Assembly (NCBI GenBank): GCA_949373095.1
Contig: CASIBY010000003.1
Coordinates: 109,631 to 173,630 of the forward strand
DNA: 64,000 bases
Source: Candidatus Poseidoniaceae archaeon
Lineage (GTDB): Archaea > Thermoplasmatota > Poseidoniia > Poseidoniales > Poseidoniaceae
Direction: 5' to 3'
Position 1 is the stretch's first letter, and each line of letters starts with the position of its first letter. Both the position numbers and the translations under genes were made by a program. This document shows, in pieces, positions 1 to 64,000 of the stretch. The notes under the pieces were generated by a model that had not been told where the DNA came from, ran no database searches, and saw nothing but the letters and a program-made list of their open reading frames with translations.

Positions 1-248
1 TCAGCAGTCCAATCCTCAACAAGGTCAACGTGGGTTTTCAAGGCAGCGATAAAGGGCCCAACTCGTTCGATAAGCGATTCAAGTTCCCCCATAGTCGGCT
101 TATCTGCGGCGAGGCATACCAAACTCTTCTTTTCGGCAGCAACTTGCATGTATTGTTTGGCCATGCTGTTGGTGGCCAAAACCCATCGTTCTCCCCAAAT
201 CTCAGCGGCGTCCATGCCGTGAGGTGAGCCGACCCTGCCCTCAATCAT
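1..248 (-). CDS. pyrF: orotidine 5'-phosphate decarboxylase, partial (N-terminal part)
   Basis: Decarboxylates OMP to UMP in the last step of pyrimidine synthesis. The reverse-strand reading frame runs off the window edge, so only about 82 residues are seen. It contains LVCLAADKPTMGELESLIER followed by VGPFIAALKTHVDLVEDW. This matches the family pattern in which a strand-1 Asp (here AAD) is followed by a (I/V)GP..ALKTHVD segment carrying the catalytic Lys. The form with GP-x-ALKTHVD resembles the eukaryotic/URA3-like group. I chose the ATG at 246-248; the frame stays open upstream, with a TTG alternative about 24 nt further. It is divergent from the S15 peptidase. Whether it is fused to an orotate phosphoribosyltransferase cannot be seen. 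Confidence 0.8.
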   Translation of the reverse strand, partial: MIEGRVGSPHGMDAAEIWGERWVLATNSMAKQYMQVAAEKKSLVCLAADKPTMGELESLIERVGPFIAALKTHVDLVEDWTA

Positions 249-311
249 TGCGGCGTAGAGTTTTGTCAAACAAACATCACCTTCATCATGGACCGCCGCG
301 CCAATCCAACC

Positions 312-2093
312 ATGCGACAGGCGTTGTTTCTTGCTGTTCTGTTGCTTTTCATGCCTCTTTCAGGGTGCCTAAGCGACGAAAACAGCAGTGATGACCAAGA
401 CATGAATGGGTTCTATCCATCGGTCTGGGAGCGCCACGAACTGGATTGGAATTGGAGCAGTTCAATCTCGTATGTTCTCGAACGTGGGCCGTACGAAGCC
501 CTTGAAGTCCAAGAGGCGACATTCGAAGTTGACACATCTGGAGTTTGGGAAACTGGGCCTGCAACCTCAAACGTACACCTTTCCTATTGGCTTCCTTCAA
601 ACACTCTTGAGGGTGAAGCGGTACCCGTTATCGCCGTTGTTAGCCCCTACTTTTCCTTTGGACAACCCGGTTCAGAAAGCGGAGCAACCAACGTTGTGGG
701 GGCAGGCCGTGGCGAATTTATTTACGAAAACTATGTTCCACACGGATACGCCTTTGCACAAGTGTCGGTATTTGGAACAGAGGAATCAAGCGGTTGCTTT
801 GACTATCGGGGTGAAGGTGAGGGCTGGGGGATTCATGCTGCAGTAGAATGGTTGGGGCAACAAAACTGGTCCAACGGAAAGGTTGGTTTGTATGGAAAAT
901 CCTACGAAGGCGCAACACAATGGGAAGCAGCAGCTCTTGGAAGTGAATACTTAGCGACCATCGTTCCAATTTCAGGCACAACAGGCCTCCATCCACTTCT
1001 TTACAAAAACGGCAGTGCAGAGGCACGAAGCCAAGTCATGCACATGAATTATTTCAGCAGCACCGTCGACTATAATGAGGATGATTTTGACAACATTTGC
1101 CCCGACATCATCGAGGGATTCTTTGCCGGCCCGGTGACCTACGGCGCTGGAGAACTTGACCCCTACATGGCCAATTATTACGATGAACGAGAACACATTT
1201 CCAAGGCCTTGGAGAATTACAAAGGCAGTGTGTATTGGGTTCAGGGTATGCAGGATTGGAACGTAGACCCCCACCAAGTATTCCCGTGGTATCAGACCTT
1301 CATCGATGAAGGCTTCGAAGTTCGGGGTATGCTTGGGCAGTGGGAGCATAACTATCCCGATCAGTGGACGAAGCATAACAATCAGGATTCTGGCTACGGC
1401 GGAGAGGCCATTCAGAACATGACTCGGTGGGACTGGGCTCAAGACCTCTTTGAATGGTTTGAGTACTACCTCAAAGGAGTAGGCCCACAACCAGAGTTAC
1501 ACGCTCAAATTCAACGCAATGACGGTGAGTGGAGAATTGAATCCACTTGGCCCCCTCTCGATGCAACCCCCCTTGAACAGCCCCTTGACGGGTGCACACA
1601 AGATGGCCAACGCGTCGCTGGAGCAAGTGTTGCTGGCGGTGGAGCGATGAGTGTGACGTTTGTGTGCCCAGCCCTCTTTGATGACCAAGACGCTCATCTT
1701 TCCGGTCTTTTCCGACTTCATCTTGACGTAACAGCAGCCATGGACGGCGGCCAAATCTTTGCAGAAATACAAGATGCGGAAACAGGCCTCCGCCTTGGCC
1801 ACGCCACCATGGACATCCGCTACCATCAGGGGGGAAGCGACCCAACAACCGTCTTTCCCGGCCAGAGCTTGACCATGATGATGGAATTCCAAGCCATTGA
1901 CGCAATCCTTCCGGCAGGACACGGAATACGTCTTGTTCTCACTGAAACAGGAGAGGACTACCTCGCACCCGCCTGCGGCCTACTATGTCCTGTTACTGTT
2001 AACGGTGGAATGTTAACGGTTGATCACATTCTAAGAGATGGAAGCAACATGTTGCTCACCCCCCAGAGTGATGACGCTGCAAACAATCAGTGA
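312..2093 (+). CDS. secreted lipoprotein, S15/CocE-type X-Pro dipeptidyl peptidase or acyl hydrolase
   Basis: An alpha/beta hydrolase probably anchored outside the cell that cleaves peptides after X-Pro or related ester/amide bonds. The N-terminus from this ATG is a lipoprotein signal with lipobox LSGC; an upstream in-frame ATG at 288 would add eight polar residues. The nucleophile motif is GKSYEG (family GxSYxG, Ser near residue 197). A likely catalytic Asp lies in GMQDWNVDPHQ and a His in GQWEHNYP, which fits the S15 order Ser-Asp-His. The last 200 residues fit the jelly-roll C-terminal domain of X-Pro dipeptidyl peptidases. The length of 593 residues is usual for the family. Exact substrate is unknown. 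It fits a protein-scavenging heterotrophic lifestyle. Confidence 0.85.
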   Translation: MRQALFLAVLLLFMPLSGCLSDENSSDDQDMNGFYPSVWERHELDWNWSSSISYVLERGPYEALEVQEATFEVDTSGVWETGPATSNVHLSYWLPSNTLEGEAVPVIAVVSPYFSFGQPGSESGATNVVGAGRGEFIYENYVPHGYAFAQVSVFGTEESSGCFDYRGEGEGWGIHAAVEWLGQQNWSNGKVGLYGKSYEGATQWEAAALGSEYLATIVPISGTTGLHPLLYKNGSAEARSQVMHMNYFSSTVDYNEDDFDNICPDIIEGFFAGPVTYGAGELDPYMANYYDEREHISKALENYKGSVYWVQGMQDWNVDPHQVFPWYQTFIDEGFEVRGMLGQWEHNYPDQWTKHNNQDSGYGGEAIQNMTRWDWAQDLFEWFEYYLKGVGPQPELHAQIQRNDGEWRIESTWPPLDATPLEQPLDGCTQDGQRVAGASVAGGGAMSVTFVCPALFDDQDAHLSGLFRLHLDVTAAMDGGQIFAEIQDAETGLRLGHATMDIRYHQGGSDPTTVFPGQSLTMMMEFQAIDAILPAGHGIRLVLTETGEDYLAPACGLLCPVTVNGGMLTVDHILRDGSNMLLTPQSDDAANNQ

Positions 2094-2318
2094 TTACGAC
2101 ACATCATTGAGTTCAATGGTCAAGGTCGGCAACAAATATCTTGATATCAAAACAGAGTGGCGAACTATCTGGTCGGATGCGCCAAAATGAAATGAAAATG
2201 AGGACATACGAGCATCCAAATTTTAAAAAAATACAATTCAAACAACCAAACAATCTAAATTAACATAAATAACAAATCATATGATTATCTATAAGTCGGT
2301 AAATATGAGCGTATGGTT

Positions 2319-2326
2319 CATATACC
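2319..2326 (+). promoter_or_regulatory. probable TATA box of the glutamine synthetase gene
   Basis: The stretch CATATACC is centred about 30 nt before the ATG at 2353. The 250 nt upstream are conspicuously AT-rich compared with flanking coding DNA. The spacing would give a very short or absent leader, which supports starting the gene at 2353 rather than at the upstream ATG at 2281. Other TATA-like strings nearby make the assignment tentative. Confidence 0.4.
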
Positions 2327-2352
2327 GTCTGTATAACGAGTCATATGATACT

Positions 2353-3363
2353 ATGATAGATAAAGCAAAGTTAGAGTACATTTGGCTAGACGGGTACGAA
2401 CCTACACAGAATATGCGTAGTAAGACGCTTGTGAAGAACGATTTTTCAGGCGAACTTGAAGACTGCCCAGTATGGTGTTTTGATGGCTCATCAACGCGCC
2501 AAGCAGAAGGTGGCGATTCTGATTGCTTGCTTCAGCCAGTTGCAATCTTCCCAGACCCACAACGCTTCAACGGATATTTGGTGATGTGTGAAGTCATGAA
2601 TGCAGATGGAACTCCTCACGCCAGCAATGGACGTGCCACCATCGATGATGATGATGAAGACTTTTGGTTTGGATTTGAGCAAGAATATTTCATTATGGAT
2701 GTTGAAACAACACTTCCAGTTGGGTTCCCAGTTGGAGGATATCCAGGGCCTCAAGGTTTGTATTATTGTTCAGTGGGTGGGCGAAATACCCACGGGCGTG
2801 CCTTCGTTGAAGAGCATGCAGATCTCTGCCTTGACGCCGGAATTAACTTCGAAGGGATCAACCAGGAAGTCGCTTGCGGCCAGTGGGAATTCCAAGTCTT
2901 TGCAAAGGGTGCAAAACGTGCTGGCGACGAATTGTGGGTCGCAAGGTACCTTCTTGACCGTTTGACAGAGAGCTACGGATACTACATTGAATACCATCCA
3001 AAACCCGTCAAAGGAGACTGGAACGGATCCGGAATGCACGCCAACTTCAGCGATGGCCGGATGCGTGATGAAGGGGGAGAAGAACTCTTCAACAAGATAT
3101 GTGAAGAATTCGGAAAGAATGTCAAGAAGCACATGGATGTCTATGGTGCTTACAACGACCTTCGTTTGACCGGGCTTCATGAGACCCAATCCATCGACCA
3201 ATTTTCGTACGGCGTTTCTGACCGAGGGGCATCAATTCGCATACCTATTAGTACCGTAGATGATGGCTGGATTGGCCGTCTTGAGGACCGCCGACCTGCC
3301 TCAAACGGAGACCCTTACAAGATTGGCTCCGTGATTATTTCAACTACGAAAGCGGCTTATTGA
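2353..3363 (+). CDS. glnA: glutamine synthetase, type II (eukaryote-like GSII)
   Basis: Condenses glutamate and ammonia with ATP to glutamine, the main ammonium assimilation step in the cytosol. The start IDKAKLEYIWLDGYEP and the motif WCFDGSSTRQAEGGDSD are the GSII signature and not the GSI type found in most archaea. Metal- and substrate-binding segments follow: WFGFEQEYFIMD, FEGINQEVACGQWEFQV, KGDWNGSGMHANFS and FSYGVSDRGASIRIP. The 336-residue length is typical of GSII (about 350) and far below GSI (about 450). An upstream in-frame ATG at 2281 would add 24 atypical residues lying inside the AT-rich promoter. GSII is known mainly from eukaryotes and some bacteria, so lateral origin is likely. 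Confidence 0.93.
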   Translation: MIDKAKLEYIWLDGYEPTQNMRSKTLVKNDFSGELEDCPVWCFDGSSTRQAEGGDSDCLLQPVAIFPDPQRFNGYLVMCEVMNADGTPHASNGRATIDDDDEDFWFGFEQEYFIMDVETTLPVGFPVGGYPGPQGLYYCSVGGRNTHGRAFVEEHADLCLDAGINFEGINQEVACGQWEFQVFAKGAKRAGDELWVARYLLDRLTESYGYYIEYHPKPVKGDWNGSGMHANFSDGRMRDEGGEELFNKICEEFGKNVKKHMDVYGAYNDLRLTGLHETQSIDQFSYGVSDRGASIRIPISTVDDGWIGRLEDRRPASNGDPYKIGSVIISTTKAAY

Positions 3364-3644
3364 GTGGAACCATCTTGCTCGGCTTTCCGAGCACGAGCGA
3401 CGCCGATGATGACGGCAAGAATCACAGCGAGGGTCATGACATTCGCCACGATCATTGCCAGGGAGTCGACAAGGACACCGTACAGCAACCACATTGAGAG
3501 CGCAATGAACACAACGCCGAATGTAGGGAGTGAAATTCCTTCGTGACGCTTGTGCTTCCATACTTCAATGATTTGTGGAATCCACGCGATGATTCCAACA
3601 ACTCCGGCCAATAAACCGATGGCCTCAATCCATGCTTCAGCCAC
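3357..3644 (-). CDS. SemiSWEET / PQ-loop family small transporter
   Basis: A three-helix membrane protein of the MtN3/SWEET class that would dimerise to move sugars or another small solute passively. The sequence shows the PQ-loop motif GIIAWIPQIIEVWKHK in helix 1, followed by SLPTFGVVFIALSMWLLYG and a third helix. From the GTG at 3644 it has 95 residues, the usual SemiSWEET size. A longer open frame to 3743 overlaps the preceding gene and adds a basic, non-family extension, so I reject that start. It is the last gene of a minus-strand group after the NERD protein. Its stop slightly overlaps the convergent glutamine synthetase stop. Confidence 0.8.
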   Translation of the reverse strand: MAEAWIEAIGLLAGVVGIIAWIPQIIEVWKHKRHEGISLPTFGVVFIALSMWLLYGVLVDSLAMIVANVMTLAVILAVIIGVARARKAEQDGSTQ

Positions 3645-3691
3645 AAATGAGCGGCGACGCTCTTGGTGTTTGAATCCTCTCCTGGGCCCTA

Positions 3692-4597
3692 TTAGGGGCT
3701 TGAAGGGGGTTTTGAGAGGTTGAGACGAACGATGCCGGCCCATGGGACATCTTCAGGCTCCTTTCTTCCTACGACATGCATGCGCAGTGATTTGCCATAG
3801 GGGAGGGATGCTTTTACATGCTGTTGACCAAAGTATAATTCAACATTCGATGGTCCTTTTGACCAGAGTGAAAAGAACGAACGGGCATGAACTGCGTTTC
3901 CAAGCAAAGGCTCCCGGCATGAATCCTGCCATTGGGCAATGTCGTCGCCAAGCCCCAATCCAAGGACGTCTCCCTTGAGCATCAATCCCCCATTCAATTC
4001 AATTTCATCCCATGTACCAAACCCACTAACGAAGTCAAGCAAATTTTGATTGATTGGTCCTGGGTTTTCTTCTTCCAACAAGGTGATGAATTGGTTTTCG
4101 TTTTTGACATCTGAATTGAGAACACCAATGTTATTTGGCCATTCGAGTTTGTGATGAGTAAAAGCCAGTAAGACCCGAACAGTGATTTCCTCGTCATCAG
4201 GATGTCGTGCTTTGAACATCTCGTGGAGTATCTTTGCCTTTCGCTCAATACGCTGACTTACAGTGCTGTGGTTGTGGCTTGTTCCGTTGTTCCGCTCTTG
4301 GATGAACTCCTCTTTGTGATTGATGGAAAAAGAACCGGACCAGTGTTTTTGTTCAACGACCAGCATCGTCCCGCCTCCTACAATAACAAGGTCAATCTCT
4401 CGCTTCCCGCCCTGTTCTACGTCGGGGATACGCACTGATTCAAAGATGTTCCACCCGTTAGGTTTTCCGGCTGCTCTGCTGATTTTAGCCAACCGTTGCT
4501 CAGCTAATTCACCAGCACGGTGAATGTCGTCAGGAGGTGATGAAACCTTTCTCTGGCGCCACCATTTCCATCGTTGCGCCCATTTCATGGAGTTCAC
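3692..4597 (-). CDS. NERD-domain protein (nuclease-related)
   Basis: Residues from about 25 to 150 fit a NERD domain, a fold related to restriction-endonuclease-like enzymes. GKREIDLVIVGGGTMLVVEQKHWSGSF supplies the D...ExK arrangement expected of the catalytic core (Asp, then Glu-Gln-Lys), written here in part only. The region after about residue 180 is unassigned and ends in a small beta-rich segment. The ATG overlaps the stop of the HAD phosphatase gene by 4 nt, so the two are probably co-transcribed and translationally coupled. Substrate and role are not known; NERD proteins are thought to act in DNA processing. No helicase partner is adjacent. Confidence 0.75.
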   Translation of the reverse strand: MNSMKWAQRWKWWRQRKVSSPPDDIHRAGELAEQRLAKISRAAGKPNGWNIFESVRIPDVEQGGKREIDLVIVGGGTMLVVEQKHWSGSFSINHKEEFIQERNNGTSHNHSTVSQRIERKAKILHEMFKARHPDDEEITVRVLLAFTHHKLEWPNNIGVLNSDVKNENQFITLLEEENPGPINQNLLDFVSGFGTWDEIELNGGLMLKGDVLGLGLGDDIAQWQDSCREPLLGNAVHARSFFSLWSKGPSNVELYFGQQHVKASLPYGKSLRMHVVGRKEPEDVPWAGIVRLNLSKPPSSP

Positions 4598-5382
4598 CGA
4601 AGGAGTTGATCAACGCTTTCTACAACGAAGGCTGGTTGTTGTTCAGCCCCTTCGCTCAAAGCTGCTACATCTTCTCGAGTTGCTTCTCCTGACAAAACCA
4701 ACACGCCAACGACCCCTGCCCTCGTAGCCATCGCCATATCAGTATACAATCGGTCTCCGACCATGGCGCAGCGCCCAGGCTCTAATCCGAGTGCTTCAAT
4801 TTTGTGAAGAATCATTCCAGCATTTGGTTTACCCGTGATGTGAACTGGGCCGTGTCCGGTTGTTGCTTTGAACATGGCGAGATACGCTCCAACATCAGGA
4901 AGCCCTCCGTCTGGACTTGGGCACACCATGTCTGGATGGCTTGCTACCAATGGTACGCCAGCATGCATGTGAATGCTAGCGGTTGAAATTTTGTCATAGG
5001 TCAATTCTGTATCGTACCCCAAGACAACGTATTGCGGGGCAGAACTTGTTGTTGCAATACCTTGTTCTTCGAGCATGCTGCGCATCCCCTCAGTTCCGAC
5101 CATCCATGTCTCAGTGACGCCTTCTTTATTGAGCCACGCCAACAGGTCATGAGTTGACAAGAGGACATCTTCGGCTTCAGCCTCCAATCCTAAACCGTGT
5201 AATTTTTTCAGATATTGTTCAACAGATTTGGACGAATTGTTGGATAAAAAATACCGACGAACCCCGCGTTTTGTACACCTTTGAAGGAAGGCCTCTGCGC
5301 CCTCAATGAGGTCACCGCCGAGGTAAATCGTCCCGTCTAGGTCGAGAAAAACAGCGTCAATATCATTGAGTTGAGCGTCCAT
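4594..5382 (-). CDS. HAD-superfamily IIA phosphatase (NagD / 4-nitrophenylphosphatase-like)
   Basis: A cytosolic Mg-dependent phosphatase, candidate substrates being sugar phosphates or nucleotides. Motif I is AVFLDLDGTIYLGG near residue 10, motif II is YFLSNNSSKS (Ser/Asn), the Lys motif is ITGKPNAGMI, and motif III is CAMVGDRLYTDMAMATRAG. This order and the C2-type cap between motifs II and III define the IIA (NagD) subgroup. At 262 residues the length is normal. It begins 9 nt after the stop of the flavoprotein gene upstream and overlaps the NERD gene downstream, forming an apparent operon. Physiological substrate cannot be predicted. Confidence 0.87.
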   Translation of the reverse strand: MDAQLNDIDAVFLDLDGTIYLGGDLIEGAEAFLQRCTKRGVRRYFLSNNSSKSVEQYLKKLHGLGLEAEAEDVLLSTHDLLAWLNKEGVTETWMVGTEGMRSMLEEQGIATTSSAPQYVVLGYDTELTYDKISTASIHMHAGVPLVASHPDMVCPSPDGGLPDVGAYLAMFKATTGHGPVHITGKPNAGMILHKIEALGLEPGRCAMVGDRLYTDMAMATRAGVVGVLVLSGEATREDVAALSEGAEQQPAFVVESVDQLLR

Positions 5383-5391
5383 ATATTTCCC

Positions 5392-6771
5392 TCAGAACAT
5401 CAGTGTCTTGAACATAAACCAGGGTGAATGCAGGTTCTCTTGCGCTTCTTTACTTGCGATCATTTCGGTCATCATTTCTTGTATAACCGGTTTCTTTGAG
5501 GCCTTCTTGACAAACCAGTTCAGAAGCCATGCTTTCCGACTCATTCGTTGCATGCGGTGTGAATTGGTGAGTTCAGGGCCCAATGCATTCCAAAGTGCCT
5601 TTTGGTAATCCATGGGGGCTTTCTTTTCGAGAATATGTTGAGCAGCTAACTCGCCGCTGACCAATGCATTTCCAACACCTTCTCCACTGAAGGGGTCAAC
5701 CAGTGTAGCGGCATCTCCAACCAAGAAGACGCGATTCGCAGCAGATCTTCGGGGTTGCAATTCAGATTTCTTCCGTGGTGAGCCAAAGGGCAATTGCCAG
5801 CCTCGTCCAGACCCTTCAATCATTGTTGCATCAGCAAATCGGTCTTTGAACAATTTGTGGTTTGCAATCACGTCAGCTTGTAGAGCTTTGAGCTTCTTCT
5901 TTTGCTTGTCCATTTCGGACATGACCATTCCAATGCCAACGTTAACTGTTCCTTCTGAAACTGGGAAGAGCCAGAAATATCCGGGGAGGACAGAGTCGAC
6001 AAAATGAATCTCGATGTCACCGACTTGAGACTCACATCCTTTGACGCCCGTCCAGTATTCACGATAACCAGCACAGTAGTGGTCGCGGTCTAGCATGGGC
6101 TCTTCGTATGTATCTTCAAGCATGGATTTGGCGACCGGGCAACGGTACCCCGCAGCGCCAACGAGGTTTGATGCGTGAAACGTCAGTTCTTCGCCACCCC
6201 TTCCGCCAATTCTGACAACAACTCCCGAGCCGTAGCGGGCATCCCCACTTTTTGGCCCGGGATCTTCGCCACCGTTGCCATCATCGTAGAGAACTTGGCG
6301 AACTTCTCCGCCCTGAATCACAGCTCCACCCGCCTCTCGTACGGTCGATTGTACTTCTCGGAACAGGAGCGTGTCAAATTGTTCTCGAGGCAGTGCATAA
6401 CCCGCTTCAAGGCGAGCAACGTCTTCTTCTGGAAGAGCGACACGAACCTCATGTCCTTTCGGGGAAGAGAAGAGAATGCCTGTGACGCGAAAGTGAGGGG
6501 TCTGCTCGAGATGTTCTTTTACGCCTAATCTTTGAACGTGACTCAACGATTTACCACCAACGGCATCTCCGCAAATCTTGTCTCTTGGCCAAATGTCTTT
6601 TTCAATTAACAAAACACGTTGACCACCCATTGCCAGATAGCCAGCAGCCGATGCCCCACCGGGGCCGCCTCCAACAACAATAGTGTCGAATGAGGTTCCG
6701 TTTTCAGGGAGTTCTCCCGTGTCAATGGGATTGTCCCATGCGACTGAGTTAACAGGAGATGCACCGCTCAT
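5392..6771 (-). CDS. geranylgeranyl reductase family FAD-dependent oxidoreductase
   Basis: Probably saturates isoprenoid chains, as in maturation of archaeal ether lipids or of menaquinone side chains. The N-terminus has the Rossmann FAD motif VGGGPGGASAAGYLAMGG and an acidic strand end (LLIEKD), then KICGDAVGGK, the conserved Cys-Gly-Asp-Ala segment of the family. The second FAD motif is VFLVGDAATLVDPFSGEGVG near residue 350. The length of 459 is slightly longer than typical (about 390-430). The family also includes halogenases and hydroxylases, so the reaction is inferred. It heads the minus-strand group and is divergent from the EamA transporter over about 60 nt. Confidence 0.8.
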   Translation of the reverse strand: MSGASPVNSVAWDNPIDTGELPENGTSFDTIVVGGGPGGASAAGYLAMGGQRVLLIEKDIWPRDKICGDAVGGKSLSHVQRLGVKEHLEQTPHFRVTGILFSSPKGHEVRVALPEEDVARLEAGYALPREQFDTLLFREVQSTVREAGGAVIQGGEVRQVLYDDGNGGEDPGPKSGDARYGSGVVVRIGGRGGEELTFHASNLVGAAGYRCPVAKSMLEDTYEEPMLDRDHYCAGYREYWTGVKGCESQVGDIEIHFVDSVLPGYFWLFPVSEGTVNVGIGMVMSEMDKQKKKLKALQADVIANHKLFKDRFADATMIEGSGRGWQLPFGSPRKKSELQPRRSAANRVFLVGDAATLVDPFSGEGVGNALVSGELAAQHILEKKAPMDYQKALWNALGPELTNSHRMQRMSRKAWLLNWFVKKASKKPVIQEMMTEMIASKEAQENLHSPWFMFKTLMF

Positions 6772-6831
6772 GAAGACTCCACAGAAGGGGCACTCCTTGA
6801 GGATATGCGTTGTTCATGAAGATGAACCACC

Positions 6832-7833
6832 ATGCTCATGACCCCGACGAACCACCCAGCGGGCATGGCGGAGGGAGAAAATCAGACGGTTTCTCAATCA
6901 AATCCGACCCGGAGAACCGCTGCGCTGGTCCTATTCAGTGTCACGCTCGTTTGGGGTGCAACATTCATCTGGATGAAACAGGCACTGAATGCTCTTGAAG
7001 GTGAACTTGAGATATATGGAACGGTCCCCATTGTTGCGTTTTTAGTCGGAGCACGTTTTTTCATCGCCATGGTTCTGATGCTGTTGTTTTTCTCCAAGGC
7101 GCGGGAGGCGGTGAAGGAAAAGGAATTGTGGCGCGGTGGAGCACTTTTGGGCGGATTAATGCTCGTTGGATTTGTTACGCAAATGGTGGCTTTGGAAGAG
7201 ATTAATCCTTCAACGTCTGCGTTTCTTACCTCTCTCTACGTCGTCATGACTGCAATGCTCAGCGTTCGCATGACGCAACACCCTCCTCGGGCAACCCTCT
7301 ACTGGGGCGTGTTTCTCGCCACCTTCGGTGCTGGATTTATTGGAGGCCCCCCGCATCTTTCCTGGGGCTGGGGAGAAATTGTTACAGTGTTTTCAGCCTT
7401 CTTTTTCGCCCTTCATATCGTGTTCACTCAAAACCTCACAAAGCGCTACGACCCAATCGGTCTTTCTCTCACGTCCTTTGTTGTGGTTTGCGTTGGGGCT
7501 TGGCTGATTATGCTCATAGTCTCCGGCGAAATAATGTCAATGATCCCCGCAGTTCTATCGACCAAAGGGGTCCTTTTCCCCCTCGTACTGCTCGGGGTCG
7601 GCGGCTCATTTTTCTGCCTTCTAGCACTCAACATGTTTCAGCGGCACATGCATCCGGTCCAGGCAGCAATTATCTATGCATTTGAACCGGTCTGGGCCAC
7701 AATTTTTGGCCTCATCCTAGGGCTCGTTCCATGGACTTGGTGGATCTTGATTGGAGGTTCCGTCCTTCTTGGTGGCAATCTGTTGGTTGAACTCACCACG
7801 CCTCAAGACGACGATGACAAAGAGAACCCTTGA
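6832..7833 (+). CDS. EamA/DMT-superfamily transporter
   Basis: A membrane permease with ten predicted helices arranged as two EamA repeats of five. The first repeat begins ALVLFSVTLVWGATFIWMKQ and the second contains LVLLGVGGSFFCLLALNMFQ and AFEPVWATIFGLILG, a classic DMT signature with the E-P-V-W segment. The C-terminus is acidic and cytosolic (DDDDKENP). A second ATG at 6865 is an equally plausible start since the first eleven residues are not conserved in type. The stop overlaps the next open frame by 4 nt. Metabolites such as amino acids are common DMT cargo; the real substrate is unknown. Confidence 0.87.
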   Translation: MLMTPTNHPAGMAEGENQTVSQSNPTRRTAALVLFSVTLVWGATFIWMKQALNALEGELEIYGTVPIVAFLVGARFFIAMVLMLLFFSKAREAVKEKELWRGGALLGGLMLVGFVTQMVALEEINPSTSAFLTSLYVVMTAMLSVRMTQHPPRATLYWGVFLATFGAGFIGGPPHLSWGWGEIVTVFSAFFFALHIVFTQNLTKRYDPIGLSLTSFVVVCVGAWLIMLIVSGEIMSMIPAVLSTKGVLFPLVLLGVGGSFFCLLALNMFQRHMHPVQAAIIYAFEPVWATIFGLILGLVPWTWWILIGGSVLLGGNLLVELTTPQDDDDKENP

Positions 7834-7868
7834 AGATGACCTTCCTCGTGGAAGGAGCGTTGAGGGAC

Positions 7869-9047
7869 ATGTCAAAAGATAACTCGGATCACAAATTTGC
7901 CAGTAAAGCAGTCCATAGCGGCACACAGCACATTGGCGATGCAGTCAACACTCCGATCTTCCAATCCTCAACATACAAATTGACCGACGAGCGTTATGCT
8001 GGGTGGGCTGCAGGGGCTCAACACACGCTTCTTTACGGCAGGCTTTCTTCGGTGAATTCAGATGCAGTAGCTCAGAAACTAACCGCATTAGAAGAAGGTG
8101 AAGACGCAGAAACCTTCGCATCAGGGATGGCAGCCATTTCAGCAACTATGCTTTCCTTCCTCAATCAAGGCGACCACATTGTGGCAAGCGCAGACGTGTA
8201 CGGAGGAACATACGGCCTCTTGACAGAAGAGTTGACACGCTTTGGAATCGATGTCAGCATGGCAAACATGCAAGACCCATCTTCTTACGAAGCGGCTATT
8301 CAGCCGAACACCAAGATTCTCTACATTGAGACCTTGACAAATCCCGTGTTGAAGGTATGCGACATCCCCGCCATGGTTGAAATCGGTCGCCGACACGATC
8401 TGATGGTCATCATCGACAACACCTTTGCGTCCCCTTGGGGCTGCAAACCGCTTACCATGGGCGTTGACTTAGTCATCCATTCCACAACAAAATACCTCGG
8501 TGGGCACTCCGATATTATCGGCGGTGCAGTTGTCGGTTCACGAGAACTCATCGCTCAAATTTTCATGCGTAAGGTTCACTTTGGAGGAAGTCCAGACCCA
8601 CATGCCTGTTACCTCCTAGAACGTGGAATGCGCACCCTTGATGTTCGGATGCCACGCATCTGCACCAACGCAGCAACACTTGCAGAGCGCCTCTCAGAAC
8701 ACAACCATGTGGACTACGTTTTGCACACTAGTCTAGAAACCCATCCCGATTATGAAGTTGCAAACCGCATCCTTCCCAAGGGCTCGGGCATGGTTGCCTT
8801 TGTAGTCAAAGGTGGAGACGATGCGGCACTCAAATTCATGCGTGGACTTGATATGATTTACGAAGCGACAAGTCTCGGGGGCGTTGAATCGTTGATTGAG
8901 TGTCCGTTTAACTCCAGCCACATGTTCGTCCCAGAAGACGTGCGACATTCCGCAGGCGTCGTGCCTGGATTTGTTCGTCTCAGCATTGGTATCGAAGATG
9001 CCGAAGACCTTTGGAACGACATCAATGACGCCCTAAACACCCTCTGA
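7869..9047 (+). CDS. cystathionine gamma-synthase / gamma-lyase family PLP enzyme
   Basis: A fold-type I PLP enzyme of trans-sulfuration (Cys/Met metabolism). The start MSKDNSDHKFASKAVHSG precedes PIFQSSTYKLTD, the family N-terminal signature. YGRLSSVNSDAVAQKL contributes the cofactor-binding Tyr-x-Arg from the neighbouring subunit. FASGMAAISATMLSFLNQGD and VDLVIHSTTKYLGGHSD carry the phosphate-binding Ser/Gly and the Schiff-base Lys. The active site ends with YEATSLGGVESLIECP. Length 392 is standard. Sequence alone does not separate cystathionine gamma-synthase, gamma-lyase and methionine gamma-lyase. An upstream ATG at 7830 would overlap the transporter gene. The LysE exporter downstream may be linked to amino-acid homeostasis. 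Confidence 0.88.
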   Translation: MSKDNSDHKFASKAVHSGTQHIGDAVNTPIFQSSTYKLTDERYAGWAAGAQHTLLYGRLSSVNSDAVAQKLTALEEGEDAETFASGMAAISATMLSFLNQGDHIVASADVYGGTYGLLTEELTRFGIDVSMANMQDPSSYEAAIQPNTKILYIETLTNPVLKVCDIPAMVEIGRRHDLMVIIDNTFASPWGCKPLTMGVDLVIHSTTKYLGGHSDIIGGAVVGSRELIAQIFMRKVHFGGSPDPHACYLLERGMRTLDVRMPRICTNAATLAERLSEHNHVDYVLHTSLETHPDYEVANRILPKGSGMVAFVVKGGDDAALKFMRGLDMIYEATSLGGVESLIECPFNSSHMFVPEDVRHSAGVVPGFVRLSIGIEDAEDLWNDINDALNTL

Positions 9048-9069
9048 CCGAATATTTGGGCGTGTGGGA

Positions 9070-9672
9070 ATGGACTGGGCTGCGCTCATCGCTCTTTTGG
9101 TGTTCATCACCCCAATGGTCTTTTCACCTGGACCCAACAACATGCTATGTGCTGCTCATGGTGCGCAGCACGGCTTCCGAGCCACCTTACCCCTCACCTG
9201 GGGAATGGTGGTTGGATGGTCAACCCTCGGTCTTGTAGTTGGCATGGTAACAGCGTCAATTGAGTCAAATAAAGCGGTGTTCGACGCACTAACATATGCT
9301 GGGGCGGCTTACATTGCCTATCTTGGAATTTCAATCGCTCGTAATCAGGCTAAGTCTGCCGGAGAGGCCAAAGAAACACAACGCCTAGGATTTCGCACAG
9401 GAGCAGCCTTACAACTTGTTAACGGCAAGGCATGGGTGCATTTCCTCGCTCTTATGGCGACATGGGGAACTCTATTTGGCGAGGGGATTGGAAGCAAGGC
9501 CCTTCTTGTTATGGTCAATGCCTTAGCAGGCTACCCAGCTGTTCTAACATGGGCACTGTTCGGAACGCGCCTAAGCATCATGATGAATTCACCGAGAAAT
9601 GCAAAGCGCCTCAACCTCAGCCTTGGACTCTCTCTTGTTGCTGTTGCCTTTTGGGTCGTCATGCCCCGCTGA
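9070..9672 (+). CDS. LysE/RhtB-family amino-acid exporter
   Basis: A six-helix membrane protein that exports amino acids or related compounds. The N-terminal helix ends with the family signature FSPGPNNMLCAAHGAQHGFR (the G-P-N segment). The second half has GAALQLVNGKAWVHFLALM, matching the conserved Q-x-x-N-P/G-K region. The ATG at 9070 gives 200 residues, the usual length; a GTG two codons upstream is possible. It follows the PLP enzyme by 22 nt on the same strand, so the pair may form an operon that balances sulfur amino acids. The gene is convergent with the next one, with 4 nt between stops. Confidence 0.85.
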   Translation: MDWAALIALLVFITPMVFSPGPNNMLCAAHGAQHGFRATLPLTWGMVVGWSTLGLVVGMVTASIESNKAVFDALTYAGAAYIAYLGISIARNQAKSAGEAKETQRLGFRTGAALQLVNGKAWVHFLALMATWGTLFGEGIGSKALLVMVNALAGYPAVLTWALFGTRLSIMMNSPRNAKRLNLSLGLSLVAVAFWVVMPR

Positions 9673-9676
9673 AGAA

Positions 9677-11422
9677 CTACTCTCCAATTAAGGTACGAAG
9701 GGTCGAAAACGCTTCATGCCACGCTTCTTGACACGCAGCGACCTCATCCTCACTTGCAGTCAGCAATGTCTGTCCGGTCTCATGAAGATGCTTTGTCGCA
9801 GGAAACCATACGCCGCCTCGGTCGCGTGCATTGGAATCAAAATGCCACTCTTGTCCGGTTGAACGATTGACAGCAACAAGCCATGCCCACGCCGCTGCCG
9901 AGCGGTCAATGGAGTCATGTCGACCGGTCGCTTCACGTTCCACCGACCCAATTCCCAAGGTGAGTCCCTTTACCGTGAGTGAATGAATCATTGCCGCAGG
10001 GCCGTCGTTTGATTCCAAGGATGGGAACCGTGCTTTCTGCCGTGCGAGTTCAGTAGCCTTGTCCAAACCCTTGAGGAATTTTCCAAAAGGTTTGGGAGAT
10101 GAATGTTGTTGCTTCCAAATAGCGGCGGCTTCGTCTCCTTCAAGGCCGATTCCAGCAAGACTTCGCTCCCCGTGAGTTCCCCAAAATGCGGTAAGAATAT
10201 CTCCACATGTGACATTCTTGAGAATTCGAATTCCACCACTATCACGTTGCTCAGTGGTTCCTTTTTGCTCAATCCTAAGCGAATCATTATCCTCGTGAGG
10301 ATGGTCTATTGCAGCGCCAAGAATATGGGCGGTGAGTGTTCGCTCGTCTGGTGAGCCAGCAAAAGATTCCAACTCCTCGGCGATCAATTCTACATCGGTG
10401 CCAGGCATCCAAGTTTCACCGATAAGAAGGCCGTCTTCAATCCCTTCAAGGGTTGTGGATTTTATGGCGTTAGCAATCAACCCTTCATTCAGGGTTAACC
10501 CCTGCCATGCGTCTACAACTCTATCGATCCCTTCGCTGCATGCTTCAGGTAAAATTTTGTCTTCAGGCCATCTCTTTGGAAGATAAAAAGCCTCAACAGA
10601 TAGAATGGACGGAAGTAGAGGTGGTAACATGGACAATGCGAGGTGATGAATGAACGATGCGTCCTTTTTCGAGAACGAGTTGAGAGATTCAAAATCTATT
10701 CCCACGACTGGGCCGTGATGGAAACGGAGGGTCACAAACCCTTCTTCGCCGCCTTTTCTCTGCATGACCTCAGCAGGGTCCAATCGGGCAGTCACCCAGA
10801 CCGTTTTTCCGTCAACGATTGATTTAGTCATGTCAAATCGGGAGCGCTTGAGTACGTCTGCAAGCCATTCTTCTGGAGGGTTTGGGTTCGGACCAGTGCA
10901 AACAAAACCACCTTCCCAACTGAAGAAATACATTCCCTTCTTTGCGTGGTCTTCCCATGGTAACATACGAAGGGTGAGATTGGAAAAGTTCTGTATTCCA
11001 GCGAGGTAACCCGGCTTCCCATCTCCTCGTCGGACATAAGAGGCAGAACCAAACGAACTGGAGTTGAATTGTCCAACAAGCGTAAATTGCTCATCATGAG
11101 ACGCGTGGAGTGAGCCAGCGAATGCCTTTGCAACCACGTCACCGCGGCGCGCCATCATGCGTTTAGAGAGCCACCCCAGGTCATTCTTTTTCTTGATGAT
11201 GCGCTCGATTTCTCTCAAGGTTTTAGTGACGGGGTCAGTGCGCCCCCAACTCAATTTCCCCTTGAAACTCATCGCGGGAAGGTGGCCACGAGGACTCTCT
11301 TGGAAACTGCTGAGTTGACGAGCGAGTTTTTTCGCAGTTGCCTCGTTTGCCTGCTTGGTCCCACGCATTTTCATGCGTTGTTTTTTCTGGCCAGGAAATT
11401 CCACTTTGGATGGTCCCGCCAT
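9677..11422 (-). CDS. conserved-looking hypothetical protein, 581 aa
   Basis: I do not recognise a family. The frame is long, uninterrupted and has codon use like its neighbours. There is no signal peptide or membrane helix. The first 30 residues are basic and rich in Lys, Arg and Gln, then a mixed alpha/beta body follows with patches such as SWGRTDPVTKTLREIERIIK and several Trp residues. A possible late region (residues 480-540) contains AAAWAWLVAVNRSTGQEWHF. The start could also be the ATG 16 codons downstream (MKMRGTKQ). It is divergent from the PqqB-like gene over about 100 nt. Its function cannot be inferred from context. Confidence 0.6.
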   Translation of the reverse strand: MAGPSKVEFPGQKKQRMKMRGTKQANEATAKKLARQLSSFQESPRGHLPAMSFKGKLSWGRTDPVTKTLREIERIIKKKNDLGWLSKRMMARRGDVVAKAFAGSLHASHDEQFTLVGQFNSSSFGSASYVRRGDGKPGYLAGIQNFSNLTLRMLPWEDHAKKGMYFFSWEGGFVCTGPNPNPPEEWLADVLKRSRFDMTKSIVDGKTVWVTARLDPAEVMQRKGGEEGFVTLRFHHGPVVGIDFESLNSFSKKDASFIHHLALSMLPPLLPSILSVEAFYLPKRWPEDKILPEACSEGIDRVVDAWQGLTLNEGLIANAIKSTTLEGIEDGLLIGETWMPGTDVELIAEELESFAGSPDERTLTAHILGAAIDHPHEDNDSLRIEQKGTTEQRDSGGIRILKNVTCGDILTAFWGTHGERSLAGIGLEGDEAAAIWKQQHSSPKPFGKFLKGLDKATELARQKARFPSLESNDGPAAMIHSLTVKGLTLGIGSVEREATGRHDSIDRSAAAWAWLVAVNRSTGQEWHFDSNARDRGGVWFPATKHLHETGQTLLTASEDEVAACQEAWHEAFSTLRTLIGE

Positions 11423-11522
11423 AATGCTCCCACCTCCACCGGTACGGCTTGAGTGTTTGAGGCCTTCTCTTGATGGTGCTCTCTTTGAAAAGCACTATCA
11501 TGTGGTACATGTACCCTTAGTT

Positions 11523-12374
11523 ATGGTGACGGCAACCCTTCTTGGCACTGCCCAAGATGGCGGCCTCCCTCAAGCGGGATGCCAGCAACAATGCTGCAAT
11601 AGCCTGCCCTTGAGCGCCCACCGTTATCCGGTCAGCTTAGGTTTAGTTGACAAAGAAGGGAACGGCCACCTCATTGACACGACCCGACATCTTGCCGGGC
11701 AACTGTCCATTTGGAACCATCCTCCGCTTTCATCCATCTTCTTGACCCATGCTCATTTTGGCCATGTTGACGGTTTGGGACTTCTTGGAAAGGAGACTAT
11801 GAATGCTCAGGGATTGAACCTCCACGTATCTCCTTCAATGTTCCACTTAATGGAAGAAACGCCGCAATGGGCTCTCATGCTTGCCCAAGGCGTCTTCTCA
11901 GAACATGTATTCATGCACGCTGACCGCATTATGCTCACAGAGGAATTGATTGTCGAACCGGTCCATGTCCCACACCGAGCAGAACTCTCTGACATGCACG
12001 CATTCGTTGTTCGCGGACCAAACCATTCCCTCCTTTATTTGCCCGACCATGATGATTGGAATAGTACCCTAAAGCGCCATCAATGCACGACAATTCGCGA
12101 ATGGTTGAGTCTGCTTAACGTTGACATTGCTTTGATTGACGGCACTTTTTGGGATATGGACGAACTTCCTGCGCTACGACAAAACAACGTCCCCCACCCT
12201 CCAGTGAGCGAGACCCTGGAGTTGCTCGGGAAGAAGAGAGAAAGCGACCCCGAGATATATTTCATACACCTCAATCACACAAACCCCCTCCACGATGAAG
12301 CGAGCAATGCTTTTGCAACCGTTGCTTCAATGGGCTGGGGTGTAGCAAAGCAAGGCCAACAGTTCATCCTGTGA
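11523..12374 (+). CDS. PqqB-like metallo-beta-lactamase-fold hydrolase
   Basis: The N-terminus TATLLGTAQDGGLPQAGC is close to the start of PqqB (G-x-x-x-G-G-x-P-Q-x-x-C), and the metal-binding motif appears as LTHAHFGHVDGL, i.e. H-x-H-x-x-H with Gly-His at the usual Asp-His position. Later metal-ligand candidates are VPHRAEL, LYLPDHDDWN and FIHLNHTNPL. The start at 11523 removes an out-of-family N-terminus that overlaps the divergent gene. PqqB participates in pyrroloquinoline quinone synthesis in bacteria, but no other pqq gene is visible here, so a different oxidative or hydrolytic role is likely. The replaced Asp in the HxHxDH motif suggests changed metal use. It is convergent with the symporter gene, overlapping by 11 nt. 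Confidence 0.78.
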   Translation: MVTATLLGTAQDGGLPQAGCQQQCCNSLPLSAHRYPVSLGLVDKEGNGHLIDTTRHLAGQLSIWNHPPLSSIFLTHAHFGHVDGLGLLGKETMNAQGLNLHVSPSMFHLMEETPQWALMLAQGVFSEHVFMHADRIMLTEELIVEPVHVPHRAELSDMHAFVVRGPNHSLLYLPDHDDWNSTLKRHQCTTIREWLSLLNVDIALIDGTFWDMDELPALRQNNVPHPPVSETLELLGKKRESDPEIYFIHLNHTNPLHDEASNAFATVASMGWGVAKQGQQFIL

Positions 12375-14472
12375 TATTTCCGAGAACGGTGTAGTCCAAT
12401 ACAATAAGTTCCACTGTGTAGGACACCTCTTCACCGTTGTCTTCGTTGCTTCCGCCAAATATACACGAATCACCTTGAGCAGCAACAGAAATTTCTGTAG
12501 TGTGTTCACCAAGTCCGGCGCCCATTGAATCAATCTGCTCAAAGATTTCATTCAATGTCAAGCCGGACACATTTGTGCCGATCATGCTGGAATTGTACCA
12601 TTCCAAAACAACCTCATGGCCGTCATTCCCCTCGCTGTTTTGCCCCTCAGCGTTCAAAGAGAATTCAAGGTGAGAGGCCGTTCCAGAAATGGTATCGGCC
12701 GCAGTTTGCGATTGACAAATACCATTGTCAGGGACCTCGTCTTCCCCATAGGAGAGACTAATTCGGAGGCCAACGATATTGAGCTCATCGGCATCATCGA
12801 TAGCGTCAGTAGTGTACGTCTCGCTCCATGGTGTCCCGTCTGCAACGTATTCTGTGCCAGAATCAAGCAAGACATAGGATAGTTCACCGTTGACTTGGAA
12901 CTCCCCAACTACATCCCCCGAGACGGTGGAGGAACGAGGACTCATTTTGAGGTATGTGGCCTCTAATGATGCGGTAAGAAGCAAGATAACAACTCCTCCG
13001 ATAATGAGGCCATTTTGACTGGGAACGGCGTATCGTCCGAAGGGATTGCTCACCGAGGAGTCGCGTGCAGCGCACATGATGAAGTGAGCAGCAAATGCAG
13101 CCCCCATTCCAGGGACTGAAGGGAAGATTCCATCAGCACCGCCGAAACCAAGAATGGTCCAAACAACCACTGCACTCATGGCTGACATCATCATTGTGCT
13201 GGAATGGAAGGTGTCGGGTTCATAGCCCATCATACGCACCAAAATGAGCGGGACAAAGATTCCCCCCAACCCATAGACGGCAAGAACGACGAGTTTGAAC
13301 ACCGAATCTCCAAATCCAGGGACCTGTTGCCCAACAAGTGAAATCACCGTGGCGAATACAGCAACAGCCAGTGTCACACGTTTTGTAGTCTTGTGATCTT
13401 GACTCCATTCGGGGCGTATATCATCGGTAATAGCTGCAGTGCAGGCAAGAACTTGGCTGTCTGCCGTGGACATGGTCGCGGCAAAAATCGAGGCCAAAAT
13501 GAGTCCTCCGAGGAACGGGCTTAACTTCTCCATGGCAAGAAGTGGAAGTCCCGTTTCCGCACCAGAGGTGCCGAGTTCAGGCAACAAAACACGGCATGAC
13601 AAACCGATAAGGAACATCAAAATGATGAATGGTGTCTGCCAAACGAAGAACCAAATCATCGCTTCTTTACGGGCTTTATCGTCCTTGAGAGTCATCACTC
13701 GAGACACCACTTGAGGTTGTCCAGCAACGCCCAATCCACCCAAGAAGAAGGCTGCAATCCACAGGGTTGCACCAAACTTCAACCCAGATGGGAAAAGATT
13801 GGTCATGGCCGGGTCAATGGCATTCAACTGGTCGTTCAGGCCGGAGAATCCACCCGTTGCCTTGAGTGCAACCAGACAAAGAATGGTCGAACCGACAATC
13901 ATCACACAGGATTGTGCAGCATCGGTCCAAATCGAAGCCCGAATCCCTCCCGCATAGCAGTATGCAACAACAAGAACGAAACCAATGAGGATTCCAATGG
14001 TTGGAGACCAGTTGAGCATGGTTTCGAGGGCGACGCCTCCAGCAGTCAGTTGAGCGGCGGCGTAAATTGAAAGGAAGAGCACGGAAAGCACGGCAGCCAG
14101 TTTTGCCTCGGGCGAGCCCGTGGTGCTTGAAACAAGAGATGAAAGAGATCGAATTCCGCGAGCCTCACCTTCTTTCTGAATGTATTTGTAGAGCCATATC
14201 CATGCAACAAGTTGACCGATGGTAGAAACTGCAGCGATCCAGATTGCAGAATATCCTTGGAGGATGATAAAACCAATGAAACCAATGAACATGTAGCCCG
14301 AGTTCCAAGTGCTCACGGCAGACAGCGCTGCAAGGGCTGGGTGCATTCCCCGGCCGGCGACGAGATAATCGTCCGTTGTATCTTCTTTAACACGCATTGA
14401 CGCAAGGCCAACACCAGCGAAAAAGATCATGAAGAGCAAAAAGGAGAGCAGTAAAAGTACACTATCGGACAT
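12364..14472 (-). CDS. sodium:solute symporter (SSS family) with C-terminal extracytoplasmic domain
   Basis: A sodium-driven uptake carrier of the PutP/SSS type. The first 500 residues have about 13 hydrophobic helices and family segments such as YLVAGRGMHPALAALSAVST near residue 45 and SIFAATMSTADSQVLACTAA around residue 345. After the last helix comes a stretch of roughly 180 polar, acidic residues rich in Asp, Glu, Ser and Thr, ending with VLDYTVLGNITG. It has two Cys (GICQSQ, DSCIFGG), so a secreted beta-sandwich is plausible. That extension is not part of usual SSS carriers. Start at 14472 removes an unlikely GTG/ATG extension into dph5. Substrate may be proline, pantothenate, acetate or another small solute. 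Confidence 0.82.
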   Translation of the reverse strand: MSDSVLLLLSFLLFMIFFAGVGLASMRVKEDTTDDYLVAGRGMHPALAALSAVSTWNSGYMFIGFIGFIILQGYSAIWIAAVSTIGQLVAWIWLYKYIQKEGEARGIRSLSSLVSSTTGSPEAKLAAVLSVLFLSIYAAAQLTAGGVALETMLNWSPTIGILIGFVLVVAYCYAGGIRASIWTDAAQSCVMIVGSTILCLVALKATGGFSGLNDQLNAIDPAMTNLFPSGLKFGATLWIAAFFLGGLGVAGQPQVVSRVMTLKDDKARKEAMIWFFVWQTPFIILMFLIGLSCRVLLPELGTSGAETGLPLLAMEKLSPFLGGLILASIFAATMSTADSQVLACTAAITDDIRPEWSQDHKTTKRVTLAVAVFATVISLVGQQVPGFGDSVFKLVVLAVYGLGGIFVPLILVRMMGYEPDTFHSSTMMMSAMSAVVVWTILGFGGADGIFPSVPGMGAAFAAHFIMCAARDSSVSNPFGRYAVPSQNGLIIGGVVILLLTASLEATYLKMSPRSSTVSGDVVGEFQVNGELSYVLLDSGTEYVADGTPWSETYTTDAIDDADELNIVGLRISLSYGEDEVPDNGICQSQTAADTISGTASHLEFSLNAEGQNSEGNDGHEVVLEWYNSSMIGTNVSGLTLNEIFEQIDSMGAGLGEHTTEISVAAQGDSCIFGGSNEDNGEEVSYTVELIVLDYTVLGNITG

Positions 14473-14480
14473 GGTTTTCT

Positions 14481-15371
14481 TTACTCCTGTTCCCAACGAA
14501 CCAACGCTTTCTCTTCAACTTCACCCGTCGTTGCAGGGAAAATAATGCAATTCAGACGCCCGCCAGCTTGTTTGCTCAACCCCTCTACAGTGGTCGAAAC
14601 AATACGTTGGTCGCCGGTGCCCATATCAGAACACAGCACGACACGCATTTGCAACGCATCTTCTTCTACGAATGATTGCAAGGCAGCCTTTGTCAACAGG
14701 TCTGAAGGATTGTCATCAGAAAATTCACGCTCTGTCAAACCCTCTTCAATTTTCAAACGCATGAGGTCAATCGATGCTACCGCATCACCAGGCATCATGG
14801 GGCGCTGGTCGCCAGTACCCAAACCAGTAGGGTCTAGGTCGAGTAGAGCAAGTGTATGCAGGCCCGTGAATCGGTTGACGATGATGGTTTCCAAAGGTGA
14901 TGTTGCAACCCATCCGCCGTAGGGGTAAGTGAGTGTTGTTTGTCGTCCAAATCGATAGTTGGAAAGGCCAATTGCACCTGTGACAAGTGTGGTAATTGAG
15001 ATGCCATGAAAGACGCGGCATTCAATACCTGCTTCTGCTGCTTGGAGTTGCAAGTCCACGTGTGTCGTAGCTTGTAGCGGGTCTCCAACGACTAAGAGTG
15101 CGACGAGCGAAGTGGAGGCGAGTGCGAACAAATCCTCAGGTTGTTCAACCTCCGGCCGCATGACCCGCTGAATCGGACCAATGGTTTGTTCGAGAAGATT
15201 GAGTTCTTCATCCGGCCACAAAGCAGTATAGGCCTCATATCTACGATGTGTCGCTGCAGTGGCTGCTTCCACAGCCTCAAGGGTCATGGCTCCAACGCTT
15301 CCCGGTCCCATTCCAACGAGAAGAAGTCCGGTCAACGGAAGTTTTTGTGTTGTTGTGTAACTCTCCGCCAT
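14481..15371 (-). CDS. dph5: diphthine synthase
   Basis: Methylates the precursor on the conserved His of elongation factor 2 using S-adenosylmethionine, the second stage of diphthamide synthesis. The sequence opens with LTGLLLVGMGPGSVGAMTLE and then RRYEAYTALWPDEELNLLEQ, followed by LLVVGDPLQATTHVDLQLQA and FHGISITTLVTGAIGLSNYR. These are the hallmark segments of archaeal/eukaryotic Dph5. Length 296 is slightly above the usual 260-280. An in-frame upstream ATG would make the gene overlap the divergent trm5 start; the chosen ATG leaves 37 nt between them. The neighbourhood pairs two translation-fidelity genes. The stop lies just upstream of the symporter start. Confidence 0.92.
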   Translation of the reverse strand: MAESYTTTQKLPLTGLLLVGMGPGSVGAMTLEAVEAATAATHRRYEAYTALWPDEELNLLEQTIGPIQRVMRPEVEQPEDLFALASTSLVALLVVGDPLQATTHVDLQLQAAEAGIECRVFHGISITTLVTGAIGLSNYRFGRQTTLTYPYGGWVATSPLETIIVNRFTGLHTLALLDLDPTGLGTGDQRPMMPGDAVASIDLMRLKIEEGLTEREFSDDNPSDLLTKAALQSFVEEDALQMRVVLCSDMGTGDQRIVSTTVEGLSKQAGGRLNCIIFPATTGEVEEKALVRWEQE

Positions 15372-15408
15372 GCTCAAACCTCCCGTTCGCTTGGCTTGAG
15401 CGAGGGCC

Positions 15409-16503
15409 ATGCGTCATTTGAGAGTGCCGAGTGCAGAAACTCAAGATTGGCTAGCCTTGTGCCGCTCGTCACATTGGCTGGTTACGACCTCAGGAGTTGT
15501 TCGTTTAGAGGGGGGTTTCAGAGGAATTCCTCTTACAGAGAATGCTCCTGATGAGACGGATACCTGTTGGAAAGGTCATTTGCATATTGAGGTGGAAGGA
15601 AAGGGCAAGGGGCCCGTACACTGGACGGAACGCTTACCTAAAGCCCTGCAACAACTCCCGCCGGAAACATGGCCATCAGCCTATGAAATACAAGGCGATG
15701 TTCTTATCGTCAAACTTGAGGGTAAGGCATCGGTTTACGGAGAAAGCATTGCTGAGGCAATGTTGGATCAGTTACCTAATATCCGACTCGTATGCGCGGA
15801 TGATGGAGTAATGGGAGATTTCCGCGTTCGTGATTTGTCCGTTCTAAAAAGTCGAGACGGGACGGAGCATACCCGTACAAGAGTACGAGAACACGGCCAT
15901 CTTGTTTGGGTCGATCCTGCAAAAGCCTATTTTTCATCACGTCTTTCCAGCGAGCGAGAAAAGACACTGACTTCGTTACAGAAACTTCGCTTGCGTCTTG
16001 AACGCCCTCTCGTTATCGCCGACCCCTATGCGGGAGTAGGTCCTGCCTTCCCCCTCCTTTTCGCCGAACCTGGCTTGATTGAAGGTTGCTTAGCAGGCGA
16101 TTTGAATCCCGATGCTGTTGACCTCTTGCGATTGAATATTGAATATTGGCAGTCGAAACGAGCGGATGGCCCACTGAAGCGGGTAGAAACGATTTGCGAC
16201 GACGCCCTTCAGTGGGGAAAAACATCCACTCTTCTTGGACAAGCTGATGTTCTGCTGGTCAATTTGCCACACAATAGCCTTGAACACTTACCCGGCTTAT
16301 TGCAGATATTGCGCCGAGGAGAACCTGTTTTAATTCGTGGTTGGGCCATCCGAGAACGTGAACACCTTGGTCAAGATACAGACAACCTACAACGGCTTCT
16401 CCACGACAACAGTGCGAGGGATATTGAGGTTGAACTTGCTGAAATCAAAGGTTTTTCTACGTCAAAGTGCTTTGTCGCATTTGAATGCAGTTTTACATTA
16501 TGA
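15409..16503 (+). CDS. trm5: tRNA (guanine37-N1)-methyltransferase, Trm5 family
   Basis: Methylates G37 next to the anticodon, preventing frameshifting and starting wyosine formation. Visible motifs are YEIQGDVLIVKLEG (start of domain D2), FRVRDLSVL, HGHLVWVDPAKAYFSSRLSS and ERE, then the Rossmann methyltransferase motif VIADPYAGVGPAFPLLFAEP, the acidic SAM contact AGDLNPDAVDLLRLN and the catalytic LLVNLPHNSLEHLP (N-L/P-P). This is the Trm5 architecture, not the bacterial TrmD. Length 364 is normal. Taw1, the next enzyme of the wyosine route, lies 33 kb downstream at 49612. It may share a compact bidirectional promoter with dph5. Confidence 0.88.
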   Translation: MRHLRVPSAETQDWLALCRSSHWLVTTSGVVRLEGGFRGIPLTENAPDETDTCWKGHLHIEVEGKGKGPVHWTERLPKALQQLPPETWPSAYEIQGDVLIVKLEGKASVYGESIAEAMLDQLPNIRLVCADDGVMGDFRVRDLSVLKSRDGTEHTRTRVREHGHLVWVDPAKAYFSSRLSSEREKTLTSLQKLRLRLERPLVIADPYAGVGPAFPLLFAEPGLIEGCLAGDLNPDAVDLLRLNIEYWQSKRADGPLKRVETICDDALQWGKTSTLLGQADVLLVNLPHNSLEHLPGLLQILRRGEPVLIRGWAIREREHLGQDTDNLQRLLHDNSARDIEVELAEIKGFSTSKCFVAFECSFTL

Positions 16504-16545
16504 ACCAAGCGTTCACTTCATGAAGCCCGCCCGCCTCGGCGTCCC

Positions 16546-16671
16546 ATGGACAACATCGTCAAGTGCGAATGCGGAGCAAGCATTGACATCGCCGGTGTAA
16601 CACCTCGTAAGGACGGAACCAAGGTTTGGTGCCGAGTTTGCGGAACCGTAACGCTCCACCATCGCCTCTGA
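16546..16671 (+). CDS. 41-aa zinc-ribbon microprotein
   Basis: A short gene not reported by ordinary length cut-offs. It encodes MDNIVKCECGASIDIAG, then WCRVCGTVTLHHRL. The pairs C-x-C-G and C-x-x-C-G, 20 residues apart, could form one zinc site, and two late histidines are also available. It follows trm5 by 42 nt on the same strand and ends one base before the convergent M24 peptidase stop. Zinc ribbons of this size occur in archaeal RNA-binding and transcription-related proteins. Coding is supported by the Cys spacing and the gap it fills exactly, not by any family match. Confidence 0.6.
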   Translation: MDNIVKCECGASIDIAGVTPRKDGTKVWCRVCGTVTLHHRL

Positions 16672-16672
16672 T

Positions 16673-17713
16673 TCATTCATCGTGTTCTTCCACACGGTCT
16701 TGGCGCAATCCAGCCAGACCGACCAAGCAGAAGATTTCTACAAGCCCGAGTGGCATGGACAAAAATCGCTTTGATTCAATTTCTTCTTCAACAGGGGGAT
16801 TAAATGCCATTGAGATGTCGTAAGCATCAGGTTCAATCATGAACCAATCCAAATCACGAGGCAAGTCGACAGTCAAGAATTCATGGTCCTCCTGGTTTAC
16901 CAAAAAATCATCCTCAATTCGTATTCCAAACCATCCGTCTAGGTAAATCCCGGGTTCAATGGTGATAGCGTCATAAGGTGCAAGTGGTTGTTGATTGTAT
17001 GATAGTCCAAACAATGGGTCGTCACTTCCACCTGAGAGCAGGGGCGGTTCATGGACGCAGACCCCAAAACCATGGCCCAGTGAATGAATGAAGTTGTCAC
17101 CAAATCCTTGTTCTTCAATGTGGGCGCGGGCGATATCATCCAATGCCCAAGCCGGAGTACCCGCCTCAATCAGTGGAAAGGTGAGATTTTGCGCATCATA
17201 AACAGCCATGTATGCCTTGATGATGGTATCATTTGTAGTCCCACCAACTACGTAACTTCTTGTTACATCACTAACCCAATCGTTGACCCTTGCGCCAAGG
17301 TCAACAACAACAACATCACCAATTTCTACCTGCTTTGGTCCAGCTCCATCGTTTACCGGGTCGCCATGCGGGATGGCTCCGTTTGCACCTGAGGCGACAA
17401 TTGTGGAAAAGGAGGGCCAATCGGGGTTAGAGCCGTTTTCGATCATCGCCCTGTCTATCTCATCAGCGATGGCTCGTTCACTGAGTTCTGCCCCCATGAG
17501 AACCTGCCAGAGCATTTCTCGAGCCACGTTTTGCCCAATACTAGCCAACCTTACTGATTCACGGATGGATTCATCTTTGTTTGGAGATATACCTGTTGGG
17601 GCGGGGAATCCGCCGTTGAGCGCCCGCTCCACTTCGGTTTCGCACGCCATTGCTGGAGGCAATGTCGCCATCATCAGAGAGAGAATCACTCCTACCATGA
17701 GGCTCGTGCGCAT
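16673..17713 (-). CDS. secreted M24-family metallopeptidase (Xaa-Pro aminopeptidase-like)
   Basis: A pita-bread metalloenzyme with a signal peptide (MRTSLMVGVILSLMMATLPP) and a hydrophobic C-terminal segment before a basic-acidic tail (LVGLAGLRQDRVEEHDE), so it is probably exported and membrane-held. The five metal ligands are recognisable: VVVVDLGARVN (Asp), WVSDVTRSY (Asp), HSLGHGFGVCVHEPP (His), AITIEPGIYLDG (Glu) and GIRIEDDFLV (Glu). It lacks the creatinase-like N-terminal domain of cytosolic Xaa-Pro aminopeptidases, having only about 25 residues of mature sequence before the catalytic domain. Combined with the S15 peptidase, this suggests exported proline-peptide degradation. It is divergent from GMP synthase subunit A. 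Confidence 0.87.
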   Translation of the reverse strand: MRTSLMVGVILSLMMATLPPAMACETEVERALNGGFPAPTGISPNKDESIRESVRLASIGQNVAREMLWQVLMGAELSERAIADEIDRAMIENGSNPDWPSFSTIVASGANGAIPHGDPVNDGAGPKQVEIGDVVVVDLGARVNDWVSDVTRSYVVGGTTNDTIIKAYMAVYDAQNLTFPLIEAGTPAWALDDIARAHIEEQGFGDNFIHSLGHGFGVCVHEPPLLSGGSDDPLFGLSYNQQPLAPYDAITIEPGIYLDGWFGIRIEDDFLVNQEDHEFLTVDLPRDLDWFMIEPDAYDISMAFNPPVEEEIESKRFLSMPLGLVEIFCLVGLAGLRQDRVEEHDE

Positions 17714-17797
17714 GATTTACCCAAAACCACCACCCTCTTTGTTGCATCGGCATGTTCATGGTCGTCCCTCTACCGCCAAGAAAGTAAGGTGGCGCTC

Positions 17798-18397
17798 ATG
17801 TCAGAAAAACCTCTTGTGATTGATGTTGTTGACAACGGAGGGCAATGGACGCACCGAGAGTGGCGTATGTTGCGCTACCTCAAAGTGGATACAAAAATCA
17901 TTGAAAATACGACCCCAGTTAGCGAAATACGCGAACTCGACGGCCTCATCCTTTCAGGAGGAGCCGCACGGGTAGGATTGACTGGAGAGTTGGGCAATTG
18001 TGCGGCGTTCTTGGAACTCGACATCCCGATTCTCGGAATTTGCGCCGGCCATCAATTTATGGCCCGACATTATGGAGGAGACGCTCGGGAATCACCCGAA
18101 CCTGAATTTGGAGCGATGGAAATCAACCTTGAGCAAGAGGGCGGCAAGATTTTTGCCGGTACCGAGCAAACCCAGACAGTCTGGGAATCTCACAACGATG
18201 AAGTACACGAAGTGCCGGAAGGATTTTTCATTACAGCAAGCAGCCCATCCTGTAAGGTTCAAGGTATGGAAAACGAGGCAGGTAACCGCTTCGGGCTCCA
18301 GTTCCATCCCGAAGTCAACGATTCTGAATTTGGTAAAGAGATGTTTGAAAATTTTGTTCGCGTGTGCCGAGAAAATAAAGAAAATAGCGAAAAATGA
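17798..18397 (+). CDS. guaAA: GMP synthase, glutamine amidotransferase subunit
   Basis: Class I glutaminase that passes ammonia to the separate synthetase subunit to convert XMP to GMP. The opening EKPLVIDVVDNGGQWTHREW matches the archaeal stand-alone subunit. Catalytic residues are Cys in ILGICAGHQFMARHYGG and the His-x-Glu pair in FGLQFHPEVNDSEFG. Length 199 is correct for the archaeal subunit A and excludes the bacterial fused GuaA. The ATP pyrophosphatase partner is not in the window. The ATG at 17798 is favoured over one three codons earlier because the family begins close to the first strand. Confidence 0.9.
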   Translation: MSEKPLVIDVVDNGGQWTHREWRMLRYLKVDTKIIENTTPVSEIRELDGLILSGGAARVGLTGELGNCAAFLELDIPILGICAGHQFMARHYGGDARESPEPEFGAMEINLEQEGGKIFAGTEQTQTVWESHNDEVHEVPEGFFITASSPSCKVQGMENEAGNRFGLQFHPEVNDSEFGKEMFENFVRVCRENKENSEK

Positions 18398-18448
18398 ATG
18401 TTTTGACCAACAATAGACTTAATATGGACAAAAAGTCCCGTCGGTACA

Positions 18449-21241
18449 ATGTCTGTTGAACGACGCACCCAATCCGGCCTGCTTGTAACGCTCTTGTTGC
18501 TGACTGCTCTTGCTCCAATTACCATGGTTCAAGCCCAACCCACATCCCCCTCGGAATTCTACTATGGTGTTGAATACGATTGGTCCAGCCTTGATGACGA
18601 CTTTTCAAACTTGAGTGGCATGGACATCGAAGAACTACTCATTGAAATCATGGCCGATGCAGACGCTGCAGGGTTTAACCTAGATGTTGGGCAACTGACA
18701 ACGGGTTCATCAAATGTCTATGTGCACCAAACCGAAGATATCACTATGCAAACCATCCAAGACGGTAACGGAGATGATATCGAAGTGTGGAGTCGAACCA
18801 GCGATGTCGTCCTACGACATGGCATCCTCTTTGACGGGGTTCTTCTAACCGACTGGGACGAAGCAGCATCATTTGGTGGCGACAATAATTCCTTTGACAT
18901 CGACGTGATCAGCCAGTTTGAGAACGTTCTCACCGTGGACATTCTTTACACAGAGTACCTCACTGATGACTACAATCTTGTAGGCGCCGACATGGATCTC
19001 GACCTGACTGTGAGTGCTGACATGTCACTTGATGTTGATATCGCACTGGAAGGCGGCGGAGAAGAAATCACTGTTGACTTTGCTACGGGAATCAGCTTTG
19101 GGTACAGCATGGAATCAACCGATGCAGTTTGGCGTCTTGACGCTGAAAGCCCAATCTACATCGAGGCTTCTGACAATTACGAGACAAATTGGAATTGCGC
19201 TGATGACGAGGAAGAATACGGAGTTAACGCGTATCCATGGGGCGGAGTCGCTGTCAATGACCTCTGCGGAGAAATAGGTGGAACCTACACTGGCGCAGCC
19301 GATTATGAAATTTACTTCACAGGACTTCCAACCGAAGAATTCGGACTTGACTCAGGAGAATTTGATTTGACGGTTTCCGATGCTTTCGCGCACTCGGGCA
19401 ACTACGACGAGATGTTTGATGGAGAATTCCGATTCTCGATGGAACAGGACATGGAAGGAAACGACTTTGAGGTCGATCTCGGAAACGGCGAAACCGTTGA
19501 CGCTGTCGCCTGTGTGGATTGCCCTCCAGGAAATCCAGTGATGTTTACCATGATGGGCAATGTTCTTGCACAGAGCACCCTATCTTTCGGGGAAGAAATC
19601 GCTGAAGACCTTGAGGCGAGTTTCCAAGATTCTATTGTTGATACCATCTTTGACGAATGGGCGTCTGACCTCGCAGAATCCAATGACGATGGCCCTGATG
19701 AGTGGCAGTGTGATGATGGCGAGTGGATCCCAGAATGGTGGGTCAACGACGGCTTCGAGGACTGCAGCGACGGGTCTGACGAATCTGGCCTTGTCGTCAA
19801 CTCCTACTACTCCGGCGAGACTGTAATTGTTTATGGGGAATTCAATACTGATGAACTTCCCGACCTAGGCGTTAGTGTGTTCACCTGTGACGACTCAGAT
19901 GAAATAAATTGGGCGGATGTTAACGATGGAACTCAACACTGCAGCGGTGGCGAAGATGAACAAAATCAAGACGGCACTCGTATGTTTACATGTAACGACG
20001 GAACTGAGATTTCCTGGGACTCCATAAACGACTACAGCGCTGATTGTTCAGAATTTGAGGACGAAGGAGCAGCAGCAGTTTATCACCTCCAAGTAACATC
20101 AAGTTACAGCGATGGAACAGTGTTTGGCCTGAACGACTACACCGTTTGCGATGCTCATTCAGATTATATTTGCGATTTCTCTTCCCCCAACACCTATTTT
20201 AACGCTGACAATGTATTTTCTGCCGATAGCCATGGACCATTAGAATATTGTATCAGCGCAGTCATTACCACTGGCTCAGGTGACGTTATGATGGAGTCAC
20301 ACTCCGAATGCGGAACTATATGGGTGGGCCATCAAGGAGCACTCTATGACCTTCGGTCCGATGGGATGACCCTCAACTGGGAGGCCCAATATTCTAACTA
20401 TCTTTCATCTAACGATGCTGAAATGCACATTAGCGTTCAAGATGACCAAGGAAACGAAGTATTTACAGAAACAAGCCAACTTATGCATGATGGTGACTCT
20501 GAGTGGTTCCAAGGCGAATTTGATGTTTCAACTGAAGGAGAATACTGTATCGTTATGACCCTAATTGAAGAGGGAGAGACGGAAGCCTATCAAACGGAGA
20601 CGAGATGTGAAGAGGTGAGCACTGAAGGCGAACCAAGTGACCGCCTCATGACGATTTTGGAAGCATTCACCGACTCCAGCCTCCAAAATGTTGCAGAAGA
20701 CTTTATGGAACAACTTAGTACTACTTTCGAAGATCTTGAAGAAAACGAAATTCCTGAATTCCCTTACTCTGATGGTATGTGGGCTCCGTTGTGGAGTACA
20801 GAGCATGCTACAATCATCGGCGTTGGACTTTACGCTATGGATGACGATGAGGAAAAGTACGTCATCGCTGGACCAGCAACAACTGGATACAGTCAAGACT
20901 TGCCTATGACCTTCATGTCCATTCGCTACTTGACCGGCGTGCCTGCACAAGAGGCCCAAACTGAAATGGTTGACTTTGAGGATATTGAAGACATCGTGGA
21001 CATTGAAGATCACGACCTCAGCGCTCTTGAAGACGCACTAGAACAAGCCGGTGCGGATACCTCTACTCTTGACCTTGACCAAGGTGACGGTACAGGCGAC
21101 GGAACCTCAGCGCCCGACAGTGCAGTTGATGTCGCAGAAGACTCGGGACTTCTCCCGTTCTTGTCACCGCTCTCGGTGTTGGCCATGGTGGGAATTGCAG
21201 CTCTTGCTGGCAACTCCCGTCGCCGAGAAACTAACGAGTGA
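18449..21241 (+). CDS. large secreted surface protein with LDL-receptor-A-like acidic repeats and C-terminal anchor
   Basis: A 930-residue protein with a Sec signal (LLVTLLLLTALAPITMVQA) and a C-terminal hydrophobic helix followed by a basic tail (AGNSRRRETNE), so it is probably surface-anchored. The body is strongly acidic and beta-rich. Around residues 420-545 three related segments occur: WQCDDGEWIPEWW...FEDCSDGSDE, then FTCDDSDEIN...CSGGEDE, then FTCNDGTEIS...DCSEFEDE. They keep the acidic Ca-binding end of LDL-receptor class A modules but only two of six Cys each. The region near residues 900 has a low-complexity Asp/Thr/Gly linker. The next gene overlaps its stop (GTGA). Function may be adhesion or ligand binding; this is inference. 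Confidence 0.75.
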   Translation: MSVERRTQSGLLVTLLLLTALAPITMVQAQPTSPSEFYYGVEYDWSSLDDDFSNLSGMDIEELLIEIMADADAAGFNLDVGQLTTGSSNVYVHQTEDITMQTIQDGNGDDIEVWSRTSDVVLRHGILFDGVLLTDWDEAASFGGDNNSFDIDVISQFENVLTVDILYTEYLTDDYNLVGADMDLDLTVSADMSLDVDIALEGGGEEITVDFATGISFGYSMESTDAVWRLDAESPIYIEASDNYETNWNCADDEEEYGVNAYPWGGVAVNDLCGEIGGTYTGAADYEIYFTGLPTEEFGLDSGEFDLTVSDAFAHSGNYDEMFDGEFRFSMEQDMEGNDFEVDLGNGETVDAVACVDCPPGNPVMFTMMGNVLAQSTLSFGEEIAEDLEASFQDSIVDTIFDEWASDLAESNDDGPDEWQCDDGEWIPEWWVNDGFEDCSDGSDESGLVVNSYYSGETVIVYGEFNTDELPDLGVSVFTCDDSDEINWADVNDGTQHCSGGEDEQNQDGTRMFTCNDGTEISWDSINDYSADCSEFEDEGAAAVYHLQVTSSYSDGTVFGLNDYTVCDAHSDYICDFSSPNTYFNADNVFSADSHGPLEYCISAVITTGSGDVMMESHSECGTIWVGHQGALYDLRSDGMTLNWEAQYSNYLSSNDAEMHISVQDDQGNEVFTETSQLMHDGDSEWFQGEFDVSTEGEYCIVMTLIEEGETEAYQTETRCEEVSTEGEPSDRLMTILEAFTDSSLQNVAEDFMEQLSTTFEDLEENEIPEFPYSDGMWAPLWSTEHATIIGVGLYAMDDDEEKYVIAGPATTGYSQDLPMTFMSIRYLTGVPAQEAQTEMVDFEDIEDIVDIEDHDLSALEDALEQAGADTSTLDLDQGDGTGDGTSAPDSAVDVAEDSGLLPFLSPLSVLAMVGIAALAGNSRRRETNE

Positions 21242-22164
21242 CTCAAGAACCACGAGCGGCAGGGGTGGCTATGAGGCTACCGCGCCCCCGTTCGTTCGCC
21301 GCCTCCGGCGGCGTCCGATTGATAATTACGGCCCTATTTGCGGTGCACGTTTTTATCTCGGCCTGGTTGGTGGCCTCGGTCGAAGCAGCCTACACCGAGG
21401 GACGCCCTGCTCCTACAGAGTTCCATTCTGTCGTCGCTATTGACAACGAACAGACCTTCGTTGATGTCCGTATCGAGAGGGCCACCTCGTTCTTTCTTTA
21501 CACGTTACAACGTGACAGTAGCGCCACTGCCCCTGTAAATTCTAGCAATATAGACGACAGTTCATTTTCCAGTGATTCTGATGATTCAGATGAAGATTCC
21601 CCGTCTAAAGATACCGATACGGACTGGCTCAAACTTGGACGGAATTGGATCAAAATCTCTCTTGTTTTACTTGTTTTGAGTGAACTTATCATGATGCTTT
21701 CATGGAAATGGCGCCACTATTTACGAATATTCGCATTTTCAATGACCCTCATCGCATTTGCATCATTTCCACTTTTCTATGTCGCAAGTTTGGGAGATGG
21801 AGACGAGGGAGGTTCTCCGGCCAATGGTGCACCTGGAGCAGAGGTGGAAACCCGTTCCTTTGTTCATACAGAAGAAGACCTTCATCTGAAACCGATTTGG
21901 CTTGGTTTTGAACTCCAAGCAGATTTTTCTGGCTACGATCTGGGATTGGTTGAGGAAGAAGACAGGGAGGGGGTCATTGCTCAGCCGCCAGAAGAAAACG
22001 AGACTGGGGGAAACGCCTTTATTGCCTTTGAATCAACCTTCAATATTGAACTTGGAAAGAATTTAGATTCACTGTTCCTTTTACCCTTCATGTGGTATTT
22101 TCTACCAGCACGGCCGATAAACCACGATAAAAAGGTATACGATACTCTAGTGGAAGAAGAGTGA
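21238..22164 (+). CDS. membrane protein of unknown function, 308 aa
   Basis: Starts with a GTG that overlaps the stop of the surface-protein gene by 4 nt, indicating translational coupling; an ATG at 21271 is an alternative. It has one N-terminal helix (IITALFAVHVFISAWLVASV), an extracytoplasmic loop containing a Ser/Asp-rich low-complexity stretch (residues 105-130), then two further helices (LVLLVLSELIMMLSW and FAFSMTLIAFASFPLFYVAS), a polar domain and a last hydrophobic segment near the C-terminus. No family recognised. The coupling suggests a role in export, folding or anchoring of the surface protein. Confidence 0.65.
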   Translation: MTQEPRAAGVAMRLPRPRSFAASGGVRLIITALFAVHVFISAWLVASVEAAYTEGRPAPTEFHSVVAIDNEQTFVDVRIERATSFFLYTLQRDSSATAPVNSSNIDDSSFSSDSDDSDEDSPSKDTDTDWLKLGRNWIKISLVLLVLSELIMMLSWKWRHYLRIFAFSMTLIAFASFPLFYVASLGDGDEGGSPANGAPGAEVETRSFVHTEEDLHLKPIWLGFELQADFSGYDLGLVEEEDREGVIAQPPEENETGGNAFIAFESTFNIELGKNLDSLFLLPFMWYFLPARPINHDKKVYDTLVEEE

Positions 22165-22166
22165 GG

Positions 22167-22238
22167 CGCCCACTCCGGGAATTGAACCCGGGTCGCAGGA
22201 ATGACAATCCTGCATGATAACCTCTACACCAAGCGGGC
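22167..22238 (-). tRNA. tRNA-Asp (GUC)
   Basis: Read on the minus strand it starts GCCCGCTTGGTGTAGAGG. The acceptor stem GCCCGCT pairs with AGTGGGC (one G-U), the anticodon stem-loop is CAGGA-TTGTCAT-TCCTG with anticodon GTC, and the T-loop is GGTTCAATTCC within a CCGGG stem. The discriminator is G and no CCA is fully encoded (the next bases are CC). There is no intron. It lies between two plus-strand protein genes, leaving about 66 nt before the aldolase-domain gene. Confidence 0.95.
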
Positions 22239-22304
22239 AGATTTAATCCGTCGGGGGCGCAACCGCTATTTAAGCCGCGCCATGTGGGGGAATTGGGTGC
22301 TACC

Positions 22305-23786
22305 ATGGCGAAACCGAAAACATCAGCAGAAATCGCACGAGAAGAAGCTGAAAATAACCAATTAGAGAACATGCTGGGCGGAGCTTTTGGAGACATATCC
22401 GGTCTCGAACAATCGCCTGAAGAAGAAGCAGAACCCGTTCAAGCAAATGATGAATCTCCCGAAGAAGTCATAGAGGATTCACCCGCTGCATCACCATCTG
22501 ATGATGAACTCGCCGAAACTGCTCCTTCAGGTCCTCCATCGGGGCCACCGTCCGGTCCTCCTTCAGGTCCACCCAGCGGTCCACCTTCAGGCCCTCCATC
22601 GGGGCCACCATCCGGTCCTCCTTCAGGTCCACCCAGCGGTCCACCTTCAGGCCCTCCATCGGGGCCACCGTCCGGTCCTCCTTCAGGTCCACCCAGCGGT
22701 CCACCATCTGACCCCCCGTCTCCCGAAGAGCCAGAAGGTTCTCCGAGTGAAGTCCCTAGTGTTGAAGAAACAAAAGATATGGCGCCCGCTCCAATCGTTG
22801 AAGAACCTGCTCAAGAACCTGAAGAAGACCTAATGGTTACAGAATCTATTCCTGTGGCCGAACCAGAACCAATATCAGAACCTCAGCCAAAAGAATCTGA
22901 AGAACCAGCCCCACAGGTCGAGGAGAGTTCTGAAGAACCAGCCCCACAGGTCGAGGAGAGTTCTGAAGAACCGGTTGAAACCATTCCACCGTCTCCAGAA
23001 GCCTCACAGGCCCCAGAAGCCTCACAGGCCTCAGAAGCCATGCTCAACGCACTCGCAGAAAAAGAGGCGGAGCTTGAAAGGCTTCACATGGAAAATGCCC
23101 GTTTGCGTCAATCTGTTGTTGGAGCAACAGAAGTCATCGAGCAGTTGGAGGAGCCGCCTATGCCCCCTCTTGTTGAAAACAACATTGTCATTCCCGCCCA
23201 CGTTGTTTCTGACTTTGTACGCATGGGGAGGCAACTTGACCGAGAACATTTGATCCGAGCAACAATGGGAAGTTTGGCTATGATCTCTCCCGACCAACCC
23301 AACATTATGGTGTCAAGCCGTCATATGGCTATGCTTCCTAGAATGAATGAACGAAGTTTGTGTGCTGGCCAACTTGGTGGGACTTCGCCACGAGGCTCCC
23401 CTACCGACTGGCATGTAATGGAGGTCATTCTTGCATCGGTATCGGTAGTAACCGGTGGGCCTGCGGCTGTCATTCACATGCATGCGCCCCACACAACCAC
23501 CGCCAGCTGTGAAAAGGACCTTGTATTACTCAATCCGATCGATGAAATCGGTAAACATCACATCGGCAAAATCATCATTGTAGACCCTGATGACGAGCAG
23601 CCTGATGATTACCTTCGCCAGGTTAGGGAAGCGCTTACTCAAGGAAACATGCGTTGTGTTGTTGTCCGTGGCAACGGCGCCTACGCAGTGGGTGCGGATT
23701 TTGACCAAGCATGGGCTAATGCAGCAATCCTTGAACACAGCATGCAAATCCATCTCTTGAGTCGGCAAGCCAACCTCAAACTTTGA
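22305..23786 (+). CDS. class II aldolase/adducin-domain protein with long Pro/Ser/Gly repeat linker
   Basis: Residues from about 290 to 493 fit the class II aldolase/adducin fold: LIRATMGSLAMISPDQPNIM, then VSSRHMAMLP, the metal-site segment AAVIHMHAPHTTTAS (H-x-H) and CVVVRGNGAYAVGADFDQAW plus a final His in ILEHSMQIHL. Upstream is a short charged N-terminus, a run of 15 GPPS tetrapeptides, an acidic Glu/Pro/Val region with a duplicated EEPAPQVEESS unit, and a short coiled coil (ALAEKEAELERLHMENARLR). Such a disordered N-terminal half is unusual for aldolases and suggests a scaffold or regulator. Start is ATG 22305; the frame opens at a GTG at 22284. Confidence 0.78.
   Translation: MAKPKTSAEIAREEAENNQLENMLGGAFGDISGLEQSPEEEAEPVQANDESPEEVIEDSPAASPSDDELAETAPSGPPSGPPSGPPSGPPSGPPSGPPSGPPSGPPSGPPSGPPSGPPSGPPSGPPSGPPSGPPSDPPSPEEPEGSPSEVPSVEETKDMAPAPIVEEPAQEPEEDLMVTESIPVAEPEPISEPQPKESEEPAPQVEESSEEPAPQVEESSEEPVETIPPSPEASQAPEASQASEAMLNALAEKEAELERLHMENARLRQSVVGATEVIEQLEEPPMPPLVENNIVIPAHVVSDFVRMGRQLDREHLIRATMGSLAMISPDQPNIMVSSRHMAMLPRMNERSLCAGQLGGTSPRGSPTDWHVMEVILASVSVVTGGPAAVIHMHAPHTTTASCEKDLVLLNPIDEIGKHHIGKIIIVDPDDEQPDDYLRQVREALTQGNMRCVVVRGNGAYAVGADFDQAWANAAILEHSMQIHLLSRQANLKL
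22525..22704 (+). repeat. three 60-bp tandem repeats encoding (GPPS)n
   Basis: Three almost identical 60-bp units lie in register; they differ mainly by CCG/CCA and GGT/GGC wobble changes. Each codes for five Gly-Pro-Pro-Ser tetrapeptides written with non-uniform codons, so the 12-bp amino-acid period is masked at DNA level while the 60-bp period is sharp. This indicates recent unit duplication by slippage or unequal recombination. It is inside the aldolase-domain gene and keeps frame. Confidence 0.9.
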
Positions 23787-23868
23787 TGTTTATATCCGGT
23801 TAGAGTTTTCAACTTCTGTGGGGTTGGAATGAACACCGTTGCAAAAATAATCTTGGATTTTTCCGAGG

Positions 23869-23876
23869 TTTATATG
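23869..23876 (+). promoter_or_regulatory. probable TATA box and Shine-Dalgarno for the polyubiquitin-like gene
   Basis: TTTATATG is centred about 38 nt upstream of the ATG at 23911, implying a leader of roughly 12 nt. Just before the ATG the sequence AAAGGTGGAAACC holds a GGTGG ribosome-binding element with suitable spacing. Together these favour the ATG at 23911 over an in-frame GTG at 23902. A second similar string (GTTTATATCC) occurs at about 23789. Confidence 0.45.
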
Positions 23877-23910
23877 TGGTCGGAGATTCTTCTTCTCAAA
23901 GGTGGAAACC

Positions 23911-24543
23911 ATGGACAATACATTTGAAGTAGAAATCGCAGACAAATCTGGCCACAGTGTGGTTCAGATGACCCAAGAACAAATCGTTGAGAAGGCCGAA
24001 AGCGCTCCAGGAACCTGGGTGTTCGTAAACGACCAACTCGTCAGCACCGCTGACGTTGCCGACATGAACATTGACGTGGGTAGCCGTATTCGCCTCATGC
24101 CCGGTTTGGTTGGTGGCAACGCCCCAACTTTCAATGTCGAAATTGCAGACAAGTCTGGCCACTCCGAAGTGGTCATGACCCAAGCTGAAATCGCAGACAA
24201 GGCTCAAAGCGCCCCAGGAACCTGGGTGTTCGTGAACGACCAACTCGTCAGCACCGCTGACGTTGCCGACATGAACATTGACGCGGGTAGCCGTATTCGC
24301 CTCATGCCCGGTTTGGTTGGTGGCAACGCCCCAACTTTCAATGTCGAAATTGCAGACAAGTCTGGCCACTCTGAAGTGGTTATGACCCAAGCTGAAATCG
24401 CAGACAAGGCTCAAAGCGCCCCAGGCACATGGGTGTTCGTGAACGACCAACTCGTCAGCACCGCTGACGTTGCTGACATGAACATTGACGCGGGTAGCCG
24501 TATTCGCCTCATGCCCGGCTTGGTTGGTGGCAACCACTGCTGA
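23911..24543 (+). CDS. polyubiquitin-like protein: three head-to-tail ubiquitin-like (beta-grasp) units
   Basis: The 210-residue product is Met-Asp-Asn followed by three 69-residue units and nothing else. Units 2 and 3 are identical in protein over the first 67 residues; unit 1 differs at about ten positions. Each unit ends PGLVGG; junctions are GG-NAP and the protein terminates GG-NHC. Aligned by eye and without gaps, FVNDQLVSTADVADMNIDAG plus the following 12 residues to GG match ubiquitin residues 45-76 at 11 of 32 positions (Phe45, Gln49, Leu50, Asp58, Asn60, Ile61, Ser65, Leu69, Leu73, Gly75, Gly76). Lys48 and Lys63 are replaced. Secondary-structure pattern (hairpin, helix, strands) fits beta-grasp. 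Being a ubiquitin precursor is inference; MoaD/ThiS/SAMP-type units are the alternative. No conjugation enzyme lies nearby. Confidence 0.7.
   Translation: MDNTFEVEIADKSGHSVVQMTQEQIVEKAESAPGTWVFVNDQLVSTADVADMNIDVGSRIRLMPGLVGGNAPTFNVEIADKSGHSEVVMTQAEIADKAQSAPGTWVFVNDQLVSTADVADMNIDAGSRIRLMPGLVGGNAPTFNVEIADKSGHSEVVMTQAEIADKAQSAPGTWVFVNDQLVSTADVADMNIDAGSRIRLMPGLVGGNHC
23920..24540 (+). repeat. three 207-bp tandem repeats (ubiquitin-like units)
   Basis: Unit borders are 23920, 24127 and 24334. Units 2 and 3 differ by about six synonymous bases in the first 201 nt and by none that change an amino acid; only the last two codons differ (Ala-Pro versus His-Cys). Unit 1 is more diverged in its first third. 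Protein-level constancy with silent drift points to purifying selection plus gene conversion or recent duplication. Confidence 0.92.
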
Positions 24544-24550
24544 GGCACAC

Positions 24551-24799
24551 ATGTCACTCCGTAGCGGCCAAACTTGGTCTGGTTCAGAAGATGATGATCT
24601 TATTGAGAATCTTGAGAGCCAATGCTGTCTGAATGAAATAGCTCGTTTACATCAACGCACAGCCTCAGCAGTCCGTTCTCGAATTGCCTATCTTTACGAA
24701 ACTGGTAAACTTTACGTGATAGCCCCGGCAACTCTTGACGAACTTATTAGTGGACGTTCGCGACAAACAGGTTCAAAACGGGATGCACGGTCGCGGTGA
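24551..24799 (+). CDS. small SANT/Myb-like helix-turn-helix protein
   Basis: The 82-residue protein starts MSLRSGQTWSGSEDDDLIEN and continues LNEIARLHQRTASAVRSRIAYL, the pattern of a single SANT/Myb-like trihelix in which W-S-x-S-E-D-D begins helix 1 and RT-x-x-A-V-R-S-R forms the recognition helix. The tail is basic (RSRQTGSKRDARSR). It begins 7 nt after the polyubiquitin-like stop and ends 15 nt before rpo12, so all three may be one transcript. Likely DNA- or RNA-binding; targets unknown. Starts further upstream in this frame overlap the previous gene. Confidence 0.65.
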   Translation: MSLRSGQTWSGSEDDDLIENLESQCCLNEIARLHQRTASAVRSRIAYLYETGKLYVIAPATLDELISGRSRQTGSKRDARSR

Positions 24800-24814
24800 T
24801 TGGAGAGATACATT

Positions 24815-24964
24815 ATGGTTGAACTCGTAGATTACAAATGCGCTGACTGTGGAAGCCTGGAATCGTTCCATCGAGAGCGAAACGGAATCAGCTGCAAGGC
24901 TTGCGGTTCCCGTATTTTCATGAAACTCCGCCGTCACGGCACCAAGCGCATCAACGCTGAGTGA
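24815..24964 (+). CDS. rpo12: DNA-directed RNA polymerase subunit Rpo12 (RpoP)
   Basis: A 49-residue zinc-ribbon subunit of archaeal RNA polymerase, the counterpart of eukaryotic Rpb12. The sequence begins MVELVDYKCADCGSLESFHR and has the second pair CKACGSRIFMKLRR, giving C-x-x-C and C-x-x-C with the conserved Arg-x-(I/L) segment and a basic tail. Length is typical (45-50). Its TGA overlaps the GTG that opens the clamp-loader frame. Too short for common ORF cut-offs. Confidence 0.85.
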   Translation: MVELVDYKCADCGSLESFHRERNGISCKACGSRIFMKLRRHGTKRINAE

Positions 24965-25014
24965 GAATTTACCTTCTCGCAGAGTTGAAAGACCTTGGTC
25001 ATTTTGCTATTACT

Positions 25015-26154
25015 ATGACGATGTGGCTTGAGCAATACCAGCCACGCTTTTTCTCGGAACTCATCGCTCCAGAAAGTTTGATTCAAACTCTTGAGCGTGC
25101 TGCGGTTGGCTCCAATCCACCCCACCTACTACTATCGGGTCCAGCAGGCTGCGGAAAAACCGCCGCCTACCGACTCGTCTGCAGACAAGTTCTCGGTCCG
25201 GCTTGGACATCGACAACACACGTCCTTCAAGCGCGAGATCTAGCGAAAACTGCTGGAGCAATGGCCAAGTTTGAGGCGTTCTTGCGTCCAGCAGGTTCGG
25301 GGTCAGAAGACACGCTTGCTGGACGAACGAGTCTTGATGCCTTTGACCATTCTATGAGCCTCGTTAGCGATGGAACTCCACCTCCATCCGGACAAGAATC
25401 ACTACGCGACCCATCCACTGGACGAGCTCCAGTGTCACGAATTATCGTCATTGAAGACGCTGACTATCTCGGCCATGCACGACAATCGTATTTACGAAGA
25501 ATGATGGAAGAGAGCAGCCGAAGTGCACGATTTATTTTTACAACCCATACTCCATCGAGGATGATTGAGGCACTTCGCAGCAGAGTCCAACATGTCCGTA
25601 TCCCTACTCTTTCACGAGTCATGATTGAGCAACGACTGAATACAATTCTTGGAAAAGAAGGACACGATGCAGCATTGGGCTTGATTGGTGATGTTGCTCA
25701 CGTGGCCAATGGCAACCTCAGAAAGGCCATTTTCATGATTCAACTTCTCGCACAACGAGACTTATTGAACGACCGTAAGAACGTACAAACGCTCATGGCT
25801 AACACCTCACTCCGTGAAGTTCAACTCATTCTTGAGGAAGCTCTTCGAGGCCGAGTTCATGATTGGCGGTGGGAAAAGAAGGGTGAGAAAAACAGCCGAG
25901 TATTGAAAGGAGCCATGGGGGCTTTGGATCAAATGATGAATACACATGATATGGATTCAAGAGAGGTTGTTGATCGGTTCCATCGTTTTTTGACAGCGGG
26001 GCGTTCTCACTTTGACCCTAAGTTGCTAACAGCACTCCTAAACGCTTTGTCACTATGTGATATGTCCTTGCAACGTTCTGCGCAGGGGCGGATTCAAATT
26101 GAAGCCTTCTTACATCGGGTTGCTGAAATCGGCGTAGAACACGCAGAGCCATAA
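25015..26154 (+). CDS. replication factor C small-subunit-like AAA+ ATPase
   Basis: Part of the clamp loader that places PCNA on primer-template DNA. The start MTMWLEQYQPRFFSELIA matches the W-x-E-K-Y-x-P motif of RFC. Walker A is LLLSGPAGCGKTAAYRLV; Walker B is IIVIEDADYLG, with Glu-Asp where D-E-A-D is usual. The sensor region FIFTTHTPSRMIEALRSRVQ ends in Ser-Arg-Val instead of Ser-Arg-Cys. About 50 extra residues rich in Ser, Pro and Gly lie between the Walker motifs. At 379 residues it exceeds ordinary RfcS (about 320). It may be a divergent second small subunit. Start choice excludes a GTG overlapping rpo12. Confidence 0.85.
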   Translation: MTMWLEQYQPRFFSELIAPESLIQTLERAAVGSNPPHLLLSGPAGCGKTAAYRLVCRQVLGPAWTSTTHVLQARDLAKTAGAMAKFEAFLRPAGSGSEDTLAGRTSLDAFDHSMSLVSDGTPPPSGQESLRDPSTGRAPVSRIIVIEDADYLGHARQSYLRRMMEESSRSARFIFTTHTPSRMIEALRSRVQHVRIPTLSRVMIEQRLNTILGKEGHDAALGLIGDVAHVANGNLRKAIFMIQLLAQRDLLNDRKNVQTLMANTSLREVQLILEEALRGRVHDWRWEKKGEKNSRVLKGAMGALDQMMNTHDMDSREVVDRFHRFLTAGRSHFDPKLLTALLNALSLCDMSLQRSAQGRIQIEAFLHRVAEIGVEHAEP

Positions 26155-26195
26155 CCATCGGAAGCATCTTGAAACATTGTCCATCACATTGTATT

Positions 26196-26269
26196 GGGCG
26201 TGTAGCACAGCTGGATAATGCACCGGCCTCCTAAGCCGGAGATCGCGGGTTCGAATCCTGCCACGCCCG
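26196..26269 (+). tRNA. tRNA-Arg (CCU)
   Basis: Acceptor stem GGGCGTG pairs with CACGCCC. The D-arm is AGCACAGCTGGATAATGC, the anticodon stem-loop is CCGGC-CTCCTAA-GCCGG giving anticodon CCT, and the T-arm is GCGGG-TTCGAAT-CCTGC. Discriminator base is G. No intron and no encoded CCA (sequence continues C then T-run). It decodes AGG. Confidence 0.95.
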
Positions 26270-26270
26270 C

Positions 26271-26278
26271 TTTTTATT
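26271..26278 (+). terminator. T-rich transcription terminator after tRNA-Arg
   Basis: TTTTTATT immediately follows the tRNA 3' end. Archaeal RNA polymerase ends at oligo-T tracts in the non-template strand without needing a hairpin. Fifty bases remain before the next gene start. Confidence 0.5.
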
Positions 26279-26325
26279 TGGACAAGAGCCATATTGAATA
26301 ATGCGTACGCAGGTACGGTGGCGAA

Positions 26326-27846
26326 GTGAAGGCGGGAGAAGAGGTTGAACTCACCGCGTCCTTGCCCGACCCTTACGGGCATGGATTTGACCGAACCGAA
26401 AATCCGATTCAGCGAACTGTTGAGAAGTGGCAACGGCAAGAAGAACTTCGGATGAAAGTCGGTACCTTTGCTCGCAAGCGCCTCCTTCTGTTGCTTCGGT
26501 TGTTATTGGGACTGAGTGTTGCTATTGTCGCTCTTGTCTCCGTCCTCTTTCCAGAGGCCGCCCCACCTAACCCTGGATACGTGATTTTGTTCTGGTTAGC
26601 GCCCCTTTCACTGTGCATCCTCCCCCCACTTCTTGCAGGAGAAGCAATGTGGCAGTCCATTCAAGCAAGAATATCTCTCCGAGAAATTGACGATAAAGCC
26701 ATCGGTGGAAAACTCTCATTGCGTTCTCAACCGGGGATGGACCGTATTTTGGAGGGGTTGACAGATGTCCGACGCCATAATTCAGTCAATGCATTACTAG
26801 CGTTCAGTGCGGTATTTTTACTTGGCCTTGGAACGGTAATCACAGTAGACTCGTTGGTTTGGAATCTCTCCTTCCTCGTAGCAATGACTCTTGGTTTTGC
26901 CCACACATTTCACTCCTATTTCACAACGGACGCAGTGCGCCAACAAGGCGATGAAATGCCCTGCTTGGTTCATCACGCGCCAACCCACCACCCAACACAA
27001 CTCGGGTCTATCTTGGGAGAACTCATCGTCCTCCATCTCGACCCCGACCTTTACCTAGAGTGGCTTGAATGGCTCAACGAATTTAGAAATAGCATCCTCC
27101 CTGGTTACGATAAAGACCAATCATGGGAGCGCGTATTGTACATTCTTCATCTTCATGCGAATGATGAACTCGACGATGAGAAAGCAATGGTTGAACTGAT
27201 AGAATTCATCCGACCAGACGCATTGAATGCAATCTTACTTGATGAATCATCCAAATTCAACTGGCGCTCTCTTCAACGCCTTCTGGAACACGCCCGAGTC
27301 TGGCAGCCGAGTGCATTTAGGCTTCTTGAGCGCCTTCAACTTGATTTGTTATCAGGCTCCCCGATGCTTCTTCGTTCACCTTGGAGAATGGACGTGGCCT
27401 TGGATTCTGAATGTGAAGAAGGTACAGGTCACCTTTTCATCGCTCTGAACAACCAATCGTTCAAACCCACAGTCGCCCGAATAGAAGTGGTTTGCCCCGG
27501 AGGCGAACCGGTTGTCCGTGACCATCGTTTCGAACTTCAACCCTGCCCCCCTCCACGCCACTCCGTTCAACTCAACGCTACAGGCGAAGACGATGCTCTG
27601 GATTGGGTGCCTCGGTATCTGCAAAAAGGCGTGGTTCTGTGGCTTGGTGTGGCTTGGAGCGGTAAACTACAGGGCGAGCGATACGTTCAGGTTATTCTTC
27701 GTGATGACGAAGGTGTCGTGATAGAATCACGAGTTTTACGAACCATCGTGAAAAACCGTAATAGCAGTCATTACAGGCAGAAGAATAAGAAGTTGGAACA
27801 AGCGCGTTCATGGTCTTCAAAACCGCTTCCCAAAACCCATTCTTGA
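26326..27846 (+). CDS. membrane protein of unknown function, 506 aa
   Basis: Opens at a GTG, with a charged 45-residue N-terminus then two helices (LLLLLRLLLGLSVAIVALVS and VILFWLAPLSLCILPPLLAG), a cytosolic amphipathic stretch, and two further helices around residues 160-205 (LLAFSAVFLLGLGTVITVDS, SFLVAMTLGFAHTF). The remaining 300 residues are soluble, helical up to about 360, then beta-rich from DVALDSECEEGTGHLFIALN, like a sandwich domain, with a basic C-terminus. No family was recognised. Codon use resembles neighbours. It stands alone between tRNA-Arg and the flavoprotein. Confidence 0.65.
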   Translation: MKAGEEVELTASLPDPYGHGFDRTENPIQRTVEKWQRQEELRMKVGTFARKRLLLLLRLLLGLSVAIVALVSVLFPEAAPPNPGYVILFWLAPLSLCILPPLLAGEAMWQSIQARISLREIDDKAIGGKLSLRSQPGMDRILEGLTDVRRHNSVNALLAFSAVFLLGLGTVITVDSLVWNLSFLVAMTLGFAHTFHSYFTTDAVRQQGDEMPCLVHHAPTHHPTQLGSILGELIVLHLDPDLYLEWLEWLNEFRNSILPGYDKDQSWERVLYILHLHANDELDDEKAMVELIEFIRPDALNAILLDESSKFNWRSLQRLLEHARVWQPSAFRLLERLQLDLLSGSPMLLRSPWRMDVALDSECEEGTGHLFIALNNQSFKPTVARIEVVCPGGEPVVRDHRFELQPCPPPRHSVQLNATGEDDALDWVPRYLQKGVVLWLGVAWSGKLQGERYVQVILRDDEGVVIESRVLRTIVKNRNSSHYRQKNKKLEQARSWSSKPLPKTHS

Positions 27847-27944
27847 ATAAAAAGGGACTCTAAAAATTACTCTTTGTCGCAGGCAAAAGAAGCGCGCTCC
27901 TTATGGCGGGCCGACGCTTCGGTAAAAATGTCGGAAGTGAAGTC

Positions 27945-29564
27945 ATGGAAGCATGGGATGTCATCGTTTTAGGAGACGGCCCGGCAGCATTGCATGCTGC
28001 TGCCGAAGCTGCAAAAGAAGGAGCCAACACGTTGTTGATGTCAGCAACAGGACTCGGGCAGCCTGGGATGGGCCCACTTACTGGACTTTCAGCCCCACTT
28101 CAAGAATCCAATAACCGCAGTCATCGCGAGGATACCATTCGCTGTGGTGAATTTCTTTCTGACCAAGACATGGTATCGACAACTACAGCAAAGGCGGTTA
28201 AGATCGTTGATTTGCTTGAGCGTAGAGGCCTAAATTTCCGCAGAGACGCGCAAGGACTTCCTATGGTTCGAAAAGCACTCGGCCATTCACAACCTCGAAA
28301 TGTTGGTGCTGGAAGTACCACTGCTCGTGAATTACAACAAATCAGTGAAGAGCAATGCATGCGCCATGGCGTTATCCGCAGAGGTGACCAAATCCCCCTC
28401 ACGCTGGTCAACAACAATCAAACCGTAACTGGGCTAATTGCCCTTGACATGGTTAACGGACGCGTTATGGGTCTACAATGCAAAGCCCTCATCATCGCTG
28501 ACGAAGGCTTTGACGGCGCATTTACTAGTGGAATTTCCGGCTTGGGTATGGACCTGGCCTTCAGGGCCGGTGTCCCACTTCGTGACATGGAATTCGTCAT
28601 GAAGCACCCCCTGGTCATCAAAGGAACCAATCTCTTCCTCCCTCTCGACCTTCTTTCTGACGGAGCACGTATCCATGAAGGAAGCGGCGCACCCATTGAA
28701 GTCAACTCGATGAGTCCAATTGAGGCTTGTGCAGCAATTGAAGCGGCCGTCCAACCTGTACTCGATGCAAGAGAAATGGAGTCTAACGCCACATGGTGGG
28801 GCTCAATCTTCCGTCTCGTTCAGCAACGAACTGGTATTGACATGAATCGCCAAACGATCGCATTGGAACCTGTTGCGGGGCATACAATTGGTGGACTGCC
28901 AGTAGACCTCAACGGGCGATGCGTCGTCAACACATGGGCTCGCTGGTTCACTGGACTTTACGCAGCCGGCGATGCAGCCTGTACGGGCATGCATGGCGCA
29001 GCTGCCCTACCCGGTAACCGAATGCTCGACGGACTATGTTCTGGACTTGCCGCGGGAAATCACGCTGGCCAATGGGTCAAAGGCCGTACGTTTGGCTCTG
29101 CAGATGCACTGACCTCCTCTCTCGAACAATCATCTGCAGACCTTTCAGCAATGCTTGGTGATGGAGAAGGAACGCACGTTGTACGCTGTGGTACCGTAAT
29201 GGCCTCTGTTCGCGCAGCACTTGCCGCCACTTCGTCCTACACGCATGATTCCCTTAGCACCCTCTTGACCAAACTTGAATCAGCTTCGGTTGCTGCCGAA
29301 TCAATTCATCTTGACCAAGCCTCACTCATCGCTAATACCAACCTCTTGGAAATTTTCAGAACGCAAGCATCGGTACGAATGCTCATTGCTTCTACACAAT
29401 CCGGATTGGCACGCGAAGAATCAAGAGGAACCTTCCAACGAAGCGACTTTGAATCCTCAAACGAAGCCTTTCTTCACCACAACACTGTCGACCATCTTGG
29501 GTCCATTGGAACTCTTGCTCTCAAGAAAGGAGAGGGTGGGCACTGGGTACTTCCTCCACAATGA
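27945..29564 (+). CDS. succinate dehydrogenase/fumarate reductase-type flavoprotein subunit
   Basis: Oxidoreductase with covalently or tightly bound FAD, resembling SdhA/FrdA/L-aspartate oxidase. The FAD motif is WDVIVLGDGPAALHAAAEAA, the central part has GHTIGGLPVDLNGRCVVNTW (family H-x-x-G-G-I/L), and the late FAD segment is GLYAAGDAACTGMHGAAALP with GNRMLDGLCSGLAAG. A catalytic Arg is plausible in the FRxxxxLPMVRK region. Partner iron-sulfur and membrane anchor subunits are missing nearby, so it may work with distant sdhBCD or alone. The ATG at 27945 places the FAD motif at residue 4 as in relatives; an ATG at 27903 is also open. Confidence 0.83.
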   Translation: MEAWDVIVLGDGPAALHAAAEAAKEGANTLLMSATGLGQPGMGPLTGLSAPLQESNNRSHREDTIRCGEFLSDQDMVSTTTAKAVKIVDLLERRGLNFRRDAQGLPMVRKALGHSQPRNVGAGSTTARELQQISEEQCMRHGVIRRGDQIPLTLVNNNQTVTGLIALDMVNGRVMGLQCKALIIADEGFDGAFTSGISGLGMDLAFRAGVPLRDMEFVMKHPLVIKGTNLFLPLDLLSDGARIHEGSGAPIEVNSMSPIEACAAIEAAVQPVLDAREMESNATWWGSIFRLVQQRTGIDMNRQTIALEPVAGHTIGGLPVDLNGRCVVNTWARWFTGLYAAGDAACTGMHGAAALPGNRMLDGLCSGLAAGNHAGQWVKGRTFGSADALTSSLEQSSADLSAMLGDGEGTHVVRCGTVMASVRAALAATSSYTHDSLSTLLTKLESASVAAESIHLDQASLIANTNLLEIFRTQASVRMLIASTQSGLAREESRGTFQRSDFESSNEAFLHHNTVDHLGSIGTLALKKGEGGHWVLPPQ

Positions 29565-29594
29565 AGAAAGGCATCGTAGTCCTCGCTTGAGGCA

Positions 29595-30023
29595 ATGGTA
29601 ACCCTCTTCGAGAATATTCTGCGTGGCGAAATCCCTTCACATTTTGTTGCACAAGGGGATCAATGGTTTGCCTTTCTTGATATTTTCCCCCGGCGCCCTG
29701 GACATACCTTGGTGATTCCTCGCCGCGGCGTTCAGCGGCTAAGCGAATTGAATTCGGATGAGCGTGGGGCACTGATGGAAGGGGTTGCTGAGGTGCAGCA
29801 GGTACTCGGACGACATTTTTCCACTTCCGACTTCACCGTTTGCATCCATGATGGTCCATTGGCGGGACAAGAAGTCCCCCACGTCCACATTCATGTCATT
29901 CCTCGCAACGAGGGCGACGGTGGAGCGACATTGATGGCTATGTGGCCGACACAAGGGGCTGGGGAACCAAACCATCCCGAACTCGAACGTCTTTCTTCTG
30001 CTTTGCATGGAGGGAGTAACTAA
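29595..30023 (+). CDS. HIT-family hydrolase
   Basis: Histidine-triad nucleotide hydrolase or transferase, acting on AMP-lysine-like, diadenosine or sugar-nucleotide phosphoesters. TLFENILRGEIPSHFV is the classic start, DIFPRRPGHTLVIPRR the middle strand, and QEVPHVHIHVIPRNEGD carries the H-x-H-x-H active site. Length 142 is normal. The stop TAA shares its final A with the ATG of the acyltransferase (TAATG), implying translational coupling. The initiation codon is the ATG at 29595. Confidence 0.92.
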   Translation: MVTLFENILRGEIPSHFVAQGDQWFAFLDIFPRRPGHTLVIPRRGVQRLSELNSDERGALMEGVAEVQQVLGRHFSTSDFTVCIHDGPLAGQEVPHVHIHVIPRNEGDGGATLMAMWPTQGAGEPNHPELERLSSALHGGSN

Positions 30024-31642
30024 TGGCCACGATTGTCACGGAAGAGGAAGATTTAGTACACAATGGAGAAGCACTCCCTATCCTTTCTTCCTCGGCTAAA
30101 AACATGCGAATGGATAAACTACTCGCCACACCTCTGCCAACTTACGATTCGACAATCCCAGGTTCATATTTCTGGACCAAGGTGGCGTTTTGGATGTGCA
30201 GGCGAGTGGCAGCTATCCAATTCAGGACCACATCATCTACCCGTGAAGCACCATTGGAAAAAGGCGGCGGCGGCTCAATGTGTTGCGCTTGGCATACCAA
30301 CGGCCTCATGGACCCCCTCGGAGTTTTTCTTCATCATCCCAAAGAATTTGTTGTTGGTGGGCGGCACGACCTCGTGACTCGGCCCCTACTAGGATGGTGG
30401 ACGCGAAAACTGGCTGTACAGCCGGTTGTGCGTAAAGCAGAATTGCTTCGGGGAGGATGCACGGAAGATGAAGCCCAACACATCAATGGGCGGTCGCTCC
30501 TTGCACTTGCCAGCGGAATCACACACGGTTTTGGTTGCGTCCTCTTTCCGGAAGGAACGAGTCACGACAACTCGCACATGATACGGTTTCGAACCGGACC
30601 CTTTCGAACTGTTCTAGCAGCGGCAGCCCTTGCGAAAGCAAACGACCTTCCTATGCCAACGCTTCTTCCCGTAGGATTGCACTACCGGCGGCGTGAATAC
30701 TTCCGAACTGACAAATACATTGAGTTTGGAGAGCCCCTTGCTCTATCTGAAGAAAGCATACCCGATGAGTTGGTACAGGCAGTAGCCAAAGGCAGTTGGG
30801 TAGAACCTCCTGCAGAAATAGTGTTTGCAGTCCGTGACAAACTCCAAGAAAAATTACCGGCATTTACCGCACATACCGACTCATGGGAAGAGCATCGAGG
30901 GGTTCACCTTCTTGCCCACGTGGAGGCTAGAATGAATAAAACCCCACTTGCTACATGGCAAGATGAAGTTCACGCGGCACGTGCCGTGAAAAAGAAAATT
31001 AGAAAACCATCCAATGCGCTTCCTCCGCCCCCCCTAGAAGGTAAGCGTATCACTGATGCAACCTTAGCCGCTGAAATTCTAGAGGGCCAAGGATTGGACG
31101 GGCGAGACCTCAATTTAGCCGGCGATGGATTGCGTCGAGCGAATCCACTTCACATGCTTCCGATGTTATTACGCGCTCTTCTCTTCTTGACGTTCCTTCC
31201 ATTTTCTGTAACGTCCTTGGGATTCCAAATTGCCTTGGGCCGCCTGCTTGGAGATTCAACCGATGAAGGGCAGGACGCCCGAACCAGTTATCAGTTCCTA
31301 GCAGCATTCTTTGGCTCCCTCCTCGTTTGGCCACTTATTGCAGCATTATGGCTTGGGGTGGGATTCATGTTTCACGAATCTCTTACTTCTCTCCTAGGGG
31401 TTGATTGGCGAATTGCTCTTGGCGAGTCAAACATTCTTCGGGTTGCTGCAGCAAGCCTGGCTTACCTTGCTCTTTTTCCTGTATTTTGGTTCAGCGGCAA
31501 AACCTTCTCATGGACGTGGGATGATTACGTGGACGCCCGAAAAGCATGGCGGCGACGATGGATGAAGGATGACGACCGACAGAACCTCACTCGGCTGTTG
31601 AAAAACCTCCTTGAAGCAAACGAAACCGTGACGAATTCCTAA
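30023..31642 (+). CDS. PlsC-like acyltransferase with C-terminal membrane domain
   Basis: The acyltransferase core lies at residues 85-260. CCAWHTNGLMDPLGVFLHHP holds the H-x4-D catalytic motif, FVVGGRHDL the second block, VLFPEGTSHDNSHM the F-P-E-G substrate motif, and LLPVGLHYRRREYFR the last block. Residues 340-539 include four hydrophobic helices, e.g. LLRALLFLTFLPFSVTSLGF and PLIAALWLGVGFMFHESL. The family normally acylates lysophosphatidate. In an archaeon with ether lipids its acceptor and acyl donor are unclear. It is coupled to the HIT gene and followed 38 nt later by a 211-aa protein. The membrane-domain extension is longer than bacterial PlsC. Confidence 0.85.
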   Translation: MATIVTEEEDLVHNGEALPILSSSAKNMRMDKLLATPLPTYDSTIPGSYFWTKVAFWMCRRVAAIQFRTTSSTREAPLEKGGGGSMCCAWHTNGLMDPLGVFLHHPKEFVVGGRHDLVTRPLLGWWTRKLAVQPVVRKAELLRGGCTEDEAQHINGRSLLALASGITHGFGCVLFPEGTSHDNSHMIRFRTGPFRTVLAAAALAKANDLPMPTLLPVGLHYRRREYFRTDKYIEFGEPLALSEESIPDELVQAVAKGSWVEPPAEIVFAVRDKLQEKLPAFTAHTDSWEEHRGVHLLAHVEARMNKTPLATWQDEVHAARAVKKKIRKPSNALPPPPLEGKRITDATLAAEILEGQGLDGRDLNLAGDGLRRANPLHMLPMLLRALLFLTFLPFSVTSLGFQIALGRLLGDSTDEGQDARTSYQFLAAFFGSLLVWPLIAALWLGVGFMFHESLTSLLGVDWRIALGESNILRVAAASLAYLALFPVFWFSGKTFSWTWDDYVDARKAWRRRWMKDDDRQNLTRLLKNLLEANETVTNS

Positions 31643-31680
31643 GGGTTCGGTTCAAACGGGAGGAAGCCCTGGGATGTTCC

Positions 31681-32316
31681 ATGACGCCTGAAGAAGTATC
31701 GGACCAGCTCAAACAATGGTTTACTGAAGAGCGCCTAACCGCTAAGGCCCAAAATGATCCAAGGGCTAATGCACACTTCCTTGTCCGATATCCTGGCGGA
31801 AAGCAAGGCCATATGTTCGCCGTAGTGATTCCAAAAGGCAGAGACCTCGTCGCCGTTTCAAGCATGACTCGAGTTGACGAAGGCCAACAAAAAGAAATGA
31901 AGGAGCACATGGATGACGAAGAAAGTGATTGGAGCGAATGGATTCATGAAAGTAGACTCCATTTGATACGCTCTGGCGTTGATTGGGTCGTCCACATGGG
32001 ACATCAAGAAGAGAAAAAACCAGGACCAATGCAGGCTTTCAACGTGAGCCTACCTATTTGGTTTGACGGGCTAAGCAAGAACGAGTTCATGAACAGTCTA
32101 CGTAAACTGTGGCTTGCGAAACTTGCTCTCATTCACGAAATTAAGTATTCCTACGGCCCAGGTGTCGGAAAACCGGGGCCTGTAGACGATTGGAAGAAGG
32201 CGAAAAGTGGACAAAATCAGCCGCCCATGGATGTCAGTGAAACGAACACACCTCAAGTCGAATACGATGAAAAGATGTCATTTGGCTCTGGATTCGACCC
32301 TTCAGAATGGGCATGA
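31681..32316 (+). CDS. hypothetical protein, 211 aa, possibly DUF2299-like
   Basis: The first 150 residues look like a small alpha/beta unit: a helical start EEVSDQLKQWFTEERLTAKA, strands HFLVRYPGGKQGHMFAVVIP and DLVAVSSMTRVD, then strands before a final helix (EFMNSLRKLWLAKLALIHEI). This outline resembles archaeal DUF2299 proteins with their chaperone-like fold, but I cannot confirm it. The last 50 residues are polar and probably disordered. No signal peptide or helix crosses a membrane. It lies downstream of the acyltransferase on the same strand with 38 nt between. Confidence 0.55.
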   Translation: MTPEEVSDQLKQWFTEERLTAKAQNDPRANAHFLVRYPGGKQGHMFAVVIPKGRDLVAVSSMTRVDEGQQKEMKEHMDDEESDWSEWIHESRLHLIRSGVDWVVHMGHQEEKKPGPMQAFNVSLPIWFDGLSKNEFMNSLRKLWLAKLALIHEIKYSYGPGVGKPGPVDDWKKAKSGQNQPPMDVSETNTPQVEYDEKMSFGSGFDPSEWA

Positions 32317-32449
32317 TAAAGCCATCCTCCGGGCTGTGCTTTCTCCCTTGAAAACGGGTCACTGGTCTTTGATAAATAAGACCGAAAGGGGACGCGGTTA
32401 AGTAGGAAGACACGCACCGTTTGACTGTTCTTTCACTAGAGGTGGCCCT

Positions 32450-35400
32450 ATGAATCAAAAAACAAAGTCAATCAGCCTTGCAACCCTCATGTTATTGTCC
32501 GTTATGTCCAGTTTGCTTATGGCAAGCGTCAGCGTAGCAGCAAGCACAGTTGTCATCACCGAAGCAGTCCAAATCGTTGACGGAGGAACATCCTCAGATG
32601 CACAAGCCTCAGTAGGTTCTGATAGTTCAGGAAACGTTCACGTCGTTTGGACCCGTAACAATCAACACCTCTACTATTCGATGCTGTCACCTCGTGGAGA
32701 AACACTCATCGACGCCACACAGGTAACCAATCCTGGCCTACACAAAATCTGGCATCCAGACATGAAGGTGGACGACCTCGACCGAGTTCACATTGTATGG
32801 GCCGACAAATCGGGCCAACATGCAATCATGTATACTGTGCTCAATCCATGGGCTTCACCAATGGACGGTTCCGCATCTGATGATGGAACCATTACTGCAA
32901 TCGATGATACCATCATTGAACGCCGTTCCCAAAACCGTGATTGGCCAGCCCTAGATATCGACAGCCAAAACAACGTCCACATCGTTTGGGAAGACAACTA
33001 CGACCAACTTGGTAAATTCTACAACCAACCTCAAATCTACTACTCAATGATTCAACCAGTTGTATCCTCTGGAGCCATCGTTACTTTGTTTGACGATACC
33101 CTTCTCACACCTATTATCGGGCACAAGGGGCACCCCGACGTCGTCGTTGACGCCAACGACTACGTCCAAATTGCTTGGGACGATACTCGCGGTGGTAAAG
33201 TTGAATTAGCCTTCATCGTTGACACCTCGGGTTCTATGTACACTGAGTGGGCAGATATCTGCACTGTCGTTTACGGAGGTAACTTTGCCTCTGGAAGTTA
33301 CTTCCAAGGAATCAAGCCTATGCTTGAAGTCGCTAACATGACCGTTTACGAAACCATTTACGGACTCGGCAACTCACTGCCCGGTGCAGCTAGTTCAGGA
33401 AACTGCCAAGCCTACAACCAGAACGCAGGACCCCGAACAACACCTCTTGGCCAAAATCCCGGTGATGATTCCGGCGGAATTCGCAAACTCCCAGGTACTG
33501 TCTACAACGGCAACACCTATTCCGGATATTCCGGAGAAGACTGGGGTCCAGGTTCAAACTGGGCTTGTCTTTCTTGGAAAGACGCTCAAGGAAACGTTCC
33601 AGGAAACCCTCCAACCGGTGACGACCACCGCTGGAACCCAAACGCAACAAAGATCGTAATTCCAGTTTCCGATGAAGGGCCAAAGGACGGAGATCCATCA
33701 CAACAGGCCGACGACAAAGCCTCGATTCAGGAAGCACACGACAACTGTCTACTTGCAGGCGTCATCCCAGTCGGACTTTACGGACAAGGATACGGTGGAG
33801 CGGGTAACATTCAATCTCACTTCATGGACTTGGTCCAGTGTCCAAACGGCATTGTCTCCACAAACACCCGTAACTGCCCAGGAAACACACTCGCCAACAC
33901 CGATTCCGGTGGTCAAGCATACGAGTTCCCTTCAGGAAGCGGTACAAACCAAATGGCCCTCCTCGTCGAAGCCATGGTCTATATCTCTACCAACAACTCT
34001 CGTGAAATCTACATGACGGTACTTGACCCCTATGCGAAGATGAACAACGACCCAACTTTCGTTCCGGGAGCAAACGGCCACTCCGTTAACGGACAAACCT
34101 ACGTTGAAGACACAGGCCCCGCTGCCGAAGGACATCTGGTTGTCGTGAATGACACCCGTGTAACCATCGATGACGCATACTCCTTCCACCCCTCCATTGG
34201 CGTAGACATGCAAGGAAACACGCACATCGCTTGGATGGACGGACGAGATTACGGATTTGAGAAGGATACCAATTACGAAGTCTACTACACAAAGCTGCGC
34301 CTTCAAGGTGCTGGTATTTGGGACGGTGCTGAAGAAGGATTGTCCACCTACGCTATCAAGAAGATTAACGATATTGCAATCTCCAACGTTGAAGGAAAGA
34401 ACGGCCTTCCCCCAGCATCACCTTATGCAGGAAACTCAGTCTTCCCATCATTGCTCACAGATGATCAAAACAACATCCATATCGCTTGGGTCGATTCAGG
34501 AAATACCTCAGCCAATGAGGAAATCATGTATGTTCGTCTTAATCAAACGGATTTGACCGGAGACGGCCTTACCGCTCTTGACCCGTGGGAAGCAATACCT
34601 GTAACCTCTTGGAATTCGAATAAATTAGGACCGAATAGTGGACGTCAGCCGAGCATTGGAATGCCTCCTGCCTTTTCCAACGATTTGGGAAGTGGAGCAC
34701 ACATTGCTTGGTCTGATACCAACAAGTGCGGCGATGATGGAAACAACAACCGATTCACCATCTGCTACTCTCACGTGCTTACCGGACAAGTTGACCTTGA
34801 TTACGAAGAAGGCGAGACTTTCTATCACGTGATTGAACCAGGGGAGCAAACCATCTACAACATGACGATGAACAATTCGACACCAGGTCCTAAGGACTTG
34901 GTTGCAGATACCTATGGGTTGAACATCTCTGGTGTTCCGTTGAACTGGACCGCTAACCTCTACTTTGCTTCCAATCATTCCAGCATCTTCCCAGACACTC
35001 CAATTTTCCTTGAAGGTGGAGAGGACATCCGCTTTTACATGCGTGTGCAAGCTCCGTCGATCTACCAGGCGAATGGAGACGAACTTGGCGAGATTAAGGT
35101 CACAGCTCAATCCTACAAGGACCCTGCAATTCAGAACGACATTACCACCCTTACATTGATGGATGTTGTTCACGGAATAAATCTGGATACATCGCACAGC
35201 ATGGCTGATATTGAACAGGGCCAAACGGCAATCTTCTCAATCACAATTACCAACACAGGAAACGTCAATGACGCTTTCGTGTTCTGGGATTCAAACAGTT
35301 TGGAAGGGCAGCAAGAATGGCTCTTGCCGTTCGGATGGCAGATCAATTTCCCGACACGGGTAGAACTTGACCCGGGGCAGTCTGTAACCAAGAATTTGGA

Positions 35401-37471
35401 AATCAGCGTTCCAACTACTGAAGACCCAGGGGCCTTCGTGGTTTATGTCAAGGGCTGGTCTGAAGGCGAGCCGATTAAGTCAGTAGAGAAAGGAACCTAC
35501 GACGTTCTCGAACTGAGTGTCTTTGTATCCATACGCTCGACTGGAAACATTGAATTTGGAATCGATGATACAAGTTCATACATCTTGCCAGGAGAATGTG
35601 CAACGTACGATATTGATGTGACCAAGAACTTCGATTCTGGAGACCTTGTCTTCGTGACACCAGGTGCGCCTGATGTAAAGCCAGACGGCATCAACATGGA
35701 TGCATGGACCATTGAGAACTGGGTTGTTCAGGTTGACTTCTCGGATGCTTCAAACAATCCAGACGCTGCTCTTGGTGTGCCACTTGCTTGGACCATCGCA
35801 GGCGGAGACAAATCTGTAACAAAAGCCGTCAGTATCGATGTGTGTGCTCCAACTAATGCAACGGCGGGTCTTGGGCCAGCTGTTACCGTCAAGGCTTACC
35901 TAGAAGGTTACCCGCGAATCTCGGATTCCGTCATCTTATCCACTAACGTCATCCACGAATATATTCTGGATGCGGGTATTGACCCGGACGTCGGGTTAGA
36001 AATCGACGTGAACCCTGGCGAGCAAATCACCTTGCCGATCACCGTTTCAAACGACGGAAACGGTCCGGACCGATTTGATTTCCGTCTTGCCCGCGTGACA
36101 GATGCCTTCGGCGTTGATGTCATCTGGGACATTGACATCCCTCGTGATGGTTTGATGGAACTTTCACCAGACACCTACCAGGCATTTGACGTTCTCATGA
36201 ACGTTCCAAGCAAGGTTGACGCTGGCGAATATACGGTCATCCTCCAAGCATATTCTGAAGAAGCTTACCCCGATTCAAGCGGACGAGAAACCCGTCTGCG
36301 AGACACTATTGAAATGACCATTACCGTGAACGAATTCCACGACATGCAAATCTCAATGGACCCGAAGGTAGACAACGCAGTCAAGACCTCAGCACCTGGA
36401 AAGATTGTCCGATACACGTTCAATGTCACCAATAATGGAAACGTCCCCGATGTTCCAACCATGAACAACCACACGGCTCAACGTGACGGTGATGAACTGG
36501 TCTGGCAGACTCTTCCAGGCATGAACATGCTTGATGGATGGAGTGTCGAATGGTACATGCTCAAGCAAATCAGTGCCGATGTTGTTATCGAAGAAGCATG
36601 TGTAGAGGAAGTATCAACTGCCTCTGCATTCCCTGAAGACACCTGTGTCTACTTGACCGACTTGAACGAGTACCGCCTCCCTGAGATGGCTCCATATGAA
36701 GTCGCATCAGTTGTTGCAGCAGTATCCATTGGAACAAATGCAAAACTTGACACCCGAAACCTTGGGCTGAAGGTAGTCTCAATGTACGGGAACATGGAGA
36801 ACAACGGTGACCACGATGAATCGCCAGAATGGAGCGGAGATGACTTTGACACCAATGAATTCATCGTCACTCTTCGCCTACGTGCTCCAAATTTGGAAAT
36901 CAAGGAAATCATTACTCCGCCATCTTACAGCAGCGAAGTTGATTCTACCATCCCGATTGGTATCATTTTACAGAACACCGGTAACGTCCATGCAACGAAC
37001 ATTGAAATCGTTCTCTGCGAGTACGACAAGGTCAATGATGCAGACACCATCAAGGAAATCCGCAAGAACGGCTGCGATGAAGAACGCATCGTCATGCGCC
37101 AAGTTGTTGGAGCCCTCTTGGCCCCTGATGCTAGCGAAGATGCAAAGGAAATCGAACTTTACCTCCTCTACCCTGTTAGCGCAGGAAGTAAAGGTGTCTA
37201 TGTTGTGGTTGACCCAATGAACGAAATCGTTGAGTCTGATGAACGTGACAACGTGAAAGCCGTTGGAGAAGCTCTTGAATCTGACAGCCCGTTCTTTGAC
37301 GTCGCTGGTGAAGTTGTCGGAAAGACAGCGTTGCCGTTTGCAGTGATCGTTCTTACCGTTGCTTTGCTCGGCGTGGTTTACCTTGTCGGTAAGGGACGTC
37401 GTGACGATGTCAACAAGCGCCTTGCAGAACAATCGTCGCTTGTCTCCGTTCTTTCGGAAGAAGACGTATAA
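32450..37471 (+). CDS. giant secreted surface protein with vWA domain and C-terminal membrane anchor
   Basis: At 1673 residues this is the largest gene. It has a signal peptide (TLMLLSVMSSLLMASVSVAA), then propeller-like repeats with HVVWTRN, HIVWADKSG, HIVWEDN and later HIAWMDGRD, a von Willebrand A domain beginning VELAFIVDTSGSMYTEW near residue 258 (metal site D-x-S-x-S), and from about residue 770 several beta-sandwich repeats of CARDB/APHP type (SITITNTGNVNDAF, PITVSNDGNGPDRF, RYTFNVTNNGNVPD, IILQNTGNVHATN). It ends with helix ALPFAVIVLTVALLGVVYLV and a basic tail. AGAGGTGG lies just before the ATG. An adhesin, S-layer-linked or particle-binding role is inferred. Confidence 0.85.
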   Translation: MNQKTKSISLATLMLLSVMSSLLMASVSVAASTVVITEAVQIVDGGTSSDAQASVGSDSSGNVHVVWTRNNQHLYYSMLSPRGETLIDATQVTNPGLHKIWHPDMKVDDLDRVHIVWADKSGQHAIMYTVLNPWASPMDGSASDDGTITAIDDTIIERRSQNRDWPALDIDSQNNVHIVWEDNYDQLGKFYNQPQIYYSMIQPVVSSGAIVTLFDDTLLTPIIGHKGHPDVVVDANDYVQIAWDDTRGGKVELAFIVDTSGSMYTEWADICTVVYGGNFASGSYFQGIKPMLEVANMTVYETIYGLGNSLPGAASSGNCQAYNQNAGPRTTPLGQNPGDDSGGIRKLPGTVYNGNTYSGYSGEDWGPGSNWACLSWKDAQGNVPGNPPTGDDHRWNPNATKIVIPVSDEGPKDGDPSQQADDKASIQEAHDNCLLAGVIPVGLYGQGYGGAGNIQSHFMDLVQCPNGIVSTNTRNCPGNTLANTDSGGQAYEFPSGSGTNQMALLVEAMVYISTNNSREIYMTVLDPYAKMNNDPTFVPGANGHSVNGQTYVEDTGPAAEGHLVVVNDTRVTIDDAYSFHPSIGVDMQGNTHIAWMDGRDYGFEKDTNYEVYYTKLRLQGAGIWDGAEEGLSTYAIKKINDIAISNVEGKNGLPPASPYAGNSVFPSLLTDDQNNIHIAWVDSGNTSANEEIMYVRLNQTDLTGDGLTALDPWEAIPVTSWNSNKLGPNSGRQPSIGMPPAFSNDLGSGAHIAWSDTNKCGDDGNNNRFTICYSHVLTGQVDLDYEEGETFYHVIEPGEQTIYNMTMNNSTPGPKDLVADTYGLNISGVPLNWTANLYFASNHSSIFPDTPIFLEGGEDIRFYMRVQAPSIYQANGDELGEIKVTAQSYKDPAIQNDITTLTLMDVVHGINLDTSHSMADIEQGQTAIFSITITNTGNVNDAFVFWDSNSLEGQQEWLLPFGWQINFPTRVELDPGQSVTKNLEISVPTTEDPGAFVVYVKGWSEGEPIKSVEKGTYDVLELSVFVSIRSTGNIEFGIDDTSSYILPGECATYDIDVTKNFDSGDLVFVTPGAPDVKPDGINMDAWTIENWVVQVDFSDASNNPDAALGVPLAWTIAGGDKSVTKAVSIDVCAPTNATAGLGPAVTVKAYLEGYPRISDSVILSTNVIHEYILDAGIDPDVGLEIDVNPGEQITLPITVSNDGNGPDRFDFRLARVTDAFGVDVIWDIDIPRDGLMELSPDTYQAFDVLMNVPSKVDAGEYTVILQAYSEEAYPDSSGRETRLRDTIEMTITVNEFHDMQISMDPKVDNAVKTSAPGKIVRYTFNVTNNGNVPDVPTMNNHTAQRDGDELVWQTLPGMNMLDGWSVEWYMLKQISADVVIEEACVEEVSTASAFPEDTCVYLTDLNEYRLPEMAPYEVASVVAAVSIGTNAKLDTRNLGLKVVSMYGNMENNGDHDESPEWSGDDFDTNEFIVTLRLRAPNLEIKEIITPPSYSSEVDSTIPIGIILQNTGNVHATNIEIVLCEYDKVNDADTIKEIRKNGCDEERIVMRQVVGALLAPDASEDAKEIELYLLYPVSAGSKGVYVVVDPMNEIVESDERDNVKAVGEALESDSPFFDVAGEVVGKTALPFAVIVLTVALLGVVYLVGKGRRDDVNKRLAEQSSLVSVLSEEDV

Positions 37472-37491
37472 GGCTTGAACAGCCTTCGGGC

Positions 37492-38238
37492 TTAGTTAGA
37501 ACCCGGTCCAAGGTACCAGCGCAGCTCAGTGTTGAGTGGAGCCGCTATGATGTGGCCTGAACGACGAGCGATTTGGCGTTCAAGTTGAGAACGAATGGTT
37601 TCAATCACTTCACTCACGTTGGCTTCTCCGACCAATTCGTTTCGGATTAGTGACGTAATGTCAAGCCGCTCACCGCTGGCTTCAACCATGGACTGCACTA
37701 TAGTGCGTTCTTCATACTGCGTAAAGTCGGCTTCAACGCCAGCAGATACACGCTGACGGATGTGTTGATGGAGTGAGACCAATGCATCGCGTTGGGCATC
37801 CAAGTCATCCATGACTTGGGCAAGGGCCCTTAGGTGGGCTAATCCTTCAGCAACGGCGATTTTTTTCCTTCCACTCAACGATTCTGCAATTGGCACGGAA
37901 GCCTTGGGTAGTTTCGGTGAAAGCCGCATAGGTCCGCCCTTAGGGAGCTTACGTGTTTCACAACGGAAGAGGTCTGGGCCGAGGTCGATGTGGAGTGAAA
38001 AGGCTCTGTCGACACTGTATACAGTTCGCGGAGGCCCGCCCTTTTCCGAAGGGACTTTAGCCTTGGAAACCAATCCACCCTTTTCTAATTCAGTGAGATG
38101 TTTGACGACAGCAGGCTGACTTACACCGATGAGTTGGGCAAGTTGCATGGCGTAATGCGGCTCTCGGACCAATCGCTCTACGATATGGCGTCGGGTCTTG
38201 TTTTGAAGCAAGTAAAGGGCCGTATCGAGTTCTGTCAT
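37492..38238 (-). CDS. ArsR-like winged-helix transcriptional regulator
   Basis: Residues 1-75 make a winged helix: ALYLLQNKTRRHIVERLVRE, MQLAQLIGVSQPAVVKHLTE (recognition helix) and LEKGGLVSKAKVPSEKGGPP with a basic wing. The rest contains a helical dimerisation region (HLRALAQVMDDLDAQRDALV) and a second helix set, giving 248 residues. This resembles archaeal ArsR-type proteins in which only the DNA-binding half is well conserved. No metal-binding cysteine motif is seen. It is convergent with the giant surface protein gene, with 20 nt between stops. Targets are unknown. Confidence 0.75.
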   Translation of the reverse strand: MTELDTALYLLQNKTRRHIVERLVREPHYAMQLAQLIGVSQPAVVKHLTELEKGGLVSKAKVPSEKGGPPRTVYSVDRAFSLHIDLGPDLFRCETRKLPKGGPMRLSPKLPKASVPIAESLSGRKKIAVAEGLAHLRALAQVMDDLDAQRDALVSLHQHIRQRVSAGVEADFTQYEERTIVQSMVEASGERLDITSLIRNELVGEANVSEVIETIRSQLERQIARRSGHIIAAPLNTELRWYLGPGSN

Positions 38239-38292
38239 CTTCTCAACCTATGGTTGGGTAGTGCTCAGACCTCTATGAACTCACCGATTTGG

Positions 38293-39369
38293 TTATTGTT
38301 CATCCCAGTCTTTCCAACCGCTATTGTTTTCAGCCGAACTAGAGATATCGGTAGAGGCCCTGGAACTAGACCTTTCCTTCTTTTTCTCAGGAACTGCTTC
38401 ATTCGCCACAACACCCTCATCCCAGGAAAAGATAGCCGCTGCGTTAGCGGCTTCAGCCTCAGCCCGTTCGGGTTGTTCTCCCTGATAACGGTCGGTTCGA
38501 GCATGCTCTTGAGCCGCTTCAACATCGCCTTTCATTAAGGCAAAAACTTGTTCAGTCGTAAGGAGGTTTCCTGCTGCAACATCTGTTTTTCCATCAACAA
38601 AATCTTCACTTTGTGGGCTCTTTGCGGTTGTGTCTGCAAAGGGTGGGGCTACACTTTCATCAATGTTAGAGGGAGTACCGGTATTTTGTGAAAACTCCAC
38701 CGTTTGGTCGGGGGTGAAATCCGTCACGGGAATCATGGTTCCATCAGCGTTGATCATCATGACCCTAGGCGCTCTGTTTGGCTTTGAGGCGAGATAAACA
38801 ATGAGGGCTATCGGTGTAATCAACACGCCAAAGCAGCAAATTGCTCCTCCGGCAATGAGCCATGTTGAAGAAAAGAACTCGTTCTGAAACGAGTCAATTG
38901 AAACAAACCACCCGACGGTTTCACTGCAGTCTTCATTGCATTGGATATCAATAACGTATTTCTCCGTCGCATTCAATTTCCATGAAGCAACGATTTCAAA
39001 ATCTGTGTTGTCCCCGGACATCGCGTTGAAATCAAGGTTGCAGTTTGCTTCAACAATAGGGTCGCCAACCGGTGCTGCTCCAACTACTCGCTTCAGTTCA
39101 ACCGTCATTTTCTCATCCCCTTGGATTTGGTAGAATCGATAGCATGTATCTTCAACAGCCCCGGTAGGGAAACTACCGGTTCCAGTGTACTCTGCATGAT
39201 TGTTTTCTCTTGGGTCTAATGCCTCAGACACCTGGGAGGATTGACTCATGAGTAAGACCATTCCAACAAGAATCATCGCCCCACCAACAGCGATAAGCCG
39301 CATGGGCCAGGGTGAACCCTTCTCCTTCGGCGGGGCTTGCATGGTGCTTTCCACACCCTCTTCCCCCAT
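38293..39369 (-). CDS. membrane protein of unknown function, 358 aa
   Basis: Two predicted helices: LIAVGGAMILVGMVLLMSQS near residue 30 and WLIAGGAICCFGVLITPIAL near residue 170. Between them a 120-residue extracytoplasmic part is beta-rich with four Cys (DTCYRFYQIQ, EANCNLDF, DIQCNEDCSETVGW). The C-terminal 160 residues are soluble and Glu/Ala-rich, with a helical stretch QVFALMKGDVEAAQEHARTD and a low-complexity Ser/Glu tail. No known family. It follows topoisomerase VI A on the same strand by 18 nt. The start could also be the Met nine codons later. Confidence 0.65.
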   Translation of the reverse strand: MGEEGVESTMQAPPKEKGSPWPMRLIAVGGAMILVGMVLLMSQSSQVSEALDPRENNHAEYTGTGSFPTGAVEDTCYRFYQIQGDEKMTVELKRVVGAAPVGDPIVEANCNLDFNAMSGDNTDFEIVASWKLNATEKYVIDIQCNEDCSETVGWFVSIDSFQNEFFSSTWLIAGGAICCFGVLITPIALIVYLASKPNRAPRVMMINADGTMIPVTDFTPDQTVEFSQNTGTPSNIDESVAPPFADTTAKSPQSEDFVDGKTDVAAGNLLTTEQVFALMKGDVEAAQEHARTDRYQGEQPERAEAEAANAAAIFSWDEGVVANEAVPEKKKERSSSRASTDISSSAENNSGWKDWDEQ

Positions 39370-39387
39370 AAGGCTCGCTCATGGGCC

Positions 39388-40488
39388 TCAGGCCAAACCG
39401 AGTTCAGCCAATTTCTCTGGAAGATATGTATCGGTTACGAAATCAAGTCCGTATTTTGCTAGAGATTGCTGTTCAGCCTTCTTTCCGAGTTCCAACATCA
39501 TGTTGATTTGTTCCTGCCACCATGGGTCGGCGAACCTCGGGTCCGTAAGTTCAGCTTTGAGCGCCTCAACATCCCGTGGCGAAAGGTCGTCATTCGGGAG
39601 GTCATAAGCCATGATATCATCAGCAGTGATTCCAAGATAAGTTGCGCTGGGCGTGGCCAAATATTCAGAAATATGGGCTGTCTTGATCGCACCGTATGCA
39701 ATAGATGCAAAGATTCGGAACGACCACGGGTCGCCGTCAAGGAAGACAACAACAGGCAAATCCCACTCTTCGCTCATTCGCTTGAGAATACGTCGTGTTG
39801 AGCGAGCAGGCTGTCCTTTAAGATGCAAAAGGCCACAGTTGTAATCTTCATCAAATCCATTCTCAATCAACCGGTCAAACATACCACCAGTCTCAATGGC
39901 CATGATGAATTTGATATCATGCTCAAGCAACTCAATCTTTTCGAGTTCAACGTTGTATGGTACGCCATAACCAGAATCTCCAACATCGTCACGGGCATTA
40001 ATTCTCATCCATTCGCCTCTTCGGTTTCGTTCCCGCAAAGTAAGGTTTCCAATCATACGAGCACCATCTTCTTCTGGCCGGAGTTTGAAATCTTCACGTA
40101 GGCATTTGGTAACAACTTCCAAATCCTCTGCCAGATTGTTGGATTCATTTTGTGACCCGAATTTCCCTAGACCCCAAGCCTCCGAAATGTAGTACATTTC
40201 TCTCAGCGTTGACGACTTTCCAGCATCGATCATTTCCTCAATAAACTCAACAACATGCAGGGCTCGAAGGAGTTGCTTGGCTGAACCAAGGCTCGTAGCG
40301 TCACGAGTTGAACGCTTTTTTCCGTACTTGTAAACTCCTAATTTTTCATCAAAAGCAATGTTGGTTTTGGTCCTAACGGGAAGTGTCATTGTAGGCGCTT
40401 CACCCTTGACAATTTTGTCGTACATTTCAGCGACTACTGCATGCAGTGCAGTCTTAGTTTCATCATTCGTATGAGTTCTTGACATCAT
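39388..40488 (-). CDS. top6A: DNA topoisomerase VI subunit A
   Basis: Cleaves both DNA strands and carries the Spo11-type active site. The catalytic tyrosine is in STLREMYYISEAWG (Tyr99/100) on the CAP-like domain. The Toprim part has MAIETGGMFDRLIENGF (Glu199) and VVVFLDGDPWSFRIF (Asp251, Asp253). The ending LPEKLAELGLA is usual. The ATG overlaps the TGA of the subunit B gene by 4 nt, so the order B then A is translationally coupled as in many archaea. Length 366 is normal. No odd features. Confidence 0.95.
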   Translation of the reverse strand: MMSRTHTNDETKTALHAVVAEMYDKIVKGEAPTMTLPVRTKTNIAFDEKLGVYKYGKKRSTRDATSLGSAKQLLRALHVVEFIEEMIDAGKSSTLREMYYISEAWGLGKFGSQNESNNLAEDLEVVTKCLREDFKLRPEEDGARMIGNLTLRERNRRGEWMRINARDDVGDSGYGVPYNVELEKIELLEHDIKFIMAIETGGMFDRLIENGFDEDYNCGLLHLKGQPARSTRRILKRMSEEWDLPVVVFLDGDPWSFRIFASIAYGAIKTAHISEYLATPSATYLGITADDIMAYDLPNDDLSPRDVEALKAELTDPRFADPWWQEQINMMLELGKKAEQQSLAKYGLDFVTDTYLPEKLAELGLA

Positions 40489-42540
40489 TCACCACCTCCA
40501 AACAAGGTTTGCTGCCCAGTGGGCGGGGGAACTTCAGGCTCGGCTAACGACTCTGCATCATCAGATTCATCCGAAACTTCCTCTTCATCGGTAGTTCCAA
40601 CAGCCTCTTGCCTTCGGATTTCTTCCAATAATTTTTCGTCCATCTTTGTTGCACCGATGACATCCTGACTTCCTCTGAAAAATACATCCGTATCGGTCCA
40701 ATCTCCTTTTTCCAACCCAGATAGAGTATATTTGATGACATAGGTTTGCCCTGGTTCAAGCGTATCAAGCTTCCAAGCCCAAACGCCAGTCGCCTCTTTT
40801 CTTCCACCAGTGTTGTTGTTCTCCATGGTAGCACCATCACGCTCTGGCCACGATGCCAGGAGCGTGTAAGAGCGCGCACGAGAGGTATAGTTGAACAGTG
40901 TAATTGAAACATCGGTTTTCTTGGTTTCTTTGTTCCACACCGTCTCTTCTTCTGCGATAACTGCGCTCATGATTTTGGTAATCGAACCTGCTAATTCAGG
41001 AACAGGTCTACCGAGGATTTGTGCAGATTTTGCTGCAATAGCGGGAATAATATCATTCACCAACTCAAACTTTTCTTGGGTTTTCGCCATCTTCTTCTTC
41101 TTTTCAAGATGCTTTCGTAGCCCCCGCCCCATCTCAAGGAGAGCTTTTCGAGTCTCCTCCAGCACTTCGCTGTTATCGGCGAGTGCTTCTTTGGCTTCAG
41201 ATGTGAATTGAACGTTAGTACTTGCAAGGTGAACAAGAATTGCCGCAGGACCTTTTGGAACCCCTCTTCCTCCGGCTTGGTCCAATCCGTACTGTCGCCA
41301 ATCTACTGATTCAATTGCTTTGGTGAGCAAACAGCCACCTTGCTGATACATCAAGGGCACACGGTTTGCAAACCGAAGAACTTCAACAGGCCTGTCGGCT
41401 AGCATTCCTTCTCCAAAGATAAGACCAACTTCAACCTGATACGGGTTTCCTTGTGTTACTGTTGGAGAACGAGTCATGGTGGTAACGAAACGAGAGTCAA
41501 TGGTCTTTGACAATCCTTTCTTGATGAGAAGTTCTTCAATTGGAGAAAGACAATTTGTTGGGGGGTTGAGGAGTTTAACGGGTTTGTTGTCCAATGTCCT
41601 TTCTCCTTGAAAGGCCTCAAGAAGCGCCCTATATTGCTCCGGTTTGAGGGATTTTGGTTTTGCCTTTTCGCTAATCTCTGCGACGTCTAACAATTCCTTG
41701 GCAGCACGCGTCGACATACCAGAAAAATTGTTTCTAAGAAATACGGTCATGCGTGAATCGGTGGATTCGGTACACATGCGCTGCAATGTCCCAAGGTGGA
41801 TACCGTGCGGGTGCGGTTTGATACTCTCGACTTTTGTTGGTAGTCGCTCAGTTACACGAGGCCAATGGTGGACTTGCTCCTTCAGGGTCGGTGAAGGTGA
41901 TATCTGCGTGAGGGTTGACGATACTGGTCATGCGAAGATATTGGTAGACGCTTTGTCGTCCCTTCTGGTATTTCGCTTTCATACGCGTCGTGACTTCAAG
42001 TCCGTGCTCTTTGAAGGAGCCATCAGGTCGCTCCCAAATCTCACGACTTTCATTGGATTTTGTGGCTTTGTTTTTCCTCGTATCAAGGCCGATATCGACG
42101 ATGGCAGCCGATGCCTCAGTAGCGATTTTAGAGCGCACGTGAGTTTTCCGACCCGTAGTGAGTTGACTGTACATGACCACGCCGGTGATACCAATCCCCT
42201 GCTGCCCTCTTGATTGGCGAATGGCATGGAACCGGGAACCGAACAGCAACTGTCCGAACACTTTCTCGATGCTCCGTTGCGGAATGCCGGGCCCGTTATC
42301 TTCGGATTTCAGTTCGACGATGTTCTTTTTCTCATCAATTTTTGTGATTTGCACGCGTATTTCGGGAAGAATACGAGCCTCTTCGCACGCGTCCAATGAA
42401 TTGTCCACAGCCTCTTTCACTGCTGTGATCAGCGAACGGGTGAGCGAATCAAATCCTAGAAAGTGCTTGTTTTTCTCGAAAAATTCAGAAATTGCGACTT
42501 GCTTTTGGTTTTTCGCCATTCGTTCTGCAGTTCCTGACAT
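40485..42540 (-). CDS. top6B: DNA topoisomerase VI subunit B, interrupted by a frameshift
   Basis: ATPase subunit of type IIB topoisomerase. The N-terminal piece (42540 to a TGA at 41848) has the GHKL ATP site: VKEAVDNSLDACEEARILPE, DNGPGIPQRSIEKVFGQLL and GQQGIGITGVVMYSQLTTG. The second piece, from about 41885 downward, reads VTERLPTKVESIKPHPHGIH, then the transducer and a C-terminal beta-domain, ending GQQTLFGGGE. Both parts are well conserved and join if one base is removed near 41865-41885, for example in GCAAGTCC, giving D-P-E-G-A-V-H-H-W. The gene should therefore be read as one of about 685 codons. Assembly error is the simplest cause; programmed +1 frameshift is possible. Start: ATG 42540, a GTG two codons upstream is open. 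Confidence 0.85.
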
Positions 42541-42683
42541 GCGCACACCACCCGACCGGTCCTCCTTCGTCTTGATGACGTCGGGCCGACAGATGGCTTA
42601 CCCGCTTCTTTGAGGGTACATATAGAAAGCAGTAGGATTGGGATGAAGTCACGCGCTTTTCGGGTCAAAAACTGACGCGGAAA

Positions 42684-44673
42684 TCAAACAAAGAGTTTCG
42701 GGTGCCAGGAAGAAATGACTCCTGTGAATGCGGATGCAGCAACCGTTAGGGGGCTTGCCAGATACAATTTACCTGGACCTGAGCGACCTTGGAAGTTGCG
42801 GTTGATCGCCGAAACAGTGACCTGGTCAGGCGTGATTGAAACGCCTGGACCAGCACCAATGCATGCGCCACACCCTGGGTCAATGAGATTGACGCCAACG
42901 TCTTGGAAGAGTTCATGCCAGCCCCTGTCCTCAGCGAGTTGCTTGACCTGGCCAGAACCGTATTGGATGAAGAATTCAACGCCTTCCTTGACCTTGAGGC
43001 CTGCTTTTTGAGCAGCCTTGCAGACTTCTGCGTAGTAGGCAATATCGTCTTCTTTACCGGCAGTACACGAGCCTCCGTAGGCGATGTTGATGCTCACTTG
43101 TCCAATGTCACTGATGTTTGCTCCATTGGTAGGGTCGCTTGGAACGCCTTGGTCCGGGTCGCCCGGGTGGGCAACCATGGGGACAATTGTTGAGAGGTCA
43201 ATGGTGTGGACGCCTCCATCGTAATGTGCGCCAGGGTCGGGGTGGACCGACCGCGCCTTTTGCCCCTCAACTCGTAAGGTGCGGCTGGGCCGAAACCATC
43301 CAATCATAAAGGGCGTCATCGGCTTCACAAATACCGGTTCTTCCCGAGCACTCAGTAGCCATGTTGCACAGGGTTGCTCGCTCGTCAATGGAGAGCGAAG
43401 TAAGCCCAGGGCCTCCGAATTCCATGCTGCGGTTCAGCGTTAATTCTTCGCGAGCGTGGTCGGCGAGGATGGCGAGAATAACGTCTTTTGCAGTGCAACC
43501 GTTGTGGAGTTCGCCAACGAGTTCAAACCGAATGGATTCGGGTACCTTGACAAAGGTGAATCCTGCACTTACAAGATTCGCATATTCTGTAGCACCGACG
43601 CCCCACGTGAGGGCATTTGACGCTCCACCCATGCAGGTGTGGGAATCGGTTGCTTGGATGAAATCTCCGACTTCAATAAATTCCTCACGAGCGACTTGGT
43701 GGCAGATCCCGGGGGAAACGCCGTCTATTGCGGAATAATCCCGGACGCCAGCATGTTGCTGGAAGGCAACTTGCAAATCGCGCAAGGTCTGCACCTTGTG
43801 CATGAACGGGACGAATTTAGGATTGTGATGCGCATAGAGCAGATGGTCCTCAAAAACCGCGAACTTGCTCGGGTTAGGAAGCGAGTAGTCCACTCCGTAT
43901 TCTTCTTGGAGAAACGTGTGAACTTGAGCCGTTGTGAATTCGTGTGAATATCCTCCCTGAACTTGGGCAATGACCGGGTCACCCGGCTTAACGCACTGTC
44001 CTTCTGGCTGTCCGACCAAGTTGCGACTGATGATGTGTTCTGCCATGGTCATGGGCTTGAGAGGTGTGTTGAGTGGGGCGAGTTCCAATTCGTTGGCTTG
44101 AAGTGCCTTTGCAAAAGGAAACAGCCCTCCCCGTTCAAGGATGAGTTGGGTTACTGGGTCGTAGACTCCAGTGAATTCGTCGAGTGAGATTTCTTCTCCG
44201 TCCTGCAATCGTTTCAATACGTCGTGTCCGGCCATGAGTTGGCCAAGGTTGATGTTATTGCGCTCGTGAATTGGTGCGAATGAGGCTGCGATGACAATGT
44301 TGATTCCCGCCCACCGCTCACATTGAGCAGCCGTTTCACGGCTTGAACCGGTACCCTTGCGTTGGCCTGAAACGATGACTTCAAAACCACCGTCTTTCAA
44401 AGCATTTTCACGAAACACGCGAAGCCCGTTGTGCATGAGTCCGGCGTAGGCATTCTTGGCGATTTCAGCAGGATCATGGTCAAAACAAACCCATGCAGGC
44501 GTCATGACGTCGGTGTTGATGTCGTCAAGCAGATCTTCAATCTTCAAATCCTCCATCTTGAGGTTTAACCCTTCGTAGAGTTGTTGCTTGATCAGTTCAA
44601 GGTCTTTTGTAAGGAACAAGACTCGCTTTCCGGGCGATAAAGCGACTTTTGCAGGTGGCCAGTTGTCTCGCAT
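42684..44673 (-). CDS. aconitase-superfamily hydro-lyase with N-terminal swivel domain, interrupted by a frameshift
   Basis: Probably interconverts hydroxy-dicarboxylates (isopropylmalate, homoaconitate or citrate class). The first 160 residues hold a LeuD-like swivel domain with VIVSGQRKGTGSSRETAAQC and IVIAASFAPIHERNNINLGQ. After about residue 215 follows the LeuC-type catalytic part with FIQATDSHTCMGGASNALTW and FGGPGLTSLSIDERATLCNM. A TGA at 43267 ends this frame, but the +1 frame continues with GQKARSVHPDPGAHYDGGVH and the three iron-sulfur cysteines in AYGGSCTAGKEDD and DPGCGACIGAGPG. Deleting one base in GGCCCAGC near 43287 joins them into about 660 codons. Without repair no cluster would form. 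Swivel-first order differs from bacterial LeuC/LeuD. Adjacent genes give no pathway clue. Confidence 0.78.
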
Positions 44674-44756
44674 TGCTCCCCCTCAACTCGGTTCAAGGGC
44701 CAACTGTTGATAATCGGTTCGGGCCATATTTTTTGTCAGCCCGGGTAAATACAGGG

Positions 44757-45710
44757 TCAAAAACGGTTCTTCAGAACGCGATTGAACAACGGCGGGACCA
44801 ATGCCAGCAAGAACATAACATAGTACCCGTATGGAAGTTGAGGCGCTTCATCATGGGTTTTGAGATGATGATAAGGCGTACTGGACTTCATGTGATGGGC
44901 CGGGTGAAGTGGTAACTCAAGCAATGTCCAACGAGACAGACGGTGACGACTTTCCCAAGCATGCTTTGCGCTAGCCCGCTCCCCATCTTGACGGGATAAT
45001 CCATGATGCTGAAGGAAATTTACAAACTCAAGAAGGAACACAGCGATGAAGGCTTGGCCGACAAAGGCCAACAACCATTCAGGATTGAGGGCGTATAGGG
45101 CTACAAGGAACACGAGTTCAAGCATCAGCGACCGCCGGGTGTCCACAGGTCGGGCGCGGTAAGCTCCACGAACTTGAAGTGGAACGGTCGTGATGAAATG
45201 GCGGTAAATGCTTCGACCCGATGGCGACGAAGTAGGGTCGATCTTCTTCGCCCAGTGTTTGTGATGGGTATGGTTGTGTTCGGTCGTGAAATGCAAGTAA
45301 AGGACTGAAAATAAACTTAGACGAGCGAGCCACCAACTTCCAGAGTGTGGTTTTCGATGGCCAAGCTCATGTGCAGAAACGATTCCTGAGGCTCCGCTAC
45401 TCAGTCCAACAGAGAGAATCCCAAGGGCAGTGAATGATGTTAACCCTTCAACGGATATGCGCCACAAAAGAACCCCAACAGTCAACGGAACCAAGACGCC
45501 GTGAAAGTGGAGAATGACGTCGTAGGGCCTTCCTTCTTGAAGCGGGTCGGTTTCCTCATCGATGCCTAGAAGTGTATCAAGCAGCGGATACACGGCCAAC
45601 AGCAGGAGGAGCGTTAAACCCATCCACCAACCGCCGAGCCAGAGTCCAACAAGGGATGCCGCCGGCGTTGCGAGGCCAAGAAGGTGAGGGAGCCAGAGCT
45701 TTCTCATCAA
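44757..45710 (-). CDS. AlkB-like membrane alkane/fatty-acid hydroxylase family protein
   Basis: A di-iron integral-membrane monooxygenase type protein. Six hydrophobic helices surround four histidine clusters in the AlkB order: SAHELGHRKP (residues 114-118), TTEHNHTHHKHWAKKIDP (145-152), FVNFLQHHGLSR (235-236, counterpart of the AlkB N-Y-x-E-H-Y-G-L motif) and LPLHPAHHMKSSTPYHHL (269-282) followed by APQLPYGY, also typical of AlkB. At 317 residues it is shorter than bacterial AlkB (about 400). Rubredoxin and rubredoxin reductase are not seen nearby. The substrate could be alkanes, fatty acids or lipid chains. It is transcribed away from the downstream microprotein genes' strand order, being last of that minus-strand run. 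Confidence 0.82.
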   Translation of the reverse strand: MMRKLWLPHLLGLATPAASLVGLWLGGWWMGLTLLLLLAVYPLLDTLLGIDEETDPLQEGRPYDVILHFHGVLVPLTVGVLLWRISVEGLTSFTALGILSVGLSSGASGIVSAHELGHRKPHSGSWWLARLSLFSVLYLHFTTEHNHTHHKHWAKKIDPTSSPSGRSIYRHFITTVPLQVRGAYRARPVDTRRSLMLELVFLVALYALNPEWLLAFVGQAFIAVFLLEFVNFLQHHGLSRQDGERASAKHAWESRHRLSRWTLLELPLHPAHHMKSSTPYHHLKTHDEAPQLPYGYYVMFLLALVPPLFNRVLKNRF

Positions 45711-45745
45711 CGGAGTGTTATCCCCGTTTCTTGTAAAGCCTGTGT

Positions 45746-45862
45746 TCAGTTCTTAGAGAAAAGGCCCTTGACCCAAGAAAGCGCTGAAGTACGGAAGATA
45801 CCGTTTCGAAGAACCTGGGCGTTCATGGCCTCATCAACGTAGGATTCGAGATAATCGTCCAT
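45746..45862 (-). CDS. 38-aa microprotein, paralogue of its upstream neighbour
   Basis: The product is MDDYLESYVDEAMNAQVLRN followed by GIFRTSALSWVKGLFSKN. It matches the N-terminus of the adjacent upstream microprotein, position by position: L-E-(S/T)-Y-V, then M-(N/T)-A-Q-x-x-R-N-G-I-F. The ATG touches the stop of that gene (TGAATG), so the two are almost certainly translated from one message. It is predicted as one amphipathic helix with a basic hydrophobic end, so membrane or partner binding is plausible. No family known to me. Confidence 0.6.
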   Translation of the reverse strand: MDDYLESYVDEAMNAQVLRNGIFRTSALSWVKGLFSKN

Positions 45863-46027
45863 TCAGTACGCCCCCTTTCGTGCGTGGTAAGCCCCACGAC
45901 TGTCAACACCGCTGCGGTAAAATGCAATGGCGTTTGCAAGGCGATCTAGCATCGAGCCAAAGATACCGTTTCGGTATTTTTGGGCGGTCATCGTCAATTC
46001 TACGTAGGTTTCCAATTCTTTGTCCAT
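45863..46027 (-). CDS. 54-aa microprotein, first of a tandem paralogous pair
   Basis: From the ATG at 46027 the product begins MDKELETYVELTMTAQKYRN and continues GIFGSMLDRLANAIAFYRSG, ending YHARKGAY. The start is chosen because the second gene begins at the matching residue and because CAGAGGATGAG precedes it as a ribosome-binding site. Two upstream in-frame ATGs (46036, 46054) exist, the latter fitting a TATA element GATATAGGG at 46071-46080 with leaderless spacing. The shared motif with the next gene indicates duplication. No function is known. Confidence 0.58.
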   Translation of the reverse strand: MDKELETYVELTMTAQKYRNGIFGSMLDRLANAIAFYRSGVDSRGAYHARKGAY

Positions 46028-46133
46028 GGGGCTCATCCTCTGAGTTGTTCTCATGTTATAGTTGCACTCCGCCCTATATCAAGCAGCGGTGAATTCGCCA
46101 ACACAAAGGTGTATAATATAAACTAACTGTTTT

Positions 46134-47187
46134 TCACAACACCACTTCGCGAACCCGCATCATCTCGGTAGAAACCTTCATATTCAGAAGAATTTCTCCA
46201 AAATCTCGAGAATATGCACACAGACGACGCACGGATTCTGACAGACTCAAGTTTTGCGCCATCCATTGGCCAGCACCCCTCTCGCTCAGTATGTTGTGTT
46301 CGTAGACCAGGAGTGTTTTTTGCAGGGCTTTCAACTGATGCCGCGCTTCTTCAATCCGCGTGGAGTCCCTCGTACGAATGTTGATCATCAATTCCTTCAG
46401 AGCAGACTGCCATTCAGGTACATGGTGAATCGGACTCTCTTCGGTATTCTGCTCAATGATCTGCGGGTATTCAATAATGAATTGCGCCATGGTAAATGCG
46501 TGGTCCATCATACGCTCCAGGCATCGGGCCAGGTTAGCGTATTCAAGGGCCTGAGTCCGAGTGAGGTTCAATTTCGTTGCTACCAGGTGAGAATCAAGTA
46601 GAATTCGGACTTGGCGCTCGATCAAATACAACAAAGCGTCCACCTCACTTTCTCGTTCTTCAGCATCGCTGATGAACTCTGAATCGCCCCCCTCAAACAC
46701 GCTGATCACGTCTCGCATGAGAGATGTAACTTGCAGGTACATTCGATTGAGGCTTGAATGAAGTGGCATGTCGCCGGCGTTGAGGAGGCAGCGCAAGTCC
46801 AAGCGAGTATCCGATTCTTCTATGATTTCAAACCCGCGCGTTGCACGCAGGAAGCGTCGGATCGGGCGGATTTATCATTTGACGACCCCCCTCCTCCACA
46901 CTCAATCGTATCAGGTCAGCCCCGGAGATGTATGCGCCCATCAAATGGTCATGAAGGCTGTTTTCCGGTAGCGTATCAAAATCAAAATATACATGTTTTC
47001 CAAACGATGTAGCCAAATCCAGAGGAGTGACTCGAAGGGCGCCGCTTGGCCGCCAATCCATCCTCAACGAATCTCTTGCATTGAGGCCTTGGGCCAGCAC
47101 CCAAGGCTTTGGTAAGCTGATTGTGAAGGTGCTACCTCCAGTGGATTGCAACTTGCGGACTTCGTTTTCGCCGGGTCCTAATACCAT
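46134..47187 (-). CDS. phoU: AbrB/SpoVT-PhoU phosphate regulator, interrupted by a frameshift
   Basis: Archaeal-type phosphate-uptake regulator: an AbrB-like swapped-hairpin DNA-binding domain (VRKLQSTGGSTFTISLPKPW, residues 10-55) joined to PhoU helical repeats (SLNRMYLQVTSLMRDVISVF, YANLARCLERMMDHAFTMAQ). The first frame ends at a TGA at 46828; the PhoU frame runs on from 46873 as RPIRRFLRATRGFEIIEESD. Removing one A in ATAAATCC near 46871-46873 joins them as Q-M-I-I-R-P-I. The start at 47187 is supported by a TATA box 27 nt upstream (leaderless). It is divergent from the phosphate transporter that it presumably controls. The AbrB domain probably binds the short intergenic palindromic region. 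Confidence 0.82.
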
Positions 47188-47210
47188 GTGAACACGCCTC
47201 TCACTAAATA

Positions 47211-47250
47211 GCACTATATAGAGTATACAGGAATTCGATATATACCGAGT
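47211..47250. promoter_or_regulatory. divergent promoter/operator between phosphate regulator and transporter
   Basis: The 78-nt gap between the start at 47187 and the start at 47266 contains CTATATAG (47214-47221), which fits a TATA box 27 nt before the regulator start, and GATATATACC (about 47238-47247), 25 nt before the transporter start. Between them lie GTATAC and GAATTC, short palindromes. Both transcripts would thus be leaderless and could share one operator bound by the AbrB domain. Confidence 0.5.
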
Positions 47251-47265
47251 TACTATAGGAGTCCC

Positions 47266-49392
47266 ATGGAAGCAATCACGATCGTACTGATTGGACTAGC
47301 ACTCGTAGTCTGTGCTTACATGGCTTGGAACATCGGTGCAAACGATGTCGCAAACGCTATGGGGACCTCTGTTGGTTCACGAGCGCTAACACTCAAACAA
47401 GCGGTGGTCATTGCTGCAATCTTTGAATTCGCTGGAGCATTTTTTGCCGGAGATGCCGTGACCGATACGGTCCGAAAGGGTATTCTTGTCGTGCCGTTCA
47501 ATGATGATGGAGTTGTTGTCGACACACTCTTGTCTCAAGACATCGCTCTGGGATTCATTGCAGCAATGATGGCGGCCGCTACATGGTTGACCATCGCGAC
47601 ACGCATGGGTCTCCCCGTGTCTACGACTCACTCAATTATTGGTGGAATCATCGGTGTTGGATTGGTCCTTGAAGTCAAGTGGGAAATGGAACTCATCAAC
47701 TGGGAGAAAGTTGGTCAAGTTGTCATGTCCTGGGTTGCAAGCCCGTTGATGGGCGCCCTCATCGCCTTCTTTTCGTACATGATCATCAAGAAAACAGTAT
47801 TGGATAACGACGACCCAGTATCTCGGTCAAAGTGGCTAGCTCCTATTCTTGCCTTCCCCACATTTTTTGTTCTGGGCCTCGCTCTACAGTTCAAAGCGCT
47901 CAAGGGTTTTATTTCTCGAGCACATTCAAACGGCTGGATTGACAAATCAAACTGGTTACCTGCAAAGGAAAATGGTGTCTTCAATCCCTACGCGGAAAAT
48001 GCATGGCTTCCACTCAACGCTCTGTTTCTTGCAGCCATGATCGGTGCTTTTGCAAGCCTTATCCTCTACTTCGTTCTTCGCAGAGTTGACATTGAGGAAG
48101 AAGTGCGAGGATTCAAGGGTGTAGAACGAATCTTTGTTTGGTTGCAAATCATTACTGCCGCATACGTCGCTTTTGCACACGGAGCGAACGACCGGTCGAA
48201 TGCTATTGGACCAATGGCAGCCGTTTGGGACGTATTCTCTAACCCCCAACTTCAGTTGGCTGAGCAAGCCCCAATCCCGCTTTGGCTCGTTCTCCTCGGC
48301 TCTGTTGGTATCGCAATCGGTGTCATGACATGGGGTTGGCGAGTTATGGAAACCATCGGTAAGAAAATCACCGACATTACACCAACCCGTGGTTTCGCAG
48401 CTGAATTCGGAGCAGCGACGACAATTCTCATCTTTTCAATGCCCTTCCTTGCCGTTCCAGTGTCAACAACGCATACATTGGTCGGTGCCGTTGTTGGTGT
48501 AGGGCTTGCTGGCGGTGCAAAAGCGGTCGACTTCCGAGTGTTTGGAAAAATTGCAGCCTCTTGGGTAGCGAGTGTCCCAGTAGCAGCATTTGGAGCCATT
48601 GTTCTCTTTGTTGGTTCGGGCGGCTCCGTGTTGAACATGATCGTGATTCTACCGATTTCATTCATTGCCGTCGGGTATGCAATTTGGAAAAGTGGCGGAG
48701 AAATCCACATAGAAGACGCACTGTCCGACGCCAGTCAAGGCAGGTTGACTGTATCCCCATTCCACAAATTCCATGAGCACGCTCAAACGGTAGAAGTAAC
48801 CGTGAATCATATGCTCAAGGCAGTAAACGATGCATGTGATGGAAATGACCCATCCCAAGCGATACAGGCCACAATTGAGGCTGAGTTAGAAGCTGACAAT
48901 GTGAAGGCAGAACTCCGTAAAATGGTGAGTGACGACATGAGGTTTGGTATCCAGGTTGGCATGGATGATTTCCTTCATATGGTCTCACGTCAAGACCGAA
49001 TCGCAGACTATGCTCAGAATGTTGCTGAACAGCTTGCATTCCGAGACCTCTATGACGACGAAGAAGCGAAAATCAACCTCAAGAAAATGGCCAAAGCGGT
49101 TGCAGCAACGGTTGCAACTTACGAAGACACCGTCAACGCACTAAGGGAATTTACCATTAGTGGAGAAACCAAGGCAGCTCGAGATGAACTTGCAAAGCAC
49201 ATCAAAGAAGTGAATCTCATGGAGCACGAGGCAGATACAGTTGAGGCAGAAGCAGCAAGGTATGTGTTCAGTAACGGGGACGATTCACCGCTTGCAGCCA
49301 TGCACATGTACCGAGTCTTGCAACGACTTGATGACGTTGCCAATGCTTGCGAAAAGGCTGCAAATGCATTTATCCCAATTCTTAACAAGTGA
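47266..49392 (+). CDS. pit: PiT-family phosphate permease fused to a PhoU-like (DUF47) domain
   Basis: Cation-coupled inorganic phosphate uptake with a built-in regulator domain. The permease half (residues 1-480) has two family repeats: AWNIGANDVANAMGTSVGSR and AFAHGANDRSNAIGPMAAVW (GAND), each followed by a P-V-S-T-T-H loop (GLPVSTTHSIIGGIIGVGLV and AVPVSTTHTLVGAVVGVGLA). About ten helices are visible. From residue 500 the soluble part is helical with repeats like FHEHAQTVEVTVNHMLKAVN and HIKEVNLMEHEADTVEAEAA, matching DUF47 proteins normally encoded separately beside pit. The fusion at 708 residues is long compared with Pit (about 420-500). Regulation is likely by the divergent AbrB-PhoU protein. 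Confidence 0.92.
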   Translation: MEAITIVLIGLALVVCAYMAWNIGANDVANAMGTSVGSRALTLKQAVVIAAIFEFAGAFFAGDAVTDTVRKGILVVPFNDDGVVVDTLLSQDIALGFIAAMMAAATWLTIATRMGLPVSTTHSIIGGIIGVGLVLEVKWEMELINWEKVGQVVMSWVASPLMGALIAFFSYMIIKKTVLDNDDPVSRSKWLAPILAFPTFFVLGLALQFKALKGFISRAHSNGWIDKSNWLPAKENGVFNPYAENAWLPLNALFLAAMIGAFASLILYFVLRRVDIEEEVRGFKGVERIFVWLQIITAAYVAFAHGANDRSNAIGPMAAVWDVFSNPQLQLAEQAPIPLWLVLLGSVGIAIGVMTWGWRVMETIGKKITDITPTRGFAAEFGAATTILIFSMPFLAVPVSTTHTLVGAVVGVGLAGGAKAVDFRVFGKIAASWVASVPVAAFGAIVLFVGSGGSVLNMIVILPISFIAVGYAIWKSGGEIHIEDALSDASQGRLTVSPFHKFHEHAQTVEVTVNHMLKAVNDACDGNDPSQAIQATIEAELEADNVKAELRKMVSDDMRFGIQVGMDDFLHMVSRQDRIADYAQNVAEQLAFRDLYDDEEAKINLKKMAKAVAATVATYEDTVNALREFTISGETKAARDELAKHIKEVNLMEHEADTVEAEAARYVFSNGDDSPLAAMHMYRVLQRLDDVANACEKAANAFIPILNK

Positions 49393-49450
49393 ACTTCGTG
49401 AAAAAGGCCATAAAACCGATGAGATATTGAAGCAAAAACTTCGATGTAGA

Positions 49451-49489
49451 CCTCTTTGAATCAAACAGCCCCATAGTTTTCCAAAGAGG
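49451..49489 (+). terminator. hairpin downstream of the phosphate transporter, possible terminator
   Basis: CCTCTTTG at 49451-49458 pairs with CAAAGAGG at 49482-49489 across a 23-nt loop, about 60 nt after the transporter stop. No strong T-run follows on the plus strand, so a regulatory or processing role is also possible. Confidence 0.3.
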
Positions 49490-49611
49490 CCCGAATAAAA
49501 GCCCCTTTCTCAACGAGGCTTTGATATCATGGAAACCTGACGAGTTACCATCCGAGCCGCTCCCTACCGGGCCTATGCCCAACAGAGGATTACGGCTAAG
49601 GGTGTGATTGC

Positions 49612-50622
49612 ATGGCAGGAATGGACCCACAACTCAAGGCCAAATTACAGAAACAACGGTACCATATCGTTGGTGAACATGGTGGTGTGAAAACCTGCCA
49701 CTGGACCAAAGAATCTCTGCTTCGTGACCGACAGTGCTACAAAGGAAAATTCTACGGTGTTGAGAGCCATAATTGCATGCAAATGTCTCCAGTCGTCGAC
49801 CAGTGCAATCTTGCTTGCACCTACTGTTGGCGAGAACCTCACATGGATACGCTTGAACTCACTGACCAAGATCCTCTCGATTTACTGTACGAGTCAGTAC
49901 GTGCTCAACGCCGCCTTCTTTCTGGCTTTGGAGGTAATCCAAAAGTACCTCGTGAGAAGTGGCTTGATGCCCAAAACCCAAAACACGTTGCAATTTCTCT
50001 TAATGGAGAGCCAACCCTTTACACACGCCTTTCAGAATACATGGATTTGTGTCATAAGCACGGAATGACAACCATGCTGGTAACCAACGGAACTCTGCCG
50101 AAGGTTCTTGAAAAATTAGATACCCTACCCACCCAACTCTACGTCTCCGTTGATGCTCCAAATAAGCAAGTGTTTGACGAGGTTTGCCGGCCAAAATACA
50201 ACCATGGCGCATGGGAACAATTTGAGAAGACCATCGACCTCCTTCCATCCCTAGACACGCGGATCGTATGCCGTCACACGCTGATGAAAGGCATCAATAT
50301 GAGCGATGAACATATCTCAGAATTTGCTGCATTGGACAACCGTGCTGACCCGGACTTTATTGAAAACAAAGGCTACGTCTTCGTCGGACACAGTCGAGAA
50401 AATTTGTCAATGGAGAACATGCCGAGCCACGACGATATCATGGAGTTCTCAAACAAAATCGCCCCACTTACCAATCGCGAGGTTCTCTCCGACTCCCGTC
50501 CAAGCCGTGTTGCTCTGGTTGGGCGAGAAATATCTCCAATTCCTGTACCAGAACCAACCATGTTCTTCCCAGACGACTTGGGAATAGCCCCTTCTGTGAA
50601 ACACCTTCCTATCGTTTCCTAA
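49612..50622 (+). CDS. taw1: 4-demethylwyosine synthase (TYW1/Taw1), radical SAM
   Basis: Builds the tricyclic imidazopurine ring on m1G37 of tRNA-Phe from pyruvate. SHNCMQMSPVVDQCNLACTY begins the region and CNLACTYCWREP gives the C-x3-C-x2-C cluster motif of radical SAM enzymes. AISLNGEPTLY is the G-E-P motif and VTNGTLPKVLEKL, VSVDAPNKQVFDEVC and RHTLMKGINM follow TYW1. A further N-terminal Cys lies in MQMSPV. The flavodoxin domain of eukaryotic TYW1 is absent, as in archaea. The m1G37 methyltransferase Trm5 that makes its substrate is also in the window. Length 336 is normal. Confidence 0.92.
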   Translation: MAGMDPQLKAKLQKQRYHIVGEHGGVKTCHWTKESLLRDRQCYKGKFYGVESHNCMQMSPVVDQCNLACTYCWREPHMDTLELTDQDPLDLLYESVRAQRRLLSGFGGNPKVPREKWLDAQNPKHVAISLNGEPTLYTRLSEYMDLCHKHGMTTMLVTNGTLPKVLEKLDTLPTQLYVSVDAPNKQVFDEVCRPKYNHGAWEQFEKTIDLLPSLDTRIVCRHTLMKGINMSDEHISEFAALDNRADPDFIENKGYVFVGHSRENLSMENMPSHDDIMEFSNKIAPLTNREVLSDSRPSRVALVGREISPIPVPEPTMFFPDDLGIAPSVKHLPIVS

Positions 50623-50682
50623 TTCAGCTTCCGGGAACCAGCAACTGAACCGAATTGACAGAAATAAGGCCGACTCTCAAAA

Positions 50683-51111
50683 TCATTCGTGCCCGGTGAA
50701 CTTATCTGCATTTGAGAAGTACGGAATAAACCAACTCCCAAGGATTGCTGTGGAGTAATGAAGTACAGCAGTCAAAACATATGCATCACCTGTTGGAACT
50801 CTTGGGTTTGTGATTGGAAGCGTCATGAATGAAGCAATTACAAGTGCAAGAAGTGTAAACAGAACCCGTGATTGCTCACTCCATCGTTCGTTAACCTTCA
50901 CCCAAGTCACTGTACCAATCAGACCAGGAACGATTCCTCCGCCGATAATCGTTGCAATTGCAAAAACAAACACAGGAATCTCAACTCCACTTGGATCAAG
51001 TGGGGTGGTATTGTAGCCGATAACCATCATGAATCCAAGAATCAGGAGATTGATGCCTGCCATTGCCCCTGCTGCTTTTGTGCCCGTGCGAATATGTTTT
51101 TTCCAGTCCAT
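50683..51111 (-). CDS. small four-helix membrane protein of unknown function
   Basis: The 142-residue product shows four hydrophobic helices: AGAMAGINLLILGFMMVIGY, PVFVFAIATIIGGGIVPGLI, RVLFTLLALVIASFMTLPIT and VLTAVLHYSTAILGSWFIPY. A loop has the motif KVNERWSEQSR. The topology recalls small DUF6069-type proteins, but I cannot confirm the match. It lies convergently downstream of taw1 and has no obvious partner. Confidence 0.6.
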   Translation of the reverse strand: MDWKKHIRTGTKAAGAMAGINLLILGFMMVIGYNTTPLDPSGVEIPVFVFAIATIIGGGIVPGLIGTVTWVKVNERWSEQSRVLFTLLALVIASFMTLPITNPRVPTGDAYVLTAVLHYSTAILGSWFIPYFSNADKFTGHE

Positions 51112-51328
51112 GGCTTATGCACCATCAGGGCGGTCATAAACGAGGCAGTTGCGGGCACGACACCAAGTCGTGGTTGAACTATCACATTAGAAGGGAGTCT
51201 TCCCAGACTTTCCCTTGAAACGCTTGGGGGACGTATCACCTTGGGTATCTAAGGTGTGGACTGAAAGATTACCATGTCTGCGATTCGAACCACAAGAACA
51301 ACAACCTCAGTTCAATCCCTTGTCAATA

Positions 51329-53479
51329 ATGGAGAAGGAGTCAATTGATGTTGACGCTTTTGAGCGGTGGTTTTTGTTTGCCCCAATAGTGGTGCTGATT
51401 TTCGGATGGTTGCAACTGAACCTCATCCTCCTTGGTTACAAATCCTCAATCCTTTCTTGCTTAGTCTTGTTGCCGCTGAGTTATTACATCACTCAACGGT
51501 TCGCTCCAGCAGCATCCAGCAAATCGACCTCTTCTCATCTGGTACTTCTTACGCTTGTCATCATCACTGTTCTTTGTGAACTCCTTCGACCTGCAACAAG
51601 TTATCCTGTACACTATGATGGCGCTTATCACATTGTACAGGCTTCGACCTATGCGGATATATTGGATTTTGATGCCTTCAGTAACCGCATTTTCAGGCCA
51701 CCGTTGTTGCCTGTGTTACTCAGTACAACGCTTGCTTTTGATGAAGGTGGGTCACTATCATTGATTTTGATGCGAGGTATCGTGTTGCTCTTTGGCTTGC
51801 AGACCTACGTTCTTGGCAGAAGACTTGGGGCCTCAACAGTTCCAGCTACGCTTTTTGCAGTTGCAGCAATTACTTCACCCATTATGATTGACTGGGGTCC
51901 AAGATATTATCATGGAATTTTCGCGGCTATGCTGGCAACTACAGCCATGAATCTCTTATTGCATATTGACTGGAAAAAGCCTTCAGCAGTCCTGATGCTC
52001 TTCGTTGGCTTTTCGTCAGGAGGAGTAGCCTTAGCAAGATACTCATTCACGTATTTGTTAGGCGTTCTTGGATTTACAGGATTGATGGCTAGAAAAATAA
52101 AGCCAATGATGTGGTTCATTCTAGCATGGTCGTTTGCCGTACTTCCCTTTATGCTCAATGATTGGATGGAAACAGGCGACCTACTGGCTTCGTTACGGCC
52201 GCAAATCAATGCGCCCGTTGACCGTGCACTTGACCCAGTTGAAGGCGTTGGATGGTCGGCAGAGAACTTTTCTGTTTTCGGATATTTGGATTTTAGATTA
52301 GAACTCCTTTCAGAGGGAATATGGTTCCTTGCTCTGTTGGGAATAGTACTACTCATCCGAGATAAAAAATGGAGTCAACTTGCCGTAGTTTCAGCCATAA
52401 CCATCCCTCACATTATGATCTACAGTTTACTTCTCGGATATGGAGAGGCAAGATACATGATTTTGGTGATTCCATTATTCTGTGCGCTGGCAGCCCGTTC
52501 TTTTGACCCGTTCATCACTTGGACGATCCAGTTGATTCACCCACAACCCGAATTATGTATCGGGATATCGGAAATGGAGGACAAGAAAGAAACGGTGATA
52601 GAGGCCAACAAAAATCTCTTTGATTCAGCAGCCCGCCCGGCATTATGTGTGTTAGTAGTCGTATTGACAATGGTTGCTCCACTTGCGAATCATCTTATCG
52701 AGACCGATGATTATCACTCTAGGACGCATGAATGGGTAGACATGCTACGCTCAATCGCAGATGAAGTTCCAGAGGATGCAACGCTTGTTGCATCGTCAAA
52801 AGACCTCCAAATAAAATGGCTTAGCAAAGAGGATTCAAAAGAACCACCTCACGCATTGGACTCTCTTCGTTCTTGGATGAGTGACCGTGAGGTAAGCCAC
52901 ATCATCACAAGAAATCGTGGAAGTCCAGAGCCTTGTGCCCGAGACGTCACTTTGTGCATTGAAGCACCATGGTTGGTTCCTGTTATCGGACTTAGTGAGG
53001 CTACTGGATGGATGGTGCTTTGGGAGTTTGACGACACTGCAGGAGAGTACCAGCCGAGCGAACTTTCGATTGAACCCTTTGTCAAAGTTAACGATCAATG
53101 GCACGGGCATGAAGTTGGTACAACCGACCTTATTCGCAACGACCTCTTAGTGGTAAGACACTATGATGATAATGTAACACTGAACCCTTCTCTGTTGAAT
53201 GCGACTTCCATTGAAATCGATATCGTAGTATTCAGATTCGATGCTTGGCCGGATGCTGCAATTGACCTAGAATACGGAACAATCGAAGACCTTAGTGCGG
53301 ACAACAGGTTCTATGCGGCTTCTTGGAACGGAACATCATTTGCCCATAGCGGTCCTTTTGCTGATGAAGATGGACTATCAAGTACCGTGAATGAATCATT
53401 CACGTTTAGTCCCTCAGAATATGGACATGGGGGGGCCTCAGGGGTTCATTACGTCCGATTGCGAGCCGTACATTCTTGA
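51329..53479 (+). CDS. multi-helix membrane protein, probably GT-C type glycosyltransferase
   Basis: About eleven hydrophobic helices occupy residues 15-430, then roughly 260 residues form an exported soluble domain. An acidic motif early in the first loop, RPATSYPVHYDGAYHIVQAS, and the following FRPPLLPVLLSTTLAF fit the D-G-x-Y/D-E motif region of PMT/ArnT-like glycosyltransferases using lipid-linked sugars; GYGEARYMILVIPLFCAL resembles the later conserved R-Y segment. The soluble part has paired Cys (PCARDVTLC) and a C-terminal beta-rich domain. It may add sugars to surface proteins such as the two giant ones here. Start is set at 51329; upstream codons give a non-membrane, unlikely extension. 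Confidence 0.65.
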   Translation: MEKESIDVDAFERWFLFAPIVVLIFGWLQLNLILLGYKSSILSCLVLLPLSYYITQRFAPAASSKSTSSHLVLLTLVIITVLCELLRPATSYPVHYDGAYHIVQASTYADILDFDAFSNRIFRPPLLPVLLSTTLAFDEGGSLSLILMRGIVLLFGLQTYVLGRRLGASTVPATLFAVAAITSPIMIDWGPRYYHGIFAAMLATTAMNLLLHIDWKKPSAVLMLFVGFSSGGVALARYSFTYLLGVLGFTGLMARKIKPMMWFILAWSFAVLPFMLNDWMETGDLLASLRPQINAPVDRALDPVEGVGWSAENFSVFGYLDFRLELLSEGIWFLALLGIVLLIRDKKWSQLAVVSAITIPHIMIYSLLLGYGEARYMILVIPLFCALAARSFDPFITWTIQLIHPQPELCIGISEMEDKKETVIEANKNLFDSAARPALCVLVVVLTMVAPLANHLIETDDYHSRTHEWVDMLRSIADEVPEDATLVASSKDLQIKWLSKEDSKEPPHALDSLRSWMSDREVSHIITRNRGSPEPCARDVTLCIEAPWLVPVIGLSEATGWMVLWEFDDTAGEYQPSELSIEPFVKVNDQWHGHEVGTTDLIRNDLLVVRHYDDNVTLNPSLLNATSIEIDIVVFRFDAWPDAAIDLEYGTIEDLSADNRFYAASWNGTSFAHSGPFADEDGLSSTVNESFTFSPSEYGHGGASGVHYVRLRAVHS

Positions 53480-53598
53480 CTCATTCTCAACGGTAGGGAC
53501 GAATATGGCCCACAGCGAACCCTTGTAGTTGTTCTAATCGTTTAGTGTCGAATTAGCAATTCACTCTAGTTACGAATGTAATAATGCTGAAATCGCTA

Positions 53599-54024
53599 CT
53601 AAATCTCGTTATTTTTATTGGTTTTTGATTGTTCAGGAGTTATTGAATACATCAACAAAAGAAAGGTTGCAGTAACGGGGATCATAGTCGCAAATAAGAA
53701 CTTTAATTCAAATTCTATAAGGCTAGATGTCCAACCGTAAACCTCCAATAATACCGTTGAACCGAGGCCCAATGCAAACAAACGCCCGAATATGTGCAGG
53801 TTTTCCTTAACATAAATCGATACGAACCATTGTGTCAGTCCAATGAAAATTGCAAAAACTCCCACATACATACTTACAAAAATTCCATACTCAGTGAGGT
53901 TGGGACCAACTGCGATAGCAGTTCTTGGAGATAGAAGAAATGTTGTTCCAATCATTATTGGCAGAAAACCTGTCAACTTCATTATTGCAGATAAGCCAAT
54001 ACCCAATTCCTCGTTTTCTTCCAT
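53599..54024 (-). CDS. small four-helix membrane protein of unknown function
   Basis: A 141-residue AT-rich gene. Helices are KLTGFLPIMIGTTFLLSPRT, IFVSMYVGVFAIFIGLTQWF, LFALGLGSTVLLEVYGWTSS and FLFATMIPVTATFLLLMYSI. The N-terminus is acidic (MEENEELG) and the C-terminus polar. It resembles generic DUF4345-like small membrane proteins in helix spacing, unverified. It is isolated at the edge of the AT-rich accessory stretch and divergent from the cytochrome gene. Confidence 0.55.
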   Translation of the reverse strand: MEENEELGIGLSAIMKLTGFLPIMIGTTFLLSPRTAIAVGPNLTEYGIFVSMYVGVFAIFIGLTQWFVSIYVKENLHIFGRLFALGLGSTVLLEVYGWTSSLIEFELKFLFATMIPVTATFLLLMYSITPEQSKTNKNNEI

Positions 54025-54157
54025 ATCGTATTTGTAAATATTTTATGATTAAAATCTATCCCCGGCGAAATTCAAAATTATATTCATTCAGGCACAAGAA
54101 ATCTTCCACGACGTTTTCAACACGTCAGTCAATTCAACGACTAGTCTGGGGGTGGAT

Positions 54158-54182
54158 ATACACAAGGGGCTCCCTTGTGTAT
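54158..54182. repeat. perfect inverted repeat upstream of the cytochrome b561 gene
   Basis: ATACACAAGGG, a 3-nt spacer GCT, and CCCTTGTGTAT form an 11-bp perfect palindrome. It overlaps the predicted TATA/start region of the cytochrome gene, so it could be a repressor operator or a transcribed hairpin that hides the start codon. The sequence is not repeated elsewhere in the window as far as I saw. Confidence 0.75.
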
Positions 54183-54891
54183 GTATACGTTGATGAGGGT
54201 AGCGTTGGTATGCCCATTCGAGCAATGGGTCCTCGCGATTCAGGTGCGGAGACTATTCAATAACAAGGTGCTTTTGGGATTGGATGTGGAACGAACTCAT
54301 ACTCTTCTTGCAAAATCGTTTCATTGGAGTTTTATTCTCCTGTATGTATATGGAATTTTCAAACAAGTCAACAATTTAGAGGATCTTGAGGACACAAATC
54401 TCCTTTTGTTTGAGATTGTTTTCGCCACTGTTTTCCTCGTTATTGTCATTCTACGCTATTCATACATGAGTCGTTTTAAGACGTTCTTGGGGTCTCAAGA
54501 ACCAGTTCACATCGTTCATTATTACTTTGCACGAACAGTTCACAAAGCCATGTATGCCTGCTTTATTCTTTTGCCGCTGACAGGCCTGGTGATCGCCGGA
54601 TTGTACAATCAAGGATACACGGTAAACGCAACGCCTGATGAAGAGCAAACTGTTATCGATTTGGTATTAGATTTACATGGGGCTGTAGCAAATCTCAGCT
54701 ACATGCTTATTCTCCTTCACATCGCAGCAGCCATTTACTCTCGAATTAAGGGCGAAGGAGTCTGGTCCTCTATGGTACCAATCTTGAAAGAGGACAAGCC
54801 AACAAAGAACAAGATAGTCAATAAAATGGCATTACTAGAAGGACAATTCTACGATAAAGTTCAGGCACTTTTAACTCGGAAAAAGAAGTAA
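54181..54891 (+). CDS. cytochrome b561 family membrane protein (YodB-like)
   Basis: Four-helix haem-b electron carrier between quinones and other donors. Helix segments with candidate haem His are LLAKSFHWSFILLYVYGI, VHYYFARTVHKAMYACFI, LDLHGAVANLSYMLILLH and IAAAIYSRIKGEG, giving the expected four His pairs of the prokaryotic family. A charged tail follows. The start is uncertain: ATGs at 54181 and 54193 lie directly at the palindrome and downstream GTG or TTG codons are possible; the conserved part begins near VERTHTLLA. TATA-like GGATATACA at 54154 would fit a leaderless 54181 start. No redox partner gene is adjacent. Confidence 0.75.
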   Translation: MYTLMRVALVCPFEQWVLAIQVRRLFNNKVLLGLDVERTHTLLAKSFHWSFILLYVYGIFKQVNNLEDLEDTNLLLFEIVFATVFLVIVILRYSYMSRFKTFLGSQEPVHIVHYYFARTVHKAMYACFILLPLTGLVIAGLYNQGYTVNATPDEEQTVIDLVLDLHGAVANLSYMLILLHIAAAIYSRIKGEGVWSSMVPILKEDKPTKNKIVNKMALLEGQFYDKVQALLTRKKK

Positions 54892-55264
54892 TTGTATCCC
54901 TTTTGATATCAAGAATAAACACAGAATATATCAACGGTAAAGGTGGCCCACTGCCCACCCATCATACGAAGGGGATACAAGGAGGAAGAGATACAATAGA
55001 GAAGTTCTAACGTTCATTTTGTGGGGTTCAAACACTACTCTCGTTATACCGATCAATACTGAAGGGCTTTGCTCATAATTTTCAAGACCCTATTTCCTAA
55101 ATAGATTCACTCCTTTGACCAATCATGGACTAGGATGACGGGTGGGGTGATGCAAGAAGAAAACTTTTTGAAAGCGGCATAGGTTCCTTTCAAATCAAAC
55201 TAGTTTTTTTGATATTCTTAGGTAATATTGGATTGATTGTTATTGCATCCATGTTAGGATTAGA
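54892..55264. other. AT-rich intergenic stretch without a supported gene
   Basis: No gene with a normal start is visible in 373 nt. Near the end, an open stretch from a TAG at about 55132 to a TAA at 55265 encodes a charged segment then GSFQIKLVFLIFLGNIGLIV and IASMLGLD, a convincing transmembrane helix, but without an ATG or GTG in frame. It could be the remnant of, or a frameshifted, small membrane protein. The rest shows only scattered TATA-like strings and a run of T. Confidence 0.4.
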
Positions 55265-55561
55265 CTAACCAAATGTCCACTTTCGGATTTTCAACCATGC
55301 TCGGATTGGAACAGGAACTACGACTCCACCGACAATATCCTCTCTCGCTTGGAAGGTCTGTTCTGTTTGTTTGATATCGTCTATGAGGTCTTCTCCCCAA
55401 TCAAAGGCCGCTTTCAACGCCTTGTAGGATAGATAGGATGCTGAACCTACAATCGCAACCGCCGCAGTTGGAAGGGCCACATTCTTGATAGTTTGACCTA
55501 CAACAACGGTTTCAAGCATTTCCCGTTCTTTCTCTTGTAACTCAATACGGTGAACAATCAC
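55265..55561 (-). CDS. small protein with one hydrophobic segment, divergent from the SPFH gene
   Basis: From the GTG at 55561 it encodes 98 residues: a charged start (VIVHRIELQEKEREMLETVV), then a Gly/Ala-rich hydrophobic stretch ALPTAAVAIVGSASYLSYKA, and an acidic helix WGEDLIDDIKQTEQTFQARE ending VPIRAWLKIRKWTFG. The open frame continues upstream to 55768 but that part is the reverse of the SPFH gene start and carries no ATG after the overlap, so the short form is preferred. The intergenic region with TATA-like strings serves both genes. Function unknown. Confidence 0.5.
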   Translation of the reverse strand: MIVHRIELQEKEREMLETVVVGQTIKNVALPTAAVAIVGSASYLSYKALKAAFDWGEDLIDDIKQTEQTFQAREDIVGGVVVPVPIRAWLKIRKWTFG

Positions 55562-55631
55562 TTGAGTAGGCTTGGCAGGGTTTTGCGATATCTTTATGAT
55601 ATCACTCTGATAGCGCAAACTGGTCGTATCT

Positions 55632-56570
55632 ATGGAATCGCCTCCCCCTGCCGAAAAAAACAAGCTTTCTGATGAAATTATGTTCAAAGATGTCTCGAAA
55701 GGCACTCTAAACGGCTTTCTAGGAATCGCCATCCATTGGTTGGCCGTCCCTGCGATTTTCCTGTTCACCTTCGTATTTTATGCGGGAGGGGGTATCGGTG
55801 TTGCGGTGGGAATTTTACTTCAGATCGTCATCGGAATCACATGGTTCGTGATGTTCAACAGTTACCTTGTCATCAACCCGAATGAAGGTGCTGCACTCCA
55901 ATTCTTTGGCAAGTATTCCGGCACAGTTGACGAGGAGGGGTTTCACTGGTTGCTCAACCCCCTCTATGAGAAAAAAAAGATTTCGCTCAGAATTCGCAAT
56001 TTTGAATCTGCTAAACTCAAAGTAAACGACGTCAATGCAAATCCGATTGAAATCGCAGCAGTCGTCGTTTGGAAGGTCGTTGATACTGCCGAAGCCTTGT
56101 TCGAAGTCGATAACTATCACGACTATGTGCAGATTCAAAGTGAAGCTGCCCTGCGCGCTATGGCGACAAAGTACCCATATGATATCATTGAAGACAAGGA
56201 TGTCGGCGGGATTGCGCTGTCCAGCCACCAAGAAGTGATCGCTCAAGAATTGCAAATTTCAGTCGAGGAGCGCCTGAAGCGCGCCGGTATCGAAGTGCTT
56301 GAAGCACGCATCAGCCACCTGGCCTACTCCCAAGAGATTGCACAGGCCATGCTCCGACGCCAACAAGCAAGTGCTGTCGTTGCTGCCCGCAGTGAGATCG
56401 TCAAAGGGGCCGTTGGCATGGTTGAACTTGCTCTTGAGCAACTCAGTCAAAAGAACATCATCGAACTCGATGAAGACAAGAAGGCAAGCATGGTGAGCAA
56501 TCTCCTTGTTGTGCTTTGTTCAGAAACCGATACAACGCCAGTTGTCAACACAGGAACGCTCTACCAATGA
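55632..56570 (+). CDS. SPFH/band-7 (stomatin/prohibitin-like) membrane protein
   Basis: Two N-terminal helices ([20 protein letters not shown] and [20 protein letters not shown]) anchor a band-7 domain: [20 protein letters not shown], then [60 protein letters not shown] and [21 protein letters not shown] helical coiled-coil follows ([20 protein letters not shown]). Such proteins oligomerise into membrane rings or microdomains and often assist proteases or flotillin-like scaffolds. Length 312 is normal. It heads a plus-strand cassette with four small genes, the third a ribbon-helix-helix protein, a pairing I recall from bacterial SPFH loci. Confidence 0.9.
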
Positions 56571-56582
56571 TGTGAGGCTTTG

Positions 56583-56801
56583 ATGACCATAGGTGAGATT
56601 AGCCGCCTCGTTTTACCAATCATAGTTTCAGTACTCTTGTTTGCTTACGCTGGCTATTGTTGGGTGACGCAGAAAGTTAATGGGAAAACAAAAGATGAAT
56701 CGCCGAAATCGTTCTATTTCACGGTTATAATTATTCTACTCATAGGGCTGGGCCAACTTTTTAGCACCCTGTATTGGGTTCTGAATGAGTTTAAGGGGTG
56801 A
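56583..56801 (+). CDS. 72-aa two-helix membrane protein in the SPFH cassette
   Basis: The ATG lies 12 nt after the SPFH stop. Two helices are LVLPIIVSVLLFAYAGYCWV and FTVIIILLIGLGQLFSTLYW joined by a charged loop (QKVNGKTKDESPKS). The short spacing and common strand make cotranscription with the SPFH gene likely. It could be a partner that sits in SPFH rings. No family recognised. Confidence 0.55.
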   Translation: MTIGEISRLVLPIIVSVLLFAYAGYCWVTQKVNGKTKDESPKSFYFTVIIILLIGLGQLFSTLYWVLNEFKG

Positions 56802-56805
56802 AGAT

Positions 56806-56949
56806 ATGTCAAAGAAAAAAATACTTTTGCGGATCGACCCCGAACTCCATGAAGCTATTCGAAGAATGGCCGAGCGCGATATGCGTTCGGTGAACGGGCA
56901 AATTGAGTTTCTGCTCAAAAAGTCCATAACAGAACAACGAGGCGGATGA
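56806..56949 (+). CDS. 47-aa Arc-like ribbon-helix-helix protein
   Basis: Starts 4 nt after the previous stop. MSKKKILLRIDPELHEAIRR begins with the strand typical of Arc/MetJ proteins, then MAERDMRSVNGQIEFLLKKS gives the two helices with the conserved R-S-V-N-x-Q-I-E-F-L-L pattern seen in Arc-type regulators next to SPFH genes. It presumably dimerises and represses the cassette. Its stop overlaps the next ATG (ATGA). Too short for normal ORF length limits. Confidence 0.78.
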   Translation: MSKKKILLRIDPELHEAIRRMAERDMRSVNGQIEFLLKKSITEQRGG

Positions 56950-57218
56950 ATATGGAGCAGGAAGACAGGAAAGAAGCTGGTTTTATTGGACGGTGGTTTG
57001 GTTTTGCAGGGTGGAAAGCCATGTCTGCTCGAGCGAGGATACTCACTCAAATTGTATATCGAGTGTTCTTTTTACTTGGTTTGGCTGCCATCATCATCGG
57101 TTACGGAACCGTGACTGGTTCAGACCCTGGTGGTTTGGCGCTGATAGGTATGGTTGGAATCTGGTTTCTGCTGTTCCAAGCAATGGTCAATTTCGTCTTC
57201 ATCGAAGGTTCGCGCTGA
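56946..57218 (+). CDS. 90-aa membrane protein, possibly DUF4282-like
   Basis: The ATG overlaps the preceding TGA by 4 nt. The protein has a charged start with WFGFAGWKAMSARARILTQI and two helices (VFFLLGLAAIIIGYGTVTGS and GLALIGMVGIWFLLFQAMVN) ending NFVFIEGSR. Topology and the terminal acidic-arginine ending resemble DUF4282 proteins, which accompany SPFH-type loci in some bacteria, but I have not verified this. Coupled translation with the RHH gene indicates an operon. Confidence 0.55.
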   Translation: MNMEQEDRKEAGFIGRWFGFAGWKAMSARARILTQIVYRVFFLLGLAAIIIGYGTVTGSDPGGLALIGMVGIWFLLFQAMVNFVFIEGSR

Positions 57219-57286
57219 ACTCGAAATCATTGAATGATTTAGTACGGTGGGTTACATTTAGATATCGGAATGTCGGGCTTTTCAGC

Positions 57287-57487
57287 ATGGATGATGAAGC
57301 ACCCTCTCCAGACGGTACCTTACGTACCCGTCTTGCGAATCTTGGTTATGCCCTCGTCAGTCGCTTTCTTTACCCTCTTGTGACTGCTACTGTCATCCTC
57401 TTTATCCTGTTCAAAGTTTTTGATATTGGCTCTGGCAGTTCATTTGGAGCGGCGGAAGTTATTGGGTTATTAGGGGGAGAGGCATGA
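57287..57487 (+). CDS. 66-aa single-helix membrane protein
   Basis: Starts MDDEAPSPDGTLRTRLANLG and has one clear helix LYPLVTATVILFILFKVFDI with a Gly-rich, acidic tail ending LLGGEA. It is 68 nt after the preceding gene, so coupling is weaker, and codon use is similar to the neighbours. It may be the last member of the SPFH cassette. Function is unknown. Confidence 0.45.
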   Translation: MDDEAPSPDGTLRTRLANLGYALVSRFLYPLVTATVILFILFKVFDIGSGSSFGAAEVIGLLGGEA

Positions 57488-57658
57488 AAAAATCGTCCTG
57501 TTTGAACCATCAACCAATCAATTCGGATATGTTACAAGGGGTTATCCCATTCCCATGCAACTCTAAAAATAGGTTGTAAGGGTTCGCAGCGGGTCGTTTG
57601 TATCGGTACCCTATACAATACCCGCATTACATAGGGCCTCCCATACGAAAATATGAGC

Positions 57659-58108
57659 CTATAACTCTTGTATTATTTCACAAGATAATATGTTTGCTAA
57701 AAACACTGTAAGTAAAAGAATTGCGGGAGCGCTATCCGCTTTGTGAGTAATCATTACATTTAAACCAGGTAAAGAAATAAAATATTCTTGATTAACTCTA
57801 ATTCCGACAAGTGGAACTTTCAATACGCTATTAATTTCTGGTTTAAGTGATTTTATTTCACTAAGTTTTATTGAATATTTACCACTATATTCGCTGAATG
57901 CATATAGGTATTCTTCTGTCAAAAACATTCCTTGCTTAGCAGATCTTAACATAGTATTATCAATAATTAATAGAATATCTTCTGGATTAAGTGATTTTTC
58001 CCCATATTTCTTAATTGCATTCATTGCTTTTTTGGGATTTATTTTAGACAATACAGTTACATCATTGATTAATCTTGAAACCTGCCATGAGTGTATTTCT
58101 TCTCTCAT
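57659..58108 (-). CDS. AT-rich orphan, PH-like fold candidate
   Basis: A 149-residue protein with much lower GC content than the core genes. It has an N-terminal helix pair, then LLIIDNTMLRSAKQGMFLTE, EEYLYAFSEYSGKYSIKLSE and a hydrophobic end AILLLTVFLANILSCEII. The pattern D-N/D-T-x-x-x-x-A-K-x-G-M-F-L-T resembles bacterial PH-like (YokE/GRAM-type) domains. This is a by-eye judgement. The gene opposes its neighbours. Base composition suggests recent acquisition. Confidence 0.5.
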   Translation of the reverse strand: MREEIHSWQVSRLINDVTVLSKINPKKAMNAIKKYGEKSLNPEDILLIIDNTMLRSAKQGMFLTEEYLYAFSEYSGKYSIKLSEIKSLKPEINSVLKVPLVGIRVNQEYFISLPGLNVMITHKADSAPAILLLTVFLANILSCEIIQEL

Positions 58109-58260
58109 AAGAAAATGTTAATATGCTTAATATTAATAATCTTCTCTCCATCACTAGTTACTTTACAGCCATAAAAACAAAGTTCCAAGGACAACATCCC
58201 CATAAATACAGAGTTGAAATGTAGCATAACATTTATCTCCTTCCTTAATAATAGTAAATC

Positions 58261-58755
58261 ATGGCACAGATAATGGCTAGAGACAAACCTATTCCGCACC
58301 CATCAGCAGAAAGAAACGGTTTAACGGATTTTGAAATCAAACGTATATTGGAACATGAATTGCCGATATATATCCTCAAAAAAACAGTCAAAGAAGGACA
58401 TTTTCCGAGCATAGAAGGTGCGAAAATTGCTAGTAAAGAGTGGTTGAAATTTGTTGTTCTAACTCTTGATAATCCACACGTTCGCATCGGAATGTGGTCC
58501 GATATTGTTGATGAAATATGGCACGCATATCTAATGTATACACATGAATACTTTGCATTTAGTCGAGATGTTTTGGAGGTTGATTACTATCACCATACTC
58601 CACTCATTATCGATGGAGATGGTGTGTCTAATATGCCACAGGATAAGGGCGCCAACTTCGTAAGATTATATATTGAGAAATTTGGACCATTACACTCGAT
58701 TTGGGATTCAATGTTGGATACGCAGATATGCTTACCTGATTGTTGCTGTGTTTGA
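58261..58755 (+). CDS. GRDP-like domain protein with Cys-rich C-terminus
   Basis: A 164-residue AT-rich gene. The segment MWSDIVDEIWHAYLMYTHEY followed by YYHHTPLI matches the D-E-x-W-H-x-(F/H/Y)-(L/M)-x-(Y) and H-H-x-P motifs of glycine-rich-domain-like (GRDP) proteins, which are known in plants and scattered bacteria. An N-terminal Lys/Glu helix region precedes it. The last ten residues are QICLPDCCCV, four Cys in a short tail, suggesting metal binding or thiol chemistry. No evident operon partner; the zinc-finger gene follows 27 nt later. Confidence 0.6.
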   Translation: MAQIMARDKPIPHPSAERNGLTDFEIKRILEHELPIYILKKTVKEGHFPSIEGAKIASKEWLKFVVLTLDNPHVRIGMWSDIVDEIWHAYLMYTHEYFAFSRDVLEVDYYHHTPLIIDGDGVSNMPQDKGANFVRLYIEKFGPLHSIWDSMLDTQICLPDCCCV

Positions 58756-58782
58756 AGTTGCCTAGCATAGGTGGAGATTAGA

Positions 58783-59061
58783 TTGTCCAAGACGTCTCAG
58801 ACTTGCAATCATTGTAAAGTCACAAAGCACTTAGATCATTTTAATCAAGGTATCGAAGGTCAATACAATCGTATGTGTGAAAGTTGTGTTTCAATTATCC
58901 AAATTGAAGTAAAAACAGGCGAGAAATTGAAACATACAGGTACGAATAGGACGTGCTATAAGTGTCGTAGTTTTCTAGCAAATGAAGAATTTACGAGAAG
59001 GGGAAATGGTACATACTATTCTGCATGTAAAGATTGCAACAAACACCACTTCGCTCAATGA
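58783..59061 (+). CDS. double zinc-finger (CxxC-x-CxxC repeat) protein
   Basis: Starts with TTG preceded by AGGTGGAG as a ribosome-binding site; a GTG at 58771 is open too. Two related units occur: CNHCKVTKHLDHFNQ...CESC and CYKCRSFLANEEFTRR...CKDC, each C-x-x-C-x18-C-x-x-C-like. This format (C-x-x-C-K-x-x-K/L-x-x-x-F) is common in phage and mobile-element proteins, often next to HNH nucleases. Product 92 residues, strongly basic. AT-rich like its neighbours. Probably binds nucleic acid. Confidence 0.62.
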   Translation: MSKTSQTCNHCKVTKHLDHFNQGIEGQYNRMCESCVSIIQIEVKTGEKLKHTGTNRTCYKCRSFLANEEFTRRGNGTYYSACKDCNKHHFAQ

Positions 59062-59331
59062 AGAATATCTCGGATGCTTAACTCAGAGGGTAAGGTCAAA
59101 AATGAAATTCGAGTATGGAATAACCGAATATGGATAGTTCGCAGGGGTCTATCCGAATGCCCATCCGAATAGTTTTATTGTTTGAATGGGCTTTGCGTCG
59201 GTGCTTTGGAACGCTAGGGAGAAAACCGACCCACTGAATCTCCTTCCAACTGGTGATTGGCGGGAATGGGTATTTGGATGAACCCATTCGACACACCCGA
59301 TTACTATTTGTTGATGCTTCCGACAGGAATA

Positions 59332-59631
59332 TCATTCCTGGCCGCTTTTGCCGGAATATCGAATGAATAGCACGGTGATAATTCCAATTAGAAGTCCGAT
59401 CTGCATCCCAAGTAATCCCCCACCCTCATAACCGGGATAACCGAGATAAGAGAAATCGGGGTCTCGTCGTGGAAAAATCGTTGCTCCAGCTATATTGAAA
59501 ATCAATACCAACATCAAAGTGAGAGAGACATAGAATTTACGCCCTACTTCTCGACCGAATACTGTGGCCATTGAATATTGGTTGGCGCACTCGTATGTGA
59601 AATCATCCCGGGATATCTCCCTCAATTCCAC
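59332..59631 (-). CDS. 99-aa two-helix membrane protein
   Basis: Helices are FYVSLTLMLVLIFNIAGATI and LGMQIGLLIGIITVLFIRYS, separated by a Gly/Tyr/Pro-rich loop (FSYLGYPGYEGGGLLG). The basic end RYSGKSGQE would be cytosolic. A start at the Met of MATVFGREVGRK (20 codons later) is equally likely. There is no homology I know. It is a weak gene call, since AT-rich regions give random hydrophobic frames; the loop composition and length support it. Confidence 0.45.
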   Translation of the reverse strand: MELREISRDDFTYECANQYSMATVFGREVGRKFYVSLTLMLVLIFNIAGATIFPRRDPDFSYLGYPGYEGGGLLGMQIGLLIGIITVLFIRYSGKSGQE

Positions 59632-59721
59632 AAAAGAGAATAGAGAAAGTTGGAAGGGGCTCCCCCCTAACAGACGGGTGTTCTAGGTGTATCCTGGGCG
59701 AACGCATATTGAGTTCAGTAC

Positions 59722-59880
59722 TCAATTTCCACAGCCACAGCCGCGTGTTTGGCAAGAAGGGTCATCAGCCTTAACAGCGACCTCTTGTGTGATTTCTTCT
59801 GCGACTGCCTTCTTAGGCTGGCGGCGGAGTATATTTGGCAGACGAACTTTTCTCTGATTCTGAGAGGTGCGGCGGTTCAT
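59722..59880 (-). CDS. 52-aa basic microprotein with Cys/Gly tail
   Basis: Begins MNRRTSQNQRKVRLPNILRR, continues with acidic middle EEITQEVAVKADD and ends PSCQTRGCGCGN. Three Cys cluster in the last eight residues. GGGGGAAAC immediately precedes the ATG as a ribosome-binding site. The layout, charged precursor-like leader plus short Cys/Gly end, would fit a metal-binding peptide or modified-peptide precursor, both speculative. It is divergent from the TFB gene with 168 nt between. Confidence 0.5.
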   Translation of the reverse strand: MNRRTSQNQRKVRLPNILRRQPKKAVAEEITQEVAVKADDPSCQTRGCGCGN

Positions 59881-60017
59881 GTTTCCCCCACAGTGGTATA
59901 GATGATAACCGTTATTGAATAGTTAATAATCAGCAATTTACCATATAATAATTCAACAAGGGGATAAGAGGGTATAGATTCTGTCCCCAAAAATTTAAAT
60001 AAGAAACCCAAAAGCCC

Positions 60018-60027
60018 TTATATATAT
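60018..60027 (+). promoter_or_regulatory. TATA box of the TFB gene
   Basis: TTATATATAT is preceded by a purine-rich BRE-like stretch (AAGAAACCCAAAAG) and lies 26 nt before the GTG at 60049 and 35 before the ATG at 60058. The spacing suits a leaderless GTG start or a very short leader with GGTTGGAG as a ribosome-binding element. This is the clearest archaeal promoter in the window. Confidence 0.75.
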
Positions 60028-60048
60028 TCACTAGATTAGTGGGTTGGA

Positions 60049-60984
60049 GTGAAACATATGGATGATCAGCAAGTAGAAGATATTGTCAAGTGCAGCGACT
60101 GCGGAAGTCGTTCACTATCGAGAGACGAAACACGTGGCGAAGTTGTTTGCGACGACTGTGGATTGGTGTTGGAAGACAACGTCATTGACCAAGGTGCAGA
60201 ATGGCGTGTCTTTTCACCCGAGCAAGGCGACCAGCGTGCTCGTACCGGTGCACCAATGACCGTTATGCTCCACGACAAAGGTCTCTCAACGGACATCGAT
60301 TGGCAGAACAAGGATTACTCTGGAAAGACCATCAATTCCCGATACCGTTCTCAATTCTACCGTATGCGAAAGTGGCAGAAGCGAAGCAGAGTCAGCAACG
60401 CTACAGAGCGCAACTTGGCTATGGCTCTTGCAGAATTGGACCGAATGGCAAGTCGTCTTGAACTTCCTAAATCCGTCCGTGAGGCTGCAGCTGTTAACTA
60501 CAAGAAAGCAGTTGACAAGCGTTTGATTCGCGGCCGCTCTATCGAAGGTGTTGCAGCAGCATCACTCTATGCAGCTTGCCGACAATGTGGAGTTCCACGA
60601 ACACTCGATGAGATTGGACAAGCCTCTCGTACCGGTCGTAAAGAAATTGGCCGAACATACCGATTCATGGTCCGAGAACTCAAGATGAAAATCATGCCAA
60701 CAGGGCCAGAAGATTACATTTCTAGATTCTGTTCTGGACTTGGATTGGATGCAGAGGTCGAAGCAAAAGCATACGAACTCATCAAGGCTGCTCAAGAGAA
60801 GGAATTGACCAGTGGCCGAGGGCCGACAGGAATCGCGGCTTCAATCATCTACATTGCATCGGTTTTGTGCGGAAAGCGCCGAACTCAACGTGAAGTTGCT
60901 GAAGTTGCTGGAGTTACAGAAGTCACCATCCGTAACCGATACAAAGAACTCATTCAGAATCTCAATATTGAGCTTGATATTTGA
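60049..60984 (+). CDS. tfb: transcription initiation factor TFB
   Basis: General factor that bridges TBP-DNA and RNA polymerase. The N-terminal zinc ribbon has CSDCGSRSL and [10 protein letters not shown], followed by B-reader residues [13 protein letters not shown] and then two cyclin repeats: [20 protein letters not shown] with [20 protein letters not shown], and [20 protein letters not shown] with [20 protein letters not shown], ending in the recognition helix [20 protein letters not shown]. Length 311 is normal. Start GTG at 60049 or ATG at 60058. It is unclear whether other tfb copies exist in the genome. Confidence 0.95.
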
Positions 60985-61022
60985 GGATTGCATCCTTTGG
61001 AAATGTGTAGGAGGGTTTGTGC

Positions 61023-62504
61023 GTGAGCAAGATTCGTAAGAAAATTTCAAACGAAGCGTTTGAACTTGTGGCGACCGGGTTGGTTGAAGCATTGGAACGA
61101 GGCACTATCGCTTGGCCCCTCCCTTCTCCGCCAATGAGCGACCCAGATTTCCCGGCTATCGCCCCTACATCGCCTCACGTTCTATTTGAGCAAGGCCTTG
61201 GAATTCTAAATGTTGATCGTGGCATGTTTGACCGCCATCTGAATTCCGTAGTTGACCTCATTGTGCCTCACAGAATGAACCTCAGTGACGATCCTTTCGA
61301 AATTCATGAGCGGTGGCTAAAACGCCGTATGAATGAAGTGTCAAACCGTCTTTTGTTTTGCATCGCCACCGATTGGTTGGCCCAAGCCTTTGACCCGCAC
61401 GCACCCAATACCGACCGATGGTGGCTTAGCATCGCTTTGCTTAACGGGCTTTCAACCGTACCTCACGGTCAATCCGTTCACCAAGGATACCACCTCGTTG
61501 AATCTATTGCACTCGCTGAGCGTCCTGGAACATGGCATACCCAGCCCGATGCTGGACCAGCGCATATGGATTGGAACCCTACCGCAGTTATCCCGCGAAT
61601 GTCAACGGTTGTCGTGGCCCACACACAAGGTGTTGAGGCGGCAGTTTGGCTTCTTGAACGCCTAGAAAACAGTGATTCTCCACGGCGCCTGCTTTTGATG
61701 CAATGGATTCGCCTGTTGATGGAACGAAAACCTTTGATTGAACCGTTAGGCCTGAAAGAAATTCTGTTGAGAAGGGCAGCCGATGAAGACCCTGAAATTG
61801 CAGCGTATGTCACGCTTTGTCTTGCAAAATCCGTTGAAGCCGACCGCGACTTTGGACTGGAACTCACACATCGGCTTCATGCCAGAGAGGAGCCTTTGGT
61901 TCGGCGCGGTTTAGCCGATGTGCTGACCCGATTGTTCCGCCGACTTGGTGAAGACGCAATCCCGTTTCTCAATGATATGCTCGATTCAGAAGACGAAAGT
62001 GTGTTGGCTGCAGCAAGTTCAACCGTTGGTGATTTGAAGTATCTCGACAAGGATCAATGGGCTGACCGTTTAGCAACCCTCGCTCACCACCCCTTGGCCA
62101 TAGTACGGCGAAATCTTGTTCCAAACCTTAGGGAGTACATTGAGTATGACTCGACTGACGCAAGAGGACTTCTTCACCAACTTTGGTGTGATGGCGACGA
62201 AGTCGTCCGAACCCGACTACGAGAACTACTGATTCGTATGGAGGAGGTTGACTCCGACCAGTTTGCCCAGCGAATAACAGGACTTTACGAGCACAAAGCC
62301 GACCTTGAACCGCTGTGGGAAATCCTCACTCTCCGCCGCCCAGAGCGTTGCGAATCATGGAAGACATGGCTATCCCAAGGCGGCTCTCATCCTACCACGC
62401 CACAGAAACAACTCCCCCAATCAACGTTGGAAGAACCAGGAGAGCTTCCGGAATTAGGTGCTGCACTCGATGTCCTTGACCAAGAACTTGGCTTCCTTGA
62501 CTGA
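61023..62504 (+). CDS. HEAT-repeat-like helical protein, 493 aa
   Basis: Starts with GTG (SKIRKKISNEAFELVATGLV); a TTG two codons earlier is open. From about residue 210 the protein is an array of helical pairs, for example RRAADEDPEIAAYVTLCLAK, REEPLVRRGLADVLTRLFRR, DSEDESVLAAASSTVGDLKY and HHPLAIVRRNLVPNLREYIE, typical of HEAT or PBS-lyase repeats that mediate protein contacts. The N-terminal 200 residues are less regular. The C-terminus is acidic. It follows tfb by 38 nt. A scaffold role is likely; the partner is not known. Confidence 0.7.
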   Translation: MSKIRKKISNEAFELVATGLVEALERGTIAWPLPSPPMSDPDFPAIAPTSPHVLFEQGLGILNVDRGMFDRHLNSVVDLIVPHRMNLSDDPFEIHERWLKRRMNEVSNRLLFCIATDWLAQAFDPHAPNTDRWWLSIALLNGLSTVPHGQSVHQGYHLVESIALAERPGTWHTQPDAGPAHMDWNPTAVIPRMSTVVVAHTQGVEAAVWLLERLENSDSPRRLLLMQWIRLLMERKPLIEPLGLKEILLRRAADEDPEIAAYVTLCLAKSVEADRDFGLELTHRLHAREEPLVRRGLADVLTRLFRRLGEDAIPFLNDMLDSEDESVLAAASSTVGDLKYLDKDQWADRLATLAHHPLAIVRRNLVPNLREYIEYDSTDARGLLHQLWCDGDEVVRTRLRELLIRMEEVDSDQFAQRITGLYEHKADLEPLWEILTLRRPERCESWKTWLSQGGSHPTTPQKQLPQSTLEEPGELPELGAALDVLDQELGFLD

Positions 62505-62924
62505 TTACTCTTCTTCATCAAGAGCAAGAGGCCCTTTGGTAATTGACCAAACATAACATCCGTTAAACAGCGCAAGTGATCCGATCAGAGCAAGAATCAA
62601 TCCAGCCGGCTCTGGAGCAACGCCATCGGCATCAAATAATGAGATCAAGCGAGTCACGACCAGGCAAGCCAGGCCGAAAACCACGACTGACAACCATGTG
62701 TCTTCTGGAGTCTCCCATCTGTCAACAGTGGGGGCAATTCCAAATCGTCCAAATGTACGCTCATACCAAGCCAGATACAAACATGAAAGGCCCGCTAATC
62801 CGAGGACGCCACGGCTAAATGAAGCGGAATCCCACGGCCCTGAAGGGGCAACATCGAGGAAGGTCTGTACCACAAGCACCGCCCCTGCTACCGTGAGGGA
62901 AATTGAGACGGTTTTTGCCTCCAT
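62505..62924 (-). CDS. four-helix membrane protein of unknown function
   Basis: From the ATG at 62924 (MEAKTVSISLTVAGAVLVVQ) it has 139 residues and four helices, including GVLGLAGLSCLYLAWYERTF, WLSVVVFGLACLVVTRLISL and GLILALIGSLALFNGCYVWS, with an acidic C-terminal end (LALDEEE). The frame extends upstream to 63023 across the divergent gene's start; those codons encode a Cys/Arg-rich, non-membrane piece, so I excluded them. Tail-to-tail with the HEAT-like gene, sharing adjoining stops. Confidence 0.6.
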   Translation of the reverse strand: MEAKTVSISLTVAGAVLVVQTFLDVAPSGPWDSASFSRGVLGLAGLSCLYLAWYERTFGRFGIAPTVDRWETPEDTWLSVVVFGLACLVVTRLISLFDADGVAPEPAGLILALIGSLALFNGCYVWSITKGPLALDEEE

Positions 62925-62976
62925 GCTTCTTGCGTGGTGGGCCACGCTTGAAAGCCTGTGCCTTTGTCGCAGTACC

Positions 62977-63840
62977 ATGCAGCATGTTCGTGACGCTCTG
63001 ATTGTGGCCGGAGGCTTAGGCACTCGGATGTTCCCAGTAAGTGCTATTCAACCTAAGGAAACTCTCCCCCTTGTTGATGTTCCATTGCTAACACACTTGG
63101 TCATGGAAGCCAAGAATGCAGGAGCAACTCGTCTTCACATTATTCTCTCTCCTCGAAAAAACCTCGGAGATTTTCTTGCCGACCGTTCTGACCTAGCGTC
63201 TATGAGGCCCGAACTCGATGCAACTCTATTCAACATCACAAAAGATATCGAGGTGTTTACCCACATTCAACATGAAGCCAAGGGTATTGGAAATGCACTA
63301 CAGTGTGCTCTACATGCGGTTGAAGGGCCCATGCTGGTATTGCTTGGGGATAACGTTCTGATGGACACCCACAGCCCAACAACGGCCTTCGCCCCATCTA
63401 CTGCTTCACAGCGGTTGGTTGAACAATTCAACCAGCACGGTCAAGCAACCGTTGGATTGATGGAAGTCCCAGAGGACCAAGTGAGTCATTATGGGATTGT
63501 TTCCATGACTGAGAGCACCATCACCGGAATGGTTGAGAAACCGACCCTGGCTAAAGCACCAAGTCGTATGGCAATGTGTGGCCGATACGTATTCCCAGAC
63601 ACAACCCAAGTCCTGTTGGAAGAGTATTCGTATGAACGATATGGGGATTTGCAAACCATTGCTCTACAAGAGCATTGGATGAATGAAGGAACCCTTCATG
63701 GCGTTCTTCTGGATGAAATGCAATGGTATGATTCAGGCTCTCCACTTTTGTGGCTTCAGGCCCAAGTTGACCATGCACTACGCCGGCCGGAATATTCGGA
63801 AGCCATGCGCAACTGGCTTCAAGAGCGTTTGAAGGATTAA
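62977..63840 (+). CDS. sugar nucleotidyltransferase (GalU / RmlA-like)
   Basis: Transfers a nucleotidyl group to a sugar 1-phosphate, making UDP-glucose or a similar activated sugar for glycans. VRDALIVAGGLGTRMFPVSA carries the G-G-x-G-T-R-x pyrophosphorylase motif, IQPKETLPLVDVPLLTHLVM the P-K-x-x-x-P-V segment, and VLLGDNVLMD the sugar/metal Asp. The downstream body includes GIVSMTESTITGMVEKPTLA (E-K-P). Length 287 fits GalU. The ATG at 62977 matches the family start; the open frame before it is spurious. It may feed the surface-protein glycosylation suggested by the GT-C-like gene. Confidence 0.85.
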   Translation: MQHVRDALIVAGGLGTRMFPVSAIQPKETLPLVDVPLLTHLVMEAKNAGATRLHIILSPRKNLGDFLADRSDLASMRPELDATLFNITKDIEVFTHIQHEAKGIGNALQCALHAVEGPMLVLLGDNVLMDTHSPTTAFAPSTASQRLVEQFNQHGQATVGLMEVPEDQVSHYGIVSMTESTITGMVEKPTLAKAPSRMAMCGRYVFPDTTQVLLEEYSYERYGDLQTIALQEHWMNEGTLHGVLLDEMQWYDSGSPLLWLQAQVDHALRRPEYSEAMRNWLQERLKD

Positions 63841-64000
63841 CGTTGCCCTGGTTTCCAAAAGGTGAGCGGCTCGGGTTGATCGCCCTGTGCTCGGCGTAGA
63901 GCGAGATGGTCAGCACGTTCGTTCCAGCGGTGACCCCGGTGTGCTCTCACATGCGCCCATGTCAGCGGCCGTAATCCTGCAACTTCTCTCCAGAGCAATT
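63837..64000 (-). CDS. rnhA: ribonuclease HI, partial (C-terminal part)
   Basis: Degrades RNA in RNA-DNA hybrids. The visible C-terminal 53 residues include LTWAHVRAHRGHRWNERADH and LALRRAQG, the signature V-x-x-H-x-G-x-x-x-N-E-R-A-D with the catalytic-flexible His and a metal-binding Asp. The remainder lies beyond the window. Its stop overlaps the convergent nucleotidyltransferase stop. Archaeal RNase HI is less universal than RNase HII, so its presence is mildly notable. Confidence 0.8.
   Translation of the reverse strand, partial: LLWREVAGLRPLTWAHVRAHRGHRWNERADHLALRRAQGDQPEPLTFWKPGQR

Follow-up and report, generated by a model that had tools for sequence, protein, structure and literature searches.

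Tandem ubiquitin-like units in a predicted precursor gene of Poseidoniales archaea, co-occurring with a minimal ThiF-type E1 and a JAMM protease

Tandem ubiquitin-like proteins (Ubls) that travel with an E1 and a JAB protease are known from bacteria, where operon type 6e encodes 1-3 Ubls in tandem (Iyer, Burroughs and Aravind 2006, PMC1779556). The Poseidoniales genes described here resemble type 6e in their tandem Ubls (1-3 units of 70-75 residues in type 6e), their rhodanese-less E1 and a JAB/JAMM protease fused to or beside that E1. They differ in domain order, the JAB being fused N-terminal to the E1 in type 6e and the JAMM following the E1 in Poseidoniales; in content, since type 6e includes an inactive E2/RWD domain and a treble-clef protein and neither was recognised in Poseidoniales; and in lineage, type 6e occurring in Proteobacteria, Cyanobacteria and Actinobacteria, whereas within its own phylum the present E1 was found only in Poseidoniales (sample of 390 genomes). 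BilA also has two Ubls (PMC11354881), but BilABCD relies on a two-domain E1 (BilD) and an E2 (BilB), as opposed to the single-domain Poseidoniales E1, beside which no BilB-like gene was recognised. The PRTRC system comes close in other respects: of all NCBIfam models its ThiF matches the Poseidoniales E1 best (6.6e-19), the two have a W-x-D-L motif in common, and its protein C is likewise about 69 residues long. However, the E1 falls far below that family's cut-off (68.2 vs 144.75 bits), and protein C, which lacks Gly-Gly, was rejected as a sister of the units for want of any similarity (hhalign E 0.21).

Among archaea, Caldiarchaeum (CsUb, CsE1, CsE2, srfp, CsRpn11) also combines a JAMM protease with a Ubl precursor tailed past its Gly-Gly, and its Rpn11 is known from experiment to cleave that precursor exactly after Gly-Gly (PMC6043591); CsUb, though, has just one unit and shares its operon with an E2 and a small RING protein, while Poseidoniales have several units, and neither an E2 nor a RING protein was recognised with them. 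The SAMP/Urm1/HvJAMM1 systems share with Poseidoniales a beta-grasp Ubl with terminal Gly-Gly, an E1 and a JAMM, and they have no E2, just as none was recognised in Poseidoniales, but they use single-unit genes and a larger UbaA/MoeB-type E1, and Poseidoniales additionally carry a ThiS-family protein and a MoeB-type E1. Eukaryotic polyubiquitin offers a parallel in layout, with head-to-tail Gly-Gly units, a variable unit number and a short tail on the last unit; Poseidoniales units, in contrast, are not always identical, and they are accompanied by a minimal E1 and a JAMM in place of cysteine-protease deubiquitinases, with no recognised E2 or E3.

The gene with which we begin lies in a window of 64,000 nucleotides, the whole stretch of DNA analysed, from a Candidatus Poseidoniaceae genome. 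An earlier sequence-only reading had described it as three identical polyubiquitin-like units, each ending in Gly-Gly, and translation together with Tandem Repeats Finder bore out the frame, the coordinates, the 69-residue units ending LVGG and the three-residue tail:

23911..24543, + strand: tandem ubiquitin-like gene, predicted precursor, conserved in Poseidoniales; 210 aa, made up of three units and a tail
23911..24117, + strand: unit 1, 69 aa, C-terminal LVGG; 86% identity with units 2 and 3
24118..24324, + strand: unit 2, 69 aa, C-terminal LVGG; its 66-residue core is modelled by AlphaFold2 as a beta-grasp fold
24325..24531, + strand: unit 3, 69 aa, C-terminal LVGG; same protein sequence as unit 2
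24532..24540, + strand: tail Asn-His-Cys (NHC), three residues past the last Gly-Gly, predicted to be cleaved off

The frame reads MDNTFEV...LVGG, NAPTFNV...LVGG, NAPTFNV...LVGG, NHC, and the DNA has a 207-base period (2.7 copies, 95% match). The claimed identity holds for units 2 and 3, between which exactly six silent differences and no amino-acid change were counted, in line with the roughly six of the earlier reading; it does not extend to unit 1, which is set apart by 12-15 silent differences and a further 15 in changed codons. The genome belongs to a Marine Group II archaeon of the Poseidonia type: the same 66 unit residues are present in a Candidatus Poseidoniaceae MAG, the next best match being Candidatus Poseidonia alphae. 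Just upstream (22284-23786) lies a gene in which a repetitive Gly-Pro-Pro-Ser linker and an acidic region are joined to a class II aldolase-like domain; further off, a 930-aa predicted surface protein (18449-21241) matched LDL-receptor class A repeats at 1.7e-5, which is unexpected for an archaeon.

By sequence, the resemblance of a unit to ubiquitin is weak and not significant: the 11 identities to ubiquitin residues 45-76 noted by eye are correct, but hhalign aligned 36 columns at 31% identity with a probability of 18%. Single units matched no Pfam family. The whole tandem protein reached 20.6 bits against Urm1 (cut-off 21.8) and 24.3 against SAMP1 (cut-off 60) only by summing over repeats, and its Pfam, NCBIfam and PDB matches (Urm1, SAMP1, polyubiquitin) were discarded as inflated in that way. 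The AlphaFold2 model of one unit, built from a 50-sequence alignment, has a pLDDT of 85.9, a less certain Gly-Gly tail and the order strand-strand-helix-strand-strand-helix-strand; Foldseek placed MoaD, ubiquitin, SUMO and ThiS first among PDB structures, followed by TtuB, SAMP2 and Urm1, with probabilities of 0.9-1.0 for the top Ubl matches. TM-scores are slightly higher for sulfur carriers (TtuB 0.65 vs about 0.48 for ubiquitin). The predicted beta-grasp fold class, expected by the earlier reading, is firm while the exact subfamily is not: E-values are modest (best 5e-3), though probabilities reach 1.00.

The window gene is not a chance arrangement, since a profile search detected units in 142 of 319 Poseidoniales genomes. 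We collected 90 distinct complete unfused genes from fetched Poseidoniales loci, with 181 units in all: 28 genes have one unit, 43 two, 18 three and 1 four, and a two-unit gene stands on the closed MG-II chromosome CM001443.1. The last glycine is invariant, preceded by glycine in 148/181 units, alanine in 32/181 and phenylalanine in 1/181, such that the Gly-Gly conservation expected by the sequence-only reading applies to the final residue and only partly to the penultimate one. A tail follows the last glycine in 89/90 genes, with 41 different sequences of 1-14 residues (usually 1 to 6), and in many genes of genus g1 it ends in Cys. A conserved [GA]G followed by a variable tail is the sequence pattern of a putative maturation site. 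In most fetched g1, g5, g7 and g8 loci the gene is in synteny with the same neighbours, one coding for an RpoP-like zinc ribbon and one resembling replication factor C. In a subgroup of genus g5 (L066, L067, L084-L086, L091-L093) both units end in Ala-Gly and not Gly-Gly, and a unit homologue was also seen in a MAG labelled Acidimicrobiaceae (L304, PBSS01000008.1), where mis-binning or transfer may account for it.

Such a protein could also remain uncut, acting as a multivalent scaffold or binding protein like the ISG15- or BilA-type tandem Ubls and using its last glycine alone. Unlike polyubiquitin, the two- to four-unit genes of other species have units whose identity falls to 55%, and units differing by up to 45% could each bind a different partner; furthermore, in genera g9 and g11 the E1 itself forms one protein with the units (L072, L073, L194). 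Against this, [GA]G is kept in 180/181 units and is as strict in internal as in terminal ones, the linkers that follow it vary in sequence and in length (2 to 9 residues), units 2 and 3 of the window gene are identical in protein despite their silent changes, and single-unit genes are common (28/90). We consider an uncut scaffold improbable.

The sequence-only reading had noted no E1 or JAMM gene in view, which is true within the window; this genome has both on a different contig (locus L177):

G000:C1:21976-22605, - strand: minimal ThiF-type E1, 209 residues; overlaps the JAMM gene
G000:C1:21440-21979, - strand: JAMM protease, 179 residues
G000:C1:21194-21430 (L177 6195-6431), - strand: conserved protein of about 78 residues, probably helical, just after the JAMM gene; candidate adaptor

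At the loci fetched, the JAMM gene (about 180 residues) comes after the small E1, usually overlapping it, and in most the ~78-residue gene comes next. The 209-residue E1 consists of one adenylation domain and matches Pfam ThiF at 8.7e-17; it retains the GxGGxG, D-x-D-x-V, K and SC residues, and its invariant Cys aligns with the Cys of MoeB and PRTRC ThiF. In the JAMM, E61, H99, H101, S109 and D112 are invariant across 26 sequences and make up the E, HxH, S, D catalytic motif. Its AlphaFold2 model (pLDDT 94.6) returned only JAMM/MPN proteins, or complexes containing them, among its first 15 PDB matches, albeit at low TM-scores of 0.19-0.40; Rpn11, AMSH, Sst2, CSN and the Caldiarchaeum Rpn11-ubiquitin structure are all among them.

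Units and small E1 track each other closely across the 319 genomes: 129 have both, 161 neither, and 29 are discordant (13 + 16; Fisher P about 1e-54, phylogeny uncorrected), some discordance being expected because most of these genomes are incomplete MAGs. The pair also appears together in isolated positives of mostly negative genera (G034 in g2, G060 in g3) and in one of two g4 genomes (G063). Physical linkage points the same way. In genera g9 and g11 two units are fused to the E1, with the JAMM following, in three Rosetta-stone fusions (L072, L073, L194); one unit directly precedes E1 and JAMM in L192; at many loci of a second family, f2, a single unit adjoins E1 and JAMM, and f2 units also stand beside an E1-JAMM single chain; and L228 (G060) has two protein-identical units with a C-terminal extension, then E1, JAMM and the small gene. 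E1 and JAMM form one chain at 8 loci, always E1 then JAMM. In the window's species the unit gene does not adjoin E1-JAMM, and the two loci lie apart. From this genetic linkage, the co-occurrence and fusion of units with a ThiF-type E1, we regard the E1 as a candidate activator of the units.

A plain, recent duplication within a housekeeping Ubl such as SAMP or MoaD, with no special system attached, would explain the one-, two- and three-unit alleles among close relatives. However, a distinct ThiS-family protein is encoded in the same genomes, no Pfam model matches single units, the gene tracks the dedicated E1-JAMM pair, and it is absent from most members of g2 and g3; the idea is largely refuted and very improbable. 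More generally, the interpretation of the gene as a cleavable Ubl precursor is supported, because the beta-grasp fold, the varying unit number, the near-invariant glycine with its variable tail and the co-occurring E1 and JAMM all agree with it.

What the released units would do is less settled. The units could be sulfur carriers, adenylated by the E1 and converted to thiocarboxylates that serve a cofactor, a tRNA or a small molecule, with the JAMM doing no more than trimming the tail. The E1 is of ThiF/MoeB type, an E2 was not recognised, the nearest folds include TtuB, ThiS and MoaD, and Cys ends many g1 tails; in addition, JAMM trimming of sulfur-carrier tails has a precedent in Pseudomonas siderophore pathways. 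Yet a ThiF search of 23 representative genomes found one MoeB-type E1 in each (carrying a rhodanese-like extension at its C-terminus where the full sequence was read), and a separate ThiS-family protein accompanies it in 23/23, genomes devoid of the present system included, so a second housekeeping sulfur carrier is less likely. The small ThiF protein, about 210 to 250 residues long, is a second one in the unit-bearing genomes among these 23: it is present in G000, G001, G014, G028, G034, G063, G064, G117, G124, G100, G139, G158, G153, G160 and G170, is fused to units in G161, G162 and one of the two G170 loci, and was not found in G033, G049, G057, G062, G091 or G163. Next to E1-JAMM in the window's genome there is no gene for a rhodanese, a desulfurase or a biosynthetic enzyme; the neighbours there are a beta-oxidation enzyme, regulators and glycosyltransferases; thio-sugar synthesis, considered on account of the flanking glycosyltransferase genes, was rejected given this mixture of housekeeping genes. 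Amplification of the units, too, suggests demand for a stoichiometric tag. Taken together, we judge the sulfur-carrier reading unlikely, though worth keeping in mind.

The reading that we prefer is a JAMM-processed precursor whose units are activated by the E1 and conjugated to proteins. The dedicated JAMM, encoded on the other contig, would cut after the terminal glycine of each unit and release monomers of about 69 residues with a free C-terminal glycine, which the minimal ThiF-type E1 would adenylate; the activated tag would most likely be joined to target proteins, either directly or via a hypothetical E2-like partner, and the JAMM could also remove it from them. We give this full chain a probability of roughly 0.6, and hold its first part, namely precursor, E1 and JAMM, to be highly probable. 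Conjugation is less certain because no E2 was recognised, although SAMPs and Urm1 need none. Also counted against the full chain are the lack of a recognised E3, the 32 Ala-Gly units, the divergence between units, the slightly higher sulfur-carrier TM-scores, the separate loci in the window's species and a co-occurrence figure uncorrected for phylogeny.

Within the E1-JAMM operon neither an E2 nor an E3 was recognised, and the E2 profile PF00179 gave no match in a search whose control also stayed silent. Two protein families, X and Z, flank E1-JAMM in some genomes (L188, L220, L221, L226; L073, L181, L184, L192, L210, L212, L213, L219, L221, L224, L227, L228). Family X is fused to a Ubl or adjoins one; family Z (320-640 aa) has CxxC pairs and one invariant later Cys, and its PDB matches were designed beta-propellers only, over 30 positions. 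Comparison with E2, RWD and Pfam gave neither family an assignment, and an E2-like identity suggested by a shared C...D...S...L pattern found no PDB or Pfam support.

The window's genome holds a second Ubl island elsewhere (L125, G000:C4:36000-54000, positions 1753-12127), with ThiF-type E1 proteins of 518 and 504 aa, a 719-aa Cdc48-like AAA+ protein, a Ubl-Ubl-JAMM fusion and two other Ubl fusions. Three of its genes start with one and the same 95-residue Ubl leader, which ends VAGG, varies hardly at all in its DNA and is reminiscent of ubiquitin fusion genes, and one fusion partner has, by eye, an E2-like PNPDD motif with no Pfam match. The E1 of this island is excluded as the partner of the tandem units by its rarity, the 518-aa protein or a relative being found in 11/319 genomes.

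Largely uncultured, Marine Group II archaea abound in surface seawater. For one Marine Group II genome a 2014 survey listed RING and UCH genes only (PMC4327156), and our search of the literature on Poseidoniales and ubiquitin found no relevant publication. The unit gene, with the E1 and JAMM that it is nearly always carried with, suggests a ubiquitin-like system that has not been described. In the literature searched, the arrangement is new for archaea, as the sequence-only reading had anticipated; it is not new in kind, given the bacterial tandem Ubls with E1 and JAB (PMC1779556), from which the Poseidoniales system is set apart by lineage, domain order and sequence family. Whether Poseidoniales have a dedicated system that tags proteins without an E2, by means of a paired JAMM, a one-domain E1 and a polyubiquitin-style precursor whose gene originated independently of eukaryotic polyubiquitin, seems to us evenly balanced. 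With its minimal set of Ubl, E1 and JAMM and a fusion order that depends on the genus, the system offers, in compact form, a natural test of how the processing of Ubls came to be coupled to their conjugation before eukaryotes, and it bears on whether polyubiquitin-type precursors arose more than once.
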